Virus record (IMG/VR): IMGVR_UViG_3300020438_000040
Coordinates: 1-58,868 of that record
DNA length: 58,868 nucleotides
Direction: 5' to 3' (one strand)
Source: a virus
This document shows positions 1 to 58,868 of this stretch, in pieces. The notes beneath the pieces are model-generated. The model was not told the DNA's origin, did no database searches, and was given only the letters and a program-made list of their open reading frames with translations. The translations under genes and the position numbers were made by a program. Position 1 is the first letter of the stretch; every line of letters begins with the position of its first letter.

Positions 1-1
1 C

Positions 2-1573
2 TTAGGTCCGATTAGACCAAGAGCCGTTACAGCTATTCACTCTGCATCTGCCGTCCCAACTAATAGCTGGACAGAAATGATCACTACTGCGGTCTATGCC
101 GGAAGTAGCAATAGAGTTATAAATCACACTGAACCTACACACTTTATTGGGTCTATCACATATCCTCGACTTTCTTTAAGAAAAAACGGATCTGATGGAC
201 TAAATCCAAATCCAGCGTTAGCATACTGGGGTGTTCAACCAACTATTTCATCTGGTTCTACAACCGTTGATTCAGATTTAATTGATTATCTTCGACCAAT
301 CAGTAATGCAGAAAAAGCTTATGATTATTCAAAAACAGCTCTGCTTGGAACTGGAAGTACTGGTGACGATGCAACATACGAATATTCCTTTGATTTCTCA
401 CTGGATAATATTGTACTAACTGGATCTAACGGATGGCATCACAGCGGATCTGAGAGCACTAGGGCCAAAGAAGGATCCAGAGTTATGGGAACGTCTTATT
501 CTGCACAGAATGGACATAAAGCCCTTTTGGACAAAGGAGTTTCAAGATTTTATGCTCCGATGCACGGTGGATTTGACGGACTTGATATCTTAGAACAAGA
601 GCCACTTGGAAATCACAAAATCAGTTCTAGTGATACTGGTGCATCAAATTATGTAGTATACACTCTTCATAAAGCTCTGAACGCAGTCGCTGATGCAGAA
701 GTTGTTCCCGCCAATCTTCTTTTGGCTCCCGGACAACAAAAGCCAGTTATCACAGATCAAATTGTTAGAACTGCTCAAAACCGACAAGATCTTTTAGCTA
801 TTATCGACCTTGAAAACGATTACAGCCCAGCAACTGAAGCAACAGCTTCCAGTGCAGGAGATGTTGCATCTGCTTTGAGTTCTTACAATAACAGAACAAA
901 TATCAATTCAAGTTACGGATGTACTTATTATCCTGCAGTACAAATCGCTGATACAAACAGCGGTCAATACGTGTGGGTTCCATCATCTGTTGCTGGACTT
1001 GGAGCTATGGCTCAATCTCAAAAGGCGTCAGAACTTTGGTTCGCTCCTGCTGGATTTAACCGTGGTGGGCTTGGAGCACTCGGAGGCCCTCGAGGTCCAG
1101 TTGTTATCCAAGCGAGACAAAGACTAGATTCCTCTCAGAGAGATGATCTATATGAAGTTAACATTAACCCAATCGCTTCATTCCCGAACGAAGGTGTTGT
1201 TATCTTTGGACAAAAGACTTTATTCACACCTGCCGGCGGCGGAACATCTGCTCTTGATAGAATTAACGTTCGTCGATTGATGATCTTCCTTAAGAAAGAA
1301 ATTTCTGATATTGCTAAAACTTTCTTGTTCGAGCAAAATAACTCAACTACCAGAGGCCAGTTAAGCTTCCAGATAACAAGTATCTTAAGTAGCGTTGCTT
1401 CAAGGTTTGGTCTTTCAGGGTACAGATGCGTAATTGATGAATCAAACAATACCGCAGATGATATTGATAATAACCGATTGAATGTTTCAATCTTTGTAAA
1501 GCCAACTCGTGCTATCGAATTTATCGCGATCGACTTTATTATTCAACGCTCTGGTGTGGAATTTGCAGAGTAA
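2..1573 (+). CDS. Contractile tail sheath protein (5'-truncated by window edge)
   Basis: The reading frame is open from base 2 with no stop, so the gene begins upstream of the window; the ATG at 77 is internal. About 523 residues are visible, against 659 for T4 gp18. The C-terminus carries the sheath signature AIEFIAIDFIIQR followed by a Gly-Val-Glu-Phe tail, matching the conserved end of gp18-type sheath proteins, which forms the inter-subunit arm. Sheath subunits polymerise around the tail tube and contract to drive injection. The next two genes encode tube proteins, the usual T4 order 18-19. The domain match is direct; assignment to a particular sheath subfamily is not possible here. Confidence 0.93.
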   Translation, partial: LGPIRPRAVTAIHSASAVPTNSWTEMITTAVYAGSSNRVINHTEPTHFIGSITYPRLSLRKNGSDGLNPNPALAYWGVQPTISSGSTTVDSDLIDYLRPISNAEKAYDYSKTALLGTGSTGDDATYEYSFDFSLDNIVLTGSNGWHHSGSESTRAKEGSRVMGTSYSAQNGHKALLDKGVSRFYAPMHGGFDGLDILEQEPLGNHKISSSDTGASNYVVYTLHKALNAVADAEVVPANLLLAPGQQKPVITDQIVRTAQNRQDLLAIIDLENDYSPATEATASSAGDVASALSSYNNRTNINSSYGCTYYPAVQIADTNSGQYVWVPSSVAGLGAMAQSQKASELWFAPAGFNRGGLGALGGPRGPVVIQARQRLDSSQRDDLYEVNINPIASFPNEGVVIFGQKTLFTPAGGGTSALDRINVRRLMIFLKKEISDIAKTFLFEQNNSTTRGQLSFQITSILSSVASRFGLSGYRCVIDESNNTADDIDNNRLNVSIFVKPTRAIEFIAIDFIIQRSGVEFAE

Positions 1574-1581
1574 ACTAATTA
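1574..1581 (+). promoter_or_regulatory. Candidate late promoter motif ACTAATTA
   Basis: ACTAATTA lies 23 nt upstream of the tail tube ATG. It is one of a series of CTANTTA sites placed just ahead of tail, fibre and lysis-like genes. Promoter function is inferred from recurrence and position only. Confidence 0.4.
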
Positions 1582-1604
1582 AATTAAAATAGGAGATATT
1601 TATC

Positions 1605-2177
1605 ATGGCTTTTTGGGCAGCAGCATACAACGGAACAAACGGGAAAGATCCCAAAAGAGGTTTCCGATTTAAAGTGGAAATTGCAGGACTTAACAATAAA
1701 GAAATAGTTTGGTTTGCGAAGAAGGTTGATAAGCCAAACTTTGATATCACTGAATCTAAACACTCGTTCCTAGATAAAGAATACTATTTCCCGGGAAGAG
1801 TTCAATGGCAGACAATTAACTTGACTTTAGTTGATCCTGTTGCGCCAATTGATTGCGTTGAGCAAACCAACAAGATCATTGAAAACTCTGGCTATTCTAT
1901 AGATGAAACTGCTGCTACCCTTTCTTTGAAAACCATGAATAAGCAAAAGGCGACCAAAGCACTTAGTCTCTTTAAAATAACTCAAATTGATGGTGATGGA
2001 AACGATGTTGAAGTTTGGGAACTAAAGAACCCATTTATCAAGAATGTTAAGTACGGTGAATTATCCTATGAAAGTGATGATCTAGTTGAAATTCAATTAG
2101 AAATTAGATACGATTGGGCACAATGTGACGTTAAGACCGCAACAGGTGTTCGATTTGATTCATCTCGCAGTTCTTAG
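1605..2177 (+). CDS. Tail tube protein, gp19-like (first copy)
   Basis: This 190-residue protein has the gp19 tube layout: an N-terminal basic strand (GFRFKVEIAGL), a PGRVQWQTINLTLVDP segment near residues 65-80, and a C-terminal FIKNVKYGELSY...DLVEIQLEIRYDWA strand pair. Tube proteins stack as hexamers inside the sheath and form the DNA channel. It directly follows the sheath gene and is followed 12 nt later by a clear paralogue. The start ATG is preceded by AGGAG. A second tube-type gene suggests that one copy builds the bulk tube while the other forms an end or initiator ring; which is which cannot be decided from sequence. Confidence 0.9.
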   Translation: MAFWAAAYNGTNGKDPKRGFRFKVEIAGLNNKEIVWFAKKVDKPNFDITESKHSFLDKEYYFPGRVQWQTINLTLVDPVAPIDCVEQTNKIIENSGYSIDETAATLSLKTMNKQKATKALSLFKITQIDGDGNDVEVWELKNPFIKNVKYGELSYESDDLVEIQLEIRYDWAQCDVKTATGVRFDSSRSS

Positions 2178-2189
2178 TAGAGGTTCTAA

Positions 2190-2771
2190 ATGGCTTTTTG
2201 GACCCAATCCTTCGTCAATCCTAAATTAAAAAGCAGGTTCATAGTAGAGATAGGTGACATAAAACTTTTAAATGTTAAAAGTGTTACAAAACCATCTTTT
2301 ACTGTTGAGACAAAAACCTATACTCTTATTAATCATAAGTTTAAGTATCCCGGTTTAGCAAATTGGGAGCCTATAACAATAACATTTGTCGACTCTCATA
2401 TGGGAGGCGTTAATAGTACAGAAAAACTATTAGATCAGATGATTAACGACACGGGATACATGCCCCCAAACCAAAAGAGACACAAATTGGGAGTTGAGCC
2501 CGGGCAATCAACAGTTTCAACTCCAACAAAGGCCAGCAATGCATCCAATACTTTTCATGCTGCATTCACCAATCAGCCCGGAGGATCTTTGGGGGGAACA
2601 ATTAAAATAAAACAATTAAATGCAAACGGAGCTGCTAGAGATACTTGGACACTTCACGGCCCTATACTTAAATCAGTTAAGTTTGGTGACCTATCTTATG
2701 ATAGTGATGACTTAGTAGAATACACTGTTGATATAGAGTATGACTATGCAACTTATACCGGCCCGGGGTAA
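2190..2771 (+). CDS. Tail tube protein paralogue
   Basis: This 193-residue protein starts with the same Met-Ala-Phe-Trp as its neighbour and shares the KSRFIVEIG, YPGLANWEPITITFVD and VKFGDLSYDSDDLVEY blocks in the same order. It has an extra Gly/Ser/Asn-rich stretch around residues 105-130 not present in the first copy. Tandem duplication is clear. In T4, gp54 and gp48 are tube-related proteins that start or cap the tube, so this copy may be a specialised ring rather than bulk tube. Spacing of 12 nt to the upstream stop, with an AGAGG ribosome site, suggests co-translation. Confidence 0.87.
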   Translation: MAFWTQSFVNPKLKSRFIVEIGDIKLLNVKSVTKPSFTVETKTYTLINHKFKYPGLANWEPITITFVDSHMGGVNSTEKLLDQMINDTGYMPPNQKRHKLGVEPGQSTVSTPTKASNASNTFHAAFTNQPGGSLGGTIKIKQLNANGAARDTWTLHGPILKSVKFGDLSYDSDDLVEYTVDIEYDYATYTGPG

Positions 2772-2809
2772 CTCTTGAGCCGAAAATAAAATAATAACAC
2801 GAGGTAATA

Positions 2810-3670
2810 ATGAGCGTTAGAAATAATCAGGACAGAACAGGTGCTAGGCAATCTGCAGATGCTCCTGCGACAATAGAAGAGGAAGACAAAGCACTTCCAA
2901 ATCCAATGTCTTTTGTAATTCCAACTGAAATGGTTGAATTACCATCAAAGGGACAAGGGTATCCACCCGAACACCCACTATTTAACCAAGAAATGGTTGA
3001 GATTCGTCATATGACGGCAAAAGATGAAGATATCCTTACATCAAGATCGCTTCTTAAAAAAGGCATTGCTCTTGATCGATTGATAGATAATATCTTGGTA
3101 AACAAAAAGGTTAGATCAATGCATCTCCTGTCGGGAGATAGGTCTGCTATTGTTATTGAAGCAAGAAAATATGCTTATGGTAACGAATATAAGACGAAAC
3201 TAACCTGTCCTGCATGCGGAGAGCAGAAGAGATACAAGTACGATCTTAACGACAAAGAGATCCACTACGGTGAAATACCAGAAGATGTTGAGACAAACGA
3301 GAATGGTAATTTTGTAGTCACTCTGCCTGTTAGTAAGTTTAAAATTGAAATTAAACGAATGACTGGGAAAGACGAACAAGATATGATCGTGAACATCAAG
3401 AAGAATTCAAAGGGCAACAACGGTGTTGATACAAACCTGTCCGAACAGTTAAAGGCTATCATGGTATCTGTTAACGGAGACACACGAAGGGCAACCTGCA
3501 ATTACTTTGCAGAGAATATGCTATCATCTGATACAAGAGTTCTTAGAGAAATGTATAGAAAAGTAAACCCAGATGTAAAACTTAATTTTGACTTTGAATG
3601 TCGAGCTTGCGGTCACGAGCAAGTATTGGAGGTTGCGCTTGATGCCGACTTTTTTTGGCCTGACCGATGA
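2810..3670 (+). CDS. T4-type baseplate hub/assembly protein with zinc motifs (gp26/gp51-like)
   Basis: The 286-residue protein has the layout of the T4 base plate protein family (gp26/gp51 type): an N-terminal block (FVIPTEMVELPSKG), a central basic helical region, and two CxxC pairs, CPACG near residue 129 and CRACG near residue 265, that could bind one zinc. The C-terminus DADFFWP is coded by a run of seven T (3650-3656), where a second small frame overlaps. It lies between tube and tape measure genes, where tail-assembly chaperones usually reside. The family link is by motif and location; the exact role (hub component or assembly factor) is inferred. Confidence 0.7.
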   Translation: MSVRNNQDRTGARQSADAPATIEEEDKALPNPMSFVIPTEMVELPSKGQGYPPEHPLFNQEMVEIRHMTAKDEDILTSRSLLKKGIALDRLIDNILVNKKVRSMHLLSGDRSAIVIEARKYAYGNEYKTKLTCPACGEQKRYKYDLNDKEIHYGEIPEDVETNENGNFVVTLPVSKFKIEIKRMTGKDEQDMIVNIKKNSKGNNGVDTNLSEQLKAIMVSVNGDTRRATCNYFAENMLSSDTRVLREMYRKVNPDVKLNFDFECRACGHEQVLEVALDADFFWPDR

Positions 3671-3842
3671 ATACACTGAACAAACATATGAGCAATTCTT
3701 TATTTTAAAACATCATGGTGGCTGGTCATTCTATGAATTGTACAATCTGCCGGTTGGTTTGAGAAATTGGTTCTTTGAGCGAATGCTCGAGGAATTTGAG
3801 AAAGAAAGGAAAGCAGCGGAAAAAGCAAGCAGACGCAGGTGA
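3642..3842 (+). CDS. Small overlapping ORF before the tape measure, possible tail assembly chaperone or frameshift product
   Basis: From the ATG at 3642 this frame encodes 66 residues with a conserved-looking core (GGWSFYELYNLPVGLRNWFFER) and a basic helical end. A GGAGG at 3628-3632 is 9 nt upstream of the ATG, so independent initiation is plausible. The overlap with the upstream gene contains seven T residues, and the frame relation (+1) would also allow a ribosomal slip to make a long fusion product, as tape-measure chaperone pairs do in other phages. Position directly before the tape measure gene supports a chaperone role, which remains inference. Confidence 0.6.
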   Translation: MPTFFGLTDEYTEQTYEQFFILKHHGGWSFYELYNLPVGLRNWFFERMLEEFEKERKAAEKASRRR

Positions 3843-3857
3843 TACCCTGCGTTTTTG
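3833..3857 (+). terminator. Rho-independent terminator
   Basis: ACGCAGG (3833-3839) pairs with CCTGCGT (3846-3852) around a six-base loop and is followed by a T-rich run. It overlaps the stop codon of the small upstream ORF and separates it from the tape measure gene. Confidence 0.7.
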
Positions 3858-3865
3858 TTTTCAAC

Positions 3866-3873
3866 ACTAATTA
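3866..3873 (+). promoter_or_regulatory. Candidate late promoter motif ACTAATTA
   Basis: ACTAATTA is 22 nt upstream of the tape measure ATG and just downstream of a terminator, where a new promoter would be expected. Assigned by its resemblance to the other CTANTTA sites. Confidence 0.42.
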
Positions 3874-3895
3874 ATCTTGAAGAGAGGATTTTTGT

Positions 3896-6361
3896 ATGTC
3901 TAATGAAGGTGACGGAACAACAGGTAATGGAACCGTATCAAAGAAAGATACCAAGGCTGCTGTTGGATATAACCTAGCATATCGTGAAAAACTCGAGATG
4001 GAGAAAGAAGCTCTCAATATCGCAATCGAGCGAGCGACTGCTGAGGGAAAGTATGTTGAGGCCTTACAAAAACAGATTGAACTTCAAGGGGTAAAGCGAG
4101 CGCAAATCGGCGAAATGGCTTTGGAAATGAGCAAAATGGCCGATCAGGCAGATAGATTGGCTTTGGCCAATGACCTCGAAGAAGCAGCTAAAGCAGCCGG
4201 TATTGTCGGAGAAGAATTACTTTTCTTAACAACAAACCTCACTTCTGCAGCGATGCGGCTGGGCGACTGGGAAAAAACTTTAGACGATATTTCTGCTTCA
4301 ACTAAAAAAATGAAGTCCTCAACGGATGAAGCCTCGCGTTCCGTTAATAACTTAGAAAACTCAATAGGAGGCCTCGTTGGTGGATTAAACTTAGGTTTGA
4401 CCTCTTCGAATGGATTTGCGTCTAGTATGTTAAGGGTAGGCGCTAACTTAAAGGTTGCTGAAGAAAAAGGAGTTGTTTTTACCAAAGGGATGTTTGCAAT
4501 GGCTATGGCCAAACAAGTCCTGATCGGATTTGCAAACAAACTTGGTAATGAAATAATGTCTCTTGCGGAAAGTTCTTCCAAAGCTGCGGCTGAGATTGCT
4601 AAACTCGGAGGGTCTACCGAAAACACTTTTTATACAGTAACTCAATTAAGTAGAGGGATGTTAGGCTTAGGTGTCTCAATGGAACAGATGGGTAAGATAA
4701 CAGGTACCCTCATGAATGATACCGCAATGCTAGGAGATGAGATTGAGAACTCCGAGATGGGATCAGTAAGACTAGCAGCGAAACTTACAACAGCAGGTGT
4801 GTCCGCCGGTCAACTAACAGACATGATTAACACATTAACTGTTGGGTTTGGTATGGGCTTTGACGAGTCAGTGAAATTTTATGAATCGATTATAGTTGAT
4901 TCAAAGTTGGCTGGGCAAAGTGTAGCAGATTTATCGAAAAACCTTCAACAAGCATCAAACCGTTTGTTGACTAGCGGCACTAGTGCAGCAGAAATGAAAA
5001 GAGAGTTTGAAGGACTTAATATGGTCTCGAGGCAATTAGGTACCGAAATAAGCGACATTCTCAAGTTAACAAATCAGTTTGATAAATTTGCCGATGCAGC
5101 CAAAATCGCCGGACAACTTAATGCACAATACGGTTTACAATTGAGCATGACCAAATTACAAAACATGGAGTCCCAAGAAAGACTGGAGTACTTGAGACAA
5201 TCTTTCCTTGCTCAAGGTATAGAGGTTAGAAATCTTTCTAGAAGCAATAAGTTGTTCCTACAAAATGTTACGGGCATATCAGACATGAACACAATGATGA
5301 AGATGCTGGGTACAACAAGGAACCAAGAGAAAGACTCGGTCGGATCATTAAACGAATTATTAAGCAAACAAATGGATGCATTTACAAAACTAAAGGCTGC
5401 GATGGCTGAAATGGCTTTAGTTCTTGAACCACTGATATGGTTTGTCACTTGGCTCACAGAGGCTTTAGCATGGTTTTTCGGTGGGATTGCAGAGGGCATT
5501 AACAACTTGAGAGCATCTCAAAATACGTTTGCTTGGCTTGCGGGATGGACACTATCCGCTATTGCAATGTTTGGTGCTTTAGCGATTGCTACTGTTGCAT
5601 TGGGCGGCTCACTTTTTACAATGGCGAAAGTTGTCCCCGCAGCCGGAGCAAAGATTGGCGCTGGGATGACTTCTTTTGCAACAGCAGCACAGGGATTTTT
5701 TACTGTGATGAATACGGCTAATATGATAAAACTTGGAGCAATCGTAGCTATTTTCGCGATTGGTTTTGGAATTGCAGCGCTTGGTTTGAGTAAACTTGCC
5801 GAGGCCATGAAAGGAATGTCTGGTGAGGTCGCTACGGCGTTTGTAATATCTATAGGGGTTATGGGCCTTGCAATGATAGGGTTTGCTCTCGCAATGGCGT
5901 ATGCAGCGCCTATATTGGCTACTGCTCTCGTTGGAGTAATGGCTTTTGCTGTTGGGTTTGCTATAGCCGGTGGAGCAATGGCGGTGGTCTTAAACAGCGC
6001 CGCAGGGCTTGCTCAAGAATTAGGTAATATGGCCGAAGGTAGTTTTGGAACTTTGGTAGATGGACTTGTGACCCTCACACAGATGAGAAGTCCATTAGCG
6101 GATTTAAAAGCAGACCTAGAGTCCCTGAACAGTTTAGCAAACAATATTGACGGTATGGTTATTATGCAGTCCACTGGAGAGAGTAGGACTGTTATGATGG
6201 CTTCCGAGAACATCATCAAAGGAAAAACAGAAGGCTCTCTTGACGTTAATGTAAAAATTACAATGGACGACAAGATCAATGTTGCAAATCAAGTAAAAGT
6301 GTACTTGGATAGTAAAGAACTTACAGATGCAGTTGTTCGAAATATAGACGAGGGAGCATAA
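3896..6361 (+). CDS. Tail tape measure protein
   Basis: The 821-residue product has a long helical N-terminal half (heptad-like Glu/Lys/Ala runs, residues 25-150), a Gly/Ala-rich middle, and several hydrophobic stretches between about residues 515 and 705 (ALAWFFGG, SAIAMFGALAIATVAL, VIFAIGFGIAALGL, IGVMGLAMIGFALAMA types). This pattern and its position after the tube and chaperone genes are typical of tape measure proteins, which fix tail length and line the tube, with hydrophobic parts entering the host membrane on injection. It is the longest gene of the tail module apart from the hub-like gene at 8230. The ATG has GAGAGG upstream. Tail length cannot be predicted reliably from this. Confidence 0.8.
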   Translation: MSNEGDGTTGNGTVSKKDTKAAVGYNLAYREKLEMEKEALNIAIERATAEGKYVEALQKQIELQGVKRAQIGEMALEMSKMADQADRLALANDLEEAAKAAGIVGEELLFLTTNLTSAAMRLGDWEKTLDDISASTKKMKSSTDEASRSVNNLENSIGGLVGGLNLGLTSSNGFASSMLRVGANLKVAEEKGVVFTKGMFAMAMAKQVLIGFANKLGNEIMSLAESSSKAAAEIAKLGGSTENTFYTVTQLSRGMLGLGVSMEQMGKITGTLMNDTAMLGDEIENSEMGSVRLAAKLTTAGVSAGQLTDMINTLTVGFGMGFDESVKFYESIIVDSKLAGQSVADLSKNLQQASNRLLTSGTSAAEMKREFEGLNMVSRQLGTEISDILKLTNQFDKFADAAKIAGQLNAQYGLQLSMTKLQNMESQERLEYLRQSFLAQGIEVRNLSRSNKLFLQNVTGISDMNTMMKMLGTTRNQEKDSVGSLNELLSKQMDAFTKLKAAMAEMALVLEPLIWFVTWLTEALAWFFGGIAEGINNLRASQNTFAWLAGWTLSAIAMFGALAIATVALGGSLFTMAKVVPAAGAKIGAGMTSFATAAQGFFTVMNTANMIKLGAIVAIFAIGFGIAALGLSKLAEAMKGMSGEVATAFVISIGVMGLAMIGFALAMAYAAPILATALVGVMAFAVGFAIAGGAMAVVLNSAAGLAQELGNMAEGSFGTLVDGLVTLTQMRSPLADLKADLESLNSLANNIDGMVIMQSTGESRTVMMASENIIKGKTEGSLDVNVKITMDDKINVANQVKVYLDSKELTDAVVRNIDEGA

Positions 6362-6364
6362 TAA

Positions 6365-7096
6365 GTGACTCTTTATAATAGAAAAAAGACCGGACGAGTA
6401 GGCGGTACAGCAAGTTATGACGATAATGAAAGAAAAGGAGTACAAAGGATTGATCTAGGTAACCCTGTTGAGACAAACTATGCTACCGAGACCAACAGTA
6501 TAATTTACATAATGGACAGTCAGACTTATAACTTTGTTGCATTCAAGACCTTCTTAAAATCTTTTAAATTAAATATAAAGCCGACAGTTGACTTAGACCA
6601 ATCATTATATATTCTGGATCCTTATGTTAGCCGAGGGCAATCGACATTTACTTATTCTATATCCTTGGATGTTCCTGCTAGTAGCCCCAAAGAAGCAGAA
6701 TCAAATTTAGCAAAGATGCAAGATTTATTTAGATTTGTTGGGACAGTAGGTAACCGAACTTTACCACAAAGTGGTTTAGGAACAAAAGGGTTTGATAGGG
6801 TAGAGAACTTCACAGTGTACTTTGCAAACTTGATTAATCAAGGAACTTCTCGCTCCGCAGTTGATTTTCCCTTTGGATCAACAGCGCCTCACAAAGAAAT
6901 AGAGGATAACGGAATCAACTGTATAATAAAGAAAGTGGAATACAATCCCAGCATTGATACTGGGTTTTTTGAGTCCGGAGACCCAACTAACACCAAATAT
7001 CTTCCAAAACACTATACTTTGGACTTGGATCTGCTTATGCTCGACTCTCATGATAAACTTGGCCCATATTGGCCTTTCTCAGTGGGGATTAGATAA
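6365..7096 (+). CDS. Baseplate/tail protein, paralogue of the next gene
   Basis: The frame starts at GTG 6365, three bases after the tape measure stop, and encodes 243 residues. Residues about 60-120 (FKTFLKSFKLN...STFTYSISLDVPASSPKEAESNLAKMQDLFRFV) align by eye with the next gene, showing duplication. The pair sits where T4-like phages have tube-cap and tube-initiator genes (48 and 54). I infer a tube-related baseplate role; no catalytic motif is visible. The gene overlaps its downstream neighbour by one base. Confidence 0.55.
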   Translation: MTLYNRKKTGRVGGTASYDDNERKGVQRIDLGNPVETNYATETNSIIYIMDSQTYNFVAFKTFLKSFKLNIKPTVDLDQSLYILDPYVSRGQSTFTYSISLDVPASSPKEAESNLAKMQDLFRFVGTVGNRTLPQSGLGTKGFDRVENFTVYFANLINQGTSRSAVDFPFGSTAPHKEIEDNGINCIIKKVEYNPSIDTGFFESGDPTNTKYLPKHYTLDLDLLMLDSHDKLGPYWPFSVGIR

Positions 7097-7896
7097 TGAG
7101 TAAATTCCCAGCAACAGGAAAATTCGCAGCCGATGGACAGATAGATTTAGGTTTCAACGGAACAACTTTTCTAGCGAAAAATAAAAATGCATACATTTCT
7201 ATCGCTATGCCAAGATTAACCGGAGATTGGATATCCAAAGGGTTCTTAAGGTTCAAGGCTTTTGTTACAAACTTCTCTAGATCGTCTGAGACAGAATACA
7301 CTGAAGATACTTTTGCTGTCGCTCAGTCTCCTCGAGCAATTAAGGGCCCAATAACAAACCAAATCAATTTACAGTTTGAGGTTCCGTCACAAACATACAA
7401 TGAAGCAAGAGTTAACTTTACAAAGATTAATTCCTTGTGTAGATTTTTCTTGAACAGTCGGAAGAAATACAATACAACCGACAAGAAATGGGAGGACACG
7501 CACGATATGAAAAAGTTCACTCATAACCCTGATTATTTTACAACTTATATATTGTTTTCCAATTTTATACATAACATTGAATATGGAATCGCTGAAGATT
7601 TTAATGCTGAAACATACGATGAGGTTGTGGAGCGTGGACAAAAATCGATAATAACTGATTTTTCATTTGAATTTGATGTTGAGGGCGGCTTCTTTGAAGG
7701 AGACTCACAGGTCTCTTCTCTTGATGAAGGCAAGTTGTTCCCAAAAAATCTAAAAGTAAGTTTATCAATAACCCCAATAGTAGAGCAATTATATGTCGGG
7801 ACTAACAAAATAACCCCTTTTTCAGGCTATAACGTCGGAGATGCGCCTGTAAGTTATCCATTTGGAATTGATTACAGAAAGAGGAAATTAAGATGA
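7096..7896 (+). CDS. Baseplate/tail protein, paralogue of the previous gene
   Basis: This 266-residue protein repeats the pattern FKAFVTNFS...INLQFEVPSQTYNEARVNFTKINSLCRFF of the upstream gene and ends with a similar region on tail-like strands (DFSFEFDVEGGFFEGDS). Start ATG overlaps the previous stop by one base (TAATG), and its end overlaps the next ATG, so the three genes are translationally coupled. The duplicated architecture suggests a related ring protein of the baseplate or tail terminus. Function beyond that is not visible. Confidence 0.55.
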   Translation: MSKFPATGKFAADGQIDLGFNGTTFLAKNKNAYISIAMPRLTGDWISKGFLRFKAFVTNFSRSSETEYTEDTFAVAQSPRAIKGPITNQINLQFEVPSQTYNEARVNFTKINSLCRFFLNSRKKYNTTDKKWEDTHDMKKFTHNPDYFTTYILFSNFIHNIEYGIAEDFNAETYDEVVERGQKSIITDFSFEFDVEGGFFEGDSQVSSLDEGKLFPKNLKVSLSITPIVEQLYVGTNKITPFSGYNVGDAPVSYPFGIDYRKRKLR

Positions 7897-8240
7897 GCAG
7901 AAACAAGAACAGAAAAACTAAGTCAATAAGTAAATCTCAATATTCTGAGTTGCTTAAAAGCAGAGGTTTGACGTCTGCTGAGATACTTACGGATCCCTTT
8001 ATTGGCTATCCCCCACAAGATGAAAGAAGGAAGATGACCTACGAAGAGCATTACTGGTCTACTGGAGACAATTACTTTAAATTGGCTACCAAATATTATG
8101 GTGATCGCAAAGATTGGTGGGTAATTGCTCGGTTTAATGGAAAGCCTACCGACGCAGATGTTGCGATTGGTGATCGTCTAGTTATACCTTTTCCTTTAGA
8201 TATTGCTAAGGATTACATGGGGTACTTCAATGACTACTAA
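7893..8240 (+). CDS. LysM-like baseplate wedge protein (gp53-like)
   Basis: The 115-residue protein has a short basic N-terminus and a C-terminal LysM-like segment, roughly residues 50-110: a Trp-rich start (YWSTGDNYFKLATKYYGD), WWVIARFNG, then GDRLVIPFP. Baseplate proteins of the T4 gp53 type carry such a domain and join wedges or contact the hub. Its position after the tube-like pair and before a large hub-like gene fits. It overlaps both neighbours (4 nt upstream, 11 nt downstream). A peptidoglycan-binding role is possible for LysM but is not needed for the wedge role. Confidence 0.7.
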   Translation: MSRNKNRKTKSISKSQYSELLKSRGLTSAEILTDPFIGYPPQDERRKMTYEEHYWSTGDNYFKLATKYYGDRKDWWVIARFNGKPTDADVAIGDRLVIPFPLDIAKDYMGYFNDY

Positions 8241-10767
8241 AATAAAGTGGAGCAAGGCTGTTGAGTTTAGTCGGGATTGTATATCTGGATTGCCTTGCCC
8301 AGACCTTGCGGAGGATCAATTCAAAGAAATAATTGAAAAAAACCAAAAGGGTGTTGATGAAGGGCAATTGAAGCAAGCTTTCTTTTTTAGAAGAATGGAT
8401 ATATTTACGGACCTGAATACATTGGTAGGTTCTGAGTCCTTGATGCCTAATACATCTTATGGAAACCACCAAATGGTTCAAACTGGAGACCTCAGTAATG
8501 ATGGTGAGGCCTTTCAAAATGCAGATGTTATAGATTTTTTTAATTATAGAAAAAATGAGAATCTAGGTCACCTGTCGGTATTTGAACACATATCTAATCC
8601 TGATCCAACTCGAGTGATTGGTCGAAAGAGGTTTTACTCACGGAGCGGTTGGCCAACGTCTTCGAAAGACTCTTGGAAACTTATGAGTAATAATTTTAGA
8701 ATATCCAAGGTAATAAAAAAAGAAGAATTTGATAATACCACCTCGGTGGGAAAAAAGTTTACATCCAAAAAATCAAGTATTGCTTTTCCCAAAAGCGTTA
8801 GTGAGTTCGGAATGGGCACTATAATATCCTTCACGGGAATAGACATTTCTTTTGAAGGAACGTATCAGGAGACAGCAAGAAGTGATGTACAAGTTAAAAT
8901 CAGAGCAACACTGAATAATTTTGATTTGTTGGAAAACTATTATGATTCCGACGGAGAATATATAGACTCTACCAGTGTTGATTTAGATAAGCACCTGAGG
9001 TTTTTAGATTTGTTTACACCGGCTGAATTGGATGAAGATAACCAAGGGATAATGCTGGAAGTATACACAACACATGCAAACGAAAACGGTGATGACCTAG
9101 AGACCCATAGAAAACCGCAGACAGATGCTAAATATTTATCATATCACAATTATTTAAAACTTGATCTTTATATTGTTGACCATACTTTAAGTTTCGATGA
9201 AGTAAACAATAAGGTAAATATAGAGATAGAGTACAGGGCTGGAGCAGATATGGGTGTCGTGAATAATCGCGTTGGTCCTAAGAACATATTATATGGGGAT
9301 GTTGAGCGAGAGAAGTTTCGCAAGATATTGATAAACTCACAATTCCTACTAGAGAAGAGATGCACTGAAAAATCTTCTGAGGAAATAGATAAAATAGCAG
9401 ACTTACGAAAAAAAGAATTTAAAGAACATATCGATTTGCGGATCCCTATGGTGAATCTTAACTTTGAAGACCCACTGAAGCCATATATAAAAAATTATAA
9501 TTTATCAGTAGGTGGGGCATCTGGTATATCCAAACTTGATTATAACTCATTTGCATACACAACCGGTTTTGATGATGATGTTATTTTTATGGGATTACAT
9601 GAGGCAAATGTATCAAGCGAGATGAAAACTTACCACTTTGTTACTCTTAGGAATTTGTTGGCTGATCTTATTCCCCAAGACCTACTTGATCACTACAAAG
9701 TTATGTTACCATTTGTTCCGATGAAAGTAAGGGGTTTCGGAGTTGATTCTTTTGGGTTCTATCTAGGGGATTTACCCATAGCAGTTGAGCTATTTGAGGA
9801 TTGGTTTAATAAAAAATATATTATTGAAAATGTATCTTACTTAGATGTTAAAACACTTGTTAAAGACATTATAATGAATTATGTTAACCCTTGCTTAAGA
9901 TTAAGTTCTTGGGATAATAACCAAAAAGTAGAACTTGCCACTTCCTCTTTTAATATGTTTGGAGAGTTTACTTATGATAATTCAACCGCAGACCCGCCGA
10001 CAATGAACAGCCCAAGAGTGAACGAAAAACTGTGGGGTAATGCTTCAGAAAGGGGTGCTGTAAAATTTGTACCAAAGATTCCAACCAATGATGCAGCAAA
10101 AGTTGTATCACAAGGAGACTTTGAAGACAAACATGGAAAAGACTATGTATTTATCAATGTCTATGTTGTTGAATCAGAAGACTTTTTAGCTGGTAAACTT
10201 CAGGGCGCAAATAGTATTAAAGATAAATTAGATATAATTTCTAATTATCGCACAGTTATTGAAGCAAAATCTCCTTATGGGCCATTCAAGTCACTAAAAC
10301 TATCAGCAAACAACACAGATTACCTTCGTGAGGTGAGACTAGAACAACAAGGCAAAACAGACATATCACAGTTAGGGAACGTTTATGATGCAACAGTAAC
10401 GACTTACCCGAACTGTCCAGATTTTAGATTCTTTCCCGGTGACTATGTGTATCTTTACGTACCAGATCTTGGCTTTGCTTCAGATACAGACAATCTAGCG
10501 TACAAACTAGGAATCGGTGGTCACCAAATAATAACTAATGTTGTCCATAAAATAGAATTAGAAGGTAGTGCAAAGATGTCTACCGAAGTCACTATGAGAT
10601 ATTGGAACAGTGGGGTCAAGAATCAGCACCAAAACAACCCATCGGCCTCTGGTTGTGTTGTTCGGTCATCTCCGGGTGATCCCGGGTACAGCCCTGTCTC
10701 AATTGAGCGCGACACTAGCGATGAATATGTAGACCCAAATGATAGCGGGTGGGGAGAACCTAAATAA
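8230..10767 (+). CDS. Large baseplate hub-like structural protein
   Basis: I place the start at the ATG at 8230 (845 residues) rather than the ATG at 8203, because 8203 lies deeper inside the upstream gene and the residues between look non-native. The C-terminal quarter has a strand pattern seen in tail hub proteins: FFPGDYVYLYVPD..., then GIGGHQIITNVVHKIELEGSAKMSTEVTMRYW, ending in a Ser/Pro/Gly-rich tail. Position after the LysM gene and size support a baseplate hub or spike-bearing role. No lysozyme motif was recognised. The overlap of its start with the LysM gene indicates coupled translation. Confidence 0.5.
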   Translation: MTTKIKWSKAVEFSRDCISGLPCPDLAEDQFKEIIEKNQKGVDEGQLKQAFFFRRMDIFTDLNTLVGSESLMPNTSYGNHQMVQTGDLSNDGEAFQNADVIDFFNYRKNENLGHLSVFEHISNPDPTRVIGRKRFYSRSGWPTSSKDSWKLMSNNFRISKVIKKEEFDNTTSVGKKFTSKKSSIAFPKSVSEFGMGTIISFTGIDISFEGTYQETARSDVQVKIRATLNNFDLLENYYDSDGEYIDSTSVDLDKHLRFLDLFTPAELDEDNQGIMLEVYTTHANENGDDLETHRKPQTDAKYLSYHNYLKLDLYIVDHTLSFDEVNNKVNIEIEYRAGADMGVVNNRVGPKNILYGDVEREKFRKILINSQFLLEKRCTEKSSEEIDKIADLRKKEFKEHIDLRIPMVNLNFEDPLKPYIKNYNLSVGGASGISKLDYNSFAYTTGFDDDVIFMGLHEANVSSEMKTYHFVTLRNLLADLIPQDLLDHYKVMLPFVPMKVRGFGVDSFGFYLGDLPIAVELFEDWFNKKYIIENVSYLDVKTLVKDIIMNYVNPCLRLSSWDNNQKVELATSSFNMFGEFTYDNSTADPPTMNSPRVNEKLWGNASERGAVKFVPKIPTNDAAKVVSQGDFEDKHGKDYVFINVYVVESEDFLAGKLQGANSIKDKLDIISNYRTVIEAKSPYGPFKSLKLSANNTDYLREVRLEQQGKTDISQLGNVYDATVTTYPNCPDFRFFPGDYVYLYVPDLGFASDTDNLAYKLGIGGHQIITNVVHKIELEGSAKMSTEVTMRYWNSGVKNQHQNNPSASGCVVRSSPGDPGYSPVSIERDTSDEYVDPNDSGWGEPK

Positions 10768-12074
10768 TGAGTACATTTGGAGCAAACAATAATAGTTCTG
10801 CAAGAACAGCATTCGAACAAAAGGTTAAGTTTAACACCGAAGCATATGCTGATGTTGATAACCAAAAAGGTATTGTTGAATTTAATTTCTTTGAGAAGAT
10901 CAGATATGGACACGTTAACACAAAAGGAGTCCCTATCATACCTCGAGAAGAACATATGCAGCCAATCATATACTCTAGTCAGTTTGCAGGAATTATCCTT
11001 GATTGTTGTGTTTATGGTGTTGAACAAATCTTAAAACATTTCCTCGATTGTATGCGGTTCGGCATAATCGAAGAGGATCAAATTACAGAGATAGCACCTA
11101 TTCAAGCATATACGCCCCCCATTCTTGAATATAGAAACGGTATCGTATCAAACTTAGATGCCTTTAACAAGCATATAGTTGATATGAACCTCTTAACAAA
11201 TATAAGCGATTTTGATCAATATGTCAAGAAGTTTCTTGATTATTTTAAAATAAATTATAAACAAATGAGACCCATGACTCTAGCAAAGCACTGCCTATCG
11301 AGGTTTGCGTCTCCTCTCGAAACTGGTTTAGCTGTAAAGTTTTTCCCAACAGTCTTTGATGTTGATCAAATTAAATATGATACTCTGATATCAAGTCCCA
11401 ACTTTCAAAAGTATGTTGATGCTTGTAGGAACTTTGGATTTTCTGTTGTTAAGCATACTCCGAACATGGTTATATTTGATATCAATTCTGCTGCAAATAT
11501 AATCCCTCTTCAGGAGAACAATATTACATCAATAGAGAACCTGTTCGAGACTAGGTATACTAACTCTATGGATTCTTCTATCTCCACCCTCAAGGCCCAA
11601 ATGATTAAAGGATATAATCGACTTGTCGACATAAAACAAGTTACTTTGGTACCAAAACACTGTCGAGAGGGATTAGTATATAGAAAGCATGTATTACCAA
11701 AGTTTGATATTAATAATATAAATAATAATAATTATATAAATAATAATATTAATAATATATATATAACCTTTAGATATTATGAAGAACAGGAAAGAATGTC
11801 TATTGGTAAATTCAATCAGATTAAGAATAATGTAAAATTCTTTCAAAAAAGATTTGACAACGATTCAGTTCTAGGTTATATTAATGATGAGTTCCAAAAT
11901 CTTTATAAAGATGAAGAAAACAGTTACAATGATTTCATTCGAAGAGAAAGACAAAAAGAAATTCAAAAACTCGAAGATGAAACTCAAGCACAACTTACAG
12001 CCACAACGGTAGAGATTGAAGAACCAACAATACAAACCTCTCAGCCACAAGCAACTGATAGGGGAACATACTAG
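10767..12074 (+). CDS. Unknown protein at the end of the tail module, Asn-rich insert
   Basis: The 435-residue protein shows no family I recognise. Residues about 313-332 are almost entirely Asn/Ile/Tyr, coded by an AT-only low-complexity DNA stretch near 11705-11765. The last 60 residues are a Glu/Lys/Gln-rich helix followed by a Thr/Gln-rich tail. The ATG overlaps the stop of the hub-like gene by one base, so it is likely translated with the tail genes and may be a virion or assembly protein. The following polymerase gene starts 8 nt after its stop. Confidence 0.6.
   Translation: MSTFGANNNSSARTAFEQKVKFNTEAYADVDNQKGIVEFNFFEKIRYGHVNTKGVPIIPREEHMQPIIYSSQFAGIILDCCVYGVEQILKHFLDCMRFGIIEEDQITEIAPIQAYTPPILEYRNGIVSNLDAFNKHIVDMNLLTNISDFDQYVKKFLDYFKINYKQMRPMTLAKHCLSRFASPLETGLAVKFFPTVFDVDQIKYDTLISSPNFQKYVDACRNFGFSVVKHTPNMVIFDINSAANIIPLQENNITSIENLFETRYTNSMDSSISTLKAQMIKGYNRLVDIKQVTLVPKHCREGLVYRKHVLPKFDINNINNNNYINNNINNIYITFRYYEEQERMSIGKFNQIKNNVKFFQKRFDNDSVLGYINDEFQNLYKDEENSYNDFIRRERQKEIQKLEDETQAQLTATTVEIEEPTIQTSQPQATDRGTY
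11705..11765 (+). repeat. AT-only low-complexity stretch
   Basis: Runs of AATAAT and ATATAT, in frame, give an Asn/Ile-rich insert inside the unknown gene at 10767. It looks like expansion by replication slippage. Confidence 0.75.
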
Positions 12075-12082
12075 GAGGACAT

Positions 12083-13285
12083 ATGACATTCCAAATTATG
12101 GATGATAAAAAAGATTGCGCAGGAGTTTACGTTGATGGAAAATTTATTTACGACAGAATACCCGACAATATTGATGGTACTTGGGGCTATTCTGATCACC
12201 TTCGAGACCGGCACATTCAATATGCTTACTTATGGACATTGGGATCTAGGATATCCGATATTTGCCCAGAACATCTTAAAGCCAGATGGGAATCCAGAGA
12301 AAAGAAAATAAGATCTCACTTCAAGTCGTTACAAACAGTCAAAATAAACTTCGACGATGTGTGCTTTTTTGATTTAATCCCAGACAAGCAATTAGAGCAT
12401 TATTTCCAGACTAAGAACGAAATATGCGATTGGGTTTTTGCTAACGTTGACAAGCCAACACACTACGGCCTACTGCATGACGGTTATATAACAATACAAA
12501 ATCTTCAAAAACGTGCCCTACATATCAATAAACACAAATTATTTCGATATTCCCAAAAGGATATGAAAGCAAGGAGTTTATGGAACTGGATAAAGGGTCG
12601 ACAAGAAGTATACGTTAAATACAACCTCTTTGGTAGCGTTACAGGACGCTTAACAACGACGGAGGGGTCATTCCCCATAATGAATCTTAAAACGGAATTA
12701 AAGGACATTGTCGAGCCCAAATGGGACTGTTTTTTGGAACTTGATTTTAATGCCGCCGAGATAAGAACAATGATTTCCCTAATGGGACAAAAACAACCAC
12801 AGGAGGATATTCATGAGTGGAACATCAAAAATATATTCAAACAAGACATCACAAGAGCAGAGGCAAAACAAAAGTTTTTTGCTTGGCTCTATAACTCGGA
12901 AAACAAAACTATCGATTCTGAATTCTATAGCAAAAGCGATCTCGTCGAAAAGTTTTATTGCGAAGAACAAAAAGAAATACGAACCCCTTTTGGTAGAAGG
13001 ACAGCTTGTGATAGATTTCACGCGCTCAACTACTTGTTGCAATCTGCTTCCTCCGATAACTGTCTTGACCGCGTCAACAAAATTGAAAAATTCTTAACAG
13101 GGAGAAAAAGTTATGTCGCCTTTACTATACACGATTGTGTTATTATCGACCTTCATGGGGACGATAGGGATCTCATTCCACATATCAGACAAATTTTCGA
13201 AGATACTAAACTTGGGCAGTTCAAATCGTCATGTCATATCGGAAAAAACTTCGGAGACATGCGAGAATTCAAGTGGAAAAATTAA
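12083..13285 (+). CDS. Compact family A DNA polymerase
   Basis: The 400-residue protein has the family A polymerase motifs in order: GSVTGRLTT (motif 1, near residue 184), LDFNAAEIRTM (motif A, near residue 220), R-x3-K-x3-F-x3-Y in RAEAKQKFFAWLY (motif B, with spacing identical to Klenow Arg754/Lys758/Phe762/Tyr766), and IHD (motif C). It is much shorter than T7 or E. coli Pol I, and I see no 3'-5' exonuclease motifs, so proofreading would need another protein. A DnaE-type polymerase is encoded at 42088. GGAGG is 4 nt upstream of the ATG, the standard spacing of this genome. Confidence 0.9.
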   Translation: MTFQIMDDKKDCAGVYVDGKFIYDRIPDNIDGTWGYSDHLRDRHIQYAYLWTLGSRISDICPEHLKARWESREKKIRSHFKSLQTVKINFDDVCFFDLIPDKQLEHYFQTKNEICDWVFANVDKPTHYGLLHDGYITIQNLQKRALHINKHKLFRYSQKDMKARSLWNWIKGRQEVYVKYNLFGSVTGRLTTTEGSFPIMNLKTELKDIVEPKWDCFLELDFNAAEIRTMISLMGQKQPQEDIHEWNIKNIFKQDITRAEAKQKFFAWLYNSENKTIDSEFYSKSDLVEKFYCEEQKEIRTPFGRRTACDRFHALNYLLQSASSDNCLDRVNKIEKFLTGRKSYVAFTIHDCVIIDLHGDDRDLIPHIRQIFEDTKLGQFKSSCHIGKNFGDMREFKWKN

Positions 13286-13485
13286 GTAATGGCGATCTTG
13301 TTGTTACTTTACCTAAGGTCGAAGGTATCAAGGCCGTTGCGAGACATCTTCGACGAGGTATGATAGGGCTCATTGTTGATCATAGTGCTAGATTCAATGA
13401 TGTTGTCGTATACGGAGTAACGATCGATGGAAACACTTATTGGCTATTTGAAGATGAAATAAAACCACTGGAGAAAAAATGTTAA
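13231..13485 (+). CDS. Small SH3/KOW-like protein
   Basis: Up to 84 residues; the core VKL...GDLVVTLPKV...RRGMIGLIVD...VVYGVTIDGNTYWLFEDEI resembles the small beta-barrel proteins found several times in this window. The ATG at 13231 lies inside the polymerase gene and has a poor ribosome site; GTG 13273 is an alternative that starts right before the conserved part. It ends 7 nt inside the next gene. Function unknown. Confidence 0.6.
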   Translation: MSYRKKLRRHARIQVEKLSNGDLVVTLPKVEGIKAVARHLRRGMIGLIVDHSARFNDVVVYGVTIDGNTYWLFEDEIKPLEKKC

Positions 13486-14291
13486 TTATAGGACTCGGAC
13501 AAGCAGGTTGCAATATAGCAGAACTGTTCAAGCAACATAAACAATACGAAGTTGTTCTTCTTGATGAAGGAAAAGGAATCAAGAAAAACGATTCAGTTGA
13601 AGGATATGACTCAATAGATTATAAACCTCGACGTAAGGCTATCAAATCGGCCACTGAGGGCGTTCTTTTTGTTTGTGGTAGTGGTAAGATAGCGGGAGCC
13701 TCTCTGCGCGTTCTAGAGGCTCTGAAGCACGCTAAAATGACTGTTGTATATATCTATCCTGACCTTGAGTTTGCATCCGACATTGAGCGGAGAAGAAATA
13801 AGGTTCACTTCAATGTACTACAGGAATTTACTCGCTCTGGATTGATACACGAAATGCTTTTATTGGACAACAAAACGATGGCTGATTTAACACCAGCAGG
13901 AACAGTGTACGATTTCTATAAAAATATCAATTATCTTGTGTATTCAACAATTCATACCTTAAATTATTGTGCGAACGTGAAGCCTGAATTCACATCAACG
14001 CATACACCAAAGGAAATCAGTCGTATATCGACGATTGGATATGCAAAATTTGAAGAAGATGAAGAAAAGCTGTACTTTCCACTTGACAACATCACGGAGA
14101 CGTGTTATATTATTAACATAAATGAAGAAGAACTCGCTAATGATGTTTCAATTATGCCTAATGTAAAAGGAATGGTTCGAGACAATAAGAAATTAGAAAG
14201 AGATACTTCATTTTCAATTTGGTCCACAACTGAGGGCACAAACTATTATTATGCGAGGCATTACACGCATTTTGTTCAAGAAAAAACTTGA
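13479..14291 (+). CDS. Divergent tubulin/FtsZ-like protein
   Basis: The 270-residue protein opens with IIGLGQAGCNIAELF (residues 3-17), close to the T1 loop of FtsZ and tubulin (GQAG is the tubulin form). At residues 62-76, LFVCGSGKIAGASLR occupies the place of the GGGTGxG T4 loop, with most glycines lost. Next come MTVVYIYPDLEF...RRR and LLLDNKTM, matching the order of FtsZ TVAVVTKPF.F..KR and IPNDKL. The T7-loop region (near residue 170, PEFTSTHT) lacks the catalytic Asp pattern NxDFAD. Phage tubulins (PhuZ, TubZ) move or centre DNA; here the altered T4 and T7 loops suggest a changed or lost GTPase cycle. Homology is my alignment by eye. Confidence 0.68.
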   Translation: MLIIGLGQAGCNIAELFKQHKQYEVVLLDEGKGIKKNDSVEGYDSIDYKPRRKAIKSATEGVLFVCGSGKIAGASLRVLEALKHAKMTVVYIYPDLEFASDIERRRNKVHFNVLQEFTRSGLIHEMLLLDNKTMADLTPAGTVYDFYKNINYLVYSTIHTLNYCANVKPEFTSTHTPKEISRISTIGYAKFEEDEEKLYFPLDNITETCYIININEEELANDVSIMPNVKGMVRDNKKLERDTSFSIWSTTEGTNYYYARHYTHFVQEKT

Positions 14292-14316
14292 CAAGTTAAC
14301 CACAACACGTTATATT
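14288..14316 (+). promoter_or_regulatory. Sigma70-like promoter for ORF 14346
   Basis: TTGACA, 17 nt, TATATT. The stop codon of the FtsZ-like gene (TGA, 14289-14291) is inside the -35 box. Confidence 0.85.
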
Positions 14317-14345
14317 ATAAGTATAATACAAAACAAGGAGATAAA

Positions 14346-14423
14346 ATGGGATTAATATTCGCAACAGTAATATTCATTTTTGCATTCACTTGGTTCTGGA
14401 TGTGGGTTCACGAAAAATTTTAA
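14346..14423 (+). CDS. Very small membrane peptide
   Basis: Twenty-five residues, almost all in one hydrophobic helix (LIFATVIFIFAFTWFWMW) ending in a charged tail. It has its own promoter and an AAGGAG site 6 nt upstream, which supports a real gene despite its size. Likely a single-pass inner membrane peptide; function unknown. Confidence 0.65.
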   Translation: MGLIFATVIFIFAFTWFWMWVHEKF

Positions 14424-14431
14424 ATAAATAC

Positions 14432-14460
14432 TTGACAACCTGATTATAGAAGGTTATATT
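14432..14460 (+). promoter_or_regulatory. Sigma70-like promoter for ORF 14491
   Basis: TTGACA, 17 nt ending in GT, TATATT. Same form as the other fifteen sites. Confidence 0.85.
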
Positions 14461-14490
14461 ATATAAACAATAGAGAAGCAAGGAGATGAA

Positions 14491-14589
14491 ATGCTTAGTT
14501 TAATGTTATTCACACTTATTGGGTGTGGCGAAAAAGAAGAAGAATCAAGCGACACAGCATCCGCTGTCGAAGCTTCTGAAGAAAGTTAA
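14491..14589 (+). CDS. Tiny putative lipoprotein
   Basis: Thirty-two residues: a short hydrophobic signal ending in the lipobox LIGC (Cys12) followed by an acidic Glu/Ser-rich tail. Its own promoter and AAGGAG ribosome site support expression. Lipidation at Cys12 would anchor an about 21-residue acidic peptide to a host membrane. A role in host surface modification or exclusion of other phages is possible but unproven. Confidence 0.62.
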   Translation: MLSLMLFTLIGCGEKEEESSDTASAVEASEES

Positions 14590-14598
14590 GATAATCAC

Positions 14599-14627
14599 TT
14601 GACAACTTAACCGTAATGGGTTATATT
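14599..14627 (+). promoter_or_regulatory. Sigma70-like promoter for ORF 14656
   Basis: TTGACA, 17 nt ending in GT, TATATT. Confidence 0.85.
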
Positions 14628-14655
14628 ATTATATGTTCAACACAAAGGAGTTAAT

Positions 14656-14910
14656 ATGAGCATCACGCAGCAGTTCACGGTATATACCGGCACATTCGTA
14701 AACCAAACTGGTTTTCAACGACAAATGAGATTCATCAAAGTATCGGATTTCCCTTCATCAGTAACAAGTCGCTTTAAAAGCACTCGTAATCTGCAACAAG
14801 GGTACGAGACAGTATATGATGTAGATCTCGGAAAATATAGGACTTTCAACTATAACACAATGGTTGGTCAGTTGTCCTCAACGACTAGCAATGTAACTAT
14901 TGCAGTCTAA
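14656..14910 (+). CDS. Small conserved-looking protein of unknown function
   Basis: Eighty-four residues, beta-rich by appearance, with Thr/Ser/Gln-rich ends and a central MRFIKVSDFPSSVTSRFKS segment. AAGGAG precedes the ATG, and a dedicated promoter lies 28 nt upstream. I recognise no family. It belongs to a run of three tiny genes with individual promoters between the FtsZ-like gene and the ssDNA-binding protein, which suggests host-takeover type genes. Confidence 0.65.
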   Translation: MSITQQFTVYTGTFVNQTGFQRQMRFIKVSDFPSSVTSRFKSTRNLQQGYETVYDVDLGKYRTFNYNTMVGQLSSTTSNVTIAV

Positions 14911-14963
14911 CCCCCCCTCATAGGTTTTGCTCATTTTTCCTTAAAAAATGTTCACTTTTTTAC

Positions 14964-14992
14964 TTGACAAAGTTTAAAATATATGTTATATT
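14964..14992 (+). promoter_or_regulatory. Sigma70-like promoter for the ssDNA-binding protein gene
   Basis: TTGACA, 17 nt ending in GT, TATATT. It gives a leader of about 85 nt, longer than at the other promoters. Confidence 0.85.
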
Positions 14993-15031
14993 ATAACTGT
15001 AAGTAAATATTCAAACACAAAGACAAATTAA

Positions 15032-15053
15032 CGGTAAGGTTGAAACCCTGCCG
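15032..15053 (+). promoter_or_regulatory. Imperfect hairpin in the ssDNA-binding protein leader
   Basis: CGGTAAGGTT can fold on AACCCTGCCG with one mismatch and one G-U pair. T4 gene 32 is autoregulated through a leader structure, so this may be an equivalent operator; that is inference only. Confidence 0.3.
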
Positions 15054-15085
15054 TATATAATAGCAACTACAAGGAGAACTTAATC

Positions 15086-15853
15086 ATGGCTATTGATATT
15101 GAAGCGATGCGAGCCAAACTAAATGCATCTAAAACTGGTAGAAAAGGTCAAACTAATAATACGAAATGGAGACCAACTCAAGGAGACCAAACCATTCGTA
15201 TACTTCCTACATCAGACGGTGACCCGTTTAAGGAATTTCACTTTCATTATAATGTAGGCAAAAATCCCGGAATTCTATGTCCTAAGAAAAATCATGGAGA
15301 AGACTGTCCAATCTGTGATTTTGCGTCCAAACTGTGGCGTGAAGGAGTTGAAGGTGACGATAATTCATTAAAGAACGAAGCAAAGAAGCTATTTGTTCGT
15401 AAGCGTTATTATTCTCCGATACTTGTTCGAGGAAATGAATCTGAAGGAGTAAAAGTTTGGTCTTATGGAAAGACTGCGTATGAAACATTGCTGGGTTATG
15501 TCCTCGACCCTGACTATGGTGATATTACAGATGCTGAAACTGGAACTGATATTGTATTAAATTATGATGTTCCCGGCACACCCGGTTCTTTCCCTAAGAC
15601 CACCCTAAAACCTCGTCGACGTCCGAGTATATTATGCGATGAGTCTGTCGCTGATTGCGATCAATTGATAGAATCTATTCCTGATATTGGCGGTCTTTTC
15701 GAAAGAAAGACAACAGAAGACATTCAAGCAATACTTGACGATTTCTTGTCTACCGACACGTCCTCCGAAAGTAGATCGACTGAAACAACCAAGTATTCGA
15801 AAAATAACTCGAATGTTGACGAGGAATTTAAAAAATTCATGAACGACGGTTAA
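15086..15853 (+). CDS. Single-stranded DNA-binding protein, gp32-like
   Basis: The 255-residue protein has the gp32 organisation: a basic N-terminal LAST-like segment (residues 8-25), a core with a zinc site formed by C...H..C..C (CPKKNHGEDCPIC near residues 66-78), an Arg/Lys-rich DNA groove region (FVRKRYYSPILV), and an acidic/Ser-rich C-terminal tail ending in DEEFKKFMNDG. Such proteins coat single strands and coordinate polymerase, helicase and UvsX. It has its own promoter, a long leader and a terminator directly downstream, so it is a single-gene unit likely made in large amounts. Confidence 0.85.
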   Translation: MAIDIEAMRAKLNASKTGRKGQTNNTKWRPTQGDQTIRILPTSDGDPFKEFHFHYNVGKNPGILCPKKNHGEDCPICDFASKLWREGVEGDDNSLKNEAKKLFVRKRYYSPILVRGNESEGVKVWSYGKTAYETLLGYVLDPDYGDITDAETGTDIVLNYDVPGTPGSFPKTTLKPRRRPSILCDESVADCDQLIESIPDIGGLFERKTTEDIQAILDDFLSTDTSSESRSTETTKYSKNNSNVDEEFKKFMNDG

Positions 15854-15881
15854 GTCGTAGTCCTCCTGTGTTGAAAGGGTC

Positions 15882-15917
15882 GCCGTCCACCCTAGAAAGA
15901 AAGGGCGGCATTTTTTT
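15882..15917 (+). terminator. Rho-independent terminator after the ssDNA-binding protein gene
   Basis: GCCGTCC (15882-15888) pairs with GGGCGGC (15903-15909), with one G-U pair, followed by seven T. Confidence 0.85.
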
Positions 15918-16003
15918 AATGATTATGATACTCTATTGATGTTTAGAAAGAGTATTGTAATCCGTCAAACCGAACGAATCGGAAAAAATAGGAAAAAATA
16001 AAA

Positions 16004-17203
16004 ATGATATTTTATCATAACATAAGGACCTTCCTTTCACAGGAACGTCAATTAATTAAAGTAGACCGTGCTTTCCAACGAAAAAGTTGCTGGACACTTG
16101 CGCAAAAAAGGAGATATATTATTTCCTTCTTAAAAAATAGGACTCCTTACCCAGTTGTCCTTGCGGACATTAGAACAGGTCTTATGCGCTCCAAAGACAT
16201 TCAAAGTTCCGAAGATATCAGAAAGTACGAAGAACTTACTAATGAGGGTAAATCCCGTGTAAGCCTAGACGGGCAGAATCGAATCAAGACTCTTGAAGAA
16301 TTCTACAACAATGCATGGGGAATTACCGGAGATCTTATGGGCGCTGATGGTGTAGTATATCCTGTAAAAGATGTACTATACAAAGATTTACCAACTCGCT
16401 TAAAAGATGCTTTTGATATGCTTCAGGTTAGCGTATATGTTCAGCAGAACTGTTTGTATTCTGAACTACACACTATCTTTGTTGATATTAATGATGGCGA
16501 AGGATTAAATCCTCAAGAAAAGCGTAATGCTATAATGACTTGGTTCTCAGGACACATTAGGAATTTCGCTGAAACACAAAATCATGAAAAGTTGTTATTA
16601 AGAATATCCGGAATGAAAGAGCAGGATATTAAACGATCTACTGATGCCGAGTGGTATACAAAAGCCTATGTATCTTTAGTTCAGCCTGATAAGCATTACT
16701 TAAATAGGTCTGGTCTCGATGCTTTTTACAAACAGGGTGAAGGTCGCCAACAAGCAAGCATTTCAGACTATAGTCGAGACAAGGTTGATCGCTTTGAGAA
16801 AGTGGTTGAGATGGTATACCGTGCTGTCTTTTCAAAAACCGTGATTGGTACTCCCATAAGTCAAAAGCTTTTCTGGGCTTTATTGATTGCCTCGGCTGAT
16901 GTATACGATACTGGTCAAAGAATTACAGATTATTCAATCCTTTTTGATGCTGTAAAACAGGCCGACTGTTCGTTATGTATTGATTCTAACGATGATTTTG
17001 TAAAGGATTTTAAAACTTGGCAGGGGTTACCTAATCCGTGCCCAAAACAAGAGCCAAAAAAATCCCAGTACTATTTCCACTGGGCTAGTGACGTAAACAA
17101 GCCTACAGTGCGGCAAAAAAGAAAATCTGAACTCTTGAGAGAACTTAAAAATATGAATCTATATCACGATTCTTTCAAAGTTCAATCCCAAGCAGCAAAA
17201 TAA
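16004..17203 (+). CDS. DUF262 (ParB/sulfiredoxin-fold) protein
   Basis: The 399-residue product has the DUF262 signature: AFQRKSCWTLAQKRRYIISFL (residues 23-43), then SLDGQNRIKTLEEF (near residues 86-99), then IFVDINDGEGLNPQEKRNAI (near residues 163-182). DUF262 domains share the ParB/Srx fold and occur in GmrSD-type restriction enzymes and other nucleic-acid systems. No HNH motif (DUF1524 partner) is visible in the C-terminal half. It lies alone between ssDNA-binding protein and UvsX, 150 nt after a terminator. A role in DNA processing or in countering host defence is possible. The ribosome site is weak. Confidence 0.72.
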   Translation: MIFYHNIRTFLSQERQLIKVDRAFQRKSCWTLAQKRRYIISFLKNRTPYPVVLADIRTGLMRSKDIQSSEDIRKYEELTNEGKSRVSLDGQNRIKTLEEFYNNAWGITGDLMGADGVVYPVKDVLYKDLPTRLKDAFDMLQVSVYVQQNCLYSELHTIFVDINDGEGLNPQEKRNAIMTWFSGHIRNFAETQNHEKLLLRISGMKEQDIKRSTDAEWYTKAYVSLVQPDKHYLNRSGLDAFYKQGEGRQQASISDYSRDKVDRFEKVVEMVYRAVFSKTVIGTPISQKLFWALLIASADVYDTGQRITDYSILFDAVKQADCSLCIDSNDDFVKDFKTWQGLPNPCPKQEPKKSQYYFHWASDVNKPTVRQKRKSELLRELKNMNLYHDSFKVQSQAAK

Positions 17204-17263
17204 TTTTAAACCGCAGGGAGGCACGGGTTTACAGGTGCCTCATACTAATTTTTGGAGGCCTAA

Positions 17264-18382
17264 TTGGGTAAAGTAATAAAAATGACTACAAAACCGGGAA
17301 AAATTGATATATCTGCGATGAAAAAGTTCGTGAATAAAAAAGTCGGACTTGATGTCGCACACGATCTTCGGAAAGATAACCCAACCGAAGTGAAAGAGTG
17401 GATTCCTACGGGATCTAGATGGCTTGACTCTATTACAGTTAGAGGAAAGTATGGCGGTATTCCCGTCGGCAAGATTACTGAAATAGCGGGTTTGAGTTCC
17501 GCTGGTAAATCTTTTATGGCTGTGCAAATAGCCGCTAATGCTCAAAAGATGGGAATGACAGTTGTCTACTTTGACGCTGAAAGCGCCATCGATCCAAAGT
17601 TCCTCACCGATGCTGGTGTGAATGTAGAGGATCTACTCTATGTCCAAGCAGTATCAGTCGAAAAAACATTGGAAACCATTGAAGATCTTATGGGAGAATA
17701 TCCAGAGACTCAATTTCTTTTCATCTGGGATAGCATTGCTGCTACAACATCTGAGAAAGAATTAGAATCGGACTTCAACCCTCAATCGACAATGGCGGTT
17801 AAGCCTCGCATTTTTGCGAAAGCTTTTCCAAAACTCACAATTCCGCTGGCAAATCAACAGTGTACGCTAATCTTGATTAATCAGTTGAAAACCAACATCA
17901 CCAGTAATGTTGCTGAAGCGATGACGACACCGTTTATTGCACCCGGCGGTAAAGCCATTGGGTACTTTTGTTCTATGCGAGTTTGGCTAACAAAACGCAA
18001 GGCCAAAGCAGCATACGTGACTGATGATACGGGATTGAGAGTGGGCTCGGAGGTGAAGGTCAAGATTGAAAAGTCTAGATTCGGCACCGAAGGACGTACC
18101 TGCGGCTTTAAGATACTTTGGGGTAACAAAGTTGGAATACAAGATGAAGAGTCTTGGCTTGAAGCACTCCGCCTGTCTGGATCATCACGGTTTAGGGTAG
18201 GTGGAGGCTGGTACTACCTTACCGACTCCAAGGGTAAGGAGCATAAGTTCCGATCCTCTCAGTGGATTGAGAAACTCGCTGATAAAAAGTTCCGAACATT
18301 AGTGTTCGAGATAATGGACGAAGAGATCATCAAGAAGTTTGATACTGAAGGAAAGAATTTCGCCATTGAAGACGATAAGTAA
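17264..18382 (+). CDS. uvsX: Recombinase UvsX/RecA
   Basis: The 372-residue protein has a RecA core: Walker A GLSSAGKS (residues 76-83), VVYFDAESAID after it, Walker B FLFIWDSIAA, and the INQLKTNI plus PFIAPGGKAI loops that contact DNA. It forms filaments on ssDNA for recombination-dependent replication and repair. I choose the TTG at 17264 because GGAGG ends 5 nt before it; the ATG at 17282 is further from that site. A strong terminator follows, ending the unit. The form resembles phage UvsX proteins more than long bacterial RecA with its C-terminal domain. Confidence 0.92.
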   Translation: MGKVIKMTTKPGKIDISAMKKFVNKKVGLDVAHDLRKDNPTEVKEWIPTGSRWLDSITVRGKYGGIPVGKITEIAGLSSAGKSFMAVQIAANAQKMGMTVVYFDAESAIDPKFLTDAGVNVEDLLYVQAVSVEKTLETIEDLMGEYPETQFLFIWDSIAATTSEKELESDFNPQSTMAVKPRIFAKAFPKLTIPLANQQCTLILINQLKTNITSNVAEAMTTPFIAPGGKAIGYFCSMRVWLTKRKAKAAYVTDDTGLRVGSEVKVKIEKSRFGTEGRTCGFKILWGNKVGIQDEESWLEALRLSGSSRFRVGGGWYYLTDSKGKEHKFRSSQWIEKLADKKFRTLVFEIMDEEIIKKFDTEGKNFAIEDDK

Positions 18383-18412
18383 ATATATCTTGTCGTTTGT
18401 TTTCTCCTATAG

Positions 18413-18445
18413 CCCTTCCTTGTTTTTGCAGGGAAGGGTTTTTTT
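18413..18445 (+). terminator. Rho-independent terminator after uvsX
   Basis: CCCTTCC (18413-18419) pairs with GGAAGGG (18432-18438) and is followed by seven T. Confidence 0.88.
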
Positions 18446-18456
18446 ATTATAAAAAC

Positions 18457-18485
18457 TTGACAGGAGATACAAGACACGTTATATT
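18457..18485 (+). promoter_or_regulatory. Sigma70-like promoter of the exonuclease-helicase-reductase unit
   Basis: TTGACA, 17 nt ending in GT, TATATT, placed just after the uvsX terminator. Confidence 0.87.
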
Positions 18486-18508
18486 ATTAATATAATACAG
18501 AGGACAAT

Positions 18509-18664
18509 ATGAAAAAGATTTTAATTAAACACAATGATGTTCAATTTGTTGGATATCTATTGGAGGACAAACCAACAAAATTTAGAGCAATGAATGAAAG
18601 CAAAAAGGTTGAGTTTCACTATCCAAAAGTTAGTTATTCATACGAGATAATGGGGGACAAATGA
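18509..18664 (+). CDS. Small unknown protein
   Basis: Fifty-one residues, basic (pattern KKILIKHNDVQFVGYLLED...), with GAGG upstream and the operon promoter 23 nt before the start. Its stop overlaps the ATG of the exonuclease gene (ATGA), which indicates coupled translation and supports that it is real. Function unknown. Confidence 0.68.
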   Translation: MKKILIKHNDVQFVGYLLEDKPTKFRAMNESKKVEFHYPKVSYSYEIMGDK

Positions 18665-19614
18665 AAAATAAAGTATTATTTATTGATGGATTAAATATGT
18701 TCATCAGAAGCTATATCGTCAACCCAACCCTAAACAGGGACGGTAACCCCATTGGAGGGTGTATAGGGTTCTTAAAATCCCTTCAGAAGGTGTGTAAGAA
18801 ATTTAGACCGGATGAAGTGGTAATAGTGTGGGATGGCCATGAAGGGTCACAACGTAAAAGGGCTTTGAATAAAAACTACAAAGAAGGTCGAGGTCCGATC
18901 AGGTTTAACCGCAGACTAATTGAGTTACCACCAGAAAAACAAACAGAGAACAAAGCCTATCAACTAATCAGGCTTATGGAGTACGTAAATGAATTACCAA
19001 TCATCCAAATCGTTATCGACTTTGTTGAAGCCGATGATGTTATCGCTTATGGAGCACGGCACCCTTTTTACTCAGGGTGGGATAAAGTCATTATTTCTTC
19101 CGATAAAGACTTTTTTCAACTCTGTGACGACTACGTATCTATTTATAGACCCATCCAAGATAAAATTGTTACAAAACAAAGTATTCTTGACGAGTTTAAG
19201 ATACACCCCAATAATTTTGCCCTTGCTCGTGCAATTGCTGGAGACTCAAGTGATAACTTACCGGGAGTGTCTGGTGTTGGGCTTAAGACAATTGCTAAAA
19301 GGTTCCCATTCTTACTTAATGAACAAGAATCTAATTGTCAAGAGGTTGTTACAAACTGTGCAATGCAAGGAAAAAGGCTTAAATTACATGAAAACATTAT
19401 CAAGTCTGCTGACTTAATAAAAAATAATTATAGGATTATGCAGTTGTACAATCCGAACATCAGACCACTAAATCGTGATATCATAGATAACGCGATAATC
19501 AGGTTTGAACCTGAATTCTCAAAGATAAATTTTACGAAAATGTTATTCACAGATGACGTTTCCTATCTGAATTTTGAGGAACTAAATATTATATTGAAGA
19601 AGATAAAAAGATAA
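18661..19614 (+). CDS. 5'-3' exonuclease / RNase H-like flap nuclease
   Basis: The 317-residue protein has the PIN-like 5'-nuclease acidic clusters: FIDGLNMF (residues 8-15), VIVWDGHEG, VEADDVIAYG, and VIISSDKDFFQL, followed by the helix-hairpin-helix GDSSDNLPGVSGVGLKTIAKRFPFL near residues 198-222. T4 rnh is the model: it removes RNA primers and short flaps from lagging strands. Since the polymerases here lack a fused 5' nuclease domain, this protein would fill that task. It is the second gene of the unit started at 18457. Confidence 0.88.
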   Translation: MKNKVLFIDGLNMFIRSYIVNPTLNRDGNPIGGCIGFLKSLQKVCKKFRPDEVVIVWDGHEGSQRKRALNKNYKEGRGPIRFNRRLIELPPEKQTENKAYQLIRLMEYVNELPIIQIVIDFVEADDVIAYGARHPFYSGWDKVIISSDKDFFQLCDDYVSIYRPIQDKIVTKQSILDEFKIHPNNFALARAIAGDSSDNLPGVSGVGLKTIAKRFPFLLNEQESNCQEVVTNCAMQGKRLKLHENIIKSADLIKNNYRIMQLYNPNIRPLNRDIIDNAIIRFEPEFSKINFTKMLFTDDVSYLNFEELNIILKKIKR

Positions 19615-19633
19615 AAAAATAACAGGAGGACAA

Positions 19634-20992
19634 ATGACTATTAATAACGATCAAGAAACGTTTTCACGTTTTGGAAAAAAATTCCAAGAAAATATGTGCC
19701 AACTCATGCTCGAGGACAGGCCATTCTATGACCAAATTTCAGAAGTATTGGATATTAACTTCTTTGAAAAAAAATATCTGCAAATATTTATAGAAACACT
19801 GATGAAGCATAGGGAAAAATACTCTACTCATCCAAACTTCGAGGTAATGATGACCCTATTGAGGACTGAACTCAATCATCACGATAAAGCAACCGCAAAA
19901 CAAGTAAGGGATTTTTTCGCAAGAATAAAATCATCTGATGGTATAGAGGAAGCTATGTGGATCAAAGACAAAGCTGTTGATTTCTGTCGAAAGCAAGTGC
20001 TTAAGGGCGCTATGATGAAATCAGTTAAACTTCTCAAGTCATCGTCATTTGATGAGATTGAAAAGGTAATCCAAGATGCATTGAAACTAGGAACGGATAA
20101 CAATTTTGGCCATGAGTACCATAAGGATGCTTTGGCTCGTTTTGAAATCATAAATCGTAACCCAGTCTCAACAGGTTGGCCTAGAATGGATGAGATTGTA
20201 AAAGGAGGGCTTGGTAAGAGCGAATTAGGTGTTGTTATAGCTCCAACAGGTGCCGGTAAATCAATGATAATGGTTCACTTGGCCGCAGAGGCCTTAAAGC
20301 AAGGAAAGACTGTCGTATACTATACTTTGGAGCTTAAAGACACCGTTGTCGGAGGTCGATTTGATTCTTGCTTGACTGGTATCCCACTGAATGAAATGAG
20401 AGATCGAAAAGAGGAAATCCTAACTAAGATTGAAGGTGTAGATGGGTCCTTAATTATTAAAGAATACCCAACTAAATCAGCATCAGTCCAGACTATCAAG
20501 AATCATATTGAAAAACTCAAGAAAAGAGGAATAGAGCCAGACATGATACTAGTCGATTATGCAGATTTACTTAGACCAGTCCGCACAACCGGCGAAAAGA
20601 GACATGAACTTGAAGAAACATATGAAAACCTAAGAGCTTTGGCTCAAATTTATGAAATGCCTGTCTGGACAGCATCACAAACTAATCGCGGTGGCCTTAA
20701 TGCCGAAGTGATAACAATGGAGGCCATCTCTGAAGCCTTTAATAAGTGTTTTGTTGCGGATTTTATTTTTTCTCTGTCCAGAACAGTGCAGGACAAGCAG
20801 GCTAATAAAGGTAGGATATTTATTGCAAAAAATAGAAATGGACCTGACGGAATGGTGTTTCAAACATTTGTGGATTGGTCTGATGTAACAATTAAAATAC
20901 TAGACAGGGATGAGAATGTTGATGTAATGCAATCAACAGCAGAAGCACTTACGCTTCTTAAAAAGAAATATCAAGAAATACAAGCAAAATAG
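19634..20992 (+). CDS. Replicative DNA helicase, DnaB/gp41 family
   Basis: The 452-residue protein has an N-terminal helical domain (residues 1-150) and a RecA-like ATPase domain with Walker A APTGAGKS (203-210), VVYYTLEL after it (the H1a-type TxEM/TLEL block), Walker B MILVDYADLLRP, and an ASQTNRG block near residue 350. These are DnaB-family helicase features, and such helicases form hexamers that unwind DNA 5' to 3' at the fork. No primase gene was recognised in the window. GGAGG precedes the ATG, and the gene is followed 10 nt later by the reductase. Confidence 0.9.
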   Translation: MTINNDQETFSRFGKKFQENMCQLMLEDRPFYDQISEVLDINFFEKKYLQIFIETLMKHREKYSTHPNFEVMMTLLRTELNHHDKATAKQVRDFFARIKSSDGIEEAMWIKDKAVDFCRKQVLKGAMMKSVKLLKSSSFDEIEKVIQDALKLGTDNNFGHEYHKDALARFEIINRNPVSTGWPRMDEIVKGGLGKSELGVVIAPTGAGKSMIMVHLAAEALKQGKTVVYYTLELKDTVVGGRFDSCLTGIPLNEMRDRKEEILTKIEGVDGSLIIKEYPTKSASVQTIKNHIEKLKKRGIEPDMILVDYADLLRPVRTTGEKRHELEETYENLRALAQIYEMPVWTASQTNRGGLNAEVITMEAISEAFNKCFVADFIFSLSRTVQDKQANKGRIFIAKNRNGPDGMVFQTFVDWSDVTIKILDRDENVDVMQSTAEALTLLKKKYQEIQAK

Positions 20993-21002
20993 GAGAACAG
21001 GA

Positions 21003-22856
21003 ATGGATTTAGAGAAAAAAATATTATCTGATATTACTGTGCATATGAAATATGCGAGGTACCTAGATGATTATAATAGAAGAGAGAATTGGGAAGAGCT
21101 CGTGACTCGGAATATGAAGATGCATATGAAGAAATTCCCAAAATTAAAGAAAGAAATCGTCTCGGCATACAGATATGTTTATGATAAGAAGGTTCTTCCC
21201 TCGATGCGATCCATGCAGTTCGGTGGCAAACCAATCGAGGTGTCTCCTAATCGTATTTTTAATTGCGCTTTTTGCCCAATAGATGATTATCGTGTGTTCG
21301 GCGAGGTCATGTTCCTTCTTCTTGGAGGAACAGGAGTTGGATTTTCTGTTCAAAAGCATCATGTAGAAAAACTCCCAGAGATCAGAAAGCCCTCCTCAAG
21401 GAGTCGTAGGTTTCTTATTGGTGACTCGATTGAAGGATGGTCCGATGCTATTAAGGCGCTTGTTGCTTCTTATTTTAAAGGGACATCTAGGTTACGTTTT
21501 GACTTCTCAGATATCCGTCCGAAAGGAGCAAGACTAGTTACATCAGGTGGAAAGGCCCCCGGCCCACAGCCACTAAAAGAATGTATTGTAAAAGTAGAAG
21601 GAATATTAGATGCGAAAGAAACTGGTGACCAACTTACTCCCATTGAGGTTCATGATATCATCTGTCATATTGCGGACGCAGTTCTGGCTGGAGGCATTAG
21701 GAGGGCTGCTCTCATATCCCTTTTTTCTGCTGATGACGAAGAAATGCTCGCAGCAAAAGCAGGAAGCTGGTGGGAGCTCAACCCCCAACGCGGCAGAGCT
21801 AACAATTCTGTTGTCATTATGCGGCATCGTATTGACCGGAGCACTTTTATGTCTATATGGGATAGAGTACGTGAATCAGGTAGCGGAGAGCCGGGATTCT
21901 ACTTCTCAAATGACAAAGACTGGGGAACCAATCCCTGTTGTGAAATAGGTCTTCGACCAAATCAATTTTGTAATCTTACGGAGGTAAACGTAAGTGATGT
22001 TTATGACCAAACTGAGCTTGAAAATCGTGTTCGTGCTGCTACTTTTATCGGCACACTTCAAGCTGCATATACTGACTTTCATTATCTTCGACCTATTTGG
22101 AAGCGTAATACGGAGAAAGATGCGCTTATAGGAGTATCAATGACCGGTATTGCTAGCGGTAATGTTTTAGAACTAGATATGACGGCAGCATCATTGGTTG
22201 TTAAGAAAGAAAACAGAAGAATCGCAATGCAAGCTGGAATAAAACCTGCAGCTCGGACAACTTGTGTAAAACCAGCAGGAACAACCTCTTTGACTCTAGG
22301 TACCTCAAGCGGGATTCATGCTTGGCACAACGATTATTATATACGTAGAATTCGTGTGGGGAAAAACGAGGCGATATATGATTATTTGGTAAACAATATC
22401 CCAGAGTTAATTGAGGACGACAAATTCCGTCCACATGATACAGCAATAATAAGTATACCCCAGAAGGCACCTAAAGGGGCCATAACACGTCACGAGAGCG
22501 CTTTGGATATGCTTCGAAGGGTAAAGTCCGTTAGCGACACTTGGATCAAAGGAGGGCACACTAAGGGCCAAAACACACACAATGTTTCTGCGACGATAAC
22601 AATAAAACCAAATGAATGGAAATCGGTTGGAGAGTGGATGTGGTTAAATAGAAAGTGCTACAATGGTTTATCAGTTTTACCCTTCTCAGATCACACGTAT
22701 GTCCAAGCTCCATTTGAAGATTGTACTGAGGAAGAATACAATTCTTTGTCTCAATTGATGAAAAGAATAGATTTGGATCTAATTACAGAAGAACAAGATG
22801 AGACAAACTTGTCTGGAGAACTAGCATGTGCCGCTGGATCTTGTGAAATTTTTTAG
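21003..22856 (+). CDS. nrdJ: Class II (adenosylcobalamin-dependent) ribonucleotide reductase, monomeric type
   Basis: The 617-residue enzyme carries NCAF (redox Cys88), NPCCEIGLRPNQFC with Cys312, Glu314 and Cys323, which match the spacing of Cys408, Glu410 and Cys419 of the Lactobacillus enzyme, and a C-terminal CAAGSC (CX4C) pair as in that enzyme's regenerating cysteines. It therefore resembles the monomeric ribonucleoside-triphosphate reductases, which need B12 but no small subunit or oxygen. It supplies dNTPs for phage synthesis alongside ThyX. No cobalamin riboswitch was seen upstream; it is inside the helicase unit with a 10 nt gap. Confidence 0.93.
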   Translation: MDLEKKILSDITVHMKYARYLDDYNRRENWEELVTRNMKMHMKKFPKLKKEIVSAYRYVYDKKVLPSMRSMQFGGKPIEVSPNRIFNCAFCPIDDYRVFGEVMFLLLGGTGVGFSVQKHHVEKLPEIRKPSSRSRRFLIGDSIEGWSDAIKALVASYFKGTSRLRFDFSDIRPKGARLVTSGGKAPGPQPLKECIVKVEGILDAKETGDQLTPIEVHDIICHIADAVLAGGIRRAALISLFSADDEEMLAAKAGSWWELNPQRGRANNSVVIMRHRIDRSTFMSIWDRVRESGSGEPGFYFSNDKDWGTNPCCEIGLRPNQFCNLTEVNVSDVYDQTELENRVRAATFIGTLQAAYTDFHYLRPIWKRNTEKDALIGVSMTGIASGNVLELDMTAASLVVKKENRRIAMQAGIKPAARTTCVKPAGTTSLTLGTSSGIHAWHNDYYIRRIRVGKNEAIYDYLVNNIPELIEDDKFRPHDTAIISIPQKAPKGAITRHESALDMLRRVKSVSDTWIKGGHTKGQNTHNVSATITIKPNEWKSVGEWMWLNRKCYNGLSVLPFSDHTYVQAPFEDCTEEEYNSLSQLMKRIDLDLITEEQDETNLSGELACAAGSCEIF

Positions 22857-22865
22857 GAGAAACAA

Positions 22866-23054
22866 ATGAGAGAACGACTCGAATTAATCATTGAGGAGCT
22901 TAGAACTGCAATGGCCGATGTTGATAAGGTTGAGGCTGGGACCTATGGATACAAAGCCGCCGCTCCTCGAGCAAGAAAGGCAGCCCTTTCTGCGATCAAG
23001 GAATTGAAGGAACTGAGATCTGAAATTCAAGAAAAGAAAAATTCTCACAATTAA
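22866..23054 (+). CDS. Histone H1-like (Hc1-type) small protein
   Basis: The 62-residue helical protein has DVDKVEAGTYGYKAAAPRARKAALSAIKELKELR, which matches the pattern of the Hc1 core (K...GN/YKAA..RaRK....l..l...yR). Chlamydial Hc1 binds and compacts DNA through a Lys-rich tail; here the tail is short. It may help package or organise phage DNA or may be only fold-related. It is the last gene before a promoter and sits 9 nt after the reductase. Confidence 0.62.
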   Translation: MRERLELIIEELRTAMADVDKVEAGTYGYKAAAPRARKAALSAIKELKELRSEIQEKKNSHN

Positions 23055-23057
23055 TAC

Positions 23058-23086
23058 TTGACAAATACCTTTTAATATGTTATAAT
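23058..23086 (+). promoter_or_regulatory. Sigma70-like promoter for the GroES gene
   Basis: TTGACA, 17 nt ending in GT, TATAAT (perfect -10). Confidence 0.88.
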
Positions 23087-23134
23087 ATGTAATATACTAA
23101 AGGGTATTTTTTTATATTAATTATTGGAGGAATG

Positions 23135-23407
23135 ATGTACCTTGAGCCACTTAATAGACACCTTCTCGTGCTCCCAAGCTTCGAGAAACAAGAGGAAACA
23201 AAGATAGTTCTCCCCGAGAGCTACAAGAAACCAGAATCACCATACATTATTTGTGATGTCCTCGGAATATCATCGGATTGTAAGATTGAGGTAGATATAG
23301 GCAACAGAATAGTCGTCGAAAGAAGTATGATACAAGAGTTAAAAGCAGCCGGGGAAACTAATTATCTAGTGTTAGAAAACTATGTGTATGGGAGACTAGA
23401 AAAATGA
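23135..23407 (+). CDS. groES: GroES-like co-chaperonin
   Basis: About 90 residues with the GroES pattern: YLEPLNRHLLVLPS (strand 1), a mobile-loop region with KIVLPESYK (compare xxIVLP of GroES), a valine/isoleucine-rich middle, and a C-terminal NYLVLENYVYGRLE closing strand. T4 gp31 and similar proteins replace GroES in capsid folding. A full GroEL is encoded at 53067. The second of two consecutive ATGs is chosen because it keeps the 4 nt GGAGG-to-ATG spacing seen across this genome. Sequence drift in the central part keeps some doubt. Confidence 0.75.
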   Translation: MYLEPLNRHLLVLPSFEKQEETKIVLPESYKKPESPYIICDVLGISSDCKIEVDIGNRIVVERSMIQELKAAGETNYLVLENYVYGRLEK

Positions 23408-24009
23408 AGAAAGAACAATTAAAAGAAATGATCAAGCAGGTCATACTTGAGAACAGGAATAAAACTGTCCTTCTTGAGACACCTACTATAAGTGAGGATA
23501 AGGAGCCCAAATATGACAAACTTATGGGTATCCTACAAGGAGACTCAGATATTAGAACTGTCGGAATCATGTCAGGACAGAACCCCATGGCGACAGCACC
23601 AGATCCGCGACTTAACGTACTACTGGATAGAAAGTTAAAAATAAGACTAAATGAGCTAGGCTTGAAATCAATGGCGATAGGTGGCATATTCAGTGGTCTC
23701 ACAGAGAAATCTAGAGTTATCCTAAATGTATCAGAAGATCAAATGGATCAATTGAATCGTGAATTCAAACAATGGGGTTTTGTGTTCGGTAGAAGAATTG
23801 CAATTAAGGAAGGTGAAAATTTTATGGCCTTCACAATGTATGAGGTCGATTACGATAACGACATGGGATATCGAAAGGATCCGGACTCTAAAGAAACTGG
23901 ATTTGTTATCAAAGACAGGGATCTCAAAGGTGTTGATGATAATGTATCTTATGATCCAACCTCCGGAAAGAAATTCGGCTTAGAACTCTACGAAGAAGGT
24001 GAAGAATGA
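23404..24009 (+). CDS. Unknown protein, possible DUF3293-like
   Basis: The 201-residue protein begins with MKKEQLKEMIKQVILE, an amphipathic leader of the type repeated in other proteins here. The body (IMSGQNPMATAPDPRLN...L..RL, then GIFSG and FVFGRRIAI) recalls DUF3293 proteins, but this is a weak match. The ATG overlaps the GroES stop and its end overlaps thyX, so it is coupled to both. Function unknown. Confidence 0.65.
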   Translation: MKKEQLKEMIKQVILENRNKTVLLETPTISEDKEPKYDKLMGILQGDSDIRTVGIMSGQNPMATAPDPRLNVLLDRKLKIRLNELGLKSMAIGGIFSGLTEKSRVILNVSEDQMDQLNREFKQWGFVFGRRIAIKEGENFMAFTMYEVDYDNDMGYRKDPDSKETGFVIKDRDLKGVDDNVSYDPTSGKKFGLELYEEGEE

Positions 24010-24716
24010 AATATGAGAGGACAATCTCTCTCTATTCAGATGATATAGGTAAAGTGCAATATATTGACCACATGGGCTCTGACCTCACAATTGTGAACAG
24101 TGCCCGTGTTTCATTTGGAGTGGAGAAACAAGAATTAGATGCTCGAGATAAAAAATTAGTTAACTATCTTGTTAAACACAAACACACTAGTACTTTTGAG
24201 CATAACGTGGTTACCTTCAAGTTTATTGTCCCTTTATTTGTACGCTCTCAGCACATGAGACACCGTACTTGGAGTTACAATGAGATCTCAAGAAGATACA
24301 CAGACAAAGATTTATCGTTTTACTGTCCAGAAACATTTAGGACACAACATAAATCAAATAGACAATCGTCTAATCATGATGAAATAGATCCGGTTGTAAT
24401 GCCGGACCCAGCATATCCCGGATTTAAGCTATGCGCGTCTAATGCTTTAAAGATCCACCACAATAATTGTTTAAATTTGTTTAATTCTTTGTTAGACCAA
24501 GGAGTGAGCAGAGAACAAGCAAGAATGACTCTACCTCAATCCATGTATACTGAGTATTATGGCACCGTAAATCTCAATAATTTATTGAAATTTATAGGAC
24601 TCAGAACCCACGCAGGCGCACAAAAAGAAATACAGGATGTAGCAAACGCTTGCTTGGATATAACTAAAGATCTCTGGCCGGAGGCTGTTAATGCATTCAT
24701 ATCAGCGCGTATTTAA
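24006..24716 (+). CDS. thyX: Flavin-dependent thymidylate synthase ThyX
   Basis: The 236-residue enzyme has the ThyX motif RHRTWSYNEISRRY (residues 85-98; consensus RHRxxSxNExSxRY) and the C-terminal LRTHAGAQKEIQDVA block. It methylates dUMP to dTMP using methylenetetrahydrofolate and FAD/NADPH. With the class II reductase it gives the phage its own route to dTTP. Its start overlaps the preceding gene by 4 nt; its end overlaps a small SH3-like gene. Confidence 0.96.
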   Translation: MKYERTISLYSDDIGKVQYIDHMGSDLTIVNSARVSFGVEKQELDARDKKLVNYLVKHKHTSTFEHNVVTFKFIVPLFVRSQHMRHRTWSYNEISRRYTDKDLSFYCPETFRTQHKSNRQSSNHDEIDPVVMPDPAYPGFKLCASNALKIHHNNCLNLFNSLLDQGVSREQARMTLPQSMYTEYYGTVNLNNLLKFIGLRTHAGAQKEIQDVANACLDITKDLWPEAVNAFISARI

Positions 24717-24954
24717 GAGAGGAGACTTAGTTCAGTTTAATCAATTTGGAGAGGACTTGTTCAATTATCTTGGAGCCTCCGTTGGTCTAATATCATCAGA
24801 ACCAACGGTAATTTATGAATATGAGTTTGATGAAAAGATTGAATACATTGTATACGACTTAATAGTTGACGGACAACTATTTAAGCATATACCAGAAGAA
24901 TTTTTAGACAGGATTGCCCGAACCGATGAAGAAATTACTGAAGAATTGGAATAA
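24691..24954 (+). CDS. Small SH3-like protein
   Basis: Eighty-seven residues with KRGDLVQFNQFG...GASVGLISSEP...IEYIVYDLIVDGQLFKHIPEEFLDRI, the GDLV start and closing strand typical of the small barrel proteins in this window. It starts inside thyX and ends inside the next gene, so expression would be by coupling. Function unknown. Confidence 0.65.
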   Translation: MHSYQRVFKRGDLVQFNQFGEDLFNYLGASVGLISSEPTVIYEYEFDEKIEYIVYDLIVDGQLFKHIPEEFLDRIARTDEEITEELE

Positions 24955-25588
24955 CTTTTTAAAAGAAAACAAAGAAAAAGACACTATACTTGATAAGGTT
25001 CGAGATATATTCTTTGGAGCATACAATACTTGGGATGAAGAGTATAAAATGTTACAAGATGAAGAATTCTTAAGCTTATTTGGCGACTTAAAATCTACTG
25101 CAAAAGAAAAGTTTACAAAACCAGAAAAACTTGATAAAGTAATAGGTGGAGCAGCCATAGGCTTGTCTTTATATTGGTCATCAAACGCCGCACACGGTGC
25201 TGGTAGCGATGAAGCGGTTTCTTTTATTATTAATAGAAAATTTGATATTCTTGAATCTAGACTGTCTAAGTCCGAAAAAGAACAGTTAAAAACAGGATTA
25301 ATGAAATCAGTAATCGACTCTGTATCTAAGGACCGTTCGAACCAGATGTACCCAACTACATTGGCCGTTAGTGTGGGAGTTATAAATGGTGTACAAGTAA
25401 ATGATGCCTACATGACCACGAATGAGGCCATGAGAAAGTTTATAAGACCACTGTTGAAGTCAAAAGGTTACTATGTCGAATCAGACAAGGTACCTGCAGT
25501 GCCTCCAGAGAAAACAAAAAGAAAAGAATATGAACCCGAAATGTCCCTTGCTGATATGAAAGCAATGATGGACAAATTCGGCCGATGA
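24926..25588 (+). CDS. Unknown protein with capsid-targeting-like N-terminal leader
   Basis: From ATG 24926 the protein has 220 residues; the TTG 12 nt earlier is less likely. It opens with MKKLLKNWNNFLKENK, the same pattern as the protein at 39233 (MKQLFENWKRFLNEVK) and similar to the T4 capsid-targeting peptide. The rest is helical with AIGLSLYWSSNAAHGAGSDEAV in the middle and a Pro/Lys/Glu linker near residue 190. It may be a protein packed into the head, which is inference from the leader. Confidence 0.65.
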   Translation: MKKLLKNWNNFLKENKEKDTILDKVRDIFFGAYNTWDEEYKMLQDEEFLSLFGDLKSTAKEKFTKPEKLDKVIGGAAIGLSLYWSSNAAHGAGSDEAVSFIINRKFDILESRLSKSEKEQLKTGLMKSVIDSVSKDRSNQMYPTTLAVSVGVINGVQVNDAYMTTNEAMRKFIRPLLKSKGYYVESDKVPAVPPEKTKRKEYEPEMSLADMKAMMDKFGR

Positions 25589-25595
25589 GGTATTA

Positions 25596-26393
25596 GTGGA
25601 AGAATTAAATTTATATTATAGTGACTTAAACATTGGAAGGACATTAACTTGCTTACTGCATTCTTTTAAGACTGAGACTCCCTGTATATTAACACAACCA
25701 TCTCCTCCATTTAAGTTTGATGAACACATATCACAATATGATTTCGCTTTCCTAGGTATCGAAGATTCAAACCCCCAACAGGCTTGGGATAGACTGTGTT
25801 TTTTGTTAAGTATGTCCGGACTACTGTTGTTCCCGAATAATGTAACAAACGCTCGTATGAACGATAAAATAGTCGAAGTGGTCACAAACAATAACCAGAA
25901 AATCATTATTGAGTGCGAGAATATTAATGTGTTTGATAACGATGAAACAGGTTGGTATTATGTATATGATTATTTTGATTGGCGGTCTGGTTCTATTCAC
26001 ACCTGTGATCACATCAATGATCACGATGATAATTTTATAAAAAAAATTATTTTTTATTCTTCCGAGCGAGATAGGGTCAACAATAATGTTAAGGATTTGG
26101 TTGGAGTCTCTTACCTAAGGGACGATGAACTTGAAGATCTTGAAGTGTCTCCGGTTTATTCGAGACTAAAAATGCTGCAAATGATTAAAAAAGCTGGTAT
26201 AAAAGGTAGGACGACTGGATATAATTCAAGAGGTATCGCAACTCACACTTCACCCATAATAGAATTTAATAAAAGAATAACCAAACCAGATTTTAAGCCC
26301 ACTATTTCACTGAAAGAAGTTTATGATATGCCTACACAACAAGGATACACATGGAAGTTACTAGAGAAGATAATACAAAGTACTTCCACTTAG
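25596..26393 (+). CDS. Unknown protein
   Basis: A 265-residue protein starting at GTG 25596, 7 nt after the previous stop. No motif recognised; it has acidic and hydrophobic blocks (TLTCLLHSFKTETPCIL, LLFPNNVTNARM) and a basic Arg/Ser-rich part near residue 200. Its end overlaps the next gene by 43 nt. It lies between thyX-linked genes and a nucleotidyltransferase-like gene. Confidence 0.6.
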   Translation: MEELNLYYSDLNIGRTLTCLLHSFKTETPCILTQPSPPFKFDEHISQYDFAFLGIEDSNPQQAWDRLCFLLSMSGLLLFPNNVTNARMNDKIVEVVTNNNQKIIIECENINVFDNDETGWYYVYDYFDWRSGSIHTCDHINDHDDNFIKKIIFYSSERDRVNNNVKDLVGVSYLRDDELEDLEVSPVYSRLKMLQMIKKAGIKGRTTGYNSRGIATHTSPIIEFNKRITKPDFKPTISLKEVYDMPTQQGYTWKLLEKIIQSTST

Positions 26394-27271
26394 CAGGAAT
26401 AGTTCCGGTAGCGGGACAACCTTTGGATTTTGATCAGATATGGCCGGATTGTTTAACCCCAATCGCTCCTGACTTTAGCTTGGTAGAGGCCGCAGTCGCC
26501 GAGTGTGCTTGGGCTGGCTGTGATACAATCTGGATAATCTGTAATGATGATATAGGGCCTTTGATAAAAAAGAAAATCGGTGACTTTGTCGGTGATCCGG
26601 TGTGGTCTTACCGCAAATTCGATCCTCGACCTAACGATAGTAAACGTCAAATTCCTGTATATTACGTTCCAATACACCCAAAAGATCGAGATAAACGTGA
26701 TTGTCTTGCTTGGAGTGTATTGCACGGTTCATTAACTGCTTTCAAAATATCAGACGAGCTATCAAGGTGGTTGATACCAAATAAATATTACGTTAGCTTC
26801 CCTTATGGTTATTTTCCCGCTTGGCAGCTTCGAGAGCATAGGAAAACAATTTCATCCTCTAAGAACGTGTATCTCACTTCCAACGGGAAGTCAATGAAGG
26901 ATAATCTTTATTCTTCCTTCACGTTTGGAAAAGATGAATTTATAGAGTTTCGTAAAATAATACGTTCTGGGACAGGACGATGGAAGCCGGGAGTTGATTA
27001 TAAAGAATACGAAGCATTGCCCATCGAAGAAAGGTGGTCTGCGAGGTTTTTTGAGCTTGAAAAAGTGTTTGCCCCGTTCAACACAGATGAAGCCCATGAG
27101 ATAAAGGTAGATAATTACTGGAATATCAGCTCTTGGCAAGAATACAAGCTCTTCATGGCCGGTAATATCGACAATAACATAAAAAGACCAACAAAGACAA
27201 TTCTTATAAATCAAAGATACAAACCAATTGCAGAAGCCTATTTAAAGGACGATGAGCAAGAAGAACCTTAG
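26351..27271 (+). CDS. Nucleotidyltransferase-like protein
   Basis: The 306-residue protein starts HLAGIVPVAGQPLDFDQIWPDCLTPIAPDFSLVEAAVAECAWAGCDTIWIIC, which follows the order of sugar-1-phosphate nucleotidyltransferases (AGGxGTRL..P...PK...PI...E.ai.e...aG...i.iv), but the GxGTR loop is replaced by PVAGQP and the Lys of PK is not obvious. It may be a diverged enzyme or a binding protein of this fold. Possible targets are sugar nucleotides or DNA base modification precursors. Long overlap with the previous gene. Confidence 0.55.
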   Translation: MEVTREDNTKYFHLAGIVPVAGQPLDFDQIWPDCLTPIAPDFSLVEAAVAECAWAGCDTIWIICNDDIGPLIKKKIGDFVGDPVWSYRKFDPRPNDSKRQIPVYYVPIHPKDRDKRDCLAWSVLHGSLTAFKISDELSRWLIPNKYYVSFPYGYFPAWQLREHRKTISSSKNVYLTSNGKSMKDNLYSSFTFGKDEFIEFRKIIRSGTGRWKPGVDYKEYEALPIEERWSARFFELEKVFAPFNTDEAHEIKVDNYWNISSWQEYKLFMAGNIDNNIKRPTKTILINQRYKPIAEAYLKDDEQEEP

Positions 27272-27860
27272 ATTCAAAAGACTTTTAAGCAAGTACAGAT
27301 CAGTATCTTCAGAGTTACAGTCTACATGCGAGATTGTTGACGAAATGCAAGAGTATTTTACTGAGTGCGTAAATGATTATTGCGATAGAAGCAATATAGA
27401 CCTAGAGGATCTAAAGAAAGATAAGGAAGGAAGAATAGAACAACTGGTCGAGGCATCTAACACCACCGTTAAGGGTGTTGAGGAAAAAATTCAAGAACAG
27501 GAATATGACTCGAAAAGTTTATTCAGACAAATCGCTAAGAAGTTCCACCCAGATGCACTTGATCCCGAAGACCCTGATAAGGATGAAAAAGAAGAGATAT
27601 TTAAAATAGCAATGAGAGCGATAGATGAATGTAATTGGGGTACCCTTTTTGATATAGCTGCAAAACATGATCTAGAATTTAAGGACTATGACTCAATCAT
27701 CTCCTCACTAAAATTAGATATAGAAAGAGAAGAGGCGATCTTGAAAAAGAAGCAAAATACTTGGTCTTGGTTACTATTTAATTGCGAAGACGATCAGGCT
27801 TGCAAAGACCAAACGGTACTTGGTTTTCTTAAACAGGTATATTCTTACGAAAATACTTGA
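27252..27860 (+). CDS. J-domain protein with N-terminal coiled coil
   Basis: The 202-residue protein has a Lys/Glu-rich helical N-terminal half and, near residues 86-130, LFRQIAKKFHPDALDPEDPDKDEKEEIFKIAMRAIDE, including the HPD tripeptide (99-101) and flanking helices of a J domain. J-domain proteins stimulate DnaK ATPase and deliver clients; phage members may redirect host DnaK. No phage DnaK was seen in the window. The ATG is inside the previous gene's end, and the stop codon TGA overlaps the -35 box of the next promoter. Confidence 0.75.
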   Translation: MSKKNLRFKRLLSKYRSVSSELQSTCEIVDEMQEYFTECVNDYCDRSNIDLEDLKKDKEGRIEQLVEASNTTVKGVEEKIQEQEYDSKSLFRQIAKKFHPDALDPEDPDKDEKEEIFKIAMRAIDECNWGTLFDIAAKHDLEFKDYDSIISSLKLDIEREEAILKKKQNTWSWLLFNCEDDQACKDQTVLGFLKQVYSYENT

Positions 27861-27885
27861 CAAGATATTCTTGATAGGTTATAAT
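27857..27885 (+). promoter_or_regulatory. Sigma70-like promoter upstream of the tmRNA region
   Basis: TTGACA, 17 nt, TATAAT. The J-domain stop codon TGA (27858-27860) forms part of the -35 box. It probably drives the small membrane gene and tmRNA. Confidence 0.88.
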
Positions 27886-27902
27886 ATATAAAAGAGGTGA
27901 GT

Positions 27903-28103
27903 ATGTTAGAGAATATTAATTTTATACTTTGGGTTGCTATTGTAATGGGGCTTGTTCTCACTTCATATGCAGCATCCACCAAGCAACTCGTAGAGGATAC
28001 CAAACAGGAGTTCGGGCTATATCCATCGCATCAACTATGGAACGACAAAGAGAGTCAAGAAGATATTAAAAGATATTATGGGATAGATACAGGATTCGAA
28101 TGA
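27903..28103 (+). CDS. Small single-pass membrane protein
   Basis: Sixty-six residues: a hydrophobic N-terminal helix (FILWVAIVMGLVLTSYAA) then a polar tail. ATG 27903 is chosen over GTG 27897 because the GAGGTG ribosome site lies just upstream of it. Function unknown; it is co-transcribed with tmRNA by position. Confidence 0.65.
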   Translation: MLENINFILWVAIVMGLVLTSYAASTKQLVEDTKQEFGLYPSHQLWNDKESQEDIKRYYGIDTGFE

Positions 28104-28155
28104 TCGAGAGCAGGAGTAGACCACAAGGTAGGCGAGAGCCTTAAAATCTTATTAT

Positions 28156-28488
28156 GGGCTCGCAATGGCTTCGACGGGCTAGAATCAAGGGGAGAGTGCA
28201 TGCAGGCGTGAATCAGCCTTAATCGTTCAAATTTTTATAAACGCAAACAATAATTTGTTTTTCGACGAAGTCGCTTTAGCGGCTTAATCGGGTGGTCGCC
28301 CTGAACCATCTATCCAAGACGGGCAAAAACAACAGGATAGTTGCAAAAATCACAACTCTTTCGGCCACGGACTATAGAGTATAACATGCAGTGGATACCT
28401 CGCTAGGAGGGAAATAACTAGACAAGCATGTGAATGACTCAAACTAAGACTAGCGCGGACAGGGGTTCGATTCCCCTCGAGTCCACCA
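28156..28488 (+). ncRNA. ssrA: Transfer-messenger RNA (tmRNA)
   Basis: The 5' end GGGCTCG (28156-28162) pairs with CGAGTCC (28479-28484 region) and ends in an encoded CCA at 28486-28488. A G-U pair at position 3 of the acceptor stem fits alanyl-tRNA synthetase recognition. A T arm (GGTTCGATTCC) is present, and CTTCGACGGG near the 5' end is the conserved tmRNA block. The tag reading frame begins at GCA 28243 and reads ANNNLFFDEVALAA, stop at 28285-28287, ending in the ALAA degron of ssrA tags. Phage tmRNAs are rare; this one lies after a membrane gene under a strong promoter. Confidence 0.95.
28243..28287 (+). other. tmRNA tag-peptide reading frame
   Basis: Resume codon GCA and thirteen further codons give a 14-residue tag with the ClpXP-type ending ALAA, then TAA. 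The middle (NNNLFFDEV) is more hydrophobic than the E. coli tag. Confidence 0.9.
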
Positions 28489-28510
28489 ATTTAATCAAAA
28501 CAAAGGAAGA

Positions 28511-29059
28511 ATGATGATAAAAAAAATATCAATAGGGCTAGCTGCTCTTGTGTTGTCCAGTATACCAGCCACTGCTGGGCCGTGGCAATCACCAACACAA
28601 ACAAAGCAGTCCTCGAAAGAACCGCCGACACTTGAGTGGAGCCACCGAAAAGGATTGCGCTTTGGATATAGTTATATAAACAAAGGAACAGATAGCGGAA
28701 AACTAAAAAACCCTAGTATGTTCACGATGGGCTTTGAAGCTCAACAGACCATGGAAGGTGGCGATTGGCTTGATCTCCTATTCATCCAGAACATTACCGT
28801 TGGTGGATTGGAGCAAAGTCTTTTAATACCTTCTGTGAATGGGCTGGTAGGATTTGAAATTAACAAAAGACTACAACTTGGTGTTGGAGCCAATGCTACT
28901 TTAGCAGACCCATCTAATCAAGGGAACTATCTTCACTTAGTAACAGCCGCTGGCTGGACACAGCCGGCAGGAGTATTCAGTGTGCCCGTGCATGTGGTTT
29001 TCATACCGGATGTAAACGACTATTGGAGGCTGGCTGCTACCACTGGTATAAATTGGTAG
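28511..29059 (+). CDS. Exported beta-rich protein, possible outer membrane barrel
   Basis: The 182-residue protein has a signal peptide (KKISIGLAALVLSSIPATAG, cleavage near residue 23) and a body of alternating strands (RFGYSYINKG, LFIQNITVGG, GLVGFEINKRLQLGVGA) ending in W, as many outer membrane barrels do. It could change the host surface, for example to block other phages. Alternative start ATG 28514 gives nearly the same protein. A strong terminator follows. Barrel assignment is inference. Confidence 0.6.
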   Translation: MMIKKISIGLAALVLSSIPATAGPWQSPTQTKQSSKEPPTLEWSHRKGLRFGYSYINKGTDSGKLKNPSMFTMGFEAQQTMEGGDWLDLLFIQNITVGGLEQSLLIPSVNGLVGFEINKRLQLGVGANATLADPSNQGNYLHLVTAAGWTQPAGVFSVPVHVVFIPDVNDYWRLAATTGINW

Positions 29060-29083
29060 AAAATAAAAAACTTTTATAGTTTA

Positions 29084-29115
29084 AACCCGACATATCATTG
29101 TCGGGTTATTTTTTT
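29084..29115 (+). terminator. Rho-independent terminator
   Basis: AACCCGACA (29084-29092) pairs with TGTCGGGTT (29099-29107), followed by a T-rich run. Confidence 0.88.
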
Positions 29116-29150
29116 ATATACGTTCGGAATCCACGAGACCTAATTAAAGC

Positions 29151-29576
29151 ATGGCCAACATTTTATTTATTGACGATTCACCTGAGAGATATAACGTAGC
29201 GTTCAGTATATTACAGGCAACACAAGATAACATGAATATCTATTTGTCCTCTAATGTACGAAGTACCATCCGCTTAATGTGTGATGTTGAATTTGATTTG
29301 GTCGTTTTAGATGTATTCATTCCGATTGGCGAAGGAGCAGAGGACACTCTTGGAAATCGAGCGAAGATGTACGAAGGCGAATACCAGCACCTCGGGGGAC
29401 TAGAGTTAATCGATTTCCTTAATAAAATGGAAGATAAACCAAAGGTACTAATGCACACAGCATGTTTTGATTATGACATCATATCAATGTTCTCAGAAGT
29501 AGTGGATGATAGAATCCCAAAACCAGCATCGATCGATGTATTTATAAAAGCCGTTATTGGAGCCTTAAATTTGTAA
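29151..29576 (+). CDS. Orphan response-regulator receiver domain
   Basis: The 141-residue protein is one receiver (REC) domain: acidic pair in FIDDS (residues 6-10), a phosphoacceptor-type Asp in LVVLDVF near residue 50, a Thr switch position in MHTA and the conserved Lys in PKPA near residue 122. An insert of about 20 residues follows the phosphoacceptor strand. There is no output domain and no kinase in the window, so it may act as a decoy or phosphate sink for host two-component kinases. CheY-like single-domain function is the alternative. No convincing ribosome site was seen directly upstream. Confidence 0.8.
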   Translation: MANILFIDDSPERYNVAFSILQATQDNMNIYLSSNVRSTIRLMCDVEFDLVVLDVFIPIGEGAEDTLGNRAKMYEGEYQHLGGLELIDFLNKMEDKPKVLMHTACFDYDIISMFSEVVDDRIPKPASIDVFIKAVIGALNL

Positions 29577-29579
29577 ATA

Positions 29580-29587
29580 AACTAATT
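29580..29587 (+). promoter_or_regulatory. Candidate late promoter motif ACTAATTA before tRNA-Ala
   Basis: ACTAATTA is 13 nt before the tRNA 5' end, the closest spacing in the CTANTTA series. Inferred from recurrence. Confidence 0.35.
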
Positions 29588-29600
29588 AAAAAATACAAAT

Positions 29601-29676
29601 GGGGGTATAGCTCAGTTGGGAGAGCGTCTGCCTTGCACGCAGAAGGTCGTGAGTTCGATCCTCGCTACCTCCACCA
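29601..29676 (+). tRNA. tRNA-Ala (anticodon UGC)
   Basis: A 76-base cloverleaf: acceptor GGGGGTA/TACCTCC, D-arm AGCTCAGTTGGGAGAGC, anticodon stem TCTGC/GCAGA with loop CTTGCAC (anticodon TGC), T-arm GTTCGATCC, encoded CCA. The G3-U70 pair, the main alanine identity element, is present. tmRNA is also charged with alanine, so both phage RNAs use host alanyl-tRNA synthetase. Confidence 0.97.
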
Positions 29677-29680
29677 TTTC

Positions 29681-29707
29681 AAGACTTCTTTTTAGGGGTC
29701 TTTTTTT
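29681..29707 (+). terminator. Terminator after tRNA-Ala
   Basis: AAGACTTC pairs with GGGGTCTT (three G-U pairs) around TTTTTA, then a T run. Confidence 0.6.
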
Positions 29708-29796
29708 GTATAAAAAAACCATAGTTTAATAAACCAGTATATACCTGATATTCCGTTTTGTACCCTGTTTTTCGACACTTTTTATGATTCTAGAAT

Positions 29797-29804
29797 ACTA
29801 GTTA
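29797..29804 (+). promoter_or_regulatory. Candidate late promoter motif ACTAGTTA
   Basis: ATACTAGTTATTGATA lies 26 nt before the first fibre ATG and resembles ATACTATTTATGATA before the third fibre gene. Confidence 0.4.
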
Positions 29805-29830
29805 TTGATAAATTCTTGGAGGAAAACACA

Positions 29831-31378
29831 ATGAGTCTTTTGACTACTAACACAATCGCTTCAGCTAATACGCCAGAAGCATTTGTTGTCGGTGCAACAC
29901 CAACAACGCAAGCAGGGTTCGAAAAACAGCCCGGCCAAACTGGTATATTTGTTTTTGCAAGAGATAGATATAAAATATACTTTAAAAATGCCGCCGGCCA
30001 ATGGGTGCAACATGCTGATATCACACAAGTTCCTGTTGTAAATAAAGGCTTAACTTATCCATGGGGAGATTATACAGCAGTTTGTTTTGCCGCAATTAAT
30101 CCTAAGTTGCAAATACATGTTCATGTAAAAACCAACAACATTTTAGTGGACAATACACCAAATGATCCAAATGATGATGATTTTACTCTGTACAGCCAAT
30201 CTGGTGCGACTTCGTTTCAATCTGATGCATACGATCTCCCTGATGTTGATGGTACTGACGGTCAAATTTTGAAAACTGACGGAGCAGGAAACATTACATG
30301 GGAAGACCATGTTCTTGATGGAGCACCCAATGCAGCAAGGGACGGCTTTATGCGGCTTCTATATTCCACAGGTCAGAATTCACCCAACAAGTGGGTTTGG
30401 TTAAAGCCAAGGGTGGTGCCCACTCTGGGAACAGCAGGCCAAGTTCTCACAGCAGATGGTACCGCAGGTTCTGGAGGTTATTCATGGGAAGATCCCTCGA
30501 CCGACCAATTAATTCCGGAAATAACCAACACAAGTCGTATTCAAGTACTAGCATCTAACGTCCCTCAGACTGGCGAATATGATTGGTATTCAATCGATCC
30601 CGGAGTACCAGCCGGCGGTACTGACGGTCAAATTTTAACAAAAAACGGCGCCAATGACTGGTCATACTCTTGGGAAGATGCGGCCGTTGGTCCTCAAGGC
30701 CCTCAAGGTGCTACCGGTGCTCAAGGTGCTACCGGTGCTCAAGGTGCTACCGGTGCTCAAGGTGCTACCGGTGCTCAAGGTGATGCTGGTGCTACCGGTG
30801 CTCAAGGTGATGCTGGTGCTACCGGTGCTACCGGTGCTCAAGGACCCCAAGGGCCTCAAGGCGCAACTGGTGCTGCAGGCTCCAATGCGGACATAAAAGT
30901 CCTCAAAGCAACGCTGACGGGTGGTGATCTTGCTTTTAACAATAACAATATTTATAACAAACTCCCCTTGTCCACAACTGTGATGAGTAATTTTAACACA
31001 TCACCTTTGGACACAAGTACGCATGAATTCATCACACCAGAAGACGGATATTACGAAATCAGCACTAGTGTAATGGTGAGGGTACAACAACCTTTAGCCG
31101 ACGAAAGGTATGAATTGGTGATTACCTCTGATGTCTCAACACCGGAAACGTCAGACTTGGATGGGATCCATAAACTAGCACAGGGCTATCTTAAAAGTAA
31201 ACAATCCGAGGGTTTCAGTTCAAAGATTTTACAGACTAGTACTATAGCCCATCTCACCGCCGGTGTCAAAGTGGGTGTTTATGTCCTACGCGACGGCCAT
31301 GTCAATCCCCCTATGCATGGTCGGTTGAGGGTTTTAACAAGAAACGCTTCGACCAACTTAATAATTAAAAAACTATAA
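29831..31378 (+). CDS. Collagen-like fibre protein with shared N-terminal domain and C1q-like end
   Basis: ATG 29831 follows GGAGG; the in-frame TTG at 29816 overlaps that ribosome site and is rejected. The 515-residue protein has an N-terminal domain (about 120 residues, with [24 protein letters not shown]) shared with the next two genes, two central repeats with TDGQIL, a Gly-X-Y region (30689-30880, about 21 triplets), and a beta-rich C-terminus resembling C1q/TNF-type heads. The layout suggests a virion fibre: N-terminus attached to the particle, collagen stalk, receptor-binding head. The candidate late promoter upstream supports late expression. Confidence 0.75.
30689..30880 (+). repeat. 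Tandem repeats coding Gly-X-Y collagen-like stalk
   Basis: An 18-base unit (GGTGCTACCGGTGCTCAA) is repeated in tandem, with related 27-base units carrying GATGCT. It codes GATGAQ and GDAGATGAQ units flanked by GPQGPQ. Copy number likely varies by slippage. Confidence 0.9.
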
Positions 31379-31380
31379 AT
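31372..31380 (+). promoter_or_regulatory. Weak late promoter-like site ACTATAAAT
   Basis: ACTATAAAT lies 20 nt before the second fibre ATG and overlaps the stop of the first. It departs from CTANTTA but resembles T4 late TATAAATA. Low confidence. Confidence 0.22.
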
Positions 31381-31400
31381 CATAAAAAGGAAAAAACAAT

Positions 31401-32549
31401 ATGACTATACTAAACAAAGATGCAATGAAGGTAACTGCCGACCTTACTGACGCATTTGGTGCTTCTGTACCGACAACCGAGGCAGGATTAGAGAAGCAAG
31501 CAAACCAGACTGGTATCTTCATATTCTCAAAAACAAATTATGATCTGTATCTTAAGAACGCCGCAGGTGCTTGGGTCAAATACGGAACCATCTCTGGTGC
31601 TCGTGAAAGCATAACAGTTCCTTGGGGCGAGAACACAGCGGCATTCTTTAAATGCGCAGATGCTACTGCAACAATGCACGTACATAGAAAAACAGGAGCG
31701 ATCCTTTACGACTCAACTCCAGAAAACGATAATGATGATCAAAATGCCCTTCTTGTGGATGCTACCACATTGGCTCAGGCTGCATCAAATTATACCTTCC
31801 CAGCAGCCGACGGAACAGCCGATCAAGTGTTAACAACTGATGGTGCTGGAACTGTTACTTGGGCTGACGGATCTGCCGATTGCGCGGCATCAAGTTTTAC
31901 ATTTGATGGACACATTATCCCCGATACCAATGAAGCCTATGACCTTGGATCTGCTGATAAAAAAGTCCGTCATCTGTTCTTATCAGATAATTCAATCAAA
32001 TTTGAATCCGGTGATCTTGGCGTCGATGGTGGCGATTTGACTTGGAAAGGTGCAGCTCTCGGCGGCGGCGGCGGTTTTGCTGGTATTGAAAACGCATCCA
32101 ACGACATGGTCCTTACAATGGAAGATAACGGGAAAACCATCTTCGTTCCTCCTATCGCTAGTGACACGATGATTTCTTTACCCGCCGCACCTTCCGCAGA
32201 CTACAAAATATCTGTCGTTTGGCTTCGCTACAGCGGATCCCACTACTTTAGTGTTCGAACAGGCCACAAAGATGAAAGAATGTACGGGATCATACAGAGA
32301 CTCCAACGTGGTGATACTGGTTACGCTTCGAATGGTCTTGATATGAGCCCACAGAGTTATGCTGGTGCAGATGGGAATACCTTCCACGGGGCCCCATCGC
32401 AGCATAACAAGAATCGTATTTCGGTTATTCGTGCTGGAATGAGTTCTAAAATGGATCTCTACTGGAATGGAACCTACTGGATTCTTACGGGAATAATGGT
32501 CTCCGGAGCCACCGAAACTCACACGCAATTTCATTATGATAATTTCTAA
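31401..32549 (+). CDS. Fibre-like protein, second paralogue
   Basis: The 382-residue protein shares its first about 160 residues with the gene at 32724 nearly residue by residue (GLEKQANQTGIFIFSKTNYDLYLKNAAGAW type block, then TMHVHRK and ADQVLTTDG). The middle has an insert (LGSADKKVRHLFLSDNSI) of the kind seen in phage fibre and tail-needle proteins, and the C-terminal half is a beta-rich domain ending in a WNGTYWILTG block. It is probably a particle-attached receptor or decoration protein. Its end and terminator are duplicated after the third gene. Confidence 0.7.
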   Translation: MTILNKDAMKVTADLTDAFGASVPTTEAGLEKQANQTGIFIFSKTNYDLYLKNAAGAWVKYGTISGARESITVPWGENTAAFFKCADATATMHVHRKTGAILYDSTPENDNDDQNALLVDATTLAQAASNYTFPAADGTADQVLTTDGAGTVTWADGSADCAASSFTFDGHIIPDTNEAYDLGSADKKVRHLFLSDNSIKFESGDLGVDGGDLTWKGAALGGGGGFAGIENASNDMVLTMEDNGKTIFVPPIASDTMISLPAAPSADYKISVVWLRYSGSHYFSVRTGHKDERMYGIIQRLQRGDTGYASNGLDMSPQSYAGADGNTFHGAPSQHNKNRISVIRAGMSSKMDLYWNGTYWILTGIMVSGATETHTQFHYDNF

Positions 32550-32600
32550 ATCATTAAATAGCTAAAATATAAAAGCCTCCTTCGGGAGGTTTTTTTATTA
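32544..32600 (+). repeat. Direct repeat (copy 1): gene end and terminator
   Basis: About 57 bases, from TTCTAAATCATT through the T run, are identical to 33690-33746. The duplicated block includes stop codon and terminator. Confidence 0.85.
32572..32597 (+). terminator. Terminator after second fibre gene
   Basis: CCTCC-TTCG-GGAGG UUCG-type hairpin followed by seven T; the same sequence recurs at 33717. Confidence 0.9.
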
Positions 32601-32686
32601 TAAAAATTTTTTCACTCAATTATTCAGGGTGTACCTGAGTGCGTCTGTATTAGCCATTGAATTGTTGTTCTTTGGAAATTGCTAAT

Positions 32687-32694
32687 ACTATTTA
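32687..32694 (+). promoter_or_regulatory. Candidate late promoter motif ACTATTTA
   Basis: TAATACTATTTA is 29 nt before the third fibre ATG, after the terminator of the second; the same twelve bases occur at 54633. Confidence 0.45.
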
Positions 32695-32723
32695 TGATAC
32701 AATTTCTTGAAGGAAAAAACAAT

Positions 32724-33695
32724 ATGACTATACTAAATAAAGATGCAATGCTGGTTTCTGCCGCCATGACTGACGCATTTGGCGCTGACGCACCATCAAC
32801 TGAGGCAGGACTGGAGAAAGAAGCAGGCCAAACTGGTATCTTCATATTCTCAAAAGCCGATTATGACTTGTATCTTAAGAACGCCGCTGGCGCTTGGGTC
32901 AAATACGGAACCATCTCTGGTGCTCGTGAAACCCTTACGGTTCCTTGGGGTGATAATACCGCAGTATTCTTTAAATGCGCAGATGCTACTGCAACAATGC
33001 ACGTACACAGAAAAGAAGGTAACATCCTTTATGATTCAACTCCAGAGAACGATAGTGATGATCAAAATACCCTTCTTACAAACGCTGGATCTGCTGCTCA
33101 AGCAGCGCAAAACTATACCTTCCCAGCAGCCGACGGAGCAGCCGATCAAGTGTTAACAACTGATGGTTCTGGAACTGTTACTTGGGCTGACGGAGCCACA
33201 GGCGGCGGCGCTGGCGGTTTTGCTGGTATTCTGGATGCAACAGATACTCTACAACTAACTGAGGCTGATAATGGTCGAGTTATTATGGTTCCTCTTCTTA
33301 CAGGTGATATAATGATGAGCTTGCCTCCGGCTCCTTCTTCGCATTTTAAGATATCTCTTGTATGGCTGAAAATCGATGCGGCAAATATTTGCTCGATCAG
33401 AACAGCCGATAAAGATGAGAGATTATTTGGGTTAATACAAAGAATTTCAGTGGGAGGTGGAGCCTCGACTGGGTATGATAATAGTCCTACAAGTTATCTT
33501 GGGGCTGCACCCAATTGCTTTTATGGCGAAAGCGGTCAGGAAAATGCTAATCGTGTTTCCTTCCGACAGGCAGGAATGGGCTCACAGGTAGATCTTTACT
33601 GGAATGGACTCTATTGGTTCACCAAGGGAACAATGTGCTCAAATGAAGGTGAGGGTGCTGAGGCTAAAATACAATTTTATCTTGATGTTTTCTAA
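32724..33695 (+). CDS. Fibre-like protein, third paralogue
   Basis: ATG 32724 is chosen because the bases before it (GAAGGAAAAAACAAT) copy the start region of the second gene; the longer frame from 32679 would place coding over the promoter-like site. The 323-residue protein matches its neighbour through the N-terminal domain and parts of the C-terminal domain (ADKDERLFGLIQRI, VDLYWNGLYWF), but lacks the middle insert. A recent duplication followed by divergence of the head is the simplest reading. Confidence 0.72.
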   Translation: MTILNKDAMLVSAAMTDAFGADAPSTEAGLEKEAGQTGIFIFSKADYDLYLKNAAGAWVKYGTISGARETLTVPWGDNTAVFFKCADATATMHVHRKEGNILYDSTPENDSDDQNTLLTNAGSAAQAAQNYTFPAADGAADQVLTTDGSGTVTWADGATGGGAGGFAGILDATDTLQLTEADNGRVIMVPLLTGDIMMSLPPAPSSHFKISLVWLKIDAANICSIRTADKDERLFGLIQRISVGGGASTGYDNSPTSYLGAAPNCFYGESGQENANRVSFRQAGMGSQVDLYWNGLYWFTKGTMCSNEGEGAEAKIQFYLDVF

Positions 33696-33746
33696 ATCAT
33701 TAAATAGCTAAAATATAAAAGCCTCCTTCGGGAGGTTTTTTTATTT
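33690..33746 (+). repeat. Direct repeat (copy 2): gene end and terminator
   Basis: Copy of 32544-32600. It is followed immediately by a TTGACA promoter. Confidence 0.85.
33717..33743 (+). terminator. Terminator after third fibre gene
   Basis: Same CCTCC-TTCG-GGAGG hairpin and T run as at 32572. Confidence 0.9.
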
Positions 33747-33773
33747 GACAAGCACAGTAAAGCGTGTTATATT
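33745..33773 (+). promoter_or_regulatory. Sigma70-like promoter for 33800 and the glutamine synthetase unit
   Basis: TTGACA, 17 nt ending in GT, TATATT, placed directly after the terminator T run. Confidence 0.87.
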
Positions 33774-33799
33774 ATATAATATCAATCATTGGAGGAAAA

Positions 33800-33964
33800 A
33801 TGAAATATTTAAATAACAAATGGTTTTCGTTCTTTTGTATGTGCGTGAACTTTTACTTTGCAGGTCAAGCATTGATTGCTGCAAGTTGGGGATTGTTTTC
33901 TGTATGTAGTATCTTTACGGTACTGTGTGGATATAACTTCTGGATCCAAACGGGGGAAGAATGA
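33800..33964 (+). CDS. Small membrane protein
   Basis: Fifty-four residues with two hydrophobic stretches (FFCMCVNFYFAGQALIAA and LFSVCSIFTVLCGY). GGAGG stands 4 nt before this ATG, so the in-frame ATG at 33764 is rejected. Overlaps the next gene by 4 nt. Probably inner membrane; function unknown. Confidence 0.68.
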   Translation: MKYLNNKWFSFFCMCVNFYFAGQALIAASWGLFSVCSIFTVLCGYNFWIQTGEE

Positions 33965-34848
33965 GATACTTTTTAATGGGATTTATTCTGAGCTGCACAG
34001 AAGTGTCGATCTCAAAGGTGCCCAGTCCAGTCAACGATACACAAGGTGTTATACCGACAGACACCTCACCTCCCTCTCAGCCGTCCTCAGAGCCCTCTTC
34101 TGAGCCCCCTGAAGGCATCGGAGGGTATATACACTATCACTTGCGACAAGTGGCTTGTTTGGCCTGTATGGGCGAGACAAATGAGATTACGGTTGAATTC
34201 AAAGCAAGGTTTCATGAAAAGATATCTGATACATACACTAGACATGTGCCTCCACAAGGACAATGCGTGCAGAGTATAAATCAGATAGTCCCACAAGTTA
34301 CTTTAATTGATATGGGAGCCCAAATCAAAGCTAGTGCAAACGGATCATTTCTATATGCTAATAAAAATGCCCAAGGAGACTATTATGCATCTTGGTACAC
34401 AGACTCTTTTTATATAAGAGACACTGTCCACTTGTTGTCTCGAGAAGATAATTATGAATTCTCTCAATTTACCTCTTTTCATGGTTTTGATTCCATAGAG
34501 CCATACGAACTGAGGTTTGTTGACCCAGCATATGCTTTCGCAGCGCCGATTTACAGAACTGGTTCAACATTTTGGTGGGCACCGTATGGATCAAACAGTA
34601 CTTTTACTGTGATGTTAGCTATATACACACCAGACGGAGCCTCTCTGCTGGGTTACGTCGCCTGCTCTGGCGGAGACACAGGGATGATGACTATTCCCGG
34701 ACAATACCTAGCTAGTTATCCTTCTTGGGCGCTTGTAGCAGTCCATTTGACTCGACATAAAATAGAAAATGTCTTGTGGGAAGAGCAAAACACCTATATC
34801 GAAACCCACATGGAATGGGAAGTGATCGGAACTGGTCACATAGAATAA
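33961..34848 (+). CDS. Putative lipoprotein with Pro/Ser-rich linker
   Basis: The 295-residue protein begins with a short signal ending in FILSC (lipobox-like, Cys12), then a Pro/Ser/Thr linker (residues 20-48) and a beta-rich domain with cysteines at CLACMG and QCV. Such a layout (lipid anchor, flexible linker, domain) fits a protein displayed on the host surface or in the periplasm. It is coupled to the upstream membrane gene and is followed 13 nt later by the glutamine synthetase. Domain family not recognised. Confidence 0.65.
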   Translation: MRYFLMGFILSCTEVSISKVPSPVNDTQGVIPTDTSPPSQPSSEPSSEPPEGIGGYIHYHLRQVACLACMGETNEITVEFKARFHEKISDTYTRHVPPQGQCVQSINQIVPQVTLIDMGAQIKASANGSFLYANKNAQGDYYASWYTDSFYIRDTVHLLSREDNYEFSQFTSFHGFDSIEPYELRFVDPAYAFAAPIYRTGSTFWWAPYGSNSTFTVMLAIYTPDGASLLGYVACSGGDTGMMTIPGQYLASYPSWALVAVHLTRHKIENVLWEEQNTYIETHMEWEVIGTGHIE

Positions 34849-34861
34849 AATTGGAGAAAAA

Positions 34862-35881
34862 ATGAACAAAAAAATTCTAGAATATGTATGGTTGGATGGC
34901 TACAAAACATCTAATCTTCGAAGTAAAATAAAAGTTATAAATCACAATAGTGGTGATGAATTAACTTTGTCTGATGTCCCTGAGTGGAACTACGACGGCT
35001 CTAGCACAAAACAAGCGCCCGGAAGCAGTTCTGAATGTGTCCTAAGACCAATAAGACTGTACAAAAATGAATCTGATAAAACAAAACATATGGTCTTATG
35101 TGAAGTTTTCAATCCAGACGGCACTCCTCACGAGTCAAACCAAAGAGCCGACCTGAGAGATACTCTCACTAACGGAGCAGATTTAAAATTCTGGTGGGGT
35201 TTCGAGCAGGAGTACTTTATTACAAAAGGCTATAGTCCACTAGGTTTCCCAAACGGTGGGTATCCAAAACCACAGGGTCTATATTATTGCGGCGTTGGAG
35301 GAAATCAAGTAGTAGGTCGAGAAATGGTCAATGATCACATGATCGATTGTTTATGTTATGGAATCGATATTACTGGAACAAACGCAGAAGTTGCCGTGGG
35401 GCAGTGGGAGTATCAATGTTTCAACGAGGACACTCTTAAAGCTTGTGATGACCTGTGGATCAGCAGATACCTTCTATATAAAAAAGCAGAATCCTTCGGT
35501 TGGGATATAGATATAACACCAAAACCAGTTACTGGTGATTGGAATGGCTCCGGCTGCCATACGAACTTTAGTACTGAGGAAATGAGAACCACTGGTGGCT
35601 TTGAGTATATAAAAGAACTGATGTCCAGATTTTTGAAAAACCATGACAGCCATATCAAGGGCTATGGAGAGGACAATGATCGTAGATTAACTGGAGACCA
35701 CGAAACTCAACATATCGGTACTTTCTCTTGGGGCGTTGGAGACAGAGGAGCCTCGATTCGGGTTCCCACAGCAATGGAAGAAAATAATTGGGTTGGTTAT
35801 ATCGAGGACAGAAGACCTGCAAGCAATTGTGATCCTTATAAAGTAGCTAATTTGATCGTAAGCACCACATCCGAGACATAA
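34862..35881 (+). CDS. Glutamine synthetase, type II (GSII-like)
   Basis: The 339-residue enzyme follows GSII order: EWNYDGSSTKQAPGSSSE (residues 41-58), LCEVFNPDGTPHESNQR, FEQEYF (metal-binding Glu region, near 115), GIDITGTNAEVAVGQWEYQ, NGSGCHTNFSTEEM (near 228), HETQHIGTFSWGVGDRGASIRVP and EDRRPASNCDPY near the end. It makes glutamine from glutamate, ammonia and ATP. Length matches GSII (about 350), not bacterial GSI (about 470). Phage copies are uncommon; it could raise glutamine for nucleotide synthesis in nitrogen-limited hosts or shift nitrogen sensing. The clpS gene follows after one base. Confidence 0.93.
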   Translation: MNKKILEYVWLDGYKTSNLRSKIKVINHNSGDELTLSDVPEWNYDGSSTKQAPGSSSECVLRPIRLYKNESDKTKHMVLCEVFNPDGTPHESNQRADLRDTLTNGADLKFWWGFEQEYFITKGYSPLGFPNGGYPKPQGLYYCGVGGNQVVGREMVNDHMIDCLCYGIDITGTNAEVAVGQWEYQCFNEDTLKACDDLWISRYLLYKKAESFGWDIDITPKPVTGDWNGSGCHTNFSTEEMRTTGGFEYIKELMSRFLKNHDSHIKGYGEDNDRRLTGDHETQHIGTFSWGVGDRGASIRVPTAMEENNWVGYIEDRRPASNCDPYKVANLIVSTTSET

Positions 35882-35882
35882 C

Positions 35883-36185
35883 ATGCCTAAAAAACAAAAG
35901 GACATACTTGTAAAAGACAAGCAAAGAATTGGAAGACCAAAAAGATATAAGGTTGTTTTGTATAATGATGATTATACTCCGATGAACTTGGTCACTTCTA
36001 TATTAATGGAAGTATTTAATAAAGGAAACCAAGAAGCGTATTCCATAATGATGAGTGTTCACAAGAGAGGCCGAGGAGTTGCAGGTGTGTATTCAAGGCA
36101 GATTGCAGATACTAAAATATCTGTCGCAAAAAATATCGCTAGAGAAAATGGCTCACCTCTTCACTGTGAAGCAGAACCAGAGTAG
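35883..36185 (+). CDS. clpS: ClpS adaptor (N-degron recognition)
   Basis: The 100-residue protein matches ClpS throughout: RYKVVLYNDDYTPMNLV (the NDD pocket), IMMSVHKRGRGVAGVYSRQIADTK (His of the pocket and the Clp-binding face), then SPLHCEAEPE. ClpS delivers N-degron substrates to ClpA/ClpC for degradation by ClpP. The short N-terminal extension of about 18 residues is kept. It begins 1 nt after glutamine synthetase. A ClpP-like gene is encoded at 49918; no ClpA or ClpX gene is in the window, so a host unfoldase would be needed. Confidence 0.93.
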   Translation: MPKKQKDILVKDKQRIGRPKRYKVVLYNDDYTPMNLVTSILMEVFNKGNQEAYSIMMSVHKRGRGVAGVYSRQIADTKISVAKNIARENGSPLHCEAEPE

Positions 36186-36203
36186 ACTCGGGGATATCTT
36201 GTG

Positions 36204-36440
36204 ATGTCCTCAATGTACCCAATCGATTATGAAGTAGGGGATTTAGTTATTGTTCTGCATCAAATCGATTGGGTTGAGTTTACTGTATATTCTGCTGAAC
36301 TCGCCTTTGTTGTTGAGGTATATAGAGACGAGAAGCATTTTATAGATGTATACGACATGAAAATAAGGACTCTCGCTGGCGGTGAGCTTGGTGTTTGGTT
36401 TGCGGAAGTAAGAAAATTGGTGTTTGAAGATTATGAGTAA
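36204..36440 (+). CDS. Small SH3-like protein
   Basis: Seventy-eight residues: YEVGDLVIVLHQIDW...AFVVEVYRDEKHFIDVYDMKIRTL...FAEVRKLVFE, the GDLV barrel pattern. ATG 36204 follows an in-frame GTG. The end overlaps the next gene by 8 nt. Function unknown. Confidence 0.62.
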   Translation: MSSMYPIDYEVGDLVIVLHQIDWVEFTVYSAELAFVVEVYRDEKHFIDVYDMKIRTLAGGELGVWFAEVRKLVFEDYE

Positions 36441-36777
36441 AAAAGATTTTGAACGCCGATTACGCCATATGCCCATGCATGTTAGGGAATTATATAATGA
36501 ATATAAACATATCTTCTCGGAGGACTTGATTTCTCTTTGGTGGTTCCCCGGTTGGACGCACATAGTTGAGAGTTTATTAAGAAAATTAGAGAGAGATGAA
36601 AAGGTAGAAATAGTTAGAATAAAATCTCATTATTCTTACCTTTATATTCATTATTATAGCTCAAATGATAAGTATAAGAGACTACTGCAGTCGGTAAACT
36701 ACTGTTGTTCGATATCCTGTAGGCTTTGCGGTACCCTAATTAAATTAGGTGACCATTATTGTGAACAATGCAGATAA
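36433..36777 (+). CDS. Small protein with C-terminal zinc ribbon
   Basis: From ATG 36433, 114 residues: a basic helical N-terminal part (KKDFERRLRHMPMHVRELYNEY) and a C-terminal CRLCGTLIKLGDHYCEQC, two CxxC pairs that would bind zinc. It overlaps both neighbours. Likely nucleic-acid or protein binding; no family recognised. Confidence 0.65.
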   Translation: MSKKDFERRLRHMPMHVRELYNEYKHIFSEDLISLWWFPGWTHIVESLLRKLERDEKVEIVRIKSHYSYLYIHYYSSNDKYKRLLQSVNYCCSISCRLCGTLIKLGDHYCEQCR

Positions 36778-37006
36778 AAATAGCAAGACATTTGAAGTTG
36801 GGGATTTGGTAGTGTTTAGCGGGGTCTCTCAGAGTTCAATTAGGAACCAAATAGGTATCGTTATTGGTGACTCAGTCTCTGGAGTAACAGACGAGTTCCT
36901 AAGGGAAGACGAATGGTACGTGGTCCAATTCGGTCCCATGAAATTAATAGTTAACGATACCATGATTGAAAAACTAGAAACAACAAATAACAATGCAGGA
37001 GTTTAA
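36761..37006 (+). CDS. Small SH3-like protein
   Basis: Eighty-one residues from GTG 36761 (AGGTG is 9 nt upstream; GTG 36749 is an alternative). FEVGDLVVFSGVSQ...QIGIVIGDSVSG...EWYVVQFGPMKLIVNDTMIEKLE has the GDLV barrel shape of neighbours. Function unknown. Confidence 0.6.
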   Translation: MNNADKNSKTFEVGDLVVFSGVSQSSIRNQIGIVIGDSVSGVTDEFLREDEWYVVQFGPMKLIVNDTMIEKLETTNNNAGV

Positions 37007-37193
37007 AGTTGGCGATCTTGTAAAGAGTTCTGATAGTTTTGATAAACAACGCCAATTAGGCATGATTGTATCAGTTAATGAGAAAGTCCATTTAAAATCA
37101 ACAGGTACTGCTGCAATAGTAACCGTTTACTGGTTTCAGATTCAAGAGTCCGACTGGGAATATACTTTCTTTCTCGAAAAACTTGACAACTAA
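36993..37193 (+). CDS. Small SH3-like protein
   Basis: Sixty-six residues: EFKVGDLVKSSDSF...LGMIVSVNEK...AAIVTVYWFQI...YTFFLEKLDN. The last residues are coded by the -35 region of the next promoter. Third of a run of barrel-type proteins in this cluster, with overlapping starts. Function unknown. Confidence 0.62.
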   Translation: MQEFKVGDLVKSSDSFDKQRQLGMIVSVNEKVHLKSTGTAAIVTVYWFQIQESDWEYTFFLEKLDN

Positions 37194-37211
37194 TTGTTTT
37201 CGTGTTACATT
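37183..37211 (+). promoter_or_regulatory. Sigma70-like promoter for methyltransferase 1
   Basis: TTGACA, 17 nt ending in GT, TACATT. It overlaps the end of the previous coding region. Confidence 0.8.
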
Positions 37212-37232
37212 ATAAGTAACGTTGGAGGACAA

Positions 37233-37937
37233 ATGAATATTTTTAAAAAGACAGACTCACTGTCGTTAATGAAGGAAATAAAAAACAACACTGTGGACTT
37301 GGTATTAACTGACCCGCCTTACATCATAAGCAAACCGTCAGGTTTCAAAAGCGTGGTAACTGGAGAGCAGCGTTTTGCTGTGTCGACGGATCATGGAGAA
37401 TGGGATAAAGAGGAAAATTTTTCTCTGGAAGATTTGCGAGATTCCGTTTTTGAGTATTATCGCGTTCTTAAGAAGCATGGTACAATGATTACCTTTTGTG
37501 ACCTGTGGAAGATTAGTGATATAAAGCGTATAATGGAATTAGCAGGGTTCAAGCAAATTCGATTGATCGAATGGATCAAAACAAACCCTGTCCCTTTAAA
37601 TTCCAGTAGAAACTACCTCAGCAACGCTAGGGAAGTCGCTCTCCTAGGCGTAAAGGTCAGCAAACCCACGTTTCACTCGCAATACGATAATGGTGTATAT
37701 CGTTATCCTATCTGCCACGAAAAAGGGAGATTTCACCCGACACAAAAACCCCTTGCTTTTATGGAAGCATTGATAAAGAAACATAGCAACCCGGGAGACG
37801 TGGTTTTGGACAGCTTCGCCGGCTCAGCAGCAACGCTGCTCGCCGCCAAAAATTTGCACCGTGGGTACATCGGATGCGAGCTAGACGAGGAATTCTTCAA
37901 AAAAGCAGAGATAAGATTAAATAAGGAGTTACAATGA
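37233..37937 (+). CDS. DNA methyltransferase, N6-adenine/N4-cytosine type
   Basis: ATG 37233 (GGAGG, 4 nt) is chosen; the in-frame ATG at 37194 would place the promoter inside the gene. The 234-residue enzyme has VLTDPPYI (catalytic DPPY, near residue 28), then a target region, then HPTQKP and DSFAGSAATLLAA (AdoMet-binding FxGxG-like), an order seen in beta-class enzymes. It could protect phage DNA from host restriction or set a modification mark. No cognate nuclease is adjacent. A second methyltransferase is at 45588. Confidence 0.9.
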   Translation: MNIFKKTDSLSLMKEIKNNTVDLVLTDPPYIISKPSGFKSVVTGEQRFAVSTDHGEWDKEENFSLEDLRDSVFEYYRVLKKHGTMITFCDLWKISDIKRIMELAGFKQIRLIEWIKTNPVPLNSSRNYLSNAREVALLGVKVSKPTFHSQYDNGVYRYPICHEKGRFHPTQKPLAFMEALIKKHSNPGDVVLDSFAGSAATLLAAKNLHRGYIGCELDEEFFKKAEIRLNKELQ

Positions 37938-38239
37938 GTGGTATACAATTTACAGAAGACGAAAAATCCGAAATCAACTTTGGTGGATTTATAGCAGTAT
38001 TGCCCTATCTTTTACTGATCCCCTTCGGTTTGTTGCACGGTATAGTGGAGAATGACCTTGTTTGTGTATTCGGCGGTGAATGGAGGGAGCCATTGCGTGA
38101 TCGAGTTGGTTGGTATTGTGATCCTGTGCCGGAATGGTTCGCCATACCCCTCGCTCTAACATTTGTTGCTTCATGGCTGATTATTTGGCCAATTCACGCA
38201 AAGTATTCCGCAAAATCCTCCGAATTTTGGAAACTATAG
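37934..38239 (+). CDS. Membrane protein, two predicted helices
   Basis: The 101-residue protein has hydrophobic stretches FIAVLPYLLLIPFGLLHGIV and FAIPLALTFVASWLIIW, with Cys/Trp/Glu-rich loops between. Overlaps the methyltransferase stop by 4 nt. Function unknown; position near a holin-like gene suggests a host membrane role. Confidence 0.68.
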   Translation: MSGIQFTEDEKSEINFGGFIAVLPYLLLIPFGLLHGIVENDLVCVFGGEWREPLRDRVGWYCDPVPEWFAIPLALTFVASWLIIWPIHAKYSAKSSEFWKL

Positions 38240-38240
38240 A

Positions 38241-38248
38241 ACTATTTA
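38241..38248 (+). promoter_or_regulatory. Candidate late promoter motif ACTATTTA
   Basis: ACTATTTAGTAG is 25 nt upstream of the ATG at 38274. A near-identical ACTATTTAGTAG precedes the gene at 54669. Confidence 0.45.
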
Positions 38249-38273
38249 GTAGTAAATATTGGAGGGGTTATGA

Positions 38274-38549
38274 ATGGAGACTTTAATTGAAGGTTTGGCC
38301 CAATACGGGCCGCTTGGTCTTTGGACTGCATCTTTGCTTTGGATGAATTTTCAACAAAGACAAGAAAATAAAGAAGATGAAGAGAGGGCGGCCAAAACTC
38401 ACCAATATCACCAAGAACAAATCGTGGAAAACCTCCGAGAACAGAAGCATATGTTGGAAAAGGCAATTGAAAAGATCGATGCTGGCTTGACGGCAATGCG
38501 AGAAAAATACGCCGAAGATAGAATTTTAAGGATGAAAAACGACCAATAA
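38274..38549 (+). CDS. Holin-like small protein (BhlA-type architecture)
   Basis: Ninety-one residues with one N-terminal hydrophobic helix (LGLWTASLLWMNF), then a long charged coiled coil. This resembles BhlA/UviB-type holins, which have a single N-terminal membrane helix, but the sequence match is weak. Its own candidate late promoter fits a lysis timing role. A similar coiled-coil membrane protein is encoded at 54669. The endolysin-type amidase is at 50598. Confidence 0.45.
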   Translation: METLIEGLAQYGPLGLWTASLLWMNFQQRQENKEDEERAAKTHQYHQEQIVENLREQKHMLEKAIEKIDAGLTAMREKYAEDRILRMKNDQ

Positions 38550-38552
38550 GCC

Positions 38553-38572
38553 CCTAATTACTTATAGAGGAC
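38553..38572 (+). promoter_or_regulatory. Candidate late promoter: CCTAATTACTTATAGAGG
   Basis: This block, 19 nt from CTAATTA to the ATG, recurs before the secreted protease at 57964 (CCTAGTTACTTATAGAGG). It links two exported proteins. Confidence 0.45.
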
Positions 38573-38579
38573 CAAGACT

Positions 38580-39188
38580 ATGATTTTATTAGGAGCGCTA
38601 TTGGCCTGTGAGCCAGAAGTTAGAACAGTATACAGAACAACCACTGAGTATGTAACAGAAACTGAGTATGTAACAGAGACAGAAACTATCGTCGAAACGG
38701 AAACGATCACCGAGACAGAAGAAATATGTGGAACCATTGAGGGAAAACAACCTTGTGACTTTATCGTGATTGACCAAGACGGCAACGAAATAAACTTTCA
38801 TAGCCTTATCGGCAAGCCGGTCATTTTGGATCTAAGCACAATGTGGTGCTATCCTTGCAACCAAGCCGCAATCGACGTACAGATCACCCAAGATGCTTAT
38901 CCGGAGATCACTTATCTAACAATCCTTATTGAAAACGATTTGGGCGTTGCTCCCGAATCTACGGACTTAAAAGATTGGACCGTCGAGCACGGCATAACAA
39001 CCGCGCCGGTTTGGGGTGGATCTCGTGATGTGGTAACAAGCGACCCGACGGATAGCGACGAGTTTTATTTGCGAAGTTGGCCAACATTTTATTTTCTTGA
39101 TGAAGAATTGAGGATTGTAGGATATCAGAGGGGACACGATCAGGTAGCCATCGAAAATTGGGCAGAAGATTTGATAAATCAACAATAA
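38580..39188 (+). CDS. Lipoprotein thioredoxin (TlpA/ResA-like)
   Basis: The 202-residue protein has a signal ending in LLAC (Cys10), then a Thr/Glu-rich repeat linker (residues 15-45, TEYVTETE units), then a thioredoxin-fold domain with IDLSTMWCYPCNQAAIDV (CxxC active site, near residues 87-90), and TWPTFYFLD with the cis-Pro. TlpA/ResA proteins reduce disulfides in the periplasm. A phage-encoded one could aid folding of exported phage proteins or maintain envelope enzymes. A C-terminal RGHDQVAIENWAEDLI end completes the fold. Confidence 0.85.
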   Translation: MILLGALLACEPEVRTVYRTTTEYVTETEYVTETETIVETETITETEEICGTIEGKQPCDFIVIDQDGNEINFHSLIGKPVILDLSTMWCYPCNQAAIDVQITQDAYPEITYLTILIENDLGVAPESTDLKDWTVEHGITTAPVWGGSRDVVTSDPTDSDEFYLRSWPTFYFLDEELRIVGYQRGHDQVAIENWAEDLINQQ

Positions 39189-39202
39189 AACGCTTTAAGT
39201 GT

Positions 39203-39210
39203 ACTATTTA
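39203..39210 (+). promoter_or_regulatory. Candidate late promoter motif ACTATTTA
   Basis: ACTATTTA is 22 nt before the Cys-rich gene at 39233. Confidence 0.4.
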
Positions 39211-39232
39211 TTGTTGAGGTTATCTCTGAACA

Positions 39233-39655
39233 ATGAAACAACTATTTGAAAACTGGAAAAGATTCTTAAACGAAGTCAAGCATCTTGTATGCCCACCCGC
39301 CACACAAGATCTTGAACTCAATACAAAAAATCGTAATGCCGCCATAAAGGCCGAGCACATCCAATACGGTCCAATGAACCTATCGGACAAACAATATTGG
39401 ATAAAAGCAGCGAAACATTGGAATACAACACCAGATGTCGCTATAAAATCAAAGTGCTCTAATTGCGCTGCGTTCGATGTATCGCCAAGAATGAAAGAGT
39501 GTATGCCCGGATCCATTCAGGAAGACGGACAACTCGGCTATTGTTGGATGCATAAATTCAAATGTCATTCGGCTAGAACCTGTTATACATGGGCTGCCGG
39601 CGGACCTATCTCGAAAGACAACATTTCTGCTGATTGGCAGAAGGAGAAGGAATAG
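39233..39655 (+). CDS. Cysteine-rich protein with capsid-targeting-like leader
   Basis: The 140-residue protein begins MKQLFENWKRFLNEVK, close to the leader of the gene at 24926. It has CSNC, C-P, CWMHKFKCHSARTC in the last 80 residues, a spacing that recalls small iron-sulfur (HiPIP-like) or zinc proteins, with GGPIS after. It could be a virion protein that carries a metal centre. The family name is not certain. Its stop overlaps the next start by one base (TAGTG). Confidence 0.65.
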   Translation: MKQLFENWKRFLNEVKHLVCPPATQDLELNTKNRNAAIKAEHIQYGPMNLSDKQYWIKAAKHWNTTPDVAIKSKCSNCAAFDVSPRMKECMPGSIQEDGQLGYCWMHKFKCHSARTCYTWAAGGPISKDNISADWQKEKE

Positions 39656-40707
39656 TGAGAAAAGAAATATTGCACAAACTTATCAAGGAAGTATATGAAG
39701 AACTAATGCTCGATGAAGAAGGCAAGAAAGACGCTTGCTATCACAAAGTAAAATCGCGCTACAAAGTGTGGCCATCGGCCTATGCTTCTGGTGCTCTTGT
39801 TAAGTGCCGTAAGGTTGGCGCAAAGAACTGGGGCAACTCAAAGAAAGAGGGCTTATATGAAGAAGAATCCGACATAAAACCCGAGAAACTCGAACAAATA
39901 TTGAAAGACGAAGGCGGAGCCTCTGGGCTTGATCCGTTTATGAAAGCATATCCCGATGCTTCCAAGAAGGACGTTGTTAGCGTATTAAATAAGATGCCTA
40001 ACGTCGCTCAACATGAAAATGGCGATTATATTCTTGATGACGACAAAGATGTTGATATTCAAGAAAAAAAACAAGGAAGCAAAGAATCCTCGCTTCGTGA
40101 CTGGTTCGGTCGCAAAGGGGAGAAGGGTTCCAAAGGCGGATGGGTTGATTGCAATGCTCCTGATGGAAAAGGCGGATATAAGCAGTGCGCCCAAGGAGAT
40201 AGAAAAAAATATCCCGCATGCCGCCCAACGGCGTCTGCTTGCAAAGAAAAAGGAAGAGGATCAAGTTGGGGCAAGAAAAGCGCAAAGAAAAACGAAGGTT
40301 TTTTATATGAAGGGGATGATTCGATCCTTGAAGAATTCAAAGGAGCTGCTCTTGAAGAAGGCGACCTTGTGTGTGAAGGTTGTTTATTCGAAATGCTTCA
40401 AGAAGCATCCTGTGGATGCCCAGACTTGGTTGGTGAAGCAGAATACCAAGGAAGAAAAGTAACGCTTAATAAGCCTACTCGAGGTGATGTGAAGAAGTTT
40501 AAGGTCTATGTAAAGGATCCAAAGACCGGAAACATTAAGAAAGTAAACTTCGGCCATGGAGGAACATCAGCTAAATCTAAGGGCGAAAAAACAATGAAGA
40601 TCCGCAAAAATAACCCGAAAGCACGCAAATCATTCCGTGCTCGTCATAACTGTGATAACCCGGGTCCAAAAACCAAGGCACGCTATTGGTCATGCAAAAA
40701 GTGGTAG
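39655..40707 (+). CDS. Modular Cys/Lys-rich protein (DUF5872-like)
   Basis: From GTG 39655 (AAGGAGAAGG upstream) it has 350 residues; the TTG at 39634 would overlap that ribosome site. There is an N-terminal leader (RKEILHKLIKEVYEEL), then CYHKVKSRYKVWPSAYASG (residues 28-46), then a Gly/Lys/Cys module with DWFGRKGEKG...GGWVDCNAPDG...ACRPT near residues 143-205, then RKVTLNKPTRGDVKKF and a final RKSFRARHNCDNPGPKTKARYWSCKKW. These modules look like those of virion proteins of large marine phages; a nucleic-acid binding or packaged role is inferred. Confidence 0.7.
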   Translation: MRKEILHKLIKEVYEELMLDEEGKKDACYHKVKSRYKVWPSAYASGALVKCRKVGAKNWGNSKKEGLYEEESDIKPEKLEQILKDEGGASGLDPFMKAYPDASKKDVVSVLNKMPNVAQHENGDYILDDDKDVDIQEKKQGSKESSLRDWFGRKGEKGSKGGWVDCNAPDGKGGYKQCAQGDRKKYPACRPTASACKEKGRGSSWGKKSAKKNEGFLYEGDDSILEEFKGAALEEGDLVCEGCLFEMLQEASCGCPDLVGEAEYQGRKVTLNKPTRGDVKKFKVYVKDPKTGNIKKVNFGHGGTSAKSKGEKTMKIRKNNPKARKSFRARHNCDNPGPKTKARYWSCKKW

Positions 40708-40714
40708 ATAAAAC

Positions 40715-40743
40715 TTGACAACTATTCTCTGATCGGTTATATT
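40715..40743 (+). promoter_or_regulatory. Sigma70-like promoter for 40765
   Basis: TTGACA, 17 nt ending in GT, TATATT. Confidence 0.87.
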
Positions 40744-40764
40744 ATAAATAACATTGGAGGACAA

Positions 40765-41280
40765 ATGAACATATTTGCAATTGAACAAACGCCATCCGGC
40801 GACATCGACTGGGTTAAATCAGCCCAATCACAAGACAATTACCGCGTAGTCAAGATGATACTGGAATCCGTCCAGATGCTATGCACCGCGATCAACGACC
40901 AGCACGGAGAGCAGGTCACACCTTATCGTAATGCTCACCTTAACCACCCATCAACTAAGTGGGTACGTGAGTCATCAGCCAACTTCGAGCGGCTCGTAGA
41001 GCACACGTTAGCAATGCTTGATGAATATACAGAACGCTTCGGCAAGATCCATAAGTGCGCTGGCGTACTAGAGAAGGTCTTGGATCTTTACGACCCCGAT
41101 AGGTTTGGTTGTCATGTCGACACACCCTTGCCGATGTGTATGCCCGATGAATTCAAAGGTGACTCCATCGTTGAGTCATACCGCAAATTCTATGCTAGCA
41201 AGCCTCGTATGCGTTATCCAACAGAGAAGATCCCTGTTTGGTTTAACCAATACCGAGAGTTACCATTTCAAGAAATTTAA
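40765..41280 (+). CDS. Conserved phage-type protein of unknown function
   Basis: The 171-residue protein has NYRVVKMILESVQMLCTAI, then NHPSTKWVRESSANFERLVEH (residues 68-85) and a C-terminal PLPMCMPDEFKGDSIVESYRKFYASKPRMRYP. I recall this pattern from other phage genomes but not its function. Own promoter; followed by a separately promoted gene, so it is a single-gene unit. Confidence 0.72.
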   Translation: MNIFAIEQTPSGDIDWVKSAQSQDNYRVVKMILESVQMLCTAINDQHGEQVTPYRNAHLNHPSTKWVRESSANFERLVEHTLAMLDEYTERFGKIHKCAGVLEKVLDLYDPDRFGCHVDTPLPMCMPDEFKGDSIVESYRKFYASKPRMRYPTEKIPVWFNQYRELPFQEI

Positions 41281-41290
41281 TAAAAAAAAC

Positions 41291-41319
41291 TTGACAACTA
41301 AACAATAACACATTATATT
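41291..41319 (+). promoter_or_regulatory. Sigma70-like promoter for 41348
   Basis: TTGACA, 17 nt, TATATT. Confidence 0.85.
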
Positions 41320-41347
41320 ATAAATACAACACAACCATGGAGGACAC

Positions 41348-41989
41348 ATGTTGGAATTACTAAAAAATATTGAAAACACAAAAACAAGCGATCAGTTAAG
41401 AAGTGAAATAAGAGGTTTTATTTCTAATAAAATAGGGCCCTTAACAAAAGAAGAAGAAACCAAACAATGGTTTTTAAGAGAAGAGTCTCTAGAGGTTATT
41501 TATACTATCAAGCCACATCTTCACGGTACAATAACTGAAGATATGGAATCTGGTAATTATATAAAAAATGATCGTTTATTTGAAATATATCTGTCTGATG
41601 TGTGGGAAAAACAACCAGCAGTTGGTAGCCATCCAAAAAAATATAATTTGGTTAACATTTATAATGCTTTAGAGAACGCTGTTTCTACAAACAAAACCAC
41701 AGAAGCAATAAGAGCCTTAAAAGAAAAATATTCCCAACTTAAAGACGAGAAAGATAATAAAATTTACATCGCCACTTTAGATGGATACTCGGGGCAAGTA
41801 ATCGGAACCTATCGTAGCAAGCAAATAGCAGAGGTAGATATAGGTTTTTTACGCGAAGATACAGTACCCTTCACTGAAGAAGAGTTCGAAGGCGTTGGTC
41901 CTGAAAATTTAATCAGTTGCTATTGGTCTGACGATGGACCAATTAGCATATGGGAAGCATCTATTATAGATGAAATAATAATAAGATAA
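41348..41989 (+). CDS. Unknown protein
   Basis: A 213-residue acidic protein with GGAGG 4 nt before the ATG and its own promoter. No motif recognised; the middle is helical with a Lys/Glu-rich stretch (AIRALKEKYSQLKDEKDNK), and the C-terminus is beta-like (YIATLDGYSGQVIGTY). Function unknown. Confidence 0.65.
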   Translation: MLELLKNIENTKTSDQLRSEIRGFISNKIGPLTKEEETKQWFLREESLEVIYTIKPHLHGTITEDMESGNYIKNDRLFEIYLSDVWEKQPAVGSHPKKYNLVNIYNALENAVSTNKTTEAIRALKEKYSQLKDEKDNKIYIATLDGYSGQVIGTYRSKQIAEVDIGFLREDTVPFTEEEFEGVGPENLISCYWSDDGPISIWEASIIDEIIIR

Positions 41990-42019
41990 TTAAATTATAA
42001 AAAACTTAACATTTCCCCC

Positions 42020-42048
42020 TTGACAAATGTCTTGGGGTGTGTTATATT
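42020..42048 (+). promoter_or_regulatory. Sigma70-like promoter for the DnaE-type polymerase
   Basis: TTGACA, 17 nt ending in GT, TATATT. Confidence 0.87.
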
Positions 42049-42087
42049 ATAAACATAATAAACAACACATAAGATCATGGAGGACAC

Positions 42088-45000
42088 ATGAACAAAATTG
42101 ACTTTGTTGGGCTGCACGCTCATTCTGGGGTTGGATCCCCTTTCGATGGATTTGGATATCCACAAGACCACATGGACTACGCTTTCGAGAATGGAAGTAG
42201 AGCCCTTGCATTAACAGATCATGGTAACATGAATGGTCTGGCTTACCAAGTACTTCACGCTAAACGCATGAAAAAAGCAGGAAAAGACTTTAAACCCATC
42301 TTTGGGGTTGAAGCATACTTTATCGAGTCTGTCGCTGACTGGAAGATCAAACTCGAAGAACATCGCGCAGACAAAGTTAAGTCTAAAAACATCGACAACG
42401 CTCGCTCCGGAACAACCGTTGAGAACGAAGCAGAGTCTAAGTCTGCCTCTAAATCAGAACTAAATCGCAAGAGGCACATTGTTCTACTTGCTATGAACCA
42501 GACTGGCTTGAACAACATCTTTAAGTTGGTATCGGCTTCTTATCACGGCGACAACTTCTATCGGAAGCCGCGTATTGACTTTGATTTGCTACAGAAGCAT
42601 AATGAGGGTATCATCGCCGCATCCGCATGTCTTGGTGGTATTTATGCCGGTTGTTACTGGGAAAACCGCGAAGAAGGTTCCGAGTCTGTGCTGGAGTGTA
42701 TGAGAGATATGACTCGCAATATGCTGGGCATCTTTGGTGATCGATGGTATGGTGAGTTACAATGGAATGCAATTCCAGAACAACATGAATTAAACAACTA
42801 TGTTATCCAGATGCACAAAGAATTCGGTATCCCTTTGATATCAACTTGTGATTCTCATTACCCAACCCCTGACGCTTGGAATGATAGAGAACTATATAAG
42901 AAAATAGGCTGGCTCGGTAAAGGTAAGCCAGAGTGGATGTCTGATGAACTACCTGATAGTGTTGATGAGATCGGTTACGAATTGTACCCAAAGAACGGCG
43001 AACAAATGTGGGCCGATTATAAAAGGTATTGTGTTGATTTACCTTCCAACATTCAGTATGATGATGATATTGTCCGTCAATCTTTGTTGGAGACGGTCCA
43101 CATTGCTTTTGAAAGGGTTGAGGACTTTCTCCCTGATAACACTGTGCGTTTGCCTGATTTTGTCGTACCTGCTGGCCATCACCCTGCAGAATACTTGGCT
43201 CAATTATCCTTCGAGGGCTTATTTAAAGTTTTGGCATCGAATTCTATCGAACGAGGGTCGACCAATTGGGTGGAATACACGTCACGCCTCAAGCATGAAT
43301 TGGAAGTCATATCAGACCGAGGATTCTCAAAATATTTCTTGACTATGAAGTCAATTGTGGATAAAACAAATGAAGTACAACTCGCCGGACCCGGAAGAGG
43401 ATCAGCAGCAGGCTCGCTGGTCGCTTATGCACTGGGCATTACACAAGTGGATCCTATTAAGTATGGCCTCCTTTTTTCTCGTTTCCTCAGAGCGGACGCC
43501 ACGGATTATCCTGATATTGATTACGATGTGTCTGATCCTATGGTACTCAAAGAAATACTTATTGACGAATGGGGCTCCAATACTGTAGTTCCAATCTCTA
43601 ACTTCAATACATTACAATTGAAGTCTTTGATTAAAGATATCTCAAAGTTCTATGATATCCCATTCACCGAAGTTAACAAGGTTACAAACACTATGCTTAA
43701 GGAAGCAACTCCTCTAGCTAAGAAGAAGCACGGTATTCGTGCTGGTGTTTACGCTCCTACCTTTGAAGAGGTCTGTGAGTTTTCTGAGACTCTACAAAAG
43801 TTCTTTATGCAACACCCAAAAGTGAAGTCTCACGTAGAAGGTCTTATGGGGCAAGTACGCTCTACATCTCGTCATGCCGGCGGTGTGGTAATTGGAGCAG
43901 ATCTAGATAAGTATATGCCTCTTATTGCCTCCAAAGGCGTAAGACAGACTCCTTGGTCTGAAGGACAGAACGTTCGGCAACTCGAGCCAATGGGTTTCAT
44001 TAAGTTCGATATTCTCGGTCTTGCGACTCTTCGTATGATGGAGGAAGCTATCGAGCGAATTCTTCAAAATCATCATGGCGTTGAGAATCCAACGTTTGAA
44101 GATATCAAGAAGTATTATGATGAAAATCTTCATCCGGATGTAATTAATTTGGATGATCAAGAAGTTTATAAGAATATATTCCAATCCGGCAAATGGATGG
44201 GTATCTTCCAATTCACGGAGAAAGGTGCGCAGAATCTTGCAAAGAGGGCGCAACCGAAGTCGATTATTGATATCTCTGCGATTACTTCTATTTATCGTCC
44301 CGGCCCTTTGTCTGCTGGTGTGGACAAATCGTATGTTAAGGCTGTTAGAGACCCTCTGAGTATAAAGTATGAAAACGAAATCGTCGAAGAACTCACAAGA
44401 GAAACAAGAGGATTCCTTATATTTCAAGAGCAGATCGCTCTTCTTGCGAACCGGCTTGGCAAAGGGATTAGCCTTGATGATGCTAATTTATTACGCAAAC
44501 TGTTAACAAAGAAAGGTCTCGATGCTTCAAAGCAAGCAAAGAAAGAAGAGATTATGACCAAGTTTGTCGCTGGTTGTATCGAGAAGAAGATATCTCGAGA
44601 CACAGCAATGGATATGTGGCAGAAGTTTGAATACTTCTCTGGCTATGGTTTTAACAAGTCTCACGCTGTTGCCTACTCAATCATATCTTATCAGACCGCT
44701 TGGTTGGCTACATACTACAATGCTGAATGGGCTTGTGCGTTCTTGGACAAAGAACCGGAGTCTCGTAAAGAAGCAGCAATTAATATCGCTAAGTCTTGGG
44801 GATATAACATCAAGCCCCTAAATATCAACACATCTGGCCGTAAATGGTCTGCTATTGAAGGCAGCACCCTCGTTGCCCCTCTAACAACAATCAAAGGTCT
44901 TGGCGATGCAGCCATTGATGAGATCCTCGAGAAGCGTCCATTTACGTCCGTAGAGCATCTTCTGTTTGACGGTGGGGTGGTAGCAAGGAAACTTAACAAG

Positions 45001-45543
45001 AAGTCCTTAGATGCCCTTTGTAGAGCCTCTGCAATGAATGATTTGATTGATGATAGGTTCTATGGGGACAAACATTTCTGGTCTGCTGTTGTTGTTGATA
45101 AACCAAAGAACAAAAAGAAGCTAAACGAGAATGTTGAGACATACAAGCAAGAAGGTTCTTTCTCTACAGCAGAGAGAATCCAGAACACCCAGACTCTTAC
45201 CGGCATCTATCCGATAAGTATGGTAATTACTGAACGTGCTGAGAAGATCATTGAACAGTGGTGCTTGCCGCCAATATCCGAATATGATGCTGACCTTGGC
45301 GCCTCTTGGTGTATTCCAACCAGAATTACAACTAAAAAATCAAAGAACGGTAAGTGGTTTCACACAATTGATGTAATTGATTCAAACTCTGTATCAACTA
45401 AGATTCGCTGCTGGGGCATCGACCCGGCAAAAGACATTATTTATCTGAACAAGCCTTATGTCTTGAAGCAACCAAAGTACAATGAGACTTGGGGATTCTC
45501 GACATACGGGAGAGTAGACAAAAAGTGGATGTTGATTGCTTGA
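42088..45543 (+). CDS. dnaE: DNA polymerase III alpha subunit (DnaE-like)
   Basis: The 1151-residue protein has an N-terminal PHP domain (FVGLHAHSGVGSPFDG, then LTDHGNMNG), the polymerase block GPGRGSAAGSLVAYALGI (near residue 435), the catalytic Asp pair in YPDIDYD (near 474), the third catalytic Asp in KFDILGLATL (near 638), and FNKSHAVAYS near 854. A C-terminal OB-like region follows (TKKSKNGKWFHTIDVID). It is a C-family replicative polymerase, close to full length. It coexists with the family A polymerase at 12083. Its stop codon TGA is shared with the -35 box of the next promoter. Confidence 0.95.
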   Translation: MNKIDFVGLHAHSGVGSPFDGFGYPQDHMDYAFENGSRALALTDHGNMNGLAYQVLHAKRMKKAGKDFKPIFGVEAYFIESVADWKIKLEEHRADKVKSKNIDNARSGTTVENEAESKSASKSELNRKRHIVLLAMNQTGLNNIFKLVSASYHGDNFYRKPRIDFDLLQKHNEGIIAASACLGGIYAGCYWENREEGSESVLECMRDMTRNMLGIFGDRWYGELQWNAIPEQHELNNYVIQMHKEFGIPLISTCDSHYPTPDAWNDRELYKKIGWLGKGKPEWMSDELPDSVDEIGYELYPKNGEQMWADYKRYCVDLPSNIQYDDDIVRQSLLETVHIAFERVEDFLPDNTVRLPDFVVPAGHHPAEYLAQLSFEGLFKVLASNSIERGSTNWVEYTSRLKHELEVISDRGFSKYFLTMKSIVDKTNEVQLAGPGRGSAAGSLVAYALGITQVDPIKYGLLFSRFLRADATDYPDIDYDVSDPMVLKEILIDEWGSNTVVPISNFNTLQLKSLIKDISKFYDIPFTEVNKVTNTMLKEATPLAKKKHGIRAGVYAPTFEEVCEFSETLQKFFMQHPKVKSHVEGLMGQVRSTSRHAGGVVIGADLDKYMPLIASKGVRQTPWSEGQNVRQLEPMGFIKFDILGLATLRMMEEAIERILQNHHGVENPTFEDIKKYYDENLHPDVINLDDQEVYKNIFQSGKWMGIFQFTEKGAQNLAKRAQPKSIIDISAITSIYRPGPLSAGVDKSYVKAVRDPLSIKYENEIVEELTRETRGFLIFQEQIALLANRLGKGISLDDANLLRKLLTKKGLDASKQAKKEEIMTKFVAGCIEKKISRDTAMDMWQKFEYFSGYGFNKSHAVAYSIISYQTAWLATYYNAEWACAFLDKEPESRKEAAINIAKSWGYNIKPLNINTSGRKWSAIEGSTLVAPLTTIKGLGDAAIDEILEKRPFTSVEHLLFDGGVVARKLNKKSLDALCRASAMNDLIDDRFYGDKHFWSAVVVDKPKNKKKLNENVETYKQEGSFSTAERIQNTQTLTGIYPISMVITERAEKIIEQWCLPPISEYDADLGASWCIPTRITTKKSKNGKWFHTIDVIDSNSVSTKIRCWGIDPAKDIIYLNKPYVLKQPKYNETWGFSTYGRVDKKWMLIA

Positions 45544-45568
45544 CAATCCATCCACAACATGTTATATT
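45540..45568 (+). promoter_or_regulatory. Sigma70-like promoter for methyltransferase 2
   Basis: TTGACA, 17 nt ending in GT, TATATT. The dnaE stop codon (45541-45543) lies inside the -35 box. Confidence 0.87.
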
Positions 45569-45587
45569 ATATAATATTGGAGGACAA

Positions 45588-46583
45588 ATGAACATTATAA
45601 GAACCGGTGACTCGAGAGAGTTACTTAAACAACTTGAATCAAAATCGGTCAATGCTGTATACTTTGACCCACCTTTCAACTCGAATCGTAATTATCGCCT
45701 AACAAGCGATAAGAACAGTTTGGGCTTTGATGATGTGTTCGTCGATGATGATGAATATACATCATTGATCGATCCAATGCTTGAAGAGTGCTCTAGGGTC
45801 CTGACGAAGGACGGGTCACTGTTCTTTCATATCTCGGCAGATCAAATGCTTATACCGCATATGCTTTGCTCGAGACACTTTAAGAACGTACAGCCAATCT
45901 TCTGGCAGCGTTCAAGATCAAAGAACAATACCAAGACTAAATTAGGCGCATGCACTGATATCATCTTCTGGTGTTCAAATGTAAAGAAGCCAAAGTTCAA
46001 TATGGTCTATCAGCCTCTTGACGAGTATTACGCTGAGAATTCATATAAAAATAAAGACTCAAGGGGCAACTATGCCTTTGGACACATCTGCTATACGAAA
46101 ACCCAAGCACCAGACCCAGAGAAGAGGCCCGATAGATATTTCACTCTAACACACGACGGGGTTGATTACAAGCCTCAGTATGGCTGGAGATTGTCTCAGG
46201 AAGCCCTTCACGATCTGATCTCTGATGATCGTATACATTTTCCTTCTAAGGCTGGTGCAAAGCCATATAAGAAGATCTATAAGCACGAATCAAAGGGCAA
46301 ACCGGCTACTGACTACTGGGATGATATCCACTCAATTGCTCAAGGCGGCGAAGAGCGAGTGTATCCAACTCAAAAGCCTGTCGCCTTGCTTAGAAGAATA
46401 ATTGAAATGTCCACCGATGAAGGTGATGTGGTGTTGGATCCTGTAGCAGGATCAGGTACAACAGGCGTGGCTGCTTCACAACTCGGCAGAAATTATATTT
46501 TATTTGATATTTCCGAAGAGGCGGTTGAGGTTTGCAAGAGACGAATAAAAAGTGAAGGAAAAAACTTGACAACCAATCAATAA
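45588..46583 (+). CDS. DNA methyltransferase 2, beta class
   Basis: ATG 45588 follows GGAGG by 4 nt; the in-frame ATG at 45489 lies inside dnaE and upstream of the promoter, so it is rejected. The 331-residue enzyme has VNAVYFDPPFNSNRNY (DPPF catalytic motif, near residues 24-27), a long central target-recognition part, then YPTQKPVALLRRII and DPVAGSGTTGVAASQLGRNYILFDIS (AdoMet site). It likely methylates adenine N6. A promoter begins inside its C-terminal coding end. The next gene may encode a nuclease-fold protein. Confidence 0.92.
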   Translation: MNIIRTGDSRELLKQLESKSVNAVYFDPPFNSNRNYRLTSDKNSLGFDDVFVDDDEYTSLIDPMLEECSRVLTKDGSLFFHISADQMLIPHMLCSRHFKNVQPIFWQRSRSKNNTKTKLGACTDIIFWCSNVKKPKFNMVYQPLDEYYAENSYKNKDSRGNYAFGHICYTKTQAPDPEKRPDRYFTLTHDGVDYKPQYGWRLSQEALHDLISDDRIHFPSKAGAKPYKKIYKHESKGKPATDYWDDIHSIAQGGEERVYPTQKPVALLRRIIEMSTDEGDVVLDPVAGSGTTGVAASQLGRNYILFDISEEAVEVCKRRIKSEGKNLTTNQ

Positions 46584-46594
46584 CCAGTTATATT
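46566..46594 (+). promoter_or_regulatory. Sigma70-like promoter for 46624
   Basis: TTGACA, 17 nt ending in GT, TATATT, overlapping the end of methyltransferase 2. Confidence 0.87.
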
Positions 46595-46623
46595 ATATAC
46601 ATAATCAAGTCAAGGAGGACAAC

Positions 46624-47415
46624 ATGGCTTTTAGAACTGACGGATCATCACACGTTGATGGAATAAAGAACGAAAAACAACAAATCAAATACTTGCAAGC
46701 CGGTGCCGCTCACAGTGTAGTGACGGGGCTTTCCGAAAACTTCCAAGTGGTTCCCAAAGGCGGAACACAGTTCAAAGAAGACTTTCAGATAGTGGACGGA
46801 GATACAATAATAAAAGTATCTGCAAAGCGCAAGAAGAAGATGTCGACAGGATCATATGATTACGTCAATTCTTCTTCGGTAATGTCTGAGATAACAAGCC
46901 TAAGCCATGTTTCCTCCTTTGTGAAGGGACTGAAGAAAGCGGCTCAATCGAAGAGCACGACTAGAAGCAAGTTCAATAAAGAAAGTAATCGGGTATTACG
47001 ATCTCTTTCGGCTTCCGATATATCAAACATATTGATAGACCACGTAGCCAAGAAGAGCAAGGGGATTCAAATGATGATAACCGACTCTACGGCTAGCACT
47101 AATTATTGGTATAAGTTTGAAGAGTCCCAGATGTACAAGGACGTTGTGCGACTCCTCGATGACGATTATGAATATAAACCAGAATTGGTATTTGGCCGAG
47201 GAAAGACCTCAGCAAAAATCATATTCAAAAATGAGGATGGAGATAAAATCGACCACAACCTTAGAGTAAGGTTAGTGTTGAACAACGGTGTTGGCGCACT
47301 TCTCGGACTTAGCAAGTCGAACAAGACATCTATGGCCACTATCAAGATCCAGCAAGATCGCTGCGATAAGATGATGGACAGGCTACAAAAGCAAAACATA
47401 GTAACAGTATTTTAG
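46624..47415 (+). CDS. Possible PD-(D/E)xK-fold nuclease
   Basis: The 263-residue protein has GTQFKEDFQIVDGDTIIKVSAKRKKK near residues 47-72: an Asp (53) followed by a beta strand ending in S-x-K (66-68), a layout like that of PD-(D/E)xK nucleases with Glu replaced by Ser. A central Ser/Lys-rich helix region follows. Direct location after a methyltransferase raises the idea of a restriction-type pair, though each gene has its own promoter. The match is weak. Confidence 0.5.
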   Translation: MAFRTDGSSHVDGIKNEKQQIKYLQAGAAHSVVTGLSENFQVVPKGGTQFKEDFQIVDGDTIIKVSAKRKKKMSTGSYDYVNSSSVMSEITSLSHVSSFVKGLKKAAQSKSTTRSKFNKESNRVLRSLSASDISNILIDHVAKKSKGIQMMITDSTASTNYWYKFEESQMYKDVVRLLDDDYEYKPELVFGRGKTSAKIIFKNEDGDKIDHNLRVRLVLNNGVGALLGLSKSNKTSMATIKIQQDRCDKMMDRLQKQNIVTVF

Positions 47416-47423
47416 GAGAAAAA

Positions 47424-47555
47424 ATGAATCATTTAACAAATTGCCATGGCGAATGGAATATATTATTCGCATTTGCCTCATCAATGCCCGTTATGGGCTT
47501 ATACATTAGATCAAAATTCGGAGGGTGCAATGAGCAGATTTATCAGGGCGATTGA
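47424..47555 (+). CDS. Small membrane peptide overlapping the next gene
   Basis: Forty-three residues with one hydrophobic segment (WNILFAFASSMPVMGLYI). AGGAG stands before the ATG, 8 nt after the nuclease-like stop. Its end overlaps the start of the gene at 47530, which could link their translation. Real but unproven. Confidence 0.5.
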   Translation: MNHLTNCHGEWNILFAFASSMPVMGLYIRSKFGGCNEQIYQGD

Positions 47556-47742
47556 GATCGATGGAACGGACATATATTTTAGTCCCAACCAAGTTACACA
47601 TATTTGTCGGTCAACCAATGGAGACGTTATGATCGTATTGTCTTGCGGTAGACATTTGAGGACAAAATTCACCGATTGCTCGCACGCAATCGACTTTATT
47701 CAAAGAGCAGAAACTTATATACACAAGGAGAACAACAGATGA
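47530..47742 (+). CDS. Small FlbD-like protein
   Basis: ATG 47530 follows GGAGG; the in-frame ATG at 47446 lies within the preceding peptide. Seventy residues: RFIRAIEIDGTDIYFSPNQVTHICR...VMIVLSCGRHLRTKFT. The pattern (x-NP..I..I...-D..i.l..G) resembles FlbD-type small proteins, as does the gene at 55439. Function unknown. Confidence 0.58.
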   Translation: MSRFIRAIEIDGTDIYFSPNQVTHICRSTNGDVMIVLSCGRHLRTKFTDCSHAIDFIQRAETYIHKENNR

Positions 47743-48038
47743 CTAAGTTTGAAGTAATTACTAACGACACGATTGCTATCGTAGAAGAATACGAAGAAGC
47801 GTGTTTTAAAACAAAAGAACAACATATGGCTGATTATATAAAATCCGTGAAAGCACTAGAGGATGCAATGGAGCCATATAAAGAACAAAAACGTGAACTC
47901 AAGGCAGACTATGTCGATGCCGGGTGGTTAACAAAAGAAGATATCTCTCTATCTGTTCGTGCTTATAGGTTACTTAAGAACGAAGTTGATATGGAAGCAC
48001 TACTTGATATTTATGAAAGCTTAAGGAAGGAGAAGTAA
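47739..48038 (+). CDS. Small helical protein
   Basis: From ATG 47739 (AAGGAG upstream) 99 residues, Glu/Lys-rich helices (YIKSVKALEDAMEPYKEQKRELKADYVDAG). It overlaps the previous stop by 4 nt and the next start by one base. Unknown function. Confidence 0.68.
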   Translation: MTKFEVITNDTIAIVEEYEEACFKTKEQHMADYIKSVKALEDAMEPYKEQKRELKADYVDAGWLTKEDISLSVRAYRLLKNEVDMEALLDIYESLRKEK

Positions 48039-48253
48039 TGGACTGGATTTCTAAAGGATTAATTGCGGCCTTCTGGCAGGTCTTAGCGTTTTTAGTGCTA
48101 CTAATTTTAGTAGCTGGTGGGCTATGGAGTTGTGCTTATCTTGGAATAAATCCCGGGTATGGTATTTTAGCATTTTATGTTAGCGTTATTTTGTTCGTTA
48201 ACCTGTACCTATCTTGGAGCAAATCCAAAAAGTCAACAACTTCGGAAGAATAA
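48038..48253 (+). CDS. Small membrane protein
   Basis: Seventy-one residues with two hydrophobic helices (FWQVLAFLVLLILVAGGLW and YGILAFYVSVILFVNLYL). AAGGAG upstream; one-base overlaps on both sides. Function unknown. Confidence 0.72.
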   Translation: MDWISKGLIAAFWQVLAFLVLLILVAGGLWSCAYLGINPGYGILAFYVSVILFVNLYLSWSKSKKSTTSEE

Positions 48254-48513
48254 TGAACAGAGCACAAAGAAGAGCAAAAGCGAAGCAGGAAAAAAAAGGT
48301 AACAAACAATCCAAGACGCTCGAAAATAAAGTTGGTATGTTTGACCTTCTTCCTGATCGCTGCTCCTCTTGCGCCGAACCATACGACAAAAAAAATCGCA
48401 AAATGGTGATGTCTTGGAACGTTGTTGTGAGAGAAAAAGAAAAAATTGTAAGATTATATTGCCCAACGTGTTGGAATACTGCTAAGCAAGTAATTAGTAA
48501 TAACAGGGGTTGA
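48253..48513 (+). CDS. Small zinc-ribbon protein
   Basis: From ATG 48253 (86 residues) the protein has a basic start (NRAQRRAKAKQEKKG), then FDLLPDRCSSCAEPYDKKNRK, and RLYCPTCW, giving two CxxC pairs for zinc. Similar MNRxxRR...C..C...CP.CW proteins are frequent in phages. Probably nucleic-acid binding. The upstream in-frame ATG at 48214 is rejected as it lies in the previous gene. Confidence 0.72.
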   Translation: MNRAQRRAKAKQEKKGNKQSKTLENKVGMFDLLPDRCSSCAEPYDKKNRKMVMSWNVVVREKEKIVRLYCPTCWNTAKQVISNNRG

Positions 48514-48517
48514 TGGT

Positions 48518-48850
48518 ATGCCGAACAAGTACGCAAAGGACACTAAGAAATTTACGTTTTATGCGAAAGACTCTCTACATGCGGAGTTTAAAATAAGAAT
48601 GCAGCACCATAGTATGACCCAATCAGAATTTCTTCGAGCCTGTGTTGAGGCCGCAGTTAATAAAGATCCTATGATGGACCTATTTATACAACACTATAAG
48701 GAAGAAAACAATAAGCAATCAAAAGCACAAAGAAAAAAAATGTCGAAAGAGATGGACAAATCTCAAGATATATTAAATGACTTTGGCCTTGCCGATGGAG
48801 ACATTGATAATATCTTCGATATAATAGCAGAAGAACACCCAGAAATTTAA
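48518..48850 (+). CDS. Ribbon-helix-helix-like protein
   Basis: The 110-residue protein has KKFTFYAKDSLHAEFKIRMQHHSMTQSEFLRACVEAAV (residues 10-47), the strand-helix-helix pattern of RHH repressors, then a basic linker and an acidic C-terminal helix. It could be a transcription regulator of phage or host genes. The last genes of the unit started at 46566 seem to end here. Confidence 0.6.
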   Translation: MPNKYAKDTKKFTFYAKDSLHAEFKIRMQHHSMTQSEFLRACVEAAVNKDPMMDLFIQHYKEENNKQSKAQRKKMSKEMDKSQDILNDFGLADGDIDNIFDIIAEEHPEI

Positions 48851-48879
48851 TATTTTGGGTATTTTTCTGTTTAAACAGT

Positions 48880-48886
48880 CTATTTA
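48880..48886 (+). promoter_or_regulatory. Candidate late promoter motif CTATTTA
   Basis: GTCTATTTAG is 33 nt before the acidic gene at 48920. Confidence 0.38.
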
Positions 48887-48919
48887 GTTTTGAAATAAAG
48901 TCTTAAGGAGAGAATTACC

Positions 48920-49465
48920 ATGGCTAAAAAATTATTAAGTGAAGCACAAATGCGAAGATTCGCTAAGCTTGCAAACCTTTCACCTATTAGTGAAATGTAC
49001 CACAAGCGTGATGAAGAAGAGGTTAATGAAGAAGTTAGCGAAGAGGTAGTTCAAGAAGAGGCTGAAGTTACTGAAGGCATGCACGAAGATGAAATGGAAA
49101 TGCCTGCTGAAGAACCAGAGATGGAAATGCCTGCTGAAGAACCAGAGATGGAAGAAGCTGGCGAGGAAATGGAGCTTACAGATGAAGAAGCACAAGCAAT
49201 TATTGACCTTGCTGATAAACTTCGTGCTGCAATGTCCCCAGAAGAGCCAGAAATGGAAGCAGAACCAGAAATGGAAGCAGAACCAGAAATGGAAGAGCCA
49301 ATGATGGAAGCCGAAAAAGAAATAGCTGAAGCTCTTAGTGGTATCAAGTACATCCCTGAACAAAAAGATATTGTTGAAGAAGTTGCTCGCCGAGTTGCTA
49401 AGCGTCTTTTGAAAGCAAAGAAAGCGAACGAAGCACTAGCAGAAGCTCTTTCAACAAAAAAATAA
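48920..49465 (+). CDS. Acidic repeat protein, possible prohead core/scaffold component
   Basis: The 181-residue protein starts KKLLSEAQMRRFAKLANLSP and is dominated by Glu/Met/Pro repeats (MEMPAEEPE twice, MEAEPE three times). The C-terminus is helical and Lys-rich (VARRVAKRLLKAKKANEALAEAL). An acidic middle with helical ends is like T4 prohead core proteins, and a late motif precedes it. Assignment is tentative; a structural role outside the head is the alternative. Confidence 0.55.
   Translation: MAKKLLSEAQMRRFAKLANLSPISEMYHKRDEEEVNEEVSEEVVQEEAEVTEGMHEDEMEMPAEEPEMEMPAEEPEMEEAGEEMELTDEEAQAIIDLADKLRAAMSPEEPEMEAEPEMEAEPEMEEPMMEAEKEIAEALSGIKYIPEQKDIVEEVARRVAKRLLKAKKANEALAEALSTKK
49091..49304 (+). 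repeat. Tandem coding repeats (acidic)
   Basis: A 27-base unit is repeated twice in direct order, then an 18-base unit (ATGGAAGCAGAACCAGAA) repeats in tandem, coding the MEMPAEEPE and MEAEPE units. Confidence 0.85.
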
Positions 49466-49466
49466 T

Positions 49467-49495
49467 TTGACTAACACAACCCATCGTGTTATATT
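49467..49495 (+). promoter_or_regulatory. Sigma70-like promoter for the ClpP/amidase unit
   Basis: TTGACT, 17 nt ending in GT, TATATT. A terminator hairpin begins 3 nt after the -10 box, within the predicted start of transcription. Confidence 0.8.
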
Positions 49496-49497
49496 AG

Positions 49498-49525
49498 AAG
49501 GAGAGGTTAACCCTCTCCTTTTTTA
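49498..49525 (+). terminator. Terminator overlapping the promoter start site
   Basis: AAGGAGAGG (49498-49506) pairs with CCTCTCCTT (49512-49520), then a T run. It would end transcripts from upstream, while transcripts starting near 49501 lack part of the 5' arm. Confidence 0.8.
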
Positions 49526-49540
49526 TTTATTGGAGGAAAG

Positions 49541-49921
49541 ATGATAGAAAATATAAGTTGGTTTATTATTGGAATGGTCGTGTCTCAACTATTTAAATAT
49601 GTTATGAGTTTAGGTTTGTCCGTCCGCATTTTAAAACAAACACAAAAGAGTTGCGCTGCTCTCTTTGTACTAAGTGAACAAGGCTTGCAACAAGTTTTAG
49701 AACTTAAATATATTGAAATGAAAGAAGCAAAAAAATCTGAACAGAACATAATCGCCCAGAGACACATCGATCAAGTGAATTTGGATAGCATCAAAGGCTC
49801 AATAATGAGAAACTATGTTAGCACATTTCCGCAATCGTATGCTCATATTATGGACTACACCAGCTGGAAAGAACTGGAGAATTTTGTAATTAAAGAAACC
49901 AATAAAGGAGATGCAGAATGA
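49541..49921 (+). CDS. Membrane-anchored helical protein
   Basis: The 126-residue protein has one N-terminal membrane helix (ISWFIIGMVVSQLFKYVMSL) and a helical body rich in Lys/Glu/Gln. GGAGG precedes ATG. Overlaps the ClpP-like start by 4 nt. Function unknown; could anchor or regulate its neighbours. Confidence 0.68.
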   Translation: MIENISWFIIGMVVSQLFKYVMSLGLSVRILKQTQKSCAALFVLSEQGLQQVLELKYIEMKEAKKSEQNIIAQRHIDQVNLDSIKGSIMRNYVSTFPQSYAHIMDYTSWKELENFVIKETNKGDAE

Positions 49922-50598
49922 ACAAGATAAGTAAAAAAGACAGAAAGAAAAAATCCACCAAAAAGAAAGAGGAAGAGCAAGAAACATCAGAAGAGGTCTC
50001 ACAAGTAGATCAAGTAGATCCAGTGTCTGCCTTGCTAGATCAGTTGAGCGGTGGCGAGTCCGAACCCAACCCAGAAGCAAGAAGTATAATGTTTGTTGGA
50101 GATGTAACTGAAGAAAGAGCGGCAGATTTAATTTCGGCACTACTTGTATTAGCCCAATCAAAGAAGAAGGGGCAAGAGAGAGCAGACGATATTAAATTAT
50201 ATATTTCAACCTACGGAGGCTCTGCTGATGAAATGCTTGGTATATATGATGCTATGGAATATTGTAAACAATTTTGTGATATCCAAACAATTGGTATTGG
50301 AAAAGTTATGTCTGCTGGGACTCTTATATTAGCGGCAGGCACTGATGGTAAAAGAAAACTTGGGAAACACGCTCGTATCATGATTCATTCCGTCAATGGT
50401 GGTTCTGTTGGAGAGCTCCATAGTCTCGAGAACGAAATGGAACAGATGAAAAACCTACAAGATATGTATATACAATGTTTATCTAATGAAACAAAAATGA
50501 CGAAAAGACAGATTCAAAAACTAATTAATAGAAAGGTAAATGTTTACCTATCAGCAGAAGAGGCAATCGAAAAAGGACTTGCCGACGAGGTATTATAG
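49918..50598 (+). CDS. clpP: ClpP-like serine protease with altered catalytic residue
   Basis: The 226-residue protein has a charged N-terminal extension of about 50 residues, then a ClpP core: DIKLYISTYGGSADEMLGIYDAM, the nucleophile in KVMSAGTLILAAG (Ser132) and RIMIHSVNGG (His157). The position of the catalytic Asp (in the RDRF/RDRY block of E. coli and human ClpP) reads KVNVYLSAEEAIEKGLADEV, giving Asn208. Such an enzyme could be inactive, weak, or use another residue. Possible roles are degradation with host ClpA/X, or a phage structural protease. It is coupled to the upstream gene, and its stop overlaps the amidase GTG. Confidence 0.88.
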   Translation: MNKISKKDRKKKSTKKKEEEQETSEEVSQVDQVDPVSALLDQLSGGESEPNPEARSIMFVGDVTEERAADLISALLVLAQSKKKGQERADDIKLYISTYGGSADEMLGIYDAMEYCKQFCDIQTIGIGKVMSAGTLILAAGTDGKRKLGKHARIMIHSVNGGSVGELHSLENEMEQMKNLQDMYIQCLSNETKMTKRQIQKLINRKVNVYLSAEEAIEKGLADEVL

Positions 50599-51497
50599 TG
50601 AGTATTGATGATAAAATATTCTACAACGAAGGCTCCGCAGCTAAGTTGGGCTGGACACCCGACTGGTTTGGATGTACCAAGCACGGAGAAAAATTAGTGG
50701 CCGCAATCGAGAAATTCCAAAAGGAATGTAAGGTTACCGCAGACGGCCTATGTGGTCCAACAACATATCGCAGGATATACAACGAACGTTTAGCTAACCT
50801 TGACGACTATGCTCCTCGAGGACACAAAAACAACACTGAGTCTTTCATTATATATAATTCAGATTATATCCCTATTGATTGGCCAAAGGTAAAATTGTTC
50901 TTTGAAGGAGACGGACTTCGCTTACGCAAAGGCTTTAAGAAAATGAAGCACAAGCGTGATCCAAAGTTCTTTGTTTGTCATTGGGACGTATGTTTATCTT
51001 CAGAGAGTTGCCACCGTGTGCTCGAGAAGAGAGGGATATCTGTTCACTTCGCCATCGACAATGACGGGACTATCTATCAATTTATGGATATGAACGATGT
51101 TGCTTGGCATGCCGGAGGAAAGACTTGGAATGATCGTTCCGTTGGCGTTGAGATTGCAAATGCATATTATCCAAAGTATCAATCGTGGTATGAGAAGAGG
51201 GACTTCGGTCCTCGACCGATTATCACAGATGCAACGGTTCACGGCAAAACTTTACCACCGCACACAGGCTTCTATCCAGTTCAGATTGAAGCATTAAAAG
51301 CTCTCATGAAAGCCGTTCATAAATGCACGGGGATACCCCTTCAAGCACCTCTAGATCGTTCTGGGGGCACTAACACTAAAGTGAGTAAGAAGTGCGCTGA
51401 GGGACGCTTTGAAGGCTTTATAAGCCATTATCATTTGACCAAGCGGAAGATCGATTGCGCGGGTTTGGATATAAAAAAATTATTAGAGGATTTATAG
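50598..51497 (+). CDS. N-acetylmuramoyl-L-alanine amidase (endolysin) with N-terminal peptidoglycan-binding domain
   Basis: The 299-residue enzyme starts at GTG 50598, sharing a base with the clpP stop. Residues 20-60 resemble a PG_binding_1 domain (AIEKFQKECKVTADGLCGPTTYRRIY). The amidase_2 domain has FFVCHWDVC (first zinc His), HFAIDNDGTIYQFMDMNDVAWHAGG (second His region) and a C-terminal SHYHLT. It cuts the bond between MurNAc and the stem peptide, so it is the likely endolysin. No signal peptide, so a holin-type helper would be required (38274 or 54669). Confidence 0.9.
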   Translation: MSIDDKIFYNEGSAAKLGWTPDWFGCTKHGEKLVAAIEKFQKECKVTADGLCGPTTYRRIYNERLANLDDYAPRGHKNNTESFIIYNSDYIPIDWPKVKLFFEGDGLRLRKGFKKMKHKRDPKFFVCHWDVCLSSESCHRVLEKRGISVHFAIDNDGTIYQFMDMNDVAWHAGGKTWNDRSVGVEIANAYYPKYQSWYEKRDFGPRPIITDATVHGKTLPPHTGFYPVQIEALKALMKAVHKCTGIPLQAPLDRSGGTNTKVSKKCAEGRFEGFISHYHLTKRKIDCAGLDIKKLLEDL

Positions 51498-51498
51498 G

Positions 51499-53010
51499 AT
51501 GAGTAAAGATCTCGATGAGCTAATTAAAAAGATTTTATTAGAGAGAGAGTTTCCCTTTTCACAAGAAGACTTTCAAAACCCAACGTTGTTCAATAAAGTC
51601 GCAACCATAAAAGATCCGCAAGATGAATTTAATGAGAAGGATCTCGACTTTGACGAGGCATCGAGAGGAAAAGCTGCCTTAACTCCTAAAAACATAGACA
51701 TCGTTAAAGCACTAGCATACACTTCTGAATTCCAAGATTCACAAAAGTCTCGAGAATACTTGCAAAAGATAAAAGGCAACTCAACTTCTCCGTTTAAAAA
51801 ATTCATAGACGATCTTATCGATAGACCTACTTTGGCCAATGAGCCAACTGGAAATTTGTTGGACTTTTATGCTGCTGTTGAGACTGACCCTGCTGTTCCT
51901 TCACTGGATGTTCCCCAAAAGGCAACTGAGAGGTCTAAATTTGAAAAAATGAACATAAAGTCCTTATTGCCGGCAGAGACCCTTTCGGTTTTTAATAAAT
52001 TCTTTGAAGGAACCAAGAGTTCCCAAGGGCGCATTGAAAAACTAATTGAGTACTCTGATGCGTTCGAAGGCGCCTATAGCAATGATGCGGCATCAATTAA
52101 ACTGCTACAGGCACAAGACCCATCAGACGTCTTGGCTGCTTCAATGGTCTTAAAATACGCTTCGATGTGTATAAAAGAAATTAATTCTATGGAAGCCGGG
52201 AAATTTTTTGAGACATTTACTGCACTTTTAATGGGAGGTGTCGTCGTAGGATCGGGCGGTGGAGCAGAAGATGTATTGACGGGTGAAAACCTCAATGTCT
52301 ACACGAGTCAAAAACTATACAAGGACTTGACTGGAGTAAGCCAAGCAGAAGGTTCTCGAGATGAAAAAGGATCAGGTATTTATGGAGCTACAGATAAACG
52401 GATTGTGTATTACCTTATAGGTATTAAAAAGGATACTGAAGATGTGGCTACTTCCAAAAATACTGATATAGCTGCCGTGGACATTTATCTGTGCGGAATC
52501 ACAAGAAAAGGGGCTCTTGAGAGCGCTCAGTATTTTCTCCGTAGTACCGAAGGAACGGCTCTAACGAAAATACAAGTTACAAACGAGAAGAACCCAAGAG
52601 TCCTTCTTGGCGAGGCTATAGACAAATATAAAGAAGAGTGTTACTTGGGGAAGTTAGCGATCGCCGCACCAGATAATCCAGAGGCATTTAGATCTGTGGA
52701 TGTTCTCTTGAACGAAGTCTTCAAGAATATAAATTCCACAGCGATAAAAGCATTTAGTCAAGCTACAAAAAACATAAACAAAGTGCAAAACAGCACAACG
52801 AAGTATGCCACCACATCCAAAGGAATAAAGGTTTCAGAACAAATGAAAGAGGCCGGACAAATTATAACAGGGTACCAAGAGCTAAGACAAAACTTAAAAG
52901 ATGTTATTAGCGGCTTTACTTTAGGCTCTGCAAAAGGAACAGCCAAGAGTAAATCTGCAGAGCTTGACTCTCTTATCGAATCAATAATCAATAAAAAGTT
53001 ACTCAAATAA
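51499..53010 (+). CDS. Unknown protein with matching N- and C-terminal amphipathic segments
   Basis: The 503-residue protein starts SKDLDELIKKILLEREF and ends SAELDSLIESIINKKLLK, the same kind of helix at both ends. The middle has GGVVVGSGGGAEDVL (near residue 248) and an alternating strand-helix pattern without known motif. It follows the amidase by one base. It may be a packaged or structural protein; the leader is shared with several other genes here. Confidence 0.62.
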   Translation: MSKDLDELIKKILLEREFPFSQEDFQNPTLFNKVATIKDPQDEFNEKDLDFDEASRGKAALTPKNIDIVKALAYTSEFQDSQKSREYLQKIKGNSTSPFKKFIDDLIDRPTLANEPTGNLLDFYAAVETDPAVPSLDVPQKATERSKFEKMNIKSLLPAETLSVFNKFFEGTKSSQGRIEKLIEYSDAFEGAYSNDAASIKLLQAQDPSDVLAASMVLKYASMCIKEINSMEAGKFFETFTALLMGGVVVGSGGGAEDVLTGENLNVYTSQKLYKDLTGVSQAEGSRDEKGSGIYGATDKRIVYYLIGIKKDTEDVATSKNTDIAAVDIYLCGITRKGALESAQYFLRSTEGTALTKIQVTNEKNPRVLLGEAIDKYKEECYLGKLAIAAPDNPEAFRSVDVLLNEVFKNINSTAIKAFSQATKNINKVQNSTTKYATTSKGIKVSEQMKEAGQIITGYQELRQNLKDVISGFTLGSAKGTAKSKSAELDSLIESIINKKLLK

Positions 53011-53011
53011 C

Positions 53012-53040
53012 TTGACAAACCTTTTACAAGAGGTTATATT
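53012..53040 (+). promoter_or_regulatory. Sigma70-like promoter for groEL
   Basis: TTGACA, 17 nt ending in GT, TATATT. Confidence 0.88.
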
Positions 53041-53066
53041 ATATATATAAATTCATTGGAGGAATA

Positions 53067-54635
53067 ATGAAGCATTATAATCAAGGGTCTCCCCTCAACC
53101 AAAAGATAATCGAGGGAGTTGATATCCTTGCTGATAATGTCGCAACGACGCTCGGTCCTCGAGGTCGCAATGTGGCGCTGTATCACAAAGAACAGAACGT
53201 GCCTGTGATCACCAAAGATGGTGTTACCGTTGCTAAGTTCATTACGCTGGAAGATCCATTCCAAAATCTTGGAGCACAAGTTATCAAACAAGCTGCTGAG
53301 CAATCTGTTGCTAATGCTGGTGATGGTACAACAACCGCCACGGTATTAGCACGTGCAATACTCAAAGGATCACAACGATACCTTACAGCAGGTGTAAGCC
53401 CTGTAGAATTGAAGAGGGGCATCGACAAAGCAGTGGTTGCTGTTACGGAACGACTTGCTGAAATGTCTCGACCCATTCAAACAGAAGAAGATATACGACA
53501 TATCGCAACGATCTCGGCGAACAATGACTTGGCCATTGGTACGCTCATATCGACAGCCGTTGATAAAGCAGGCAAGGATGGCTCTGTGCTCGTTGAAGAA
53601 GCCCGAAGCCAAACTACATCACTTGATCTCATAGAAGGCTTCAGGTTCGATTCTGGGTACGTTAGTAACACCTTTATCAACAATGAAAGAACAGGAACAG
53701 TTGATTATGACAACCCTCTAGTTCTTGTTACTGATGAAAAGATTGAGCATATCGATCAGGTAATGAAGGTTCTTGAAATTGCAGCAAGAGACAATCGACC
53801 CTTGCTTCTTATTGCTAATGATATTGAAGGCCAAGCTCTTGCTGCTTTGATTGCAAACGCAGTTCGTGGTACAATGAAGGTTTGCGCAGTCAAGGCACCG
53901 AAGTACGGAGAAGAAAGAAGAAATATCATGAAAGATCTTTGTTCCTCTGTTGGTGCTAGGTTCATCACTAGAGAGAATGGCCTTGTCCTTAAAGAAATCA
54001 GTCTTACGGATTTTGGTCAATGCAAGAAAATTAACATCACCAAAGGGTGGACCACAATTGTTGGAGGGCAAGGTAATGGAGAAGAGATTGAAACTAGAAT
54101 CACCGCTATTAAGAACGAGATACAGCAGACTGAAAGTCTTCCAGAGTGTGAGAGATTGCAAGAGCGAATTACCAGACTGGCTTCTGGGGTTGCAGTCATT
54201 AAGGTTGGTGCCGCTACTGAAATCGAAATGATGGAAAAGAAACACCGTATTGATGACGCACTGGAAGCAGTACGCTCAGCCCAAGAAGAAGGTATCATTC
54301 CCGGCGGTGGAATTGCCCTTATAAGAGCTACCAATAATTTGACTATAGAAACAGACAACGATGAACAAGCAATGGGCGCAGCAGTAGTCCTGCAGGCCTG
54401 TGAAGCACCTCTTAGGCAGATGGCTATTAACGCTGGTGAATCACCGGACATTATTGTAACGAATGTTAAGTTGGAGTCCAACGATACTGGGTATGATTTT
54501 TTAAACAGAACCATGGTTAGCACATATGAAAAAGGAATTATTGATCCTTGCAAGGTAACAAAGTGTGCCCTGCAGAATGCTGCGAGTGCAGCAGGGACTT
54601 TATTAACAACATCCCATGCAATTGTTGATTGTTAA
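53067..54635 (+). CDS. groEL: Chaperonin GroEL
   Basis: The 522-residue protein has the GroEL blocks: TLGPRGRNVALY, ITKDGVTVAKFITLEDPFQNLGAQVI, AGDGTTTATVLARAI (ATP site), GFRFDSGYVSNTF, and GGGIALIRA. The GGM-rich C-terminal tail of bacterial GroEL is absent, so it ends in SHAIVDC. It would form the folding cage with the GroES-like protein at 23135. Some large phages encode GroEL; a matching pair in one genome is less usual. GGAGG is 4 nt before the ATG. Confidence 0.95.
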   Translation: MKHYNQGSPLNQKIIEGVDILADNVATTLGPRGRNVALYHKEQNVPVITKDGVTVAKFITLEDPFQNLGAQVIKQAAEQSVANAGDGTTTATVLARAILKGSQRYLTAGVSPVELKRGIDKAVVAVTERLAEMSRPIQTEEDIRHIATISANNDLAIGTLISTAVDKAGKDGSVLVEEARSQTTSLDLIEGFRFDSGYVSNTFINNERTGTVDYDNPLVLVTDEKIEHIDQVMKVLEIAARDNRPLLLIANDIEGQALAALIANAVRGTMKVCAVKAPKYGEERRNIMKDLCSSVGARFITRENGLVLKEISLTDFGQCKKINITKGWTTIVGGQGNGEEIETRITAIKNEIQQTESLPECERLQERITRLASGVAVIKVGAATEIEMMEKKHRIDDALEAVRSAQEEGIIPGGGIALIRATNNLTIETDNDEQAMGAAVVLQACEAPLRQMAINAGESPDIIVTNVKLESNDTGYDFLNRTMVSTYEKGIIDPCKVTKCALQNAASAAGTLLTTSHAIVDC

Positions 54636-54636
54636 T

Positions 54637-54644
54637 ACTATTTA
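54637..54644 (+). promoter_or_regulatory. Candidate late promoter motif ACTATTTA
   Basis: TAATACTATTTAGTAG is 24 nt before the ATG at 54669; the same core precedes the genes at 38274 and 32724. Confidence 0.45.
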
Positions 54645-54668
54645 GTAGGTAGTAAGAGGTTATGTAAT

Positions 54669-54929
54669 ATGAGCAACGACGAGATTCAAGATCTTAAGGA
54701 TGCTATTGTGGATCTATCACATCAGATACAACGTATGGCTGACAAGCAAGACGAAATGCTAGATGATGTAAGAAAGATCAAAGAAGCAATATATAATCCA
54801 GATCAGGGTCTCTATGCTCGTGTTCGTGATCTAGAGCAATGGCAAGCCGGTATTTCTAAATTTGTATGGTCATTTGGTCTTGCAATCATCGGGCTGATAA
54901 TTCAAGCCATTTACACAAACATATTTTAA
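54669..54929 (+). CDS. XhlA-like small coiled-coil membrane protein
   Basis: Eighty-six residues: a charged coiled coil (residues 3-45) with LEQWQAGISKF, then a C-terminal membrane helix (FVWSFGLAIIGLIIQAIYTNIF). This layout matches XhlA-type lysis-helper proteins. It has a candidate late promoter, which supports lysis or virion timing. A holin-like N-terminal-helix protein is at 38274. Confidence 0.58.
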   Translation: MSNDEIQDLKDAIVDLSHQIQRMADKQDEMLDDVRKIKEAIYNPDQGLYARVRDLEQWQAGISKFVWSFGLAIIGLIIQAIYTNIF

Positions 54930-54943
54930 TACTTGGAGGTATT

Positions 54944-55273
54944 ATGAGAGTAAGAATATCATACGGCATGGAGATTGAGGATGTACCCTCGAGAGCCAGC
55001 GAACTTTTATGCGATACCGTAGACAGACTAGAGGAGACATTATCTACTCTTAAAAGGTGTCGTGACGGCGTTGAGGATTGTGATACAGATTTTAAACATA
55101 TCACTAGCTCTTTAGACAGAGCAAGGCAGTCCCTAGGTGGCGTGGACCAATCAATTCAAGATGTAGAGTACATTCTTGAAGGTCTTAATAATTATTATAA
55201 CGGAGAGCAAGAAAATGTACCAGATCGGAGACCTACTATGGATACCAGCAGGAACACTACTGAAGAGACCTAG
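54944..55273 (+). CDS. Small helical protein
   Basis: From ATG 54944 (GGAGG upstream) 109 residues with a long helix pattern (LLCDTVDRLEETLSTLKRC...). The in-frame start at 54866 lies in the previous gene. The end is Thr/Arg-rich. It overlaps the next gene. Function unknown. Confidence 0.65.
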   Translation: MRVRISYGMEIEDVPSRASELLCDTVDRLEETLSTLKRCRDGVEDCDTDFKHITSSLDRARQSLGGVDQSIQDVEYILEGLNNYYNGEQENVPDRRPTMDTSRNTTEET

Positions 55274-55445
55274 GGTTCTAGGTCGTGACGACCTGTTTTC
55301 TAACTTCCACCAAACCAAAGAACCAGAAGTTGCCTTGTTTGTAGGCTATGAGTCACATGATTCTTGCAATATTTTGCTTGACGGTAGAAACTGGTCTGTT
55401 GAAACTAGAAGCGTAAAACATAACATTCAGGGGATAACATGTTAA
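55215..55445 (+). CDS. Small SH3-like protein
   Basis: Seventy-six residues from ATG 55215: YQIGDLLWIPAGTLLKRP...PEVALFVGYESHDSCNILLDGRNWSVETRSV, the barrel pattern. It starts inside 54944's frame. Function unknown. Confidence 0.6.
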   Translation: MYQIGDLLWIPAGTLLKRPRVLGRDDLFSNFHQTKEPEVALFVGYESHDSCNILLDGRNWSVETRSVKHNIQGITC

Positions 55446-55708
55446 TCAGTCTCGTTGAAATTTACAAAACAGGTATGAATAGTCAAACAAGAAAGGTTTA
55501 CATCAACCCTCAAAGTATAATATATATCAGAGAGGATGTTCAAAAGACAACACTTGAAGAAGCAAAATTTTTAGGTTTTTCAGAATTTTCTAGATTTAGT
55601 ACAATATTAATAAACGAGGGAGGAAGCAGTAAATCAATAGTTGTTGCACACTCCCCACAAGAAATTCATGAAAAAATTAATTCTTCTAGAACACTGCTCA
55701 AAGGCTAA
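55439..55708 (+). CDS. Small FlbD-like protein
   Basis: Eighty-nine residues: KVYINPQSIIYIREDV...STILINEGGSSKSIVVAHSPQEI, matching the NP..I..I and closing strand pattern of the gene at 47530. Starts inside the upstream gene's end. Function unknown. Confidence 0.6.
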   Translation: MLISLVEIYKTGMNSQTRKVYINPQSIIYIREDVQKTTLEEAKFLGFSEFSRFSTILINEGGSSKSIVVAHSPQEIHEKINSSRTLLKG

Positions 55709-55710
55709 CA

Positions 55711-56007
55711 ATGAAATATTTTATTATAATTTGTAAATCAGAATGTTATTACAGTATTATGGCTAAGGCCGAGTTAATTACAGAAGAATTTGATTTTCAA
55801 TACATTTGTATGGATCATTCACCTGAGTTATTAAATTACTTCAAATCTAATTATTCATGGCGGACTGTTCCCATAATATCTCTCAAGGATACTAGTGATC
55901 CTGATTATGAGGAGTTCATAGGAGGATACTCAGATCTTATCAAGTGGCTCGAGCAAGAAGAAAATCAAAGAAAAATTCGACCTGCTGGTGGAGCGTGTAG
56001 AATATGA
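55711..56007 (+). CDS. Glutaredoxin-like protein
   Basis: The 98-residue protein follows the glutaredoxin fold: FIIICKSECYYSIMAKAELI at the active-site place (with a single Cys, no CPYC), then WRTVPIISL (cis-Pro, near residue 50), and EFIGGYSDLIKWLE (GGxxDL). It may be a monothiol variant. Related reductases supply electrons to ribonucleotide reductase. The end overlaps the next gene by 20 nt. Confidence 0.75.
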   Translation: MKYFIIICKSECYYSIMAKAELITEEFDFQYICMDHSPELLNYFKSNYSWRTVPIISLKDTSDPDYEEFIGGYSDLIKWLEQEENQRKIRPAGGACRI

Positions 56008-56341
56008 CTTTGAAGTTAGTGTTGAATTCACCAATGGTTCGAATTCTTTTTGGATCCCGACACCAAAAGACGAAATCAGCGACCTAGATTGTTATGGAAT
56101 AATAGATATAGGAGATGACCAGCCTGAATTTGAAAAACTTGTTTCTTTAATTCATGAAATAGGACACGTCTTGTTTCAGGTTAACAATAAACTAACAGAA
56201 GACCGTTGGCATAATTTGTTTGAGGAATCGCTCGCTTGGTACCTAGGGTACGATTATGCCTTAAGAAACGGAGTTGAGATAGAACTGAGCGAATACGCAT
56301 TACGCGTGGAAAAGGCCTTGAAACTATACTCCGGGAGGTAA
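55988..56341 (+). CDS. Small zinc metallopeptidase-like protein (HExxH)
   Basis: From GTG 55988, 117 residues with LVSLIHEIGHVLF (HEIGH, near residues 57-61) and a downstream Glu in FEESLAWYLGYDYA that could be the third zinc ligand, as in gluzincin-type proteases. Size suggests a minimal domain. It could cleave a host or phage protein. Coupled to the glutaredoxin-like gene. Confidence 0.68.
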   Translation: MERVEYDFEVSVEFTNGSNSFWIPTPKDEISDLDCYGIIDIGDDQPEFEKLVSLIHEIGHVLFQVNNKLTEDRWHNLFEESLAWYLGYDYALRNGVEIELSEYALRVEKALKLYSGR

Positions 56342-56343
56342 AG

Positions 56344-56997
56344 TTGTATAGCACACCATTGAGATCGAGAATAGATAAAAACAGAGTTAGTTACTTACTG
56401 TCTCTTTTGATAAACCCAAGCAAAAAGATTAAATTTGCTTATTGCACAGACTTGATTGTTGAGAATTCCTTATATGATGAGAGGAATGAACATTATTATT
56501 ATGATGATTTGATTCAAGAATTTTGGCTTAACTATAATACGAACAGGAAGCGCCTGTACCATACAGTACTACAGCAACTAAAACTAAACAGAGAGACCAT
56601 TAACAGCGTTAAGCAGGCCTTGTTTGAGTTAATGCCTATGAATCGTTCATCAATAGTGTTTATATCAAATAATCTATCAGCAAACCATTGTCATAACGAT
56701 GAGGTGATGAGTGATCCTAGGGATATTGATAGCATCAGAGACCTATTCATGAAGACAAATAAAGTATCTAACCTTGAGCACATATCAAGCTTTAAACCAT
56801 CAGAAGGTTGTACGGTTTTAGAGTGTACAAAATATAACTCTAATTTACAGCAACTCTATCATTATTTTTCTAAAGTAATAGATGAATGCGAAAGTATATA
56901 TGTGATCACAGATCACTCTGGGTTTATGAGTAGGTTTACAAATCATATTCACATTAATGATGAATACTATTTATGTTACAACAAGGAGACATCATGA
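56344..56997 (+). CDS. Unknown protein
   Basis: Starts at TTG 56344 with GGGAGG upstream; 217 residues. Tyr/Asn-rich with the segment LYDERNEHYYYDDLIQEFWLNYN and acidic blocks. No motif recognised. The end contains the candidate promoter of the next gene and overlaps it by 4 nt. Confidence 0.62.
   Translation: MYSTPLRSRIDKNRVSYLLSLLINPSKKIKFAYCTDLIVENSLYDERNEHYYYDDLIQEFWLNYNTNRKRLYHTVLQQLKLNRETINSVKQALFELMPMNRSSIVFISNNLSANHCHNDEVMSDPRDIDSIRDLFMKTNKVSNLEHISSFKPSEGCTVLECTKYNSNLQQLYHYFSKVIDECESIYVITDHSGFMSRFTNHIHINDEYYLCYNKETS
56966..56973 (+). promoter_or_regulatory. Candidate late promoter motif ACTATTTA inside coding sequence
   Basis: ATACTATTTATG is 20 nt before the cupin ATG and inside the end of the previous gene. 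Confidence 0.35.
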
Positions 56998-57341
56998 AAA
57001 TAGACAAGCCATGGGGCCACGAAATTCGTTGGGCAATAAACGACAAATATTTGGGCAAGATCTTAAGGATTGAGCCGGGACAAAAACTCTCAAGACAATA
57101 TCACGAACAAAAAGATGAAACTATTTATGTTCTTGAAGGGAAACTCGTTCTTGAGCTAGGCTCTGCTGAAACCGAAAAGGATCTTGTTAGGATCATAATG
57201 TCCCCGGGAGCATCTAGAAGGATAACTCCTGGTACTATTCATCGGTTTTGCGCACCCTCCGGGGGATGTACCCTAATAGAGGTCTCAACACCAGAGATAG
57301 ATGATGTGGTAAGATTACACGATGATTACGGGAGAAAGTAA
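56994..57341 (+). CDS. Cupin protein (mannose-6-phosphate isomerase type)
   Basis: From ATG 56994 (AAGGAG upstream) 115 residues: KPWGHEIRWAIND, LRIEPGQKLSRQYHEQKDETIYVLEGKL (metal-binding His/Glu), ITPGTIHRF, then IEVSTPEIDDVVRLHDDYGR. This matches the type II mannose-6-phosphate isomerase or related cupin domain. It could act on sugar phosphates used for surface sugars. The in-frame ATG at 56973 lies in the upstream gene. Confidence 0.85.
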   Translation: MKIDKPWGHEIRWAINDKYLGKILRIEPGQKLSRQYHEQKDETIYVLEGKLVLELGSAETEKDLVRIIMSPGASRRITPGTIHRFCAPSGGCTLIEVSTPEIDDVVRLHDDYGRK

Positions 57342-57917
57342 ATGTTATTTTTATTATGTATGCTTGGGTTAGCCCAAGAACAAGAGATAGTCCACAAGGA
57401 CATAATGGTAGCGCCACCGACGATAGATGATGAAGCACTAGAGCAATATGTTCCGTACTTGACTAGCGTCATTGTCGCACAATCGAATACCGACTCTCAC
57501 TGGGTTAGAAGAACCAACCACGGTGATACTGTTTCAATTCACGATAAATACACCATCAATCTCGCGAGAGATACCGTCTGTGATTATAATGAGCCACTCA
57601 AGTGTGGTGTTGAAAATATCCACTGGGTTTTAGTAACAGATATATTTACGGCTGAAAATTTTGCTACTATAATAATGAAGATGTATGGTAATGATGGTAG
57701 ACTAATTGCAACCACAACCAAATCTTCTTACTCAGTTGAGAAATGTAGAGACCAAACCACAAAAACCACAATTACCCAGAAGACCCCAAGAGGCCAATCA
57801 CAAACTGAGATAGTCGAGCAGAAGCCAGATAAGTGTGTTTTTTTAAAACCAAAAATCCTTGATAAGGATCTAAAACAGGCGGTCACAATATTGTTTGCTT
57901 CCATAAGACCCCTGTAA
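57342..57917 (+). CDS. Exported protein of unknown function
   Basis: A 191-residue protein with an N-terminal hydrophobic signal (LFLLCMLGLAQEQEI, cleavage near residue 12) and a mixed strand/helix body with three Cys and a Lys/Thr/Gln-rich section near residue 145. It starts directly at the cupin stop. Function unknown; probably periplasmic. Confidence 0.65.
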   Translation: MLFLLCMLGLAQEQEIVHKDIMVAPPTIDDEALEQYVPYLTSVIVAQSNTDSHWVRRTNHGDTVSIHDKYTINLARDTVCDYNEPLKCGVENIHWVLVTDIFTAENFATIIMKMYGNDGRLIATTTKSSYSVEKCRDQTTKTTITQKTPRGQSQTEIVEQKPDKCVFLKPKILDKDLKQAVTILFASIRPL

Positions 57918-57963
57918 ATTCCGGCACTATAGATGAATTGCTATCCTTTTTGGTTTTGATCTC

Positions 57964-57981
57964 CCTAGTTACTTATAGAGG
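57964..57981 (+). promoter_or_regulatory. Candidate late promoter: CCTAGTTACTTATAGAGG
   Basis: Copy of the block at 38553 with one base changed; 22 nt from CTAGTTA to the protease ATG. Confidence 0.45.
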
Positions 57982-57993
57982 GGGGACTCTAAA

Positions 57994-58731
57994 ATGTTCA
58001 GAACATTACTTATATTTTTGGTGGCGTGTATACCACCAGCTAACGCTCATTTGGATTTGAGCAAATTTAAAATACCAAAGGTAAAACAGGAATTCAATGA
58101 CATGTATACCGAGGATATGGATCCCTATGCGCCTCGAGGACTTAAGGTTTCTTATATGTCCTCTGTGGTGATTGGTATATTTGCCGATGGCAGACAGTTA
58201 GGTAGCGGATCGGGCAATTATTTCAAAATGGGAAAGCACAGATTTATTCTAACAGCAGCACACGTTGTTGATCAGTCTGAAGTAGACATAGTCATAATGG
58301 AAAAAGGCGGATACCAAACTCTGGCGGATGTCGTGTATCACAACCCACATACAGATATAGCCGTTCTGGTTGCGCGGGAAAAATTACACTACACAAAAGC
58401 AATACTCTTTCGTCGCGACATAAACAATGAGATGGGAGAAAAAATTTATCACTGCGGCCATCCTGCAAGGGAGGGGTGGCATATATCCGAAGGTATCTTG
58501 ACAGGCGTTAGAAATGATGTCTTAATGGCCAACACGTTCGCTTGGCCGGGCTCATCTGGTTCTGTTGTTTTTGACGAGGGAGGCAGAGTGATTGGAACTG
58601 TTTCGGCTTTAAGAATGGATTCAATCGCCGGTATCTTTCCACAATTCATCGAACACATTGTTTTAGTATCAAATATAAAGATGCTAGATGATTCAACTTT
58701 AAAGGCAGCGTTGGGGAATGCTAGAGACTAG
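57994..58731 (+). CDS. Secreted trypsin-like serine protease
   Basis: The 245-residue protein has a signal peptide (LLIFLVACIPPANA, cleavage near residue 18) and an S1/HtrA-type domain with the catalytic triad: LTAAHVVD (His90), HTDIAVLV (Asp121) and WPGSSGSVVF (Ser188). There is no PDZ domain. Secretion implies a periplasmic role, for example envelope protein cleavage or processing of exported phage proteins. The duplicated promoter-like block upstream links it with the lipoprotein thioredoxin at 38580. Confidence 0.9.
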   Translation: MFRTLLIFLVACIPPANAHLDLSKFKIPKVKQEFNDMYTEDMDPYAPRGLKVSYMSSVVIGIFADGRQLGSGSGNYFKMGKHRFILTAAHVVDQSEVDIVIMEKGGYQTLADVVYHNPHTDIAVLVAREKLHYTKAILFRRDINNEMGEKIYHCGHPAREGWHISEGILTGVRNDVLMANTFAWPGSSGSVVFDEGGRVIGTVSALRMDSIAGIFPQFIEHIVLVSNIKMLDDSTLKAALGNARD

Positions 58732-58754
58732 CTATCAGACCTCCAGCCCGTTGC

Positions 58755-58783
58755 CTCTCGGTACCCTTATAAGGGACGGAGAG
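58755..58783 (+). other. Imperfect hairpin in intergenic region
   Basis: CTCTC (58755-58759) pairs with GAGAG (58779-58783) around an inner CCCTT/AAGGG stem. No T run follows, so it is not a clear terminator; it may only be a leader structure. Confidence 0.3.
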
Positions 58784-58837
58784 CGAATAGGCATGATATA
58801 CAGAGAGATCAAATTAGGAACTTGGACAGACCAACCC

Positions 58838-58844
58838 CTATTTA
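58838..58844 (+). promoter_or_regulatory. Candidate late promoter motif CTATTTA
   Basis: CTATTTA is 15 nt before the ATG at 58860, supporting that ATG as a gene start. Confidence 0.3.
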
Positions 58845-58859
58845 ATTGGAGAACCAATT

Positions 58860-58868
58860 ATGAAATAT
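58860..58868 (+). CDS. Start of a further gene (cut by window end)
   Basis: ATG-AAA-TAT at the last bases, with GGAG 8 nt before it and a late-motif site upstream. A competing frame from ATG 58793 is also open to the window end with a weaker ribosome site. Only the first codons are visible, so no product can be named. Confidence 0.4.

Follow-up and report, generated by a model that had tools for sequence, protein, structure and literature searches.

At positions 28156-28488 on the plus strand the window, by which is meant the whole 58,868-base stretch of viral DNA analysed here (a record without end repeats), was confirmed to carry a real, complete and structurally intact one-piece tmRNA. RNAs of this kind release ribosomes that have become stuck and mark the incomplete protein for destruction. 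The parts of the gene are as follows, all on the plus strand:

28156-28488, plus: tmRNA (ssrA), one-piece, with encoded CCA (ARAGORN; RF00023, 91.9 bits, E 1.8e-34; covariation in 8 phages)
28156-28162, plus: acceptor stem 5' strand GGGCUCG, pairing with 28478-28484, with G3-U70 (read directly)
28204-28229, plus: PK1 pseudoknot (helices 5 and 6, 100% of cells paired, compensatory CG/UA)
28243-28287, plus: tag frame ANNNLFFDEVALAA and stop (ARAGORN; in-frame variants in relatives; codon comparison)
28291-28324, plus: PK2 pseudoknot (helices 8 and 9, double changes at three pairs)
28329-28344, plus: PK3 stem, CAAC/GUUG core (helix 10, 90% paired, without a double change; weaker support, for one stem)
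28356-28394, plus: probable PK4, CUCU/AGAG with CCAC/GUGG (by eye from two sequences)
28461-28477, plus: T arm (helix 12, four of five pairs doubly changed)
28478-28488, plus: acceptor stem 3' strand CGAGUCC and ACCA (read directly; RF00023; covariation)

A sequence-only reading of this DNA had placed a tmRNA here with paired acceptor ends, CCA and a G-U pair at acceptor position 3, and this was exact to the base, as ARAGORN and RF00023 both return the same ends, CCA, G3-U70 pair and tag, in agreement with direct reading. The RF00023 covariance search, which that reading had proposed as a check, aligned end to end with the model (positions 1-374) against a gathering score of 47. The acceptor stem comprises seven pairs including G3-U70 and is followed by the encoded ACCA; of the features expected of a member of this family, the RNA has the tRNA-like domain with its acceptor stem, CCA and T arm, the G3-U70 pair, and a tag frame that opens with a resume codon and closes with a stop. 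The permuted tmRNA family RF04321 also matched (50.1 bits, 28128-28287) and was rejected as a cross-hit through the shared 5' half, because the upstream piece with T arm and CCA is absent, four bases replace the 59 of the model, and the T arm and CCA lie at the normal 3' end. No acceptor 3' piece is found upstream of the D-arm piece.

To determine covariation, the eight closest phage tmRNAs were aligned and compared with a hand-written structure that included the pseudoknots, using 500 shuffles and slid controls. The predicted helices comprise 458 cells, of which 98.9% are paired, and 13 pairs carry double changes (29 double-change cells, covariation score 0.214). None of the 500 shuffles matched the paired percentage, the double changes or the covariation score. 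The slid controls were 26-43% paired; as the structure was drawn from the same eight sequences, some excess over these controls is expected, and more weight falls on the double changes. Two of the seven acceptor pairs are doubly changed in relatives, and the G3-U70 alanine identity pair is invariant in all eight sequences. For the PK4 region, CUCU/AGAG becomes CUCC/GGAG in relative G010, and the other relatives have by eye a differing yet knot-like segment. The minimum-energy fold is unremarkable (z -1.4), as expected because the folding program cannot draw pseudoknots. Pseudoknots, on whose presence in the fold the sequence-only reading had staked its claim, are backed by covariation in the case of PK1 and PK2. 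It is well supported that the fold, PK1 and PK2 included, has been kept through compensatory changes in eight phages, pointing to an RNA under structural selection.

These changes bear on whether the gene could be a passenger, captured from a host, for example by imprecise excision at an ssrA attachment site, and unused. tmRNA genes are common integration sites, capture of this kind has been proposed in other phages (PMC9004378, PMC11590407), and the neighbourhood of the tmRNA is a variable spot. However, the compensatory changes, the invariant G-U pair and an in-frame tag across divergent phages require ongoing selection, no integrase was found among the approximately 50 window proteins scanned, and seven relatives have a dedicated promoter before the tmRNA. 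We consider an unused passenger very improbable, and the eight-phage covariation largely refutes it. The RNA could also act as a decoy that competes with the host tmRNA, blocking host trans-translation or changing the tag, in the manner proposed for the tRNA-like-only form in phage DS6A. A phage tmRNA that consists of the TLD alone has been described, as has a similar molecule with demonstrated inhibition of tmRNA (PMC4131195, PMC11915505), but a decoy needs neither the full tag frame, nor the stop codon, nor the pseudoknots that are all kept under constraint here, and a decoy role is scarcely credible.

The tag frame ending in ALAA was also read correctly from sequence: the resume codon GCA begins at 28243, the last base of the stop TAA is 28287 (read directly), and ARAGORN calls the tag as listed. 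The same tag is carried by G010 and by a truncated copy in G013, while six sister phages have ANNNLYFEEALAA; further tags among the related records are ANNNAHFDVAQAA, ANNNDSYSQVALAA, ANNSNYSELALAA and ANDDVEIFEDYALAA. The tag of G014 is set apart from that of the window by a 3-base deletion and by codon changes that are either synonymous or conservative, with the reading frame kept, and the C-terminal ALAA is unchanged. An unusually hydrophobic tag had been proposed. The middle is indeed more hydrophobic than that of E. coli, with a mean Kyte-Doolittle value for the tag of 0.51 against -0.43. The word unusual holds only in part: in a panel rich in Firmicutes, one of the 47 distinct tags is more hydrophobic still, but the sister tag ANNNLYFEEALAA has a value of -0.09. 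The LFF stretch lies apart from the residues read by ClpX and ClpA (PMC12493166). The further suggestion that tagged proteins are redirected to another protease receives no direct support from the tag, in which the ALAA end read by ClpX and ClpA is kept.

Patterns from the tmRNA were also searched in a genome collection. The 3'-end pattern had no match there, a second pattern, from the tag, matched mainly Firmicutes and one WOR-3 genome, and the ANNNL[F/Y]F-type pattern was found in none of 147 WOR-3-phylum genomes and none of 392 genomes from the phylum of a Planctomycetaceae MAG. One WOR-3 genome (G051; L144 2379-2755 and L239) has two tmRNAs, one of which has the tag ANNNANFDVALAA and a 5' half resembling the phage tmRNAs; this phage-like copy may represent a prophage, a donor lineage or a mixed assembly.

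T4-type tail sheath, baseplate and gp32-like genes are present in the fragment, which also encodes RecA, a DnaB-type helicase, a DnaE polymerase and ThyX, and an origin from a T4-like phage is well supported. The bacterial-type DnaE polymerase (42088-45543) and a short A-family polymerase-like fragment (12083-13285) are unusual for a T4-like phage, and a phage protein at 16004-17203 has a weak match to the N-terminal domain of the GmrSD restriction endonuclease (DUF262-type). A scan with the protein encoded at 26351-27271 gathered 55 related viral loci. The tmRNA locus is conserved and syntenic in relatives, whose divergent tmRNAs are approximately 80-96% identical to that of the window, and a DNA search with the tmRNA among named phages gave no match. 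A tmRNA above the Rfam cut-off occurs in 12 of the 50 related records searched whole, many of them fragments, so the tmRNA is not demonstrably essential among these phages. Nor do the relatives amount to independent samples, and since most records are fragments, absences from them are weak evidence.

The tmRNA is flanked by the following features:

27857-27885, plus: promoter TTGACA-17-TATAAT, 12 of 12 consensus bases, the closest one upstream of the window tmRNA
27897-28103, plus: ORF of 68 aa between promoter and tmRNA (no Pfam or PHROG match)
28511-29059, plus: 182-aa protein starting 22 bases past the tmRNA, with an N-terminal signal-like stretch (no family match)
29084-29107, plus: intrinsic-terminator-like hairpin and T run, where the tmRNA transcription unit probably ends
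29601-29676, plus: tRNA-Ala (UGC) (ARAGORN; Rfam)
33745-33773, plus: phage promoter heading the unit 33764-33961-glutamine synthetase-clpS

Sites matching TTGACA-17-TATATT with at most one mismatch number 20 in the window, compared to 0.74 in shuffles. The window-wide promoter, TTGACA-N17-(G)TTATATTATA, is nearly always on the coding strand and has no site in the tail gene block (1-11,000). As the consensus is host-like and sites are absent from that block, we infer that these promoters act early in infection. The unit containing the window tmRNA would run from the promoter at 27857 through the 27897 ORF, the tmRNA and the 28511 gene to the hairpin at 29084. A response-regulator receiver domain protein (29151-29576), common to G010 and G011, adjoins the tmRNA region. 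Identical terminator-like hairpins AAAAGCCTCCTTCGGGAGGTTTTT lie at 32571-32594 and 33717-33740, each 3' of one of two related fibre-like genes.

The arrangement differs between the window and its relatives. In seven of these (G004, G010, G011, G012, G013, G014 and G015) a TTGACA-17-TATATT promoter lies exactly 13 bases 5' of the tmRNA; this tmRNA-proximal promoter of most relatives is missing from the window copy. In G004, G010, G012 and G014 there is no other strong promoter of this type ahead of clpS, which lies 1.0-1.3 kb from the tmRNA across an interval that holds a tRNA or one or two small genes, and scans of G014 and G010 gave no convincing terminator between the two genes. With no intervening promoter in the four and no convincing terminator in the two scanned, tmRNA and clpS appear to be co-transcribed in these four relatives. 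The window, unlike them, has tmRNA and clpS in separate units; compared to most relatives, tail-fibre genes, the response regulator, the tRNA-Ala and the glutamine synthetase lie between the two. The glutamine synthetase (34862-35881, GSII-like by length) adjoins clpS and is absent from the relatives' loci examined.

Five window genes have a predicted role in protein fate:

23132-23407, plus: GroES-like co-chaperonin (PHROG 3188; profile against PDB 2.5e-9; fold match probability 1.0)
27252-27860, plus: protein with J-domain-like HPD segment (HPD invariant in 10 relatives; PDB profile hits)
35883-36185, plus: ClpS adaptor (PF02617, 102.9 bits; PDB ClpS, E 2.4e-19)
49918-50598, plus: ClpP-like serine protease (PF00574, 128 bits; PDB alignment; relatives)
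53067-54635, plus: GroEL (PF00118, 214 bits)

The ClpS protein has the features expected of this adaptor, with the pocket motif NDD(Y/F)TPM, His60 and the N-terminal extension kept among relatives. The extension is poorly conserved across bacterial orthologs (PMC9663308), which makes its conservation here worthy of note, the phages compared being close relatives. ClpS is present in all seven testable genomes with an ANNNL-type tmRNA; G005, whose contig begins just before clpS, also has it. G031 and G035 (about 160 kb), which have a tmRNA but are more distantly related, lack ClpS. The protease retains the Ser and His, but an Asn is aligned with the catalytic Asp in both window and relatives, leaving the triad incomplete, and it is named ClpP-like because the fold family (PF00574) fits. 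A role for it as the prohead protease was considered and rejected, as relatives encode a separate T4-type S77 prohead protease and ClpP would be unneeded for head maturation. The GroES-like protein conforms to Cpn10 in both sequence and fold. All of the top PDB profile matches of the J-domain-like protein are DnaJ (2.6e-5), and a fold search gave no useful match. The promoter of the GroES-like gene lies inside an inverted repeat at 23058-23140 (AAATACCTTT...AAAGGGTATTT, then T's); in relatives the sequence of this repeat differs and its complementarity stays, as with CGCCTCTTAA...TTAAGAGGCG in L012. The arrangement resembles the terminator of the upstream gene with a promoter nested in the loop. 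Neither SmpB nor an unfoldase of ClpX/ClpA type (AAA_2-type) was found in 30 records, several of which are fragments, so any rescue would have to rely on host SmpB and host ClpX or ClpA.

The most probable explanation, with a probability of about 0.72, is that this T4-like phage encodes its own working tmRNA for ribosome rescue with host SmpB. The gene with its structure and tag, the promoter pattern and the co-encoded ClpP-, ClpS-, GroEL- and GroES-like genes are observed in the DNA itself; for expression, timing, charging, use of SmpB, tagging and degradation, we infer the following course. The window tmRNA would be transcribed by read-through from the sigma70-type phage promoter at 27857, and that of most relatives from the promoter 13 bases before its 5' end, probably at an early stage of infection. 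The RNA would then be trimmed, charged with alanine by virtue of G3-U70 and bound by host SmpB. It would enter ribosomes stuck on cut or truncated mRNAs and append ANNNLFFDEVALAA, and the ALAA end, being unchanged, is expected to direct the product to Clp proteolysis by a host unfoldase, ClpX or ClpA, in partnership with the ClpP of the host or perhaps that of the phage. The payoff may be that free ribosomes stay in supply as the RNA of the host is being destroyed. When T4 infects, the SsrA of the host is stable even as its tRNAs undergo degradation, and the authors of that work suggest that ribosomes are thereby kept available (PMC9697503). The Melnitz tmRNA behind an early promoter (PMC9004378) also speaks for this explanation. 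Counting against it are the dependence on a host for SmpB, the missing tmRNA-proximal promoter in the window copy and the presence of a tmRNA in just 12 of the 50 related records. That the tmRNA supports rescue in infection, as had been proposed from sequence, is the best reading of the structural selection, the phage promoters and the host SmpB as the only SmpB in sight.

Redirection of tagged proteins could still come about through the protein-fate genes, because the phage encodes its own ClpP and ClpS, and ClpS diverts ClpAP from ssrA-tagged substrates, whose degradation it inhibits in E. coli and Leptospira (PMC9663308, PMC12493166). It is this inhibition that makes the tmRNA-clpS unit suggestive. 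The tmRNA, ClpS and ClpP might thus work together in triage, ClpS turning host ClpA (or ClpC)-ClpP from ssrA-tagged proteins toward N-degron (host) proteins; phage-tagged products would then go to ClpXP or be spared, and host proteins would be recycled. The occurrence of ClpS with the ANNNL-type tmRNAs, the promoter shared in four relatives, the conserved pocket and N-terminal extension and a phage ClpP other than the prohead protease are all consistent with this. On the other hand, the two genes sit in different units in the window, the distant tmRNA phages have no ClpS, no phage unfoldase was found, the ClpP has Asn for its catalytic Asp, and unrelated genes are often joined in shared early operons. 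Such joint action is unlikely. Its stricter form, in which an early co-transcribed tmRNA-ClpS pair, the phage ClpP and host unfoldases would select the proteins destroyed, shielding tagged products from ClpAP-type proteases as N-degron proteins of the host are recycled, is slightly less likely still.

Ribosome rescue by a phage-encoded tmRNA can be compared to several known systems. With the one-piece tmRNA (RF00023, ssrA) the RNA shares the acceptor and T arm with G3-U70 and CCA, a tag ending in ALAA, and PK1 and PK2; it differs in being phage-encoded and in its shorter PK3/PK4 region and hydrophobic LFF. The T4-like marine phage Melnitz likewise has a complete tmRNA, located immediately downstream of an early promoter (PMC9004378), but its tmRNA is two-piece and permuted and is accompanied by a glutamine riboswitch, whereas here it is one-piece and no riboswitch was matched (Rfam) in the window or five relative loci. 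Huge phages also carry tmRNA within a translation-supporting gene set, and have been reported to carry it with SmpB (PMC7162821), of which none was found in the 30 records here. The genome of the Sinorhizobium phage AP-J-162 contains a tmRNA alongside Clp proteins, DnaJ and GroES; it is approximately 470 kb in size and has ClpX, and the accessible part of the phage's description mentions no tmRNA-clpS unit (PMC11242549). Myxococcus phage Mx1 (OR576727) has a tmRNA (117.7 bits) and a ClpP-like gene, but its tag is VNTNVFGSQMMAAA as called and the tmRNA sits in a tRNA array. The Mx1 tmRNA (L226 1501-1877; 46646-47023) is missing from the annotation table, in which a short CDS overlaps its 3' end. 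The jumbo phages PA5oct, SCTP-2, Atu_ph07 and Phosso encode ClpS as well, but have no tmRNA over the Rfam cut-off, and PA5oct and SCTP-2 have clpX near clpS.

Phage tmRNAs were already listed by 2014 (PMC4131195), and a tmRNA is found in 402 of 18,146 phage genomes in a study that proposes rescue and recycling roles for them (PMC9004378). The tmRNA itself is thus of a known kind; the tmRNA-clpS unit, of which no earlier description was found in the open-access papers searched, is the newer part, and its function is putative. Phages have been proposed to carry a tmRNA for the upkeep of ribosomes, for the recycling of amino acids or for control over the host tag. One early-type promoter serving both a tmRNA and the protease adaptor ClpS, as appears to be the case in four of these phages, would be a concrete link from ribosome rescue to the choice of protease.
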